Origin: a virus
Length of the DNA: 28,320 nucleotides
IMG/VR virus record: IMGVR_UViG_3300025570_000086
Location: 1 to 28,320 of that record
Reading direction: 5' to 3' (one strand)
In this document: piece by piece, positions 1 through 28,320 of the stretch
How positions within the stretch are numbered: the first letter of the stretch is position 1
Layout of the letters: every line of letters starts with the position of its first letter
The notes under the pieces: generated by a model
The model's database searches: none
What the model saw: only the letters and a program-made list of their open reading frames with translations
What the model was told of the DNA's origin: nothing
Program-made: the position numbers and the translations under genes

Positions 1-21
1 GCCCTGTTCCATTCTGTTCAT
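1..21 (-). CDS. Start of a further minus-strand gene, cut by the left edge
   Basis: An ATG at 21-19 overlaps the TGA stop of the upstream 1629-residue gene in an ATGA arrangement. The same 4-base overlap occurs at other junctions here (10446-10449, 18685-18688, 19539-19542). Only seven codons are visible (MNRMEQG), so no product can be named. A second ATG three codons in is an alternative start. The call rests on the overlap pattern and on the absence of any terminator between the genes. Confidence 0.5.
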
Positions 22-3000
22 CGGAATAGTCCTCCTATGCCTGATCGCATCTCGCCGCCACGGGCCGCGAAGGTTATGTCGTTAGGGAAAAGCTGACGCG
101 CTTTGTTAATGTCAATGCTACTTATGCCGCCAGACTGCGGTCTTTGTGCCGCGCTACCAGCGGGATCAACAGAAGCCGTCTGGACCCCGCTGGGCGCAGC
201 CGTCTGCGTAGAGGGTGGGAGGTCCCTTCTAGGCAGGGGCTGTAGGGAGGCGTCTTCTCGGGTATCCAAAAATTCTCGCGCTTTTTGTAAAAGTTCGTCT
301 ACGTTTTCTTCCGCTTCTTCCGGAGCAACGTACCGCTCATAAAACTCCTGTTTCATCTGTTGTTGTCTTTCAGGAGTTACCGTAAAACGCTTTCTGTCGC
401 CCATTAAAAAGTCGGGCTTCTCTGTTATGACGCTTGTTTCTTCCTCGGGTTTATCTTGAACAAGTGCAGGACGAACCAACCTGTAAGCATAAGAGGACGG
501 TTCTAAAAAGTCTAACATTATGTTGTACGCTTTTAACGCAAACGAGGCTTTCTTCTCAGGAGTTTTTGCCTTTGCCAAAAGAGCCCCTAAAAGTTCTGGG
601 TCTTCAAACATTTTAGTAAGCATAGTCATACGAGCAACTTCTGGGGCTTTTTCCAAAAGAGTTCTGCCCGCGTTTCTGGCGGCTTCCGCAGCACGTCCCG
701 AAACAATCAAATCTCCCGATCCTCCGGGCCCCACTAAAACGTTTCTAGCGCGAGTTCCCGCAGAAGAACCCAGTATAGACAAGGCAATATCTAATCCGGG
801 GCCCATCTTTTTAACCAAGTCTTCGAAGTCTTGTGCGTCACCGCTCATCAAGGTTTGTTCATACTTAGCCATCTCGCCCAACAACTTTTTCATGTTGTCA
901 AGTTGACCCGCCGCCATGACGCCCTTGCTCTCCGCCCACTCTGCCACGCTCACGTTGTTTTGAGAATTAGGCAGAGGTTCAAAAAAATTCTTGTACGCCG
1001 CAGTGGCGCTAAAAGCTCCATTGTTTGCATTAATACCTGCTTTGGACAACACTTCCTCAATTAAAGAAACCCTGAAACCCAATAAAGCTTCTTCGCGGTT
1101 TATGGTGGTTCCTGTTGGCTCAACAATTTTTTTACCCGCGGAATCTTCGGAAATTTTAACTACCGAGGTAGGCCCTTGTAAGGCTGAGTCGAAACCTAAA
1201 ACATCTTCCGCGGCTCCGCGTTGAAGGTCCGTTGTAACTCCCTCCGTTCGCATAGGATCAACTGTGAGATTACCGAGAGGCTTATTTTTAACGTCTAATT
1301 GACCGATTGCCAGAAACAATCTGTTCAAAGATTCAATAGGTTTCTCATTAGAAGGCCGCAGCGCCTTGTTTATTGCGGTTGTTGGATTTTCCGTTCCACC
1401 TACGTCTAAGCCATTAGACTTCATCAACTGGTAGAAACTACTCTGGGCTTTTACCGCATTAATAGATTGTTTAGCTTCAGCCGACGTTTTGTCCAAAAGT
1501 ACGTTTAGCCTGCTCATATTACTTAGGTCAGCCTCTAACGCAGGAAACGCCTTCAACATTAGAGCGTTGTTGTCTTGCTGCATCCACTTCGCCAAGGAGG
1601 TTGGAGTAACCTTCCCCGTAGTTTCGTCTATGGCGTTTTCGCGAATATTTCTAAGAACGTTTTCTGTAGTTCCGCGAACCGTGTTTGCAGTACCCAAAAC
1701 CTTTATAGACTCTTCGTATAAATCAGGCGCAACTTCGTCTAACAGAGACTTGTTAGCTTTTAGCCAATTTTCATATTTTGGTAGGTCCAGCATTTCTGAC
1801 TCAGGGTCTATTACCCCTTCAAAACCTTCCCGAAGTTTAACTACATCTGGTCGGTCAGAAGTTTGAGCCCCAAACAAGTTTCCGCGAAGCGCGGCATCCA
1901 ACTGACTACCATCAATTAAAGTGCTTAAAAGCTGTTGTTGTTGAAATTGACCTACTTGATCCAGTTGTTTTACATGCAAGTAAGCTAGGTCAACACCCTG
2001 TAACTCTCGTTTTAATAATTCCGGTGCAATTTTACGGGCACCTGATTTATCTGTTGCGGACAAATCCCCCGCAAAAGTTTTTGTATAGGCGTTGTTAAAG
2101 GCAACAGAATAAGCGCGGGCCGTGTCGTATGCAAAATTTACGCCTTGCGGAAAGCTCTTTAAGTCATCTAATAGGGCCGTGGCAAAACCATGCGCTAAAC
2201 GCGCACCGTTGGCATCTCCACCAGCATCTAGTTTACGCCCAAGGGCTAAAGCTGTGCTGCGCATTTGAAACAATTCTTTTCCAGAAAGAGTTCCTACGTC
2301 CGCGGTAGCCGTTGCAACTTCGGCAGCGGCTTCAGGGGTCGCAGCGGGGTTTTCAAGCTGCGCCCGTCGTAACGCGGCGGCACTGTCTAGAAACCCTCGT
2401 GCATCAGTGGTAAACGTACTGTCTGGAAGAAACTGACCGCCTCTGCCTTGCGGGTCGCTCTGTACATAGCGTTGAGTTCTACTTTCAGCGTTAGCGTTTA
2501 CCCAATCGTCAACGACGCGTTGAATCTCGTCTGGATTATCAAGGTTTTCTACTCTTCGAGCAACGGCTTGCACGGCTCTGAGGTTATCACGGGCCTCGCT
2601 TTGAATAGAGAAATTAGGGTTGTCTAAATAAGCGTTAAATCTTTGCGTATTCCTTGCAAAGCTTTCTTGGGCCGACTGTACGGCTTCGCTTACGACTTGA
2701 GAGGCTTCGGCTACGGGAGGGGTGTCTAAGTTGTTTTGAATAACCAGCAAGTTTGCATAAGCGTCATATGCTTTTGCAACTTCCCTACTTCTGGGCGTAC
2801 TTGATTTACCCAGTTTGTCTGAGGATATTGCCTTGAACGCCGCAGCTTGTTCTTGAGGTGGTAGCTGAGAAACCTCGTTAACGGCTCTTTGAAACGCCGC
2901 TTGAGCTTCGGGGGTAGCCGCAACACCCGCATAAAGGTCTTGAAATTTTTCCCGCGCCTTTTGTAAACGCGTGTCTACAGCGACGACAGCTTGTTCGCCG

Positions 3001-4907
3001 CTTAAATTAAGCTCATCCGTTTTACGGGCGACAAAAGCGCCTAACGATTTTATTAAATCGTTGTCTAACGGAATTTTAGCTTCTTCAACTAAGTTTGAAA
3101 CGTTTTCGTTCCAATATTTTATAAAATTAGGGACCGAAATAGGTTTACCTTTTTCGTCTACAAACTCGCTTATTTCTACGTTTTCAGGTATTCTTTTCCA
3201 TAGGGCGCGTTCGCGGGCTCTGTCCGCCTTAATAAGTTCGTCAAACAAATCAAACATCTTTTTCGCTTCGTCTTTTGACGCCGCGACGGGCACACCCTTA
3301 GAGTCTTTTTGAATGCGCTTAAACGCGTCGTCTAGATTTTTACGTGCCTCATAAACGCGTTTGTTAATAGAGGCTTCAAAGGTACCCTCCATCATTGCCG
3401 CGGCCTCTTGCACCGCGTCACGGTCCCCCGTAGCGTACAAACCACGTATCTTCTGACGAATGCCGTCCGTTATGGCTTGTTGAGCCGTGGCTCGTTGACC
3501 CTGCAAGCCGTTACCAATAAAATTTAATGCTCCCTCTAATCCCAAAAGAGTGGGACTTAGAGATTTAGTGCCCGCGGTAGGCTTAACGGGGCTTCCGTCG
3601 GAATCCAAAAGGTCACTAAACTCTCGCGAATTTAACAATTTTGCAACCTCTTTAGGGTCCTCTCCAGCGTCCTGCAAAGCCTTAAATAGCCAATCGGCTA
3701 TCTCCCCCTGCAATTTTTCCTGACGCGCCGCTTGAGCCTTGTCTCTAAATTCCTTACCGCCAAACACAAACCCCTGTACGGCCTTTCGGCCCTTGTTAAG
3801 TTGTCCAGCAACGTAAGGCACCTTTTTAGTTAGAACGTCGGCGCTATAACCGCCCAACAAGCTGTACCCAAACTCCTGCGCAAATTCCATAACAGGGACC
3901 GTGGGGTCAAGTTGATTTTGTGCTTGAGCTAAACCTGCTCCGAGATTAGAAGCGCCCTCCGCTAACGCGTATGTAAAAGGTGCTGCTTTGGAGGTTTGCG
4001 CAATGCCCTGTAGCATGGATTCCGCACTAGCCAAGGTGCCTTTTCCAGTAACCGTTGGCGCGTACTTAAACAACTTGCTTGCTTGTTGTCCCGGTTGTTT
4101 TAACATTCCACGCGTTAGGTCGTCTTTAATTAACTCGTAACCAAGACTTATATTTTTGCTCATAGCGTAAGGAATTGCAGAGTAACCAAGACCTTCGGTG
4201 GTGCCTTGCCCTATCTTATAAAGTGCCTCGGCTTCAGGAAGAAGTGGAACGTCGGGTCCAAAGGTAAGTTCTTGTATCTTTTCGCCGCCAAATCGCCCTG
4301 TTGCTGCGGAAAAGAGGCCCGCAACCGTGGGCAGTGCAAAACGAGAGACGCCTTTTTGTACGCCTCTTAAATACGGACCAAAGGCGCTGCCTTTGTATTT
4401 TATTTTATTTAAATAGTCATTCGTAAGTTTAAAACCCACAGCAAAACTACCTGCTTCCGCCAACGCGGGAACCACTTCTTCTTTAACACCTTGAACGATT
4501 GTGCCCAGTTTTTCACTGCCAAAAAGAGTGGGCATCCTAATCGGCTCACCCTCGGTGTCCACAGAGAACAATTCAATTATGTCCATCGGCGTCATGGGAA
4601 TACCGTCGTTAAACGCCCCAGCAAAACCCTTCCCTGTTGTTAAACTAGGGTAAGAAAACCAGTTGGGGTCCTCTGGAAATTCGCCGCTAATCGTTGTGGC
4701 AATGTCTTGCGCGAGGGCCGCGGTCGGGTCGGCAACGTTGTCGTTTCGGTAAATGTTTGTTAACTGGCCCAAAGATTCCTTGGAAAACGTTAACGGTTCA
4801 GGCATACCTCTTGCCGTCAAATTTTCTTGTATAGTGCCCCCGAGGTACGCCGGAGAGGGCTGATAATCGGGTGAAGTAGAAGCAAACTTATTCTGTTCTT
4901 CAGCCAT
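18..4907 (-). CDS. Very large putative internal virion / DNA-ejection protein (1629 aa)
   Basis: I recognise no enzymatic domain. The N-terminal ~400 residues contain Gly/Ala-rich hydrophobic stretches (about residues 185-205 and 310-360) that could be membrane-active. The middle (about 480-1000) is dominated by charged, Ala/Gln-rich helical sequence typical of coiled coils. The C-terminus is Pro/Thr-rich and ends in AARGGEMRSGIGGLFR, a Gly-Gly tail like motifs in neighbouring virion proteins. The gene is last of four large proteins after the tail genes. By analogy with T7 gp15/gp16 and P22 gp16/gp20, that position suggests a protein packaged in the head and ejected into the host. I see no lysozyme or transglycosylase catalytic motif. 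The start at 4907 lies 4 bases after the previous stop, behind a GGGGGC stretch. A tape-measure role is less likely because no long-tail genes are present. Confidence 0.7.
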   Translation of the reverse strand: MAEEQNKFASTSPDYQPSPAYLGGTIQENLTARGMPEPLTFSKESLGQLTNIYRNDNVADPTAALAQDIATTISGEFPEDPNWFSYPSLTTGKGFAGAFNDGIPMTPMDIIELFSVDTEGEPIRMPTLFGSEKLGTIVQGVKEEVVPALAEAGSFAVGFKLTNDYLNKIKYKGSAFGPYLRGVQKGVSRFALPTVAGLFSAATGRFGGEKIQELTFGPDVPLLPEAEALYKIGQGTTEGLGYSAIPYAMSKNISLGYELIKDDLTRGMLKQPGQQASKLFKYAPTVTGKGTLASAESMLQGIAQTSKAAPFTYALAEGASNLGAGLAQAQNQLDPTVPVMEFAQEFGYSLLGGYSADVLTKKVPYVAGQLNKGRKAVQGFVFGGKEFRDKAQAARQEKLQGEIADWLFKALQDAGEDPKEVAKLLNSREFSDLLDSDGSPVKPTAGTKSLSPTLLGLEGALNFIGNGLQGQRATAQQAITDGIRQKIRGLYATGDRDAVQEAAAMMEGTFEASINKRVYEARKNLDDAFKRIQKDSKGVPVAASKDEAKKMFDLFDELIKADRARERALWKRIPENVEISEFVDEKGKPISVPNFIKYWNENVSNLVEEAKIPLDNDLIKSLGAFVARKTDELNLSGEQAVVAVDTRLQKAREKFQDLYAGVAATPEAQAAFQRAVNEVSQLPPQEQAAAFKAISSDKLGKSSTPRSREVAKAYDAYANLLVIQNNLDTPPVAEASQVVSEAVQSAQESFARNTQRFNAYLDNPNFSIQSEARDNLRAVQAVARRVENLDNPDEIQRVVDDWVNANAESRTQRYVQSDPQGRGGQFLPDSTFTTDARGFLDSAAALRRAQLENPAATPEAAAEVATATADVGTLSGKELFQMRSTALALGRKLDAGGDANGARLAHGFATALLDDLKSFPQGVNFAYDTARAYSVAFNNAYTKTFAGDLSATDKSGARKIAPELLKRELQGVDLAYLHVKQLDQVGQFQQQQLLSTLIDGSQLDAALRGNLFGAQTSDRPDVVKLREGFEGVIDPESEMLDLPKYENWLKANKSLLDEVAPDLYEESIKVLGTANTVRGTTENVLRNIRENAIDETTGKVTPTSLAKWMQQDNNALMLKAFPALEADLSNMSRLNVLLDKTSAEAKQSINAVKAQSSFYQLMKSNGLDVGGTENPTTAINKALRPSNEKPIESLNRLFLAIGQLDVKNKPLGNLTVDPMRTEGVTTDLQRGAAEDVLGFDSALQGPTSVVKISEDSAGKKIVEPTGTTINREEALLGFRVSLIEEVLSKAGINANNGAFSATAAYKNFFEPLPNSQNNVSVAEWAESKGVMAAGQLDNMKKLLGEMAKYEQTLMSGDAQDFEDLVKKMGPGLDIALSILGSSAGTRARNVLVGPGGSGDLIVSGRAAEAARNAGRTLLEKAPEVARMTMLTKMFEDPELLGALLAKAKTPEKKASFALKAYNIMLDFLEPSSYAYRLVRPALVQDKPEEETSVITEKPDFLMGDRKRFTVTPERQQQMKQEFYERYVAPEEAEENVDELLQKAREFLDTREDASLQPLPRRDLPPSTQTAAPSGVQTASVDPAGSAAQRPQSGGISSIDINKARQLFPNDITFAARGGEMRSGIGGLFR

Positions 4908-4911
4908 TTAT

Positions 4912-7900
4912 TTAGCCCCCTTTTGCGTTTTGAAGAATCCGCTGCTTGTTTGTTAGTCCGTCGGGACCAACCGCCTCTTGCGAGAGGGCCGCGTTGTTAC
5001 CTTGCGTAGGATTTTCCCCAAACCCAATTACTGGCCCAAGCATTTCTTGTAAGCGTCCTATTTCATTTACCTTGTTTTGATATTTTGTAATCAAGGTTTT
5101 TTCAGTGCCCTGCGGATTAGCAATAATTTCTAACAAAGCCCGTTTTTCTAAACGAAGTTGTTGTCCTAAAGATACCAGCTTGTTAGCTTCCGTTTTAGGG
5201 CTGGAAAGAAGTTTGGTTGGATTAGGAAACAACGTCCCCAACTCTTTTGTCTCGGCATAAGCGGGTCGGGCTACCTGCAACCGCAACGCGGAACGACCCA
5301 GTATTTCGGTTAACGAGGTAAACTGACGGGCGTCAGTAATGTCGCCAAACAACCTGCCACTGAGTTCTGGGGAACCAAGAGGGCCACCTAAAATTGCATC
5401 AAGCCCCGCCGCAATATTCGACCAAAAGCCCGTACCCTTTCGAGCCTGCTGGTAAGCGTCTCGAACACCGTTTTTAATTTTTAAAGCTATTTGAGCGTCA
5501 TTAAGGCCCTCTAACCCGTTTAGCTTAACAAACTCTGCACGGGCTTCCGGCGACATGTCCGTAATGACGTTACTACCGTCCACCAAAAGATTGTCGATAA
5601 GAACTTGATCCATTTTGGCAAGACTAGCCAAGGCGCTTTCGCTTCGTCCTTGAACCTTTTTATACTGTCCAATCATTTGATCCGAAACGCGAACCGCTCC
5701 AACATCAGTTAGCAAACGTTGATCGCCTGTTTTAGGATCAAGGAATGTACGACCATCATAAGACGTTATGACGCCTACATCAGATAAGAACCCTTGACCG
5801 GAGTAAGTTTTGGTAGTTCCAATGCGTGTTATTTTTCGTCCTTCGGCAATGGCTTTGTCTACGACGGCCCGTCCGTTAACCGTGTTTGCGTCCGCGGGAG
5901 CAACGGAACCATCGGGCATTAAAATGTCATAGAAATCTGGCGCAGGAATACCTGTTTTTAAGATTTCTCTAGGTTCTTTTCCCGGTATAAGTTCATACAG
6001 CTTATTGTCATACTCTTTAAACACACCCTGTTTAGGTATTGTCATTACGGGTACGGGTTTTCCGCTGGACATGTCCACAAACTGACCCTCAACAATTTCA
6101 TATTTGGTGCGCGGGTCCTGATACACAATCTTTGCGTTAGTAGGATCAGTAGTATCTATGATTGTACCGTTGATGTTTGTTGTGGTGGTTTTTCTCGTAT
6201 TTATACTTTCGCCATCTGGACCTTTTACTTCTATACCTTCGCCGCTGGAGAAGTCGTAAACTGTGTCACCCATAACACGAATGTCGGGCTTGTCCTGCAA
6301 GAGCTTGAGTTTAGCTTCAGAAATAAGCGCCATTCTATTGTTATGTTCTACGCTGGCAGATAATTTTAAGGTGTCCTGAAGGAGTAAGTCGGTACGGTGT
6401 TGTTGCAAGTCAGCCTGTTGATCCACGGCAAGGTTGCCTTTGTTAACAGCCAAGTCATACATTCTATCGCGGTCAGCTTCCAAAGAAGTTTGGACAGCTT
6501 TAGCGTCGGCAGCTTTTTCTTTTGCCAATTCAAAGTTACCCTCTTTGACCGCCATATCTCTTTCTGCGAGAAGCTGATCTATCTTGGTGTTGTCGTCCAA
6601 AACCTTGTCACGAAGTTTGCTGTATTCCGTGGCATCCTTTTCGTTATCAAACCTTGCTTGATCCATAGTTTGATTAAAGGTTTGTGCCGCTTTCAACCTG
6701 TTTTCAGTAGCCTCTCTAATTTTACGGTCAGCCTCGTCTCTTTCCTTATTATAAGCAGCCAATGTTGTGGCTTGTTTTTCTTGAGCCGTTAAACGCTTAC
6801 CTTGCAGGTCTGCGCGACCCTCTATTTCTTTGCTAATACGTTCCAAAGCTAACTTTTGATCCAGTTTTGCCGCGGCACCCGGATCAACGATAAGTGCTTT
6901 AGTGGCTTCAGGAAGCTCATCGTATATATCTCTCGGAATACCGTTAACACCCTGCGGATCACCCAGCATGAGACGGCTTTTTTGGTCGTCAGTTAATGTG
7001 TTATAAACATCTCTTGGAACACCTTTGACGGGTCCGTCCGCAACTCCAAGAACCTTTTCTTGAGCCGATACGCCTAGATCATCAAAAATATCCCGCGGAA
7101 TACCGTTAACACCTTGTGGATCACCTAGAAGAACTTTTCGTTTATCTTCGTCTGTAAGTTCGTTAAACACTTCTACTGGAATACCTTTGACGCTTGACGC
7201 AGGCTTCGCCGCGGCACCCAACACGATTTTCTTAGTGGTTTCTGGCAATCCGTCATAAATATCTCTTGGAATGCCGTTAACACCTTGCGGATCACCCAAC
7301 ATTACGCGTCGTTGTTCTTCTTGCGTAAGCGTATCAAACGCCACTTTCGGTATTCCTTTAATAGACTCAGCTACGTTAAGCACTACTTTCTGTTCTTTTT
7401 CAGATAGAGTATTGTAAATGTCGATTGGAATGCCGTTAACACCTTGCGGGTCACCCAACAACAAGCGTTCTTGTTGTTTTTGCGTAAGCGTATCAAACAC
7501 TGTTCTTGGAACGCCCTTAACGTCGCCCTCAACCGCGCCGATAACCAATTTTTGTATAGCTGGATCAAGTCCGTCATAAATATCTCTTGGAATGCCGTTA
7601 ACACCTTCTTTACGACCCAGAACAATTTCTTCTTTAACCGCATCTGAAAATGTATCAAAGATTGCAAACGGAATGCCTTTAACAGGGCCTTTTATTGCCC
7701 CGACAACTAAATCTTTGGCCTCTGATGGAAGCGCGTCATATATATCTCTGGGAACTCCGTTAACACCTTTCGCCTCTCCAACAAGAACTCGCGTTTTAAC
7801 GTCCGCGGAAAGCGCGTTAAATATTACCGCCGGAATGCCTTTAACAGGTGCCTCTACAATGGTTTCTACTTTTAATATTATTTTTTGTTGGTCTTCAGGA

Positions 7901-9147
7901 AGATTGTTGTAAATAGACATGGGAACGCCGTTTACAGTAGATTCTTTGCCTAACAAAATAGAGTCTTGCGTCTCTTTAGGTAAATTTTTCCAAATAGACA
8001 TGGGTATGTCTTTTATAGATTCTTCCTTTACTTTTGTTTGAGCTAAAGCAAGCGCGTCTGCCGCAGTTTTGTCGGCAACCGACTGTTGAAGGCTGGCTTG
8101 TAAACCCGCCATACGCATCTGACGGTCCTCGGCGCGTTGTGCTTGTTTCGCGGACAACATACCCGCAGCACGTTCCCCGATCCGTTGTGGAAGCTGTGTT
8201 TGCGCAGCCGCATTGGCTAGACGCTCTGCGATAGAGCCGCCTTGCGTATTACCCGCAAACTGCAATCCTGTTTGAGCAATATCAAACAGCATTTGCGCTT
8301 GAGACATCTTGCGTTGCTCTTCAAGGTCCGCGGCCCGCGCTTCGCTGTCCATAGCACCCGCAAAGTAATCTTGGTACGCTGAAGCATCACGATTTGCCTG
8401 CGCTATAACGGGGTTCAGGGGTTGACCGCCGCCAACTTTAGCTTCGTCTCCGGCTTGGTATCCTCGGACCTCTACGGGCCCACCCTGCCTAAAATTTACA
8501 GGGGGAGTGTTGCCCGCCTCCATCATTGGATCGTTCATCGCGGGCTCCGACGCTTGGGCCATCATTAAACCACCGACGCCCTCGGACATCGGGCCTTCCA
8601 TCTCAACGTCGCCCGCTATGCCCCTCATTAACTCCCCGACGCCGCTGTTTAAAGCGCCCTCTTCCGTCATCATAATGGCGGGCTGGGTTAGAGTTAATAC
8701 CGACTCAGGAGTTTGCTGCGCATCCTCGGGACCTACTAAACCAGCAAGTTCCGCGTACCGTGCATCTAGGGGCATATCGTTGCCCCGTAGTCCGTTAATC
8801 AGGCTTTCGTAGTCTTGGGCTCCGTCTATGTCTTGCATCATGCCTTCCATAGCCATCATGCCCGCCTGTTGACCCTGCGCTTCCGCGCCCATCAAAGCTT
8901 GTTCAGCACCCGCGGGTGGCATGGGGGGAGGAGCCATCGGAGGTGGTGGCATCATGTTGGGGTCCATCGGAGGAGGAGGTGGCATCATGTTGGGGTCCAT
9001 CGGAGGACCGCCCATTGCCAAGCCCTGAACACCGCGACCCATCAAAACGTCTTTTTGACTAATGCGTCCGTCGCCACTTAGGTCGGGAAAACTTGCTTCG
9101 CCGCCGTTGCGAAACATCTGACGCTGCATAACACCACGATTCATCAT
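4912..9147 (-). CDS. Large multidomain virion protein with EF-hand-like loop, 14-copy repeat and coiled coil (1411 aa)
   Basis: Function unknown; probably a virion or ejection protein from its position. Residues 13-36 hold FRNGGEASFPDLSGDG and a calcium-loop pattern (D22, S24, D26, G27, I29, D33). Residues ~46-80 are Met/Pro-rich. Residues ~100-250 are acidic and Met-rich, ending near PVNFRQGGPV; I remember this region as conserved in uncultured marine phages. Residues ~376-757 contain fourteen ~27-residue units alternating between VKG[IV]P and VNG[IV]P types. Residues ~760-960 look like a long coiled coil, and the C-terminal ~450 residues are mixed globular and helical. The gene starts with two consecutive ATGs directly after the upstream TAA, with only a weak GGGG stretch as ribosome site, so translation is probably coupled. 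Its size is of the order of T7 gp16, but I see no sequence similarity to it. Confidence 0.75.
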   Translation of the reverse strand: MMNRGVMQRQMFRNGGEASFPDLSGDGRISQKDVLMGRGVQGLAMGGPPMDPNMMPPPPPMDPNMMPPPPMAPPPMPPAGAEQALMGAEAQGQQAGMMAMEGMMQDIDGAQDYESLINGLRGNDMPLDARYAELAGLVGPEDAQQTPESVLTLTQPAIMMTEEGALNSGVGELMRGIAGDVEMEGPMSEGVGGLMMAQASEPAMNDPMMEAGNTPPVNFRQGGPVEVRGYQAGDEAKVGGGQPLNPVIAQANRDASAYQDYFAGAMDSEARAADLEEQRKMSQAQMLFDIAQTGLQFAGNTQGGSIAERLANAAAQTQLPQRIGERAAGMLSAKQAQRAEDRQMRMAGLQASLQQSVADKTAADALALAQTKVKEESIKDIPMSIWKNLPKETQDSILLGKESTVNGVPMSIYNNLPEDQQKIILKVETIVEAPVKGIPAVIFNALSADVKTRVLVGEAKGVNGVPRDIYDALPSEAKDLVVGAIKGPVKGIPFAIFDTFSDAVKEEIVLGRKEGVNGIPRDIYDGLDPAIQKLVIGAVEGDVKGVPRTVFDTLTQKQQERLLLGDPQGVNGIPIDIYNTLSEKEQKVVLNVAESIKGIPKVAFDTLTQEEQRRVMLGDPQGVNGIPRDIYDGLPETTKKIVLGAAAKPASSVKGIPVEVFNELTDEDKRKVLLGDPQGVNGIPRDIFDDLGVSAQEKVLGVADGPVKGVPRDVYNTLTDDQKSRLMLGDPQGVNGIPRDIYDELPEATKALIVDPGAAAKLDQKLALERISKEIEGRADLQGKRLTAQEKQATTLAAYNKERDEADRKIREATENRLKAAQTFNQTMDQARFDNEKDATEYSKLRDKVLDDNTKIDQLLAERDMAVKEGNFELAKEKAADAKAVQTSLEADRDRMYDLAVNKGNLAVDQQADLQQHRTDLLLQDTLKLSASVEHNNRMALISEAKLKLLQDKPDIRVMGDTVYDFSSGEGIEVKGPDGESINTRKTTTTNINGTIIDTTDPTNAKIVYQDPRTKYEIVEGQFVDMSSGKPVPVMTIPKQGVFKEYDNKLYELIPGKEPREILKTGIPAPDFYDILMPDGSVAPADANTVNGRAVVDKAIAEGRKITRIGTTKTYSGQGFLSDVGVITSYDGRTFLDPKTGDQRLLTDVGAVRVSDQMIGQYKKVQGRSESALASLAKMDQVLIDNLLVDGSNVITDMSPEARAEFVKLNGLEGLNDAQIALKIKNGVRDAYQQARKGTGFWSNIAAGLDAILGGPLGSPELSGRLFGDITDARQFTSLTEILGRSALRLQVARPAYAETKELGTLFPNPTKLLSSPKTEANKLVSLGQQLRLEKRALLEIIANPQGTEKTLITKYQNKVNEIGRLQEMLGPVIGFGENPTQGNNAALSQEAVGPDGLTNKQRILQNAKGG
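6876..8020 (-). repeat. Coding tandem repeat: 14 units of ~81 bp, alternating in two types
   Basis: The array encodes residues ~376-757 of the 1411-residue protein. Each unit follows [VI][KN]G[IV]PxxI[FY]xxLxxxxKxxVLG. Odd units mostly read VKG[IV]P...[FY]; even units read VNG[IV]PRDIYD. The real period is therefore a ~54-residue pair, repeated seven times. Several pair junctions share the string LLGDPQGVNGIPRDIYD or close variants, and recurring DNA such as ggaataccgttaacaccttg is visible at these junctions. The first two units are the most divergent. Confidence 0.93.
8942..9007 (-). repeat. Two-copy 33-bp tandem repeat encoding MDPNMMPPPP
   Basis: Two nearly identical copies containing ggcatcatgttggggtccat lie 33 bases apart. 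They encode a duplicated Met/Pro-rich segment near residues 50-70 of the 1411-residue protein. The feature is low-complexity and probably a flexible linker. Confidence 0.85.
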
Positions 9148-10449
9148 TTAGAATAACCCCGCTCTTTGTGCGCCTGACGCTGCGCCTAATGCACCTATAC
9201 CTAAGCCCAATGCCGTTTGGAAGGGAGAAACTTGTGGGGCAGAGGATGCTGTTAGTGTTGAAGACCCTGTTGGTGTACCAGAGTATATGTCCGACAAGAA
9301 GCCGTACTGTTGGTAAGGCTGCGTGTAACGCTGTAAATTAGACATGCGCAACGCATCCAAACCAGCTTGCTGCACACCGCGCTGATTAGCGCCCGTGGTC
9401 ATTAGGTTTTGAATGTCCTGCGTATTAAGGCCCGAGTACATTTCGCCCAGACCCGCTTGCTGTATTCCAAGCTGACCCAAGCCTTGACCAAGACTACCAA
9501 GCCCCTGACCTAAGCTGCCATACGCGCTTGCCGCCGCCTGACGACGGTTCATGGCACTTTCCATACCGGAAGCTGCAAACTGTTCTGCTGACATGCCCAG
9601 AGCAGCCGCCTGTTGCGCCGCCGCTTGCTGGCGGTTCAGCGCGTTTTCATACGCGCCCTGACCAAACTGACCCGACGCCAATCCCATCGCAGCACGTTGC
9701 TGTGCCGCCGTTTGACCCCGACCTTGAGCCTGTTCAAAAGCTGCCTGTGATCTTTGAGCCGCGCTTTCATAACCCGCTTGACGCATTTGGGCCGCGGTCC
9801 GCGCTTGTTGTTCTAAGGTGTTTCGCCCTAATTCAGCTTCGGCAATGCCCTGCCGTGCGCCGCCAAACGCTCCAGAAGCAACGGCATTTGCGCCCAACTG
9901 TGATTGTTGCATTTGACCTGCACGAGCAACATCTTGTAAAGCCTGTTGAACCGCTTGGTCTTCGTATTCATTCATATAACCGCGGGCACTGCGGGGATCA
10001 TAAGAGCCCGTAGTTTGGGACATGTCCTGCATTGCGCCGTAAGTATTAGCCATCGTAGGAGCGGCGTTGTACTGTCCGCCCGTTCTCGCAAGTTGCTGCA
10101 TTCCCGTAGAAGCTATGCCTTTAGCCCTGTTTGGATCGTACTGTGCGCCCGTGCCCGCAAGAGACGCGGCTCCCGCGCCCATGTAGCCTTGACCCTGACT
10201 CATCATGCCCGCTGCGCCCTGCAATGAGGCAGCACCTTGATTTAGGTAGGGCTGAAAGGCTCCAACGCCCCGTTGGGCCGCGGCTGACGCAGCTTGCTCC
10301 GCGGGGCTTAAACCAGCAATCTGATAGTCCGGCGGTAAATCACCCGTTTCAATCTGCTTTTTAATAAACTCTTGCGTGTCCGCCAGCAGCCCTAGTCGGT
10401 ACGCCTCAATGGCGGGGTCTTGGCGGTTAATTACCGTTTGTGTGGTCAT
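9148..10449 (-). CDS. Ala/Gln/Gly-rich putative internal virion protein (433 aa)
   Basis: The protein is strongly enriched in Ala, Gln and Gly. The best-conserved-looking block is residues ~158-230, with YEDQAVQQALQDVAR followed by GANAVASGAFGGARQG and a charged helical stretch. From memory this block is common in marine phage structural proteins, but no function has been assigned. Residues ~230-340 hold Gln/Ala-rich helical repeats with recurring MGLASGQF/MGMSAEQF-like turns and a GLGQGLGSLGQGL stretch. Residues ~412-427 form a short hydrophobic Gly/Ala segment (ALGLGIGALGAASGA) that could insert in a membrane. The start overlaps the upstream stop by 4 bases and the stop abuts the next start, so the three genes are probably translationally coupled. 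By position and composition it may play a T7 gp14-like or P22 gp7-like ejection role; this is inference. Confidence 0.7.
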   Translation of the reverse strand: MTTQTVINRQDPAIEAYRLGLLADTQEFIKKQIETGDLPPDYQIAGLSPAEQAASAAAQRGVGAFQPYLNQGAASLQGAAGMMSQGQGYMGAGAASLAGTGAQYDPNRAKGIASTGMQQLARTGGQYNAAPTMANTYGAMQDMSQTTGSYDPRSARGYMNEYEDQAVQQALQDVARAGQMQQSQLGANAVASGAFGGARQGIAEAELGRNTLEQQARTAAQMRQAGYESAAQRSQAAFEQAQGRGQTAAQQRAAMGLASGQFGQGAYENALNRQQAAAQQAAALGMSAEQFAASGMESAMNRRQAAASAYGSLGQGLGSLGQGLGQLGIQQAGLGEMYSGLNTQDIQNLMTTGANQRGVQQAGLDALRMSNLQRYTQPYQQYGFLSDIYSGTPTGSSTLTASSAPQVSPFQTALGLGIGALGAASGAQRAGLF

Positions 10450-11969
10450 GCTACTGCACCCCCTTCAAACGCTCGCATTATGTCGTACATCTTACGAACC
10501 CCTTTTTCTCGGCTTCCGTTACCCGCGCCGCGGACGGCCCGTGCGTTCATTACAAACTCACCGTCGGAAAGCATGGCGGGAATGCTGTCGGAAGTCTCGG
10601 TTCCGCGGCCCGCGATATACCCATTGCGGCGAGGGAAATTCTGCATTTCTCCGCCAGCCGCGGCGTATTGAGGTTGGTTTAGGTATTGTTCATACAGTAG
10701 TTGTTCTTGTGACGGCACCACAACGTCATCCATTGTGGCACGGAGGTACGGAACGTCTGGAACGCCAACGCGGTAACGTTCGGGGTTTTCAGCTAACCGA
10801 TCCTCTGACGGAGACGTTCCGTCGTAGGGGTCTTCTAACTCTTCTTCAGGAATCGGATCATACAAACCCATTGGTGCAGCTAAAGCGAGGCCCGCCCCGA
10901 TTGTTGGTACAAGTTTAATGCCGCCTTTGACCGCTTCAGTAGCACCTTGACCAAGTAAACTTTCGACGTGGCTCTGGTACACTGGGCCAGATGGGTCTAA
11001 GGTTGGAAATTGCTTAGACACTGCTTCGGCAGCGTCTGCTAAGTTCATACCCGCCTTTCCTTCCGTGCCCTGCGTATAGAATACGTCTTTAGCTTGTTGT
11101 AAGTATTTTTTGTATCCGGTTAGTTCTCCGGCTCCACCCGCTCCGGCTCCACCCGCTCCAGCTCCACCCGCTCCGGCTCCACCAGCGTCAGCTCCACCCG
11201 CTCCGGCTCCACCAGCGTCAGCTCCACCCGCTCCAGCTCCACCAGCGTCAGCTCCACCCGCTCCAGCTCCACTTGCGTCTTGAGAAGAAAATAAACTTTT
11301 TCCTTCAAAAATATTTCCGCCACTAGGCATACCAAACTCTTGTATTCCCGACCTAAATCCTTCAAAACGTCCCGAAATACCCGTTTTAGTGGTGTTCATA
11401 GCGCCTTTAATACCCGAAGAAATGCCGCCCATTACGCCGCCCATTGCTGCGCTTTTCAAAGCGTCTTTAAAGTTTCCGCCCTGAATTAAAGTAGTAATAC
11501 CGCCGCCCAATGCGCCCGCCGCAATAGCACCCATACCCGGAGCTATTATATTAAGAGCAAGCGGCACAACAATAGGAGCGACCGCCTTAACGATCTTCTT
11601 AACGCCCTTAACAAGCTTCTTAAAGAAAAACTCCGCCTGTCCGGTTCGCGGGTTAATGCTGTTTGCCTCTCCGCCAACCGTGTAACGGTCTAAATTAACC
11701 CCAGAACTGGAAAACGCGTCCATCATCTCTTGAGCTAAACGTGGGTTCTCTTCCAACAACTTAGGGTGAATTACAATCTCACCCTTCTCAGCGTGGATCA
11801 TCTCAGTATCGCCGTTGCGACCAAACCCCGCCATTTTTTCCGCAATTCCGCGGTGCGAATTAATGCCCGACTGCTTTCCAAACAGGAGCCGACTGTCATC
11901 AATCTCATCTAGGTTTGATGTCAAAAAGGACGCCAAACCACCTTCCGGAAGAATTAGTTGTTGTTGCAT
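10446..11969 (-). CDS. Putative virion protein with membrane-active segment, Gly-Ala repeat and IPAMLSDGEFV motif (507 aa)
   Basis: Residues ~52-72 contain GDTEMIHAEKGEIVIHP. Residues ~104-116 contain NPRTGQAEFFFKK, then a basic amphipathic stretch (117-129) and a long hydrophobic Gly/Ala segment (~130-190) suited to membrane insertion. Residues ~233-283 are an almost pure Gly/Ala/Asp repeat. The C-terminus (from ~456) carries GTETSDSIPAMLSDGEFVMN. I remember that motif in many phage tape-measure and other virion proteins, where it ends in GEFVV or GEFVM. The start at 11969 has an AGGGG ribosome site about 10 bases upstream. The organisation fits a protein that is packaged and then forms or lines a channel during DNA ejection, but no family with known biochemistry is recognisable to me. 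Confidence 0.7.
   Translation of the reverse strand: MQQQLILPEGGLASFLTSNLDEIDDSRLLFGKQSGINSHRGIAEKMAGFGRNGDTEMIHAEKGEIVIHPKLLEENPRLAQEMMDAFSSSGVNLDRYTVGGEANSINPRTGQAEFFFKKLVKGVKKIVKAVAPIVVPLALNIIAPGMGAIAAGALGGGITTLIQGGNFKDALKSAAMGGVMGGISSGIKGAMNTTKTGISGRFEGFRSGIQEFGMPSGGNIFEGKSLFSSQDASGAGAGGADAGGAGAGGADAGGAGAGGADAGGAGAGGAGAGGAGAGGAGELTGYKKYLQQAKDVFYTQGTEGKAGMNLADAAEAVSKQFPTLDPSGPVYQSHVESLLGQGATEAVKGGIKLVPTIGAGLALAAPMGLYDPIPEEELEDPYDGTSPSEDRLAENPERYRVGVPDVPYLRATMDDVVVPSQEQLLYEQYLNQPQYAAAGGEMQNFPRRNGYIAGRGTETSDSIPAMLSDGEFVMNARAVRGAGNGSREKGVRKMYDIMRAFEGGAVA
11128..11272 (-). repeat. 15/30-bp tandem repeat encoding Gly-Ala-(Asp) array
   Basis: Units of gctccacccgctcc and gctccaccagcgtca, read on the minus strand, give a repeating GGAGAGGADA decapeptide inside the 507-residue protein. 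The copies are nearly identical in DNA. That fits recent expansion by slippage or unequal recombination, so copy number may vary between relatives. It is not a collagen repeat because there is no strict Gly-X-Y register. Confidence 0.9.
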
Positions 11970-12020
11970 CGTATCGCCCCTTTAATCCACAATAGCAGAT
12001 GTCGTTTTACTTTTCCATGC

Positions 12021-12332
12021 CTATGTCGTCACAGTAACAGAACCAACAGAACCCGTAGCAGTATTACCGCGTAAGTTCGGCTGATCCGCAACCACTATCT
12101 TTATCTGTCCCATAACGCCCGCAGCGTCCCTGTACTGAAACAATGCACCTACCTCCAAACCCTGATCGTCCGTCTGTAAGTTCGTTAAAACCAACTCAGT
12201 GTGTCTCCCCTGACCCGGATTCTGCATCTGTTCTAAATACACCGAAAACGCCAGAACTACAGATTCCATATACGTTCGGTCGTACTCGTCCGGCGCTTTA
12301 GGAAAAAACGGCTTGATTAAGTTACGAGACAC
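12021..12332 (-). CDS. Conserved small virion-associated protein (103 aa), GTG start
   Basis: The reading frame starts with GTG at 12332, overlapping the upstream TAG by one base, behind a GGGAG ribosome site. The N-terminal part (FFPKAPDEYDRTYMESVV) looks helical. The middle has NPGQGRHTELVLTNL and GLEVGALF. I remember this combination as frequent in uncultured marine phages without assigned function. The C-terminal tail GSVGSVTVTT closely matches the tail of the 118-residue protein at 19539-19895. It lies between the gp10-like tail protein and the internal virion proteins, so a tail or connector role is likely. Confidence 0.7.
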   Translation of the reverse strand: MSRNLIKPFFPKAPDEYDRTYMESVVLAFSVYLEQMQNPGQGRHTELVLTNLQTDDQGLEVGALFQYRDAAGVMGQIKIVVADQPNLRGNTATGSVGSVTVTT

Positions 12333-14443
12333 TATCTTCTCCCGTCTGGTCTTATATCAACCCGCGGCGTTCCTAGTCGCCATCCAACTCCTGTGTCCGT
12401 AGATTCCAACTTTAACGAAAACGCCCTGCCACGAAGGCGTAAATTAACCTGATTTGTCCACTGCTCCAAAGGCACCGTAGCCGTCCGAGTAACCGCCTTT
12501 GCCTGCGTTTGAAGGTATAATCCGCCCGGATAATTACGCGCCTGTAAGGTCATAGTGGCTGATGGAAGAGAGGCCGTTGAGTCCCTAAACGTTAAATCAG
12601 GTATCATCTTGCTCATAAACAAAAAGTGGTCCCCGTCACCCATATCTATCTGACTGCTTTCAATCCGCGCAGAAATAGCCGTTACAGGGTCCGTACTGCC
12701 GTCATCAAACCCTATTTCATGGTTATACAGGTAATGATCCGGTGCCGCTGCAATCGGATCAGCGTTTATACCACGATCTAGCCATACAGTGCGGTCCATT
12801 GTGCCGTAATACCAAAGGTTTTGCTGGTAATTAAACACTACATATCGGTCGTTTTCAGAACTACTTGAAGAGGGATAAAACCACCAAATCTCCCCAAAAG
12901 CAGTGTTTGAAGAGGCTGTGACCTTCTCCTTTTGAAAGAAGTTAAAGTCCGAAAAGACGTAATCACGTACCGTACAAGGTATGCGCTGTACCGCGCCAGA
13001 ATAGGTGTAAAACTCTTCCTGACCCATCCAAAACACGTTGTCTTCTACGTTAATCGCGGCCAACGGACCCATAATGGTTATGTTGTCCGATACCATGTTA
13101 ATACCGAAGGTAAACGGCGGTCCTAGAAACTGCATCGCGTGTAACGAAACATCCGTAAATACCATGATCTGTTGTTTTGTCTCTACCGCAGCCACAATCT
13201 CAGAACCAGAACCTATTCTAAGGTCGCCCGCAGTATTCGTAGCCGCCGCAGCCCAACCCGTAAGGCTTGCCTGACTGCCAAATCTAATTAACAACGGGTC
13301 TTGGTCCGTACTGTTTTCAGCGTTAGTTCCAAACACGACAACATGGCGGTCGTTGTCAGAAACCAAAACTATCTTAGCCTTGGTTGGTGGACTGCTTGCC
13401 CCCGAAAGAGTGGATAAAGCTACCGCCCTGACGCCTGTACCGTTAGTCTTATCCCAATAGTAGATGTTTCCATCCCTATCGTTAAGCAAGAGGTCCTCGC
13501 CAAAGTTATCGTGGCTCCAAATTCTAAGCATCTGACCCGAGGCGCTTGTGTCCGTAGACGAGTTCCACGTGCCGCGGCCCCAAGTACCCGCGTTCCAGCC
13601 GTTGCCAACAATAGTGGTATCTAGGCCCGTGTTGATTTGATACGCGGCCACCGTAGAACTGCCGCCGCTACCACTGTCAGAAGTGTTAGCAAACACGAAG
13701 GTGGCGTTTAAACCGCCCGTGGTTGTAATTGAAGCAATAGTGGAAACTGTACGGGCTTCAATTTGATAGGCATTAGCACTTACAATCGAAGTAATCTGAT
13801 ATTCTTGGTTAAGAACTGCGGCGGTAATTACGCCGCCCAAAGTCGCAGCATCCGTAAAAGTTACAAAGTCATCCGCCAAAGCGCCGTGTTCGTTTTCCGT
13901 TACAGTAATGGTGCAGCAACCAACTGCGGCCCCATCCGCATGAGACGCGGCAGTCGTACCGTTTTGGCCCCTAGCGCAACCCAACAAAGTAACGCTGGAA
14001 ATAGAGGCGTAGGTTATTTCTTCAGAACCTATCTTAATGCGACCCGAAGCAGGAAACCCCGTGGCGCTGTCTATTACAATAGTCTCCGCAGTGGCGTCGA
14101 TAGCTCCGTTAAGAGTGTCCGCGCCCGTAGCAAAGGTGGCATCACCCGCGCTCGTTGTTAAACGAATTGGGGTGATGTCGTAGTACTGCGTGCCCTCTAG
14201 TATGTAATACTTTAGGTGCGTTCCAACTCCGATAAAACTTGTGCCGTCTAACGCGGACCACGGGTGCAATGCGCGGCATGTTCCTAAGAAGGCTGTACTA
14301 GAGTACTTAGACCAACCTCCTATTTTTTCAGGAAACCCAAAACGAAACCTAACCTTATCCACATCAAACCAACCGCCCTCGTTACTATAAGAGGTGGTTT
14401 CTCGGTTTATTCCGGGCTTGAACTGGAGCTTGGTCAGGGGCAT
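12332..14443 (-). CDS. Large tail protein, P22 gp10 / T7 tail-tube-B-like (703 aa)
   Basis: The start is placed at 14443 (MPLTKLQFKPG) because a TAAGGATG ribosome site precedes it. The longer frame to 14479 would run into the upstream gene. The N-terminus (GINRETTSYSNEGGWF, then VRFRFGFPEKIGGW) is typical, from memory, of a large marine phage tail family. Repeated short beta-blades with aromatic turns run through the middle, and the C-terminus (VNLRLRGRAFSLKLES) resembles the beta-rich end of P22 gp10-like tail proteins. Two domains appear inserted: residues ~108-176 (IDSATGFPASGRIKIG, ending ARGQNGTTAASHADGA) and ~176-272 (an FCCH-like unit around ITVTENEHGALADDFV). It is expected to sit between connector and fibres, sealing the head or forming the short tail nozzle. 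Exact fold and partner are inferred. Confidence 0.75.
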   Translation of the reverse strand: MPLTKLQFKPGINRETTSYSNEGGWFDVDKVRFRFGFPEKIGGWSKYSSTAFLGTCRALHPWSALDGTSFIGVGTHLKYYILEGTQYYDITPIRLTTSAGDATFATGADTLNGAIDATAETIVIDSATGFPASGRIKIGSEEITYASISSVTLLGCARGQNGTTAASHADGAAVGCCTITVTENEHGALADDFVTFTDAATLGGVITAAVLNQEYQITSIVSANAYQIEARTVSTIASITTTGGLNATFVFANTSDSGSGGSSTVAAYQINTGLDTTIVGNGWNAGTWGRGTWNSSTDTSASGQMLRIWSHDNFGEDLLLNDRDGNIYYWDKTNGTGVRAVALSTLSGASSPPTKAKIVLVSDNDRHVVVFGTNAENSTDQDPLLIRFGSQASLTGWAAAATNTAGDLRIGSGSEIVAAVETKQQIMVFTDVSLHAMQFLGPPFTFGINMVSDNITIMGPLAAINVEDNVFWMGQEEFYTYSGAVQRIPCTVRDYVFSDFNFFQKEKVTASSNTAFGEIWWFYPSSSSSENDRYVVFNYQQNLWYYGTMDRTVWLDRGINADPIAAAPDHYLYNHEIGFDDGSTDPVTAISARIESSQIDMGDGDHFLFMSKMIPDLTFRDSTASLPSATMTLQARNYPGGLYLQTQAKAVTRTATVPLEQWTNQVNLRLRGRAFSLKLESTDTGVGWRLGTPRVDIRPDGRR

Positions 14444-14453
14444 GGCGTCATCC

Positions 14454-14675
14454 TTACGAGTTTGCCGCAATAGCAGCATTAGCAGCAGTCATACTTTCTG
14501 TAGTCCAGTAGTCTTTTGCCACCATGAGTTGCAGATGCTCTACATTGCGGGACACTGTGTCTGCCCAATCTGCATCGGACATATCCTCTGGTTGACCAGC
14601 GTTAAGGAGATCAACTGAGTGACCCATTGCTGTGTAGTTCTGTGCGATTTCTTCTGCAGTTGGTGTATCAGTCAT
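14454..14675 (-). CDS. Small acidic protein next to the tail fibre, probable fibre-assembly helper (73 aa)
   Basis: It begins MTDTPTAEEIAQNYTAMGHS and contains EDMSDADWADTVSRNVEHL. The composition is acidic and helical, with no Cys. I remember related short proteins in cyanophages and other marine phages, usually annotated hypothetical. It starts three bases after the stop of the S74 fibre gene and ends ten bases before the gp10-like gene. That placement suggests help in fibre folding or attachment, but the sequence itself does not show this. Confidence 0.7.
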   Translation of the reverse strand: MTDTPTAEEIAQNYTAMGHSVDLLNAGQPEDMSDADWADTVSRNVEHLQLMVAKDYWTTESMTAANAAIAANS

Positions 14676-14678
14676 TGT

Positions 14679-17432
14679 TTAGTTTCCTTCTAGGGCTGTG
14701 ATGCGGTCAGTTAATGCCGTAATTGTAGCTTGCTGTTCTTGGATTGAGGCAATCATTAAAGGGATAAGTTCAGTGTATCTCACTGAAAGATAATCCGTAC
14801 CATCTTGCTCGGTGATGTCCATTGCTTCAGGGACAACATTCTGTACGGACTGGGCTATTACCCCTACCTGTGGATCATTGCTTTCATCATTATTCCAAGT
14901 AAACTTTACAGGATCAATTTGCGCCAAATCTGCTACAGCGTTTGTATATCTTCCAGTAACAGTTTTTAATCTAGAATCGGAAACACTTGCCCAAGAAGTT
15001 CCATTAGCACTCAACTGGACTCCATTGCTAACATTCATTACATAGGCTTTGGTATTGTATAGACCAAACCAAGCATTGTATGCTTGAGCATCTGTAAATT
15101 GTATACTAGCATCATAAGCAGTAGCACCAGAACTCATGTTAATCTTTGGCGCACCGCCCCTACCTGTATCCGTGTCTCCGTTGTATGGGAGTTGCCAAGA
15201 TTTACTTGTAGTGACGTAGGCTAACCTAGGATTACCATCCCCATCCGACAGCACGATGTTGTTGCCTGCGGTGCGGATGTCCAAGCCGCCAGCGTTGCCT
15301 GTGTAACGACCAAGGACGGTGTTTTTAGAACCTGTTGTAATGTAGTATCCTGCTTGTTCTCCAATAAGTGTATTATCTGCACCCGTAGTGTTACTATATC
15401 CTGCACTATACCCAACCGCTGTGTTGCGGGATGCGGTGGTGTTGGATAATAAAGAATAACCACCAACTGCTATGTTTGTAGCTCCTGTTGTGTTTGCTTG
15501 TAGAGCAAATGTACCCACAGCCGTATTGTTAGATGCTGTGGTAGTAAGTTTTAATGCTCTAAAACCTAAAGCTGTGTTGTAAGAAGATGTGGTAAGTGAA
15601 AGCCCAGCCTCACCGCCAATACCTGTGTTGCCCGTACCAGTAGTATTACTATATACTGCCTGATACCCAACCGCTGTGTTGTTAGATGCGGTGGTGTTTG
15701 CAATAAGCGCTGAAGTACCCAACGCAGTATTCTGACCGCCAGTTGTATTAACTCGTAGCGAAGAAACACCCATTGCAACATTATCTGCCCCGCCAATATT
15801 TGTCAGAAGTGATGCGTAACCCACGGCTGAGTTATTGGAGCCAGTGTTAGCACTAAGGGCTAAAGTCCCAAAAGCGGAATTGGTAGTTCCAGTAATATTA
15901 GTTTGAAGAGTACCCTGACCAAAAGCACAATTGTTTGTACCTGTTGTATTTGCTTTTAATGCTTGATAACCAAAAGCGGTTGTTGGTGTGCCAGTAGTAT
16001 TAGCATACCCAGCCTGATACCCAACAGCCGTGTTAGCGGATGCGGTGGTGTTTGCCTTTAAAGAATCCATACCGACAGATACGTTATAGCTACCAGTAGT
16101 ATTAAGGTGTAAGGCCCTTTCACCAAGTGCTACGTTCTGTATGCCTGTTGTATTTGTATAGAATGAACGCCACCCAAGTGCCGAATTACTTACGCCTGTA
16201 GTAGTGCTGTATGCAGCCTGATACCCAACTGCGGTGTTTTCGGATGCGGTGGTGTTGGCACTAAGTGCTAAAGTACCCAATGCGACATTCGACCCACCAG
16301 TTGTAATTGCATCTCCTGCTTGACCACCAATGAGGGTGTTGCTTGTGCCAGTTGTAACTGATAGCCCTGCATTGTAGCCAACTGCTGTGTTGTTACTGTC
16401 TGTAGCAGTCGCAAAGTCTTGACTAGCCAATGCCGCATGACCCAAAGCAGTTGAATGATGACCGTTTCTGTCTGTAATTAAAGCCTGCTCCCCAAAGGCT
16501 GTATTATTACTTCCAGCTACTAAGTTAGCACCTGCAAAAGTGCCCATTAAAACGTTGCGAATACCTGTTGTCATATCAAGACCCGCTTGATAGCCCACTG
16601 CTACGTTTCGTGAATTAGCTCCAGCATTTAATGTTTTTAATGATTGATAACCAATGGCTGTATTGTGACCATTAGCATCTTCAGTGCTAAGTGCTTCAAA
16701 TCCAATAGCTACGTTACCATCACCCGTAGTCAAAGCAGTACCAGCCTCATCACCAACGACCACGTTGTAATTACCGTCAGAGGCTATTGAGTTACCTGCG
16801 TTTACCCCTGCACGAAAGTTGGATGTACCTGCTGAAGCAGTGATAATATCTGCACCATCTGCAAAGGTTACGTCAGCCGCAAAGTTAGCTGCACCATCTA
16901 CATCAATAATGTCTAGGTTAGATGTTCCATCTACATCTAGGTCGCCACCTACTGAAGCATCATCCGTAACCGTCAAATCGTCATCAACCAACAAGTCCAC
17001 AACATTAAGCGTGGCAAAGGCATCAACTATCGCGGCACCAGAACCCGCGCCATCTGAGTAAACAGACTTGGTTTGACCCGCGGGAATTGTGACGTTAGCA
17101 CCCGACCCTTGAGAAATAATGATGTTCTGCGAACCGCTGGTGCTGTTCTGAATAAACCACATCTTGCTGACCGTGTTAGGACCAAGAGTAATGGTGCAGG
17201 CGCTGTCCAGCGTTCCTGTATACTTTAAAAACAGGGCGCGGCCCGGATCAGTGGCACCGTCCGCAATGGTGGTGGCGTGTGTGTCCGCGTTAGTCGTAAT
17301 AGCCTCAGTGCCAAAAGCAAACGCTTCAGCAATAAGTTCTAAGTTTGTGTTAGTTGTATCGCCCCAAGAACCCGATTGTTCTCCAGAGCCAATCTCTTCT
17401 AAGCGAAGATCGTTTGTATATACGCTTGCCAT
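14679..17432 (-). CDS. Tail fibre with YadA-like beta-roll and C-terminal S74 self-cleaving chaperone (917 aa)
   Basis: Probable receptor-binding fibre. Residues 1-100 (LRLEEIGSGEQSGSWGDTTN) look like the virion-attachment domain common in marine phage fibres. Residues ~140-195 have GDLDVDG-type beta repeats. Residues ~215-710 form a long series of NTAVGYQAL-like units, the pattern of trimeric left-handed beta-rolls in YadA-type adhesins. Residues 818-917 form the Peptidase_S74 intramolecular chaperone: S818-D819-S-R821-L822-K823 matches the SDxRLK self-cleavage motif, followed by VGVIAQSVQNVVPEA and a C-terminal heptad helix (IASIQEQQATITAL). In known members the chaperone trimerises, guides folding of the fibre and then cuts itself off before the motif Ser, which would leave a fibre of about 817 residues. 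A GGATAAC ribosome site precedes the ATG. The roll sequence is highly repetitive and may recombine. Confidence 0.9.
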   Translation of the reverse strand: MASVYTNDLRLEEIGSGEQSGSWGDTTNTNLELIAEAFAFGTEAITTNADTHATTIADGATDPGRALFLKYTGTLDSACTITLGPNTVSKMWFIQNSTSGSQNIIISQGSGANVTIPAGQTKSVYSDGAGSGAAIVDAFATLNVVDLLVDDDLTVTDDASVGGDLDVDGTSNLDIIDVDGAANFAADVTFADGADIITASAGTSNFRAGVNAGNSIASDGNYNVVVGDEAGTALTTGDGNVAIGFEALSTEDANGHNTAIGYQSLKTLNAGANSRNVAVGYQAGLDMTTGIRNVLMGTFAGANLVAGSNNTAFGEQALITDRNGHHSTALGHAALASQDFATATDSNNTAVGYNAGLSVTTGTSNTLIGGQAGDAITTGGSNVALGTLALSANTTASENTAVGYQAAYSTTTGVSNSALGWRSFYTNTTGIQNVALGERALHLNTTGSYNVSVGMDSLKANTTASANTAVGYQAGYANTTGTPTTAFGYQALKANTTGTNNCAFGQGTLQTNITGTTNSAFGTLALSANTGSNNSAVGYASLLTNIGGADNVAMGVSSLRVNTTGGQNTALGTSALIANTTASNNTAVGYQAVYSNTTGTGNTGIGGEAGLSLTTSSYNTALGFRALKLTTTASNNTAVGTFALQANTTGATNIAVGGYSLLSNTTASRNTAVGYSAGYSNTTGADNTLIGEQAGYYITTGSKNTVLGRYTGNAGGLDIRTAGNNIVLSDGDGNPRLAYVTTSKSWQLPYNGDTDTGRGGAPKINMSSGATAYDASIQFTDAQAYNAWFGLYNTKAYVMNVSNGVQLSANGTSWASVSDSRLKTVTGRYTNAVADLAQIDPVKFTWNNDESNDPQVGVIAQSVQNVVPEAMDITEQDGTDYLSVRYTELIPLMIASIQEQQATITALTDRITALEGN
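15300..16790 (-). repeat. Degenerate coding repeats of the fibre beta-roll
   Basis: Dozens of related segments encode NT(A/T)xGxxAL and NTTGxxN motifs. Recurrent DNA strings include cccaaccgctgtgtt and gatgcggtggtgtt (for example near 15420, 15670, 16020 and 16220). The spacing is irregular, as expected for 14-16 residue beta-roll turns mixed with longer supra-units. The repeats lie wholly inside the fibre gene. Confidence 0.85.
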
Positions 17433-17441
17433 GTTGTTATC

Positions 17442-17954
17442 CTATGCTGCGAGGCCATGCTCAATCTCAACCCAATCAGGTGTTTGAGCAACCGTGATGT
17501 TTGTAAAGTTAGACGTTTGAGCAACCGTGATGTTTGTAAAGTTAGACGTTTGAGAGGGAATTATGTTACTCCAAGCAGACCTTAACTCGCCTATTTGACC
17601 CGTAGCACTAACTCCAGTAACCTCAACGTTTGCGGCTCCTACAATGGTTGTAGTGCCTATGGCAGAAGTCATTTGAACTTCTGTGTTTGTTGTAAAAAAG
17701 CTGCCTAACGCCGAGGTGCCCGCAACGCCCGTTACAGAAACGTTGGCCTCACCAACCACCGTTACAGAGCCAACTGCTGCCGTTCCAACTAAGGAACCTA
17801 CAAACCCAAAGGCGTCTCCCGAGACGTTAACAGTCTGACTGTTAACAGAAGCGGTCGCAGTTAATGGAAAGGCAACGTTGGTATTCCAAGTACCCGTGTT
17901 CCATCCTTGTATGGAGCTATTCCACCCCTGAAAGGCTGCAACCGGATCAGCCAT
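17442..17954 (-). CDS. Beta-rich repeat protein upstream of the fibre, probable tail or fibre-associated (170 aa)
   Basis: Two styles of repeat are visible. Residues ~30-120 hold beta motifs such as VGSVTVVGEANVSVTGVAG and ANVEVTGVSATGQIG. Residues ~125-165 hold a WSNI/FTNI/WVEI series with a perfect tandem duplication of QTSNFTNITVA. The N-terminus is Trp/Asn-rich (QGWNSSIQGWNTGTWN). I remember comparable Val/Thr-Gly repeat proteins in marine phages, without known role. It overlaps the upstream stop by one base (TAATG) and ends nine bases before the fibre start. A short beta-helical connector or fibre component is a reasonable guess. Confidence 0.7.
   Translation of the reverse strand: MADPVAAFQGWNSSIQGWNTGTWNTNVAFPLTATASVNSQTVNVSGDAFGFVGSLVGTAAVGSVTVVGEANVSVTGVAGTSALGSFFTTNTEVQMTSAIGTTTIVGAANVEVTGVSATGQIGELRSAWSNIIPSQTSNFTNITVAQTSNFTNITVAQTPDWVEIEHGLAA
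17482..17554 (-). repeat. Perfect 33-bp tandem duplication
   Basis: Two identical 33-base copies start at 17482 and 17515, followed by a 7-base partial third copy. On the minus strand they encode duplicated QTSNFTNITVA in the 170-residue protein. The identity at DNA level points to a recent duplication. Confidence 0.95.
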
Positions 17955-18388
17955 TAGGCTATCCGAATAATCGCGTTAGAAGCATCAGCCGTGGGAAACA
18001 CAATCGTAAAGTCGCCAGAACTAGCCGCCTTATCCGCGCCAAAATCTAGAACACAAACCGTCGGATCACCGGATGCCGCCTCGTTAAAGATTAACGCGCC
18101 CCGCACTCCCGAAATAGTAACCGTAGAAAACACCTCGTCAGCAAAATCTGTAAACGCCGTGGTGCTACTTGACGTAGGTGTTACACTGGTAAGAAAGTTT
18201 CCCTTCGCGGTGTAATTTGTACCACTGATTTCGTTGCTAGAAGTGTACGCGGTTGTTGCCGCGGTAAAACTGGCGCTGTTATCATACAAGGCCAGTTTAA
18301 ATTGGTCGCTTGCTGCCGTGAAGTTGTGTACGCCCTTCATCAGTTCTACTTTGAACGACGTGCATAGAAAGTTTCCACTGAAAGCCAT
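17954..18388 (-). CDS. Conserved phage structural protein (144 aa)
   Basis: The pattern SFKVELMKGVHNFT...FKLALYDNSASF followed by YTSSNEISGTNYTAKG is familiar from many phage structural gene clusters, where it is usually called hypothetical or putative tail protein. The sequence is Ser/Thr-rich and beta-rich, ending in FTIVFPTADASNAIIRIA. The start abuts the upstream TAG with an AGGAAAATG ribosome site. It lies between head-tail connectors and the fibre block and is probably a virion surface or tail component. The specific role is unknown. Confidence 0.72.
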   Translation of the reverse strand: MAFSGNFLCTSFKVELMKGVHNFTAASDQFKLALYDNSASFTAATTAYTSSNEISGTNYTAKGNFLTSVTPTSSSTTAFTDFADEVFSTVTISGVRGALIFNEAASGDPTVCVLDFGADKAASSGDFTIVFPTADASNAIIRIA

Positions 18389-18688
18389 CTACATTTTCCT
18401 TATATATTCGGCCAACTTGGGCTGACCCGCATCTTTTATTGCATTATATACCGTAGTACGGTCACTTTGGATAGCCTGTTTCATATACACCGAAATTATC
18501 TTCTCCATCTCGGAGCGATACGCGCGGGCCTGATCCCGTATGGCAGGAGGAGCGTTGTCGGAAACACCAATTATCTTGTTTACGCAACGCAACGCAGTTT
18601 CTTCCGGTGTAAAACCACGGTTATCCGTAGTCTCAACACCAACCTTAAAATCATTAGACATGGACACGCCAAAGGACATATTGTTCAT
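18389..18688 (-). CDS. Small helical protein of unknown function (99 aa)
   Basis: The N-terminus is MNNMSFGVSMSNDFKVGVET. The C-terminal two thirds (TPEETALRCVNKIIGV, IRDQARAYRSEMEKII, YNAIKDAGQPKLAEYI) look alpha-helical and mixed-charge. It overlaps the preceding adaptor gene by 4 bases (ATGA), implying translational coupling and co-production with that adaptor. I do not recognise a family. It could be an assembly cofactor or a small connector subunit. Confidence 0.7.
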   Translation of the reverse strand: MNNMSFGVSMSNDFKVGVETTDNRGFTPEETALRCVNKIIGVSDNAPPAIRDQARAYRSEMEKIISVYMKQAIQSDRTTVYNAIKDAGQPKLAEYIRKM

Positions 18689-19542
18689 TGTTTCGGCCTC
18701 ACAACAGGTCCAGTACGGTATTCATCTGTAACTTCTTTAGCTTCTCCCAGCATCTTCAGTCCCATGATGGCCTCTCCAAACCGTTTTTCATACAACGCTT
18801 CCATATCCTGTTCACCCTTCATAAAGATGTAGGCTTCCATCAACGAGCCGTACAGCATGGCAATCTCAGCGTTGTCACTGAGCCACGAAACAGTGGTATC
18901 CGCTCCAATAGCTGCAATTACTGCGGTAGCCCCCGTGTCACTTCCGGTAATCGTCTCTCCAACAACATAATCTCCACTTGGAATCACAACAGTCAGCGTT
19001 GTGGAAGACGGTACAGAGTTAACTCCGCTAGATTGACCGCTAGTCGATCCAGTAATTGTATCCGCCGCGGTAAAAGTGCCCACAACACTGGTTAACGTTA
19101 GCGTAAAGGCGCTCTGCGTTAAACTTAACGGACGATAGAAGTAGTGTAGCTCAACATTGTAACCGCTGTCGGGTGTTGGAGCTAAGATGAAGTTTTGCAA
19201 GTCGTACTGCGCATAATACCGAGGAGGTCCCGTAACCGCAGCATTCGGGGTAAACGATTGAACAAAGTCAGAGTTTTTAAAGTCTAAAAATATCTGTTGA
19301 GTACTGTCACTGGTAAATGACAAAGAAAATGGAGCTAAAAAATCGTCAGGAGCATTTAAATACTTGTTTCCCGCGGTCAAGGTTCCCGCGGAGTTCTTTT
19401 GAAACAGGCTTAACTGGACGTTTTTTAAGATTCGCTCCTCCGTATTTTTAATAAAAATAGGAAGATTCTTAATAAACGTTGTCTCGTCGTTTTCAGTGTA
19501 ATCCTGTATCGCTGTTTTAAGCGTTGTGTATGTGTAGCTCAT
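18685..19542 (-). CDS. Head-tail adaptor-like protein with inserted beta repeats (285 aa)
   Basis: The N-terminus (TYTTLKTAIQDYTENDETTF...IKNTEERIL) and C-terminus (LSDNAEIAMLYGSLMEAYIF...YEKRFGEAI) are the helical parts of an adaptor of the kind that binds the portal ring in short-tailed phages. Between them, PPRYYAQYDLQNFILAPTPD and YNVELHYFYRPL supply a beta core. Residues ~146-216 interrupt this with two tandem units (TFTAADTITGSTSG and YVVGETITGSDTGATA). These resemble small beta repeats often added to marine phage virion proteins. The gene starts with a 4-base overlap with the 118-residue gene. Assignment rests on architecture and position next to a second adaptor-like gene at 19895-20563. 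Confidence 0.65.
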   Translation of the reverse strand: MSYTYTTLKTAIQDYTENDETTFIKNLPIFIKNTEERILKNVQLSLFQKNSAGTLTAGNKYLNAPDDFLAPFSLSFTSDSTQQIFLDFKNSDFVQSFTPNAAVTGPPRYYAQYDLQNFILAPTPDSGYNVELHYFYRPLSLTQSAFTLTLTSVVGTFTAADTITGSTSGQSSGVNSVPSSTTLTVVIPSGDYVVGETITGSDTGATAVIAAIGADTTVSWLSDNAEIAMLYGSLMEAYIFMKGEQDMEALYEKRFGEAIMGLKMLGEAKEVTDEYRTGPVVRPKQ

Positions 19543-19895
19543 GTTGTCACCGTGACCTCGCCTACCGAGCCTTCTAAAGCTACAGTGTTGTTTATTTCAG
19601 TTGGAAGTTCCGCGGTTCCCGACGTAGACCAGTTTCCGTTTCCTAAATAAATAATTCCGTTGGTAGTTTTAACCATAAAAGGCGTGTTTGTATCAGGACT
19701 TTGAGGACGCGCATCTTTTAAAGCCTGTGGATCAGAAACTTCTCTAAATGGTCCTAGTTGAGGTTGCTTGGCTTCCCACTCGTCCCTGCCAACTAACAAG
19801 CCGTTCCACTCTTTTCGCATGTCTTTATACCGATACCGAAAACCGGATCGGTCAGAAATTGCAAAAGCGTTTTTTCCACTTGCAAATTGAGACAT
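19539..19895 (-). CDS. Small conserved virion protein (118 aa)
   Basis: It opens with SGKNAFAISDRSGFRYRYKD, followed by MRKEWNGLLVGRDEWEAKQPQ and a Pro/Asp-rich stretch. I remember this combination from many phage structural operons, without a defined role. The C-terminal part (GIIYLGNGNWSTSG) may form a beta hairpin and ends in ALEGSVGEVTVTT, nearly matching the tail of the 103-residue protein at 12021-12332. It lies between two adaptor-like genes and overlaps both, so a connector function is plausible. Confidence 0.72.
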   Translation of the reverse strand: MSQFASGKNAFAISDRSGFRYRYKDMRKEWNGLLVGRDEWEAKQPQLGPFREVSDPQALKDARPQSPDTNTPFMVKTTNGIIYLGNGNWSTSGTAELPTEINNTVALEGSVGEVTVTT

Positions 19896-20563
19896 CAGCC
19901 CGTCCTATAGTACTGATACTGCGGAACCACGTTAAACGAAGCCCTGTCACGGTCTTCCGTCATAGCGCGTTCAAACTCTTCCTCATACATGGCTTTCAAT
20001 AGTTGTACGCGCTGCGGGGCTCGTTTTACCGAGATATAATAAGCCAAACCCGCGGCCAAACAGGGGTAGAACCTAAACGGCATGTCCAGAGTATTGATAT
20101 ACGTGTCCGCGTCATCCATACGCGTGAGTGCATTATAATACACAATATCGGTGTTGTTATCTGGTGCAGGCCAAAGTTTAAAACTGGGCGTAACCTGACG
20201 ATCCAAGAAGAATTGATTGGGTCTGCCTTTTGTATCCTTATTCGGGATGTTCAAGTACTCTTCGCGGCTTAGTCTTGATAAAGCGTAATCTGTTCCGTCG
20301 CGTTGAACTACAACAGACAATATGTCAATTATATCAGCATCAAGAGCATAGACTCCCGTGCCATCCACCATCGTGACAGTGCGTTGAGCAATCGTCCACT
20401 GGTTTAATCCACGGTTTGCCCACTCAGCCAACATAAGATTTAACGAGCGTTTTGCTGTCTTTAAATCATACCCCGTTCGTACTTCTAAGCCGCAACGCTC
20501 AAAAGCTTCTTCAATGTATTCATCTACATCAAGTTCAAAATCTACGCTGTTAGATACGGCCAT
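19895..20563 (-). CDS. Tail tubular protein A / gp4-like adaptor (222 aa)
   Basis: I placed the start at 20563 (MAVSNSVDFELDVDEY) because a GAGGATTAAG ribosome site precedes that ATG. The longer frame to 20590 would overlap the upstream gene and lacks such a site. Features of the short-tail adaptor family are visible: a helical N-terminus (IEEAFERCG), AKRSLNLMLAEWANRGLNQW, a beta section with SRLSREEYLNIPNKDTKGRP and FKLWPAPDN, and a helical C-terminus (FRFYPCLAAGLAYYISVK, ALYEEEFERA-like). Such proteins form the ring below the portal. I cannot separate the T7 gp11-like from the P22 gp4-like version by eye. Confidence 0.75.
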   Translation of the reverse strand: MAVSNSVDFELDVDEYIEEAFERCGLEVRTGYDLKTAKRSLNLMLAEWANRGLNQWTIAQRTVTMVDGTGVYALDADIIDILSVVVQRDGTDYALSRLSREEYLNIPNKDTKGRPNQFFLDRQVTPSFKLWPAPDNNTDIVYYNALTRMDDADTYINTLDMPFRFYPCLAAGLAYYISVKRAPQRVQLLKAMYEEEFERAMTEDRDRASFNVVPQYQYYRTG

Positions 20564-20564
20564 C

Positions 20565-21239
20565 TTAATCCTCGCTGTAAATGTTATCAAATATTTGAGT
20601 TACATCTAACGTATAGTCTAAATCAGATTTAGAGTAATGTACATGCTGCGAAGGTTTGAAGTCCGGTGCGCCCTGACCTGTCTCAAACCAAGCTGGATGC
20701 GTTACCCTAACGCGGTTGTTTGGCAAAGCCACGATATTGCCCGTCCACTTATCCGCATTTAGTAATTGCATGACATGAGCCTGCTTGTGTTGAGCCGGAT
20801 CATCCGCAATATCCGTATCAGTGTAATCCACAGTAAACATATACTTGGCAGGAAAGAACTCGCCGCCAATCTTTGCCATCCAAGGACAAGGTGTGGCCCT
20901 GTCCAAAACATACACTGCGTGAGTGTGAGAAGGGCAATCCCACGGTTGAGCCTCGTGTACAGCCATAGGTTGCGGCCAATCTTCTAAAGGTTCGTCAGCA
21001 ACCAAAGCTGTTATAGGCATTCTAGCCCACATTGCGCCGCCGTGAACATTATCCCCGCCCTCCTCGTCTACCTCACAACCTGTAAAGATAAGTTGAAAGC
21101 TTAAACAACGATTAGGCATAGTGGTTACGGCAATAGCCATAGCGTGTAGAAACTCGCCGTGATAACGTTCGTGATTAACGGTGTACTCACGGCGAACCCA
21201 ACACTTAAAGTGCGGTATGTTACTTTGTAAAAACGGCAT
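20565..21239 (-). CDS. Conserved phage protein of unknown function, His/Trp-rich (224 aa)
   Basis: It begins MPFLQSNIPHFKCWVRREYT. It contains conserved-looking blocks YHGEFLHAMAIAVTTMPNRC, GAMWARMPITALV, WDCPSHTHAVYVLDRATPCPW and YTDTDIADDPAQHKQAH. I recall related proteins in marine phages and cyanophages next to connector genes, always without a function. His and Cys are unusually frequent (for instance CPSHTH and HVHY), so metal binding is possible but unproven. It lies one base before the adaptor gene and directly after the tiny Lys/Gly gene. I cannot say whether it is a virion protein. Confidence 0.75.
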   Translation of the reverse strand: MPFLQSNIPHFKCWVRREYTVNHERYHGEFLHAMAIAVTTMPNRCLSFQLIFTGCEVDEEGGDNVHGGAMWARMPITALVADEPLEDWPQPMAVHEAQPWDCPSHTHAVYVLDRATPCPWMAKIGGEFFPAKYMFTVDYTDTDIADDPAQHKQAHVMQLLNADKWTGNIVALPNNRVRVTHPAWFETGQGAPDFKPSQHVHYSKSDLDYTLDVTQIFDNIYSED

Positions 21240-21245
21240 TAAAGT

Positions 21246-21416
21246 TTACTTTTTCTTTACCGCGCCGCCCTTGGCGTAACCTTTTTTCTTCATCATAGGA
21301 CCGCCGTTCTTGCGTTTAACTGCGCCACCCATTTTCATCTTCTTTACCGCGCCGCCCGCTTTCATCTTCTTAGCAGCGCCGCCCTTGGCGTAACCCTTTT
21401 TCTTCATCATAGCCAT
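21246..21416 (-). CDS. Tiny Lys/Gly-repeat protein (56 aa)
   Basis: An uninterrupted frame runs from ATG at 21416 to TAA at 21248-21246 and fills the gap between two genes. The protein has two copies of MMKKKGYAKGGA and internal units KKMKAGGAVKK and KKMKMGGAVKR. About 20 of 56 residues are Lys or Arg and there is no Asp or Glu. In-frame codon repetition with preserved peptide repeats argues for real coding, and an AAGGATAT site lies upstream. I remember similar KKGYAxGG proteins in cyanophages and other marine phages. A packaged DNA-binding or RNA-binding peptide is the simplest guess. Confidence 0.72.
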   Translation of the reverse strand: MAMMKKKGYAKGGAAKKMKAGGAVKKMKMGGAVKRKNGGPMMKKKGYAKGGAVKKK

Positions 21417-21427
21417 TTTAATATCCT

Positions 21428-21796
21428 TTATGTGCTAACTGAACCAGTTGTACGTTTTCTTTTACCAGACATTACTCTTCCGCATCCACGGGCAACCACT
21501 CCTTTTTTGTTGGGCGGCGGCGCTTTTCTTTTCGCTTTGATTTCGCCCCCAAGGAACGCATATTTAACTTCAGCGGCTTTGGTGTTTTTGACGTTGGTTT
21601 TACCTTTAGAGCCTTCTCGTTTTTTCTTCTGAGCTGTTGAAGCTCTTTCTGATTGGGAAAGAGAAGCCGCCTTAGATCGCGGAAGACATCGGTCAGGGTT
21701 CTTCTTATCTTTAGAAGTGCCGCACTTACCTTTAATTTTTCCATCGGTTCCAATTCTAACCCAATCCTGTTTTACCCAATCCTTTAAAGCACCCAT
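21428..21796 (-). CDS. Small basic protein resembling DUF5872 (122 aa)
   Basis: The sequence WVKQDWVRIGTDGKIKGKCG, TSKDKKNPDRCLPRSKAASL and RASTAQKKKREGSKGKT matches, from memory, a small basic phage protein family annotated DUF5872; no search was run. Cysteines at GKCG, DRCLP and GCGR could form a metal site or disulfide. The C-terminal half (KRKAPPPNKKG, SGKRKRTTGS) is strongly basic. The start overlaps the previous stop by one base. It belongs to a run of tiny basic genes between capsid-proximal and connector genes, and its function is unknown. Confidence 0.75.
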   Translation of the reverse strand: MGALKDWVKQDWVRIGTDGKIKGKCGTSKDKKNPDRCLPRSKAASLSQSERASTAQKKKREGSKGKTNVKNTKAAEVKYAFLGGEIKAKRKAPPPNKKGVVARGCGRVMSGKRKRTTGSVST

Positions 21797-21990
21797 TATG
21801 CTGACGCCTTCTTCTTACCCTTGGCTCCTTTGGCATAGTTCGGGTCTTTGCAATACTTGGATGCCGCCATGTTAGCGTAAGCGGAAGGATAAGTATCAAA
21901 AGTTCTTTGAGCCCACGCCTTACCCGCAGGGCAAATCTTGCTACCCTTGGATTTCTTGGACGCACCCTTGGACTTACGTGAGTATGCCAT
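21796..21990 (-). CDS. Tiny basic Cys-containing protein (64 aa)
   Basis: The N-terminus is Ser/Lys-rich (YSRKSKGASKKSKGSK). The centre reads ICPAGKAWAQRTFDTYPSAY and NMAASKYCKDPNYAKG, with one Cys in each half, and the C-terminus is GKKKASA. I remember short phage proteins with the KICPxGK...YPSAYAN pattern, also unassigned. The next gene overlaps its stop by one base (TAATG), so it is probably co-translated with the DUF5872-like protein. A DNA-binding or virion-internal role is inferred from charge only. Confidence 0.75.
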   Translation of the reverse strand: MAYSRKSKGASKKSKGSKICPAGKAWAQRTFDTYPSAYANMAASKYCKDPNYAKGAKGKKKASA

Positions 21991-22004
21991 TAACCGTTGC
22001 CCCT

Positions 22005-22190
22005 TTAATCGTAGTACGTAGCTAGTTCTTGTATTCTAGCTGTGTTATTTTCAACAACTTTAAGTAGTGCCTCGGTATCCGCATAAAGTAGTGCCGTTAA
22101 AGTGTGTAATTCAAACAATGTAACGCCCATCCACCCCAAATAAGCTAAAAAAGCCGCGCCACATAAACCTGAAAAAACATCGCGCTTCAT
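22005..22190 (-). CDS. Small single-span membrane protein (61 aa)
   Basis: Residues ~7-26 (SGLCGAAFLAYLGWMGVTLF) form one convincing membrane helix after a short basic N-terminus (MKRD). The remaining ~35 residues are acidic and helical (LLYADTEALLKVVENNTARI). It lies one base after the 92-residue gene. Its size and topology fit a small accessory lysis protein or a phage membrane effector, but it sits far from the holin/endolysin genes and no family is recognised. It is the only membrane-type gene within the basic-protein cluster. Confidence 0.65.
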   Translation of the reverse strand: MKRDVFSGLCGAAFLAYLGWMGVTLFELHTLTALLYADTEALLKVVENNTARIQELATYYD

Positions 22191-22191
22191 G

Positions 22192-22470
22192 TCAACACTT
22201 CCACCGTTTTCTAGCTTGGCGTAAACGACTGTTCGGGTCCTTAGCCGCCTTCGGAAACTTCTTCATCTGACCCGCGGACCGCGCACAAAAAGACTTGCGC
22301 CGCTTGGCGTCTTTGCTTCCCGCTTTTACCTTGCCCGTAACCGCGGTTTTTAGCTTTGATCCGGGGTTCTTGGCTCTGTAAGCCTTCACACCCTTCTCTG
22401 TCATTCCCGCCCCAGACTTAGTGGAGCGGAAATTAGTCTTGTTTCGCGCAGGCATTTTGCCCTTAGTCAT
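22192..22470 (-). CDS. Small basic protein resembling DUF6321 (92 aa)
   Basis: About a third of the residues are Lys or Arg. The order GMTEKGVKAYRAKNPGSKLK, AKRRKSFCARSAGQ and a C-terminal RQARKRWKC is, from memory, the pattern of the small phage family DUF6321; this is unconfirmed. Cys occurs in SFCAR and as the final residue. The start overlaps the upstream structural gene by 8 bases, indicating coupled translation in the late operon. Nucleic-acid binding or packaging in the virion is inferred from charge and position. Confidence 0.75.
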   Translation of the reverse strand: MTKGKMPARNKTNFRSTKSGAGMTEKGVKAYRAKNPGSKLKTAVTGKVKAGSKDAKRRKSFCARSAGQMKKFPKAAKDPNSRLRQARKRWKC

Positions 22471-22867
22471 ACTTCTTACGCATATACAAAATAATAGTAT
22501 ATGTATCTGCGCTGGTGTGACCTACCGTAGTGAAGCTAATGTCGCCCGTTTTTCCGCTGCCCGCGTTGTTGGTTAAGCCGCCAAACGCAGTATAGTCGTG
22601 ATCCCCACTTTGGTTCTCACCAAGTTCAATGCAAAACGCGTCAGTAGTTGCATCAAACAAAATCTTAACTTTCATGCCAATGCACTGCCACCAAATACGT
22701 TCAATAACAACACCCGTACAGGTGTCGCCATCAACGCTGGCCTGTAGCGCGGAAACATCTACTTTAACAACAGCCGATTCTCCGGTGCCGTCTGATACGT
22801 TAGTAAACTTCATCACGACTTGTTTGCCGCCGTCGATTAGCGTCTGTGACGTTACAGCATCTGCCAT
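22463..22867 (-). CDS. Beta-rich structural protein (134 aa)
   Basis: The sequence (VVMKFTNVSDGTGESAVVKVD, RIWWQCIGMKVKILFDATTD, DISFTTVGHTSADTYTIILY) alternates beta strands and Gly/Ser turns and ends in basic YMRKKYD. A TAGGAG ribosome site precedes the ATG. Similar short proteins occur, from memory, just after capsid genes in marine phages. It lies downstream of a hairpin terminator, so it may be made at lower levels than the capsid protein. A minor capsid or connector role is possible. Confidence 0.7.
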   Translation of the reverse strand: MADAVTSQTLIDGGKQVVMKFTNVSDGTGESAVVKVDVSALQASVDGDTCTGVVIERIWWQCIGMKVKILFDATTDAFCIELGENQSGDHDYTAFGGLTNNAGSGKTGDISFTTVGHTSADTYTIILYMRKKYD

Positions 22868-22880
22868 GTCAAACTCCTAT

Positions 22881-22906
22881 AAGAAAGGCGGGGCGCTAAC
22901 CCCGCC
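22881..22906 (-). terminator. Intrinsic terminator after the 202-residue structural gene
   Basis: On the minus strand a 7-bp GC-only stem (GGCGGGG with CCCCGCC) encloses a 6-base TTAGCG loop and is followed by TTTCTT. It lies in the 49-base gap between the 202- and 134-residue genes. The U tract is short, so partial termination is more likely than complete. Confidence 0.7.
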
Positions 22907-22916
22907 AAATTAAACA

Positions 22917-23525
22917 TTAGGCTGCGAAAACAAACGTACCTGTAGTACCCGCGCCGAGATGCTGGAAGTTATACGAAACATTCCACAGACCCGCTGTTGT
23001 ACAGGTGAAGTAGATATATGAACCAATGCTCATCAAGTTCGTTGTTGCGTTAGCCGGAGTGAACTTCAACAAAGTTTCCCCAGCAGTTGACGTATCAAAC
23101 GTGACCGCGGAGCTAGTTCGACTCTCTATAATGCTGCCTGTTTCATAAGCGTCATCACCCGCGCAATCAAAACTCAAGAAAGCAGTTCCGCCAGTAGTAT
23201 CAACTGACTGAGCGTGGATACACACAACACCGACTGTTGCCGCTGGAAGAGTAGTAACCTGTTGCGCTCCGCCTGTGAACGGGTTGATGTTAATTCCAGC
23301 GACATAGGAAACAGTGCCCGAGGTGGCTTTAGCCGTAACAGTAAGACCACCTAAAGTAGGCATTCCGCCCGAAAATACAGAACCCGCTACCGTAAGATTG
23401 CCGCCAATTGTGGCGTTCGTTCCATAAGTAGAATTTGTTGTGTCTGCGCCTGTCGAAGTGTTTGTTGTAATAGATTGAAATCCGTCTTGCGAACGTACTG
23501 GTCCGCTAAAAGTAGAGTTACCCAT
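22917..23525 (-). CDS. Ser/Thr/Gly-rich beta structural protein (202 aa)
   Basis: The N-terminus FSGPVRSQDGFQSITTNTST and ATIGGNLTVAGSVFSGG resemble phage fibre or decoration proteins built from short beta repeats. The middle (TVSYVAGININPFTGGAQQV) and C-terminus (YIYFTCTTAGLWNVSYNFQH) are beta-rich and would fit a jelly-roll-like capsid decoration. The ribosome site AGGAGAT is clear. The gene lies between two terminators directly after the major capsid gene, which suggests separately tuned expression. I cannot tell a capsid decoration protein from a head fibre. Confidence 0.7.
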   Translation of the reverse strand: MGNSTFSGPVRSQDGFQSITTNTSTGADTTNSTYGTNATIGGNLTVAGSVFSGGMPTLGGLTVTAKATSGTVSYVAGININPFTGGAQQVTTLPAATVGVVCIHAQSVDTTGGTAFLSFDCAGDDAYETGSIIESRTSSAVTFDTSTAGETLLKFTPANATTNLMSIGSYIYFTCTTAGLWNVSYNFQHLGAGTTGTFVFAA

Positions 23526-23601
23526 GATTATCTCCTGTCGTGGGTTAAGTCAGCCACACAACGCGACTGTCAGGGATGCTGAACTATACCGCAGTAAATA
23601 C

Positions 23602-23633
23602 AAAAAAGAAAGGGGCAACCGAAGCTGCCCCTT
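23602..23633 (-). terminator. Intrinsic terminator with cUUCGg tetraloop after the capsid gene
   Basis: On the minus strand AAGGGGCAGC pairs with GTTGCCCCTT over 10 bp (one G-U pair) around a TTCG loop closed by C-G, followed by TCTTTTTTG. This is a textbook Rho-independent terminator. It lies 22 bases after the stop of the major capsid gene, with the downstream structural gene starting ~75 bases later. Confidence 0.92.
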
Positions 23634-23655
23634 AAAACACAAAGATGTGGTTAGC

Positions 23656-24564
23656 TTATGCTCCGGGGGTTCCGAAGACGCAGCGCCAATCTGATACACC
23701 AAACGAGTAACGCTCACGCGCTTTAAAACGCATGTTGCCAGTGTCAAAGTCACCTTCCATCGCGGTTTTGATAGCCGCACGGTTAAAGTACTTGAAGCCG
23801 TTTGGAGCGTCTGTCTTGATGAAGTACGCGTCGGTATCTGTGAGGTAGTGGTTAACAACCGCACCCTCGGGAAGCATACCCATGTTCTTCATCGCGTTGT
23901 TGTCGTTGTCCGACGTACCGCTACGAAGCGCAGAGTTCATCACACGTTCCGCAATAAACTGAAGCTCTTTTGGAATGATAAGTTTCGTTCCACGAACCGC
24001 AATTTTAAGACCACGTTCATCGGTGAAGCCCGCAATGTCGATTAGCATCTGCTCAAGCGAAGTTTCGTTGAGGTCAGCCGCAACAGCCAGAAGGTTAGTC
24101 TGGGTTCCCGACAGAGAAGGGTGTGAAGCAGAGCAAAGAGCCGCGCCGTCACCAATTACGTTTGCACCAGTAGAAAACGCGTTGTTCAGGATAGACGCAG
24201 CTTTGATCTGCTTTGTCGTAGCCATCGAACGAGCCAACGCTTTGGTGTAACGCGAAGCCAGACGATCATAAAGATTGTCTTCGATTGCTTCCTCAGTGAT
24301 TGAGAAGGCAAGCGCAATGGTTTCGTGAGTGTAACGAGCGGTGTAAGTCTCTTGAGCGTCGTCAAAAGAAATTGCCCCACCTTCACTCTTAACAGGTGCT
24401 GTTGCGAAACCTCCGAGCATAACTTCTTCTTCGAACGCCCGATCCGAGCTTTCTTCGTCAAAGATTTCACTATGTTCGTTTTCGTAACGTCCAAACTCCA
24501 GCCCAAACAATGCGTTCAGTCCCGGTTCTAGCTCTTTTGCTAGTTGTGCGCGAGAAATAGCCAT
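23656..24564 (-). CDS. Major capsid protein, HK97-fold type (302 aa)
   Basis: Helix-rich N-terminal third (LAKELEPGLNALFGLEFGRY), then ETYTARYTHETIALAFSITE, a long helical spine (YDRLASRYTKALARSMATTK), LIIPKELQFIAERVMNSALR and a C-terminal beta section (FKARERYSFGVSDWRCVFGT). The segment FSTGANVIGDGAALCSASHP and the overall order are those of phage major capsid proteins with HK97 fold; 302 residues is normal. A strong AAGGAG ribosome site lies upstream. The N-terminal segment may be removed or serve as a scaffold-like delta region; this cannot be seen. Placement after scaffold and decoration genes and directly before a strong terminator supports the call. Confidence 0.88.
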   Translation of the reverse strand: MAISRAQLAKELEPGLNALFGLEFGRYENEHSEIFDEESSDRAFEEEVMLGGFATAPVKSEGGAISFDDAQETYTARYTHETIALAFSITEEAIEDNLYDRLASRYTKALARSMATTKQIKAASILNNAFSTGANVIGDGAALCSASHPSLSGTQTNLLAVAADLNETSLEQMLIDIAGFTDERGLKIAVRGTKLIIPKELQFIAERVMNSALRSGTSDNDNNAMKNMGMLPEGAVVNHYLTDTDAYFIKTDAPNGFKYFNRAAIKTAMEGDFDTGNMRFKARERYSFGVSDWRCVFGTPGA

Positions 24565-24576
24565 TTTCTAAGCTCC

Positions 24577-25221
24577 TTATACGCCTGTCGTAGAAACAGT
24601 GCCCGCTGCAATAGAGCCCGTAGGCGCATTGAAGTGGTTGTTTATACGAACAATGAGAGGGATACCCGCACTTGTGAAGTCATTATTAGCAGGATCGTCT
24701 AAGATACCCATAATTCTGAGAGCCAAAGTGTTGGTGGTTGCGATAGTGTTCAGATCAGCCGTTGCCGAAGACAACCCTGTTGAAGTCGAACCGCTGTTAC
24801 CTGTAGCAAGCGCAATGTTTGCAAAAACCGCGGCGCGAATTTCCGCTTCAGTGTTTGCCGCAGCCACAACATTAGATGTTGCAATCCGAAACAACTGATT
24901 TGGATCATCGTAAAGGAAGGCTTTGACCGGAAAGTCGCTATCTGCGCCTGATCCGGGCCAAAAGTTAGAAAACACGGGCTTACCCGTGGTATCCGAAACA
25001 TATTCACACCCGCCAAAAACTCCAGCTATTGACACGTTACCACCAGCCGCAGCCTGTAGATCGTCAATAACACCCGCGGCCAACGGAATAACCGCCATGC
25101 CTTGGAAAATTGGATTAGAGTTGTCAGATGCGATACGATACTCGGTCATGCCAGTAGAAGAGACAGAAGAACCCTGTCTGCTTATTGGACGAAGACCATA
25201 AGACGTTTCTGTATTCGCCAT
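24577..25221 (-). CDS. Probable capsid decoration or minor head protein (214 aa)
   Basis: It starts MANTETSYGLRPISRQGSSV and continues with VIPLAAGVIDDLQAAAGGNV, FGGCEYVSDTTGKPVFSNFW and PVKAFLYDDPNQLFRIATSN. From memory this is a common gene immediately before marine phage major capsid genes. The sequence is beta-rich and Thr/Ala-rich, with DPANNDFTSAGIPLIVRINN near the C-terminus. A GGAG ribosome site lies ~10 bases upstream. Location between a conserved pre-capsid gene and the capsid gene suggests a decoration or cement role, but no known decoration fold is certain. Confidence 0.72.
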   Translation of the reverse strand: MANTETSYGLRPISRQGSSVSSTGMTEYRIASDNSNPIFQGMAVIPLAAGVIDDLQAAAGGNVSIAGVFGGCEYVSDTTGKPVFSNFWPGSGADSDFPVKAFLYDDPNQLFRIATSNVVAAANTEAEIRAAVFANIALATGNSGSTSTGLSSATADLNTIATTNTLALRIMGILDDPANNDFTSAGIPLIVRINNHFNAPTGSIAAGTVSTTGV

Positions 25222-25245
25222 TATCTTTCTCCATTAAAGGAGGAG

Positions 25246-25704
25246 CTAGTTCTTCCTAGGTCCACCAAAGGTTACACGAGACTGACGATCTGGTTTATTG
25301 ATCGTCATGGTTGAATGTGCATTCTCTCGCATCATGTCGGAGTCAACTGCTTCCATCTGGTCCCTATTTCTACTGGAGAAATAAGACGTTCTTTCCGCAA
25401 CTGTCTCTTCGGGAATACGAGCCAGCATCAAACCGCCAATTCCAAACACACCTTCGTATTTACCTGATTCAACTACCGGAGACTCAAAGTCAGGGTATTC
25501 GTCCTTACGGACAAGTTCCCAACCTTCGCGCATCTTGGCGCTGATGTTTTTAGTATCGTCAAAGCCCCGAGTTTCGGAACGAATCCAACGATGCTTGTAT
25601 CCATCCGGTGCAGGTGGTGCGTCTAGCATAGACGGGGGAGCCCACGGCTTACGCGCAACCGTTTTTTCCCGAGTTGTGTTAGCGCGAGGAGTTCTGTCTG
25701 TCAT
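25246..25704 (-). CDS. Conserved pre-capsid protein (152 aa)
   Basis: The N-terminal ~25 residues are basic and disordered. Next come KPWAPPSMLDAPPAPDGYKH and RWIRSETRGFDDTKNISAKM, then REGWELVRKDEYPDFESPVV, YEGVFGIGGLMLARIPEETV and a C-terminal NKPDRQSRVTFGG. I remember this order from many marine phage head operons, where it is unassigned. The ATG follows AAGGATTAAAGCT, with four bases between it and the scaffold stop. It may be an assembly cofactor for the capsid, inferred from position only. Confidence 0.75.
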   Translation of the reverse strand: MTDRTPRANTTREKTVARKPWAPPSMLDAPPAPDGYKHRWIRSETRGFDDTKNISAKMREGWELVRKDEYPDFESPVVESGKYEGVFGIGGLMLARIPEETVAERTSYFSSRNRDQMEAVDSDMMRENAHSTMTINKPDRQSRVTFGGPRKN

Positions 25705-25708
25705 AGCT

Positions 25709-26548
25709 TTAATCCTTCACGTATTTCGCGTATTCACTTAGTGGCACACCCAATTTTTTCGCTATTGCGACTTGGCTAGGGGTGAGTCTAACCTTCCTTC
25801 CACTGCGCCCAGAGGTACTTCTTGAAACCCCAGCAACCGTCTGTGCGGGCCGTCTACTGGTAGTATTTGCAGGCACTCTAAACTTATCCGAAATGCGCTG
25901 ATCTAGTTCACTATAGTAGTCATCGCTCTGCGGGTCAAATCCTTCGTCTTCAACCAGCTTTTTATGAATACCAAAAGCAGCAAAAGTCATGGCCTCGTCT
26001 TGACCAAACCAATCATTTTGTTCCGCCCATTCTTCGGCCTTGCGGTCAGGGCGTTTGACTTGCTGTTGTTGCTGCACCTGTTGCTGTTGTTGCGGCTGTT
26101 GAGACGCGGTTTGCCGCTGACGCTCCTGCTGCATTTTAGCCTGAGACGCCCTGTCGTTCTCAATAGACAGAGAAGTTAGCTTGCGCTGCGCCTCTACCGC
26201 CGCTTGCGTATCCCCAAGCTCCATAGCCCTAGCCATTTCTTTCTCGGTCTGGGCAAGCTGTGTCTCCACACGCGTGGTATATTCATTAACGTAGCTGTTA
26301 TCCAAACTGGACATACGCTGCTTTAACGAATTAGCTTCCGCCTGAACATGCTTTGCGTAGTTCACAGCTTCGTTTTCACGACGCTCCGCCTCGCGCATCT
26401 TCTTGGTAAGGCGGTTTATCCGCGATTGAGTAGCGTTCTCCGCTTGCTCAAACTGGTCCTCAGAACCTGCGGTAGAAGTTTCTTCAACAGAAACCTCCGT
26501 TGCGCTCGAACCTTCCAGTTCCAGTTCAATTTGATCGTCTTCTGCCAT
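25709..26548 (-). CDS. Scaffold-like protein (279 aa)
   Basis: The protein has an acidic N-terminus (MAEDDQIELELEG), then long charged helices from ~35 to 150 (INRLTKKMREAERRENEAVN) that should form a coiled coil. A Gln-rich linker (~150-175, QQPQQQQQVQQQQQV) follows, and then a basic C-terminus with RKVRLTPSQVAIAKKLGVPL and EYAKYVK. This layout, acidic and coiled with a basic capsid-binding tail, is typical of phage scaffolding proteins. The gene lies two genes before the decoration and capsid genes, with a clear AGGAG site. No scaffold protease is visible. Confidence 0.8.
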   Translation of the reverse strand: MAEDDQIELELEGSSATEVSVEETSTAGSEDQFEQAENATQSRINRLTKKMREAERRENEAVNYAKHVQAEANSLKQRMSSLDNSYVNEYTTRVETQLAQTEKEMARAMELGDTQAAVEAQRKLTSLSIENDRASQAKMQQERQRQTASQQPQQQQQVQQQQQVKRPDRKAEEWAEQNDWFGQDEAMTFAAFGIHKKLVEDEGFDPQSDDYYSELDQRISDKFRVPANTTSRRPAQTVAGVSRSTSGRSGRKVRLTPSQVAIAKKLGVPLSEYAKYVKD

Positions 26549-26557
26549 TGTTTTCTC

Positions 26558-27013
26558 CTAGAAATGCAAAATATCTTCGGGGTCAGAAATCTTGGCTAAG
26601 ATTTCATCGTCATTAAGAATACGGACCTCGCCACCGTCGATCTTAAAGCGCGAACCCGCGTAACGGGCAAACATTACCCAATCACCCTTCGCGCACCACG
26701 GACCATCTGAAAACTTAGCCTCGTCCTGATACGCCAGTTCCCCGACCTTCAAGACATACCCAACCTGCGTAGATACAGATTGTTCCTCAACTACTTTATC
26801 CGGTAAATATATGCCGCCATCCGTCTTGCCTTTCCCCTTGTATGGGAGAATCAACAGACGCCATCCCGTAGGAGTGGGCATTTTTTCTAAAAGAGACTGA
26901 CCCAAAGAATCTGGGTCCAACGTCCTTGTTACTTCTGCTTTGTAAGCATCTTCTAAGTTCGCCACGCCTTCTCTAGCCGCGGTTAAGTCTATTGCATGTG
27001 CTTTAGTCAACAC
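26558..27013 (-). CDS. groES: Phage GroES-like co-chaperonin, GTG start (151 aa)
   Basis: Residues ~46-140 match the Cpn10/GroES fold. PTGWRLLILPYKGKGKTDGG leads into the mobile-loop region GGIYLPDKVVEEQSV, then VGYVLKVGELAY, a CAKGDWVMFARYAGSRFKID core and GGEVRILNDDEILAKI. GroES usually has about 97 residues; this one adds a helical N-terminus of ~45 residues and a short acidic C-terminus. It would cap the host GroEL ring and help fold phage proteins, probably the capsid, as T4 gp31 does. The start is GTG at 27013 with an AGGAG site five bases upstream; TTG three bases on is an alternative. It overlaps the previous gene by 11 bases in another frame. Confidence 0.82.
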   Translation of the reverse strand: MLTKAHAIDLTAAREGVANLEDAYKAEVTRTLDPDSLGQSLLEKMPTPTGWRLLILPYKGKGKTDGGIYLPDKVVEEQSVSTQVGYVLKVGELAYQDEAKFSDGPWCAKGDWVMFARYAGSRFKIDGGEVRILNDDEILAKISDPEDILHF

Positions 27014-27200
27014 TACGCTCCTGTTTATCTAGCAGGCCCTTGAGTTCCTGTTCCACGTGATTTAGGGCCTCTAAGTTACCCATAAGCTCACGATATTGCT
27101 CTTGTGATTTAACGTTGCCGTACTGCATTAGATCAACAACGCCTTGTCTCCTTTCCCTTATAACGCGAAAAACTGCTTCTGCAACGCGTATCTCATCCAT
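27003..27200 (-). CDS. Small helical protein of unknown function (65 aa)
   Basis: The sequence is almost entirely helical and charged (VAEAVFRVIRERRQGVVDLM, LMGNLEALNHVEQELKGLLD), suggesting a short coiled coil. A GGGAGA site lies upstream. It overlaps the co-chaperonin start by 11 bases. I do not recognise a family. Because of the coupling, a role in early head assembly is more likely than in lysis. Confidence 0.68.
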   Translation of the reverse strand: MDEIRVAEAVFRVIRERRQGVVDLMQYGNVKSQEQYRELMGNLEALNHVEQELKGLLDKQERSVD

Positions 27201-27246
27201 TCCCAGATTCTCCCATTTAATCTTATACGGGAAACTTACTTGTTTT

Positions 27247-27459
27247 TTAGTAAACGTGCAACGAGTCGTCCGTAATTTTTACTGGCAGGCAATAAGCAAC
27301 CGCTCTGTCAGAAGTTGTAATACCGTGAGTGCTATAACGCTCCACAAGCGCCTTGGCTACCCTGTTACACACGTTTAACTGGTAGAAATACAAATCATTT
27401 ATAACCAAAGACCGCGCGTCCCCATACCCAAGATACAGCATAAGGACGAACGCGTGCAT
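27247..27459 (-). CDS. Small conserved phage protein after the endolysin (70 aa)
   Basis: It reads MHAFVLMLYLGYGDARSLVI followed by LYFYQLNVCNRVAKALVERY and AVAYCLPVKI. The aromatic hydrophobic N-terminus and two Cys are notable. I recall similar short proteins in marine phages, all hypothetical. Its ATG overlaps the endolysin TAA by one base (TAATG), so it is co-translated with the lysis genes. An accessory lysis role is possible, though no spanin pattern (lipobox or long periplasmic coil) is seen. Confidence 0.65.
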   Translation of the reverse strand: MHAFVLMLYLGYGDARSLVINDLYFYQLNVCNRVAKALVERYSTHGITTSDRAVAYCLPVKITDDSLHVY

Positions 27460-27911
27460 TAAAACACAACTTCAAAGTGTGGGGCGTCAATAAACGGTCT
27501 GCGGCCCTGTGATCTTCGAATGTCAATGTAGCTGTTCATTGCATTTTCCGCGGTTCCGTCCCACGCACCAAGATCATCTATCGTCCAAGCCGCTCCCCAA
27601 CGGAGCTTTACCCCCGCTGCCTCGGCAGCTTCCTTCATGGCATCCGCAATCTCGTCGTATAGATTTAACTCCCAACGCCCGCCGTTGCAATAAGCCATCA
27701 AATCAACGGCATTGCCGTCAATGTGTTTCGACTTCATCGTCTGAGAAGCCCCTTTTGCAACCAGAACGCGTTGTTCTTCTATTGTTCTCAACCCGCAGAT
27801 GACCGAAAAGTCCTGCTTCGTAACGCCGATAGCGTATTTCACGACCGTTACCAGATCGTCGTTGACACCTTCTAGCCTTGACAGGCTTCGTTTTCCTAAC
27901 TTGTAGCCCAT
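27459..27911 (-). CDS. Endolysin: M15-type L-alanyl-D-glutamate peptidase (150 aa)
   Basis: Zn-peptidase of the M15 (VanY/T5-endolysin) type, cutting the peptide stem of peptidoglycan. FSVICGLRTIEEQRVLVAKG leads to the first Zn motif S61-K-H63-I-D-G-N-A-V-D70-L (ligands H63 and D70). The C-terminal D142-A-P-H145-F supplies the third ligand H145 and a likely catalytic acid D142. The 150-residue length is normal for a single-domain phage enzyme. There is no signal peptide, so export depends on the upstream holin-like protein. An AGGAAG ribosome site precedes the ATG, two bases after the holin stop. This is one of the safest calls in the window. Confidence 0.92.
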   Translation of the reverse strand: MGYKLGKRSLSRLEGVNDDLVTVVKYAIGVTKQDFSVICGLRTIEEQRVLVAKGASQTMKSKHIDGNAVDLMAYCNGGRWELNLYDEIADAMKEAAEAAGVKLRWGAAWTIDDLGAWDGTAENAMNSYIDIRRSQGRRPFIDAPHFEVVF

Positions 27912-27913
27912 AG

Positions 27914-28320
27914 TTACTTCCTCGCATACTTAGATATTGCCCGATTTCCAAACCAAAAAGCTAAGACTGCCGACATAAGTCCGGCTGTTTCTGGGTCCCA
28001 CATAAGTTCAACAGCTTCCGTCCATTCGCCGCCAGACTGCCCTACTTTAACCATAATAACTACTTTTGTAGCTACGAACAGTCCGAAAAAGGCATAAGTA
28101 ATGACAGGACGCACAGAACCCCGAAGAGCGTTGATAAATCCGCCAGCGTCAATAGATCGGTCATGCTCATACAACCCCTTCGTTTCCGCGATATCTGCCT
28201 GTTTATCTAACTCAACCAGCTTCATCTCAGAACGCTTCTGCGCCAACTGCGTTTCAAGCTGCATCATCTCCATACGATGCTTCTGTTGCTGGTTAGCCTT
28301 AAAATAGCTAAGAACCTCGG
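27914..28320 (-). CDS. Holin-like 3-TM-type protein, N-terminus cut by the right edge
   Basis: The C-terminal part carries LRGSVRPVITYAFFGLFVAT and a final hydrophobic segment GLMSAVLAFWFGNRAISKYA, the pattern of the 3-TM holin family. A charged helix precedes these (MQLETQLAQKRSEMKLVELD). An internal ATG at 28273 could start a 119-residue form. However, the frame stays open to the window edge with family-like residues (VLSYFKANQQQKHR), so the true start is probably upstream and the gene is partial here. The protein would permeabilise the inner membrane to release the adjacent endolysin. Confidence 0.78.
   Translation of the reverse strand, partial: EVLSYFKANQQQKHRMEMMQLETQLAQKRSEMKLVELDKQADIAETKGLYEHDRSIDAGGFINALRGSVRPVITYAFFGLFVATKVVIMVKVGQSGGEWTEAVELMWDPETAGLMSAVLAFWFGNRAISKYARK

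Follow-up and report, generated by a model that had tools for sequence, protein, structure and literature searches.

The central part of a viral protein of 1411 aa consists of fourteen tandem copies of what appears, from sequence comparison, to be a previously undescribed two-helix module that fits no named family, and several unrelated modules, this array among them, are exchanged in one central slot of the protein. The gene lies in an IMG/VR virus record of 28,320 bases, analysed whole and called the window below, and its product most likely belongs, judging by gene order, to the ejection (internal virion) proteins, where it takes the position of T7 gp15; it probably assists the passage of DNA through the bacterial envelope. 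The cassette swaps and the changes in copy number suggest that the DNA-injection machinery contains here a spacer or binding arm that is adjustable and evolves fast. The features of the window to which the analysis refers, all on the minus strand, are the following.

18-4907, minus strand: downstream gene of 1629 aa in the gp16 position, part of which matches the 'DNA transfer protein' of phage DSL-LC04
4912-9147, minus strand: host gene of 1411 aa, whose product is predicted, from its N-terminal family and gene order, to be an ejection (internal virion) protein in the gp15 position
6268-6846, minus strand: charged stretch after the array, about residues 768-960, helix-rich as judged from its sequence
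6868-8016, minus strand: whole array of 14 units, residues 378-760, from HMM matches
6868-7029, minus strand: pair 7 (units 13-14), unit HMM
7030-7191, minus strand: pair 6 (units 11-12), unit HMM
7192-7362, minus strand: pair 5 (units 9-10), unit HMM
7363-7521, minus strand: pair 4 (units 7-8), unit HMM
7522-7683, minus strand: pair 3 (units 5-6), unit HMM
7684-7845, minus strand: pair 2 (units 3-4), unit HMM
7846-8016, minus strand: pair 1 (units 1-2; IKDIPMSIW... and VNGVPMSIY...), the divergent N-terminal end, unit HMM
8098-8841, minus strand: N-terminal region that the family conserves, about residues 103-350, which stops just short of the variable slot, from family comparison
9148-10449, minus strand: upstream gene of 433 aa, PHROG match to phrog_4287 'DNA ejection protein' (E 2.5e-4)

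The search of the 1411-aa protein with the unit HMM gave exactly 14 matches, of 29-35 bits each, to units of 26-30 aa that are arranged as seven A/B pairs. The units start at residues 378, 405, 435, 462, 489, 516, 543, 570, 596, 623, 653, 680, 707 and 734, which corresponds to spacings of 27, 30, 27, 27, 27, 27, 27, 26, 27, 30, 27, 27 and 27 residues. Chunk-against-rest BLAST within the protein reached E values down to 5e-28, and self-identity had two peaks, of 27% at lag 54 and 24% at lag 27, its mean over lags 5-119 being 7%, so that the array of repeats is far beyond chance. Identity between units was 46-49% at even separation and 28-32% at odd separation, and among 20,000 label shuffles just 9 split two groups of seven as well as the A/B assignment did; the A/B alternation is therefore real. 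The preliminary description of this DNA had placed a 14-unit alternating A/B repeat at 6876-8020, and both the repeat and its position, to within a few bases, are confirmed. Its distinction of VKG[IV]P and VNG[IV]P types is correct as to the alternation, but the types are not uniform, since unit 1 reads IKDIP and unit 9 reads IKGIP. The LGDPQG linker that it called recurring is present but confined to A units 7, 9, 11 and 13, and position 17, given as lysine in its core motif, is either K or Q.

Comparison of 57 units from ten loci showed that the proline at unit position 5 is invariant (57/57) and that G3, F/Y9, L12 and K/Q17 are near-invariant, with L12 in 48 of the 57 units and P13 in just 12. 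Unit 14 of the window (DELPEATKALIVDPGAA) and the last unit of the relative L007 (DKLPKDAQALIVDPAAQ) share a special terminal form, ALIVDPxAA, and unit 2 of the window clusters with the first unit of L007. At four-fold degenerate sites, 62-65% of positions differ between window units of the same type, for a random expectation of 74%. These sites are near-random while the protein is conserved, and the window units are therefore old copies that protein-level selection has kept alike, not products of a recent duplication of their DNA. The K/N alternation is present in the window, L007 and L014 and absent from L015 and L016. Despite this absence, L016 shows a two-unit duplication, one of its units being 93% DNA-identical to the unit two positions on, and copies one pair apart in L014 are up to 97% DNA-identical, so that pair duplication is recent in these two. 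This pair-apart identity, with the identity at lag 2 in the window, also upholds the earlier proposal that the pair of about 54 residues is the duplicating module.

The family set was made of 80 distinct members from IMG/VR viral contigs with a common N-terminal domain, that is, the best 80 of 257 loci by N-terminal similarity together with loci found via the unit. The unit is carried by 10 of the 80 members in 1-14 copies and is missing from the other 70, a proportion that is not a natural frequency because the set was chosen by N-terminal similarity and by the unit itself. Counts with the unit HMM, some of which vary with the HMM thresholds, were 14 for the window, 11 (8+3) for L016, 9 for L007, 6 for L015, 4 each for L020, L024 and L025, at least 3 for L014, whose contig ends within the array, 2 for L013 and 1 for L048. 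Variation in copy number among relatives had been anticipated and was found. The contigs of L003 and L014 both end inside the array, which may reflect either strain-level copy-number variation or assembly trouble. In L016 (ORF starting at 5958), the three extra units lie near the N-terminus, at residues 107-217, far from the main array, and are of the type RGMPREVFQxLSPExQxKI(L/V)G.

On the maximum-likelihood tree of the N-terminal region, the presence of the array needs 8 changes, at least 7 of which are forced by well-supported branches (9.5 changes in the comparison with shuffled labels); these 8 gains or losses indicate that the cassette comes and goes. Comparison of L007 and L054 showed flanks with 98.7% DNA identity over 2911 nt upstream and 96.0% over 1884 nt downstream, between which lie 983 nt carrying nine units in L007 but 1010 nt of another sequence in L054. 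Comparison of the window and L004 showed 87% protein identity to residue 353 and, after the slot, 41% over residues 768-1055; L004 has no array, unrelated sequence occupies that place, and the two slots differ in length by about 120 residues. A fixed-length ruler was considered for the slot, the length of which is kept in L007 and L054 but not in the window and L004. We do not claim a ruler because of this difference, and replacement by a sequence of nearly equal length was seen in a single near-sister pair, L007 and L054.

Chunk-against-rest BLAST found internal repeats in 19 of the 80 members, and at least four unrelated other repeat types were found in the central slot: a 'V(D/N)...TDPxN' repeat (L045 and L063), a coiled-coil-like repeat (L013, L054 and L042), a 'YNKASGxxVEFDxSTPKGVADY' repeat (L089) and a 'NFRxxTTGxIxTFVxGSPEA' repeat (L094). 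Hairpins of the form FGM[ST]xxxFxxLPxxxxxxLxG are also located in the central slot of L087, L088, L091, L104 and L014, of which L087, L091 and L104 are array-free. In L014 a segment made of one such hairpin (FGMTQDQFESLPVEDQRRLQG), its linker and the following A unit aligns, at E 1e-19, with one made of a B unit, its linker and the A unit that comes next, and the FGM hairpin may well be a relative, and possibly the source or ancestor, of the array unit. Comparison of the FGM-type hairpins with INPHARED gave matches at chance level.

Structure was predicted with AlphaFold2 (AF2) for a four-unit stretch, using 28 rows that were aligned in register and taken from the window and from related loci, and for the whole array, using an alignment of seven rows. 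The two models agree in predicting two short helices per unit, as had been proposed beforehand: a short extended turn, formed by [VI]xG[IV]P, leads into a helix of 4-6 residues, which a turn at L[SPT] separates from a second helix, of 7-9 residues. Confidence was moderate with these shallow alignments, mean pLDDT being 66 for the four-unit model and 69 for the array model, and pTM 0.41 and 0.27, respectively. The inner segments of the array model with a pLDDT below 50 (residues 58-64, 114-117, 169-171, 222-225 and 276-281, model numbering) directly precede A units and affect five of the six B-to-A junctions but none of the seven A-to-B ones. These dips at the pair-to-pair junctions make the A+B pair the local unit of the prediction, successive pairs being connected by loose hinges. 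The preliminary description had predicted a solenoid or rod. With a rigid alpha-solenoid or rod the regular spacing of 27 or 30 residues and the two helices in each unit agree; the low pTM of both models, the loss of confidence at the pair boundaries, a unit spacing that ranges from 24 to 30 residues and the lack of any Foldseek match at E<=0.001, in the PDB for both models or in BFVD for the four-unit model, all speak against it, and we regard it as improbable. The array as modelled looks like flexible beads rather than a proven solenoid, and the prediction from shallow alignments argues against a rigid solenoid without disproving one.

Two further phages, L026 and L027, each have a protein with a single copy of the unit, and L028 carries a near copy of L027. 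The L026 and L027 proteins are related to each other (24% over about 300 residues), and no C-terminal homology was detected between them and the array family. With hhalign, the probability of a match between them and the array family was 90% with the unit and 0.07% with the unit masked. The gene directly upstream in L026 matches PF24072 T7_gp14 (1e-10) and a phrog_376 tail protein is located further upstream in both phages; because of these neighbours, the two unit-bearing proteins appear to be in the gp15 position. The scan of 2.9 million viral contigs with the exact back-translated core motif gave seven matches, all of them in known unit carriers and in such a gene, and in 17 virus records searched whole every clear unit match was in one gene, of the gp15-position type. 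The tblastn search of isolated phages (INPHARED) and plasmids (PLSDB) with four units gave chance-level matches only (best E 0.2). Two motif scans of GTDB genomes, within their sensitivity, did not reveal the unit: one gave no confirmed relative, and the sole match of the other, made with the exact motif, was on a spirochaete contig and was taken as chance, the motif being in no long open frame.

The unit is conserved beyond the needs of a mere spacer, down to a single copy elsewhere, which hints at a binding partner. The array could then be a multivalent binding array in which each helix-turn-helix unit docks one partner and copy number raises avidity, the partner being a second ejection protein (e.g., the 1629-aa neighbour), the portal or tail channel, the packaged DNA or a host envelope protein. 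Such a role, the main alternative to the spacer proposed below and one that we consider possible though less probable, agrees with the residue-level conservation of P5, G3, F/Y9, L12 and K/Q17, with the hhalign result on otherwise unrelated proteins in the gp15 position, with the restriction of the seven exact-motif contigs to such a gene and with a general shape like that of the UBM, the ubiquitin-binding motif of eukaryotes, a 30-residue helix-turn-helix binding module (PMC8468184). However, none of the data indicates a partner, and an adaptor that is needed should be harder to lose than a unit that is missing from L004, L054 and 70 of 80 family members. A spacer role and a binding role are compatible and can coexist.

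Assignment of the host protein depended on its neighbours. According to a review on the ejection proteins of podophages (PMC8954989), gp15-like genes sit between a gp14-like gene and a larger gp16-like gene, and their products, of 431-982 aa, are mosaic and are matched mainly through size and synteny rather than sequence. A homolog of the 433-aa protein is located directly upstream in 74 of 74 relatives, among the 80 distinct members, where the ORF is visible, and a long ORF is usually located downstream of the family gene. The isolate DSL-LC04, the sole annotated phage that matches the 1411-aa protein, has the gene order tail tape measure, phrog_4287 homolog (the ortholog of the 433-aa protein, E 6.9e-9), 1411-aa homolog and DNA transfer protein, the last of which matches the 1629-aa protein with E 2e-5 over 88 aa. 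The window gene thus has a phrog_4287 homolog upstream and a larger ORF downstream, as in DSL-LC04, and from its gene order, with the synteny criterion of the review, we assign the 1411-aa protein to the ejection class as the most likely one; the neighbours would function as analogues of gp14 and gp16. At 1411 aa it exceeds the reported size range, family members being from 550 (cut) to 1411 aa long. No similarity to T7 gp15 or to a solved ejection protein was found (phmmer against the PDB gave one mediator subunit, E 0.15), and the whole protein gave no convincing Pfam, PHROG or PDB sequence match. A simple hydropathy scan found no membrane-spanning segment in the 1411-aa protein and no TM-like segment in the upstream 433-aa protein.

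A protein that is not ejected and belongs to the tail or head structure, such as a tail-tube component or a tape-measure-like protein, is slightly less probable still than the solenoid. The gene two upstream, of 507 aa, matches tape-measure C-terminal motifs and the names given in public records to the corresponding region vary, but the window has two matches to PF24175 SU10_adaptor, which belong to a short-tail gene set, the order of the block fits ejection operons and the adjoining genes match ejection and DNA-transfer annotations.

Several other observations were made on the window and its relatives. The two PF24175 genes, at 18685-19542 (E 8e-21) and 19895-20590 (E 1e-18) on the minus strand, are close to each other, and the phage may carry two adaptor-type proteins. 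The 507-aa protein (10446-11969, minus strand) has a Gly-Ala-Asp low-complexity stretch, and its C-terminal motif is common to many tape-measure families. A 224-aa protein (20565-21239, minus strand) located amid structural genes matches phrog_3704, annotated as ferredoxin (E 2e-28), and a 917-aa tail fibre- or spike-like protein (14679-17432, minus strand) has internal DNA repeats at about 15361-16305. Residues 22-33 of the 1411-aa protein (9049-9084, minus strand) form a canonical EF-hand/dockerin-like calcium loop, DLSGDGRISQKD, and similar loops are found in L015 (DLSGDGKITQKD) and L020 (DFNKDGKITRAD).

An exchangeable beads-on-a-string spacer in a podophage ejection protein is the role that we propose, with about even confidence. 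The 1411-aa protein, whose gene position is equivalent to that of the periplasmic-tunnel protein T7 gp15, would be packed in the head and expelled via the tail. Its central slot, between the conserved N-terminal domain and the helical and C-terminal part, holds an exchangeable cassette; in the window this is predicted to form seven beads of about 54 residues joined by flexible hinges, each bead being two helix-turn-helix units of the form [VI][KN]G[IV]P-helix-L[SPT]-helix. On their way out of the head, podophage ejection proteins pass an aperture of about 30 Angstrom, and they rebuild a periplasmic conduit; their helical make-up has been suggested to ease their partial unfolding (PMC11440229). 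The array units contain no cysteine, and a chain of such small helical hairpins would be well suited to that passage: the beads could traverse the portal and tail channel, which are narrow, one at a time or in a partly unfolded state and could refold in the periplasm to give an extended spacer or sheath. The length of this spacer or sheath would be set by the copy number of the unit, which pair duplication would alter, and recombination within the conserved flanks would swap the whole cassette.

More tentatively, the unit could be a new transferable mini-domain of ejection proteins that is exchanged as a cassette and is common to podophage lineages in which that protein is otherwise unlike, and its copy number would tune the reach of the periplasmic conduit or the avidity for a host-envelope partner; the slot would then be a hotspot of host adaptation in the injection machine and not in the tail fibres. 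The building of an envelope channel by short-tailed phages and its adaptation to hosts are poorly known, and gp15-class proteins diverge fast and are recognised mostly through gene position. A cassette slot with 1 to 14 copies offers natural experiments on the length and composition of an ejection protein, and the unit motif can be used for spotting ejection proteins in metagenomes. Such a slot would show that diversification in these phages extends beyond tail fibres.

Comparison of the units with named families gave no Pfam, PHROG or PDB sequence match that holds up, and the absence of a named repeat family, which had been supposed at the outset, agrees with this and with the Foldseek searches. 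The units resemble in size and core the UBM (PF14377) found in translesion polymerases, which is also a helix-turn-helix of about 30 residues with a V-F-x-x-L-P core pattern. The AF2 models do show the UBM arrangement of two short helices that flank an L-P turn within about 30 residues, but P13 is found in only 12 of 57 units. The UBM is, however, eukaryotic; PF14377 (curated cut-off 23.3 bits) did not match the window at E<=10, and unit positions 16 and 19, equivalent to the ubiquitin-contact positions L1027 and E1030 of REV1, are not conserved, being mostly D/A/E and K/R, one of them charge-reversed. Membership in the UBM family was rejected on these two grounds. That the units mimic a UBM in an injected effector, as the equal helix-LP-helix pattern and a sub-threshold match of the pair profile to the Pol iota UBM (2kwv, E 0.4) might suggest, is highly improbable given the same two differences, and bacterial hosts are not known to have the ubiquitin system of eukaryotes. 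LRR/VLR proteins show a superficial IPxxVFdxLt pattern, and profile A3 summed weak matches to them (E 4e-5), but the array is predicted to be helical, with no LRR strand ladder, and the Pfam LRR search gave no match at E<=1. This reading was rejected because the E value sums stretches none of which is significant alone and because the AF2 models are helical.

Comparison with SU10 (Kuravirus) showed that the window shares SU10-type adaptors (PF24175) with this phage, in whose head the five ejection proteins, gp20-24, show no resolved core (PMC9509320); the phage search with the 1411-aa protein, however, matched DSL-LC04 alone. The DSL-LC04 protein (WJZ48113.1, OR003939.1) is 31% identical to the window protein over residues 114-352 and has an equal gene order, but it is 645 aa long and the unit was not detected in it. 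The 1411-aa protein resembles the T7 gp15 class in being encoded between the gene of an ejection-type protein and a very long ORF, in its mosaic, fast-diverging composition and in having no membrane-spanning segment, as reported for gp15. It differs from this class in the lack of a sequence match, in its greater length and in its central tandem-repeat cassette, a feature that does not appear in the part of the review on which we draw (PMC8954989). What is new is the repeat module, for which the evidence of cassette exchange is unusual, while the protein class that carries it is known.
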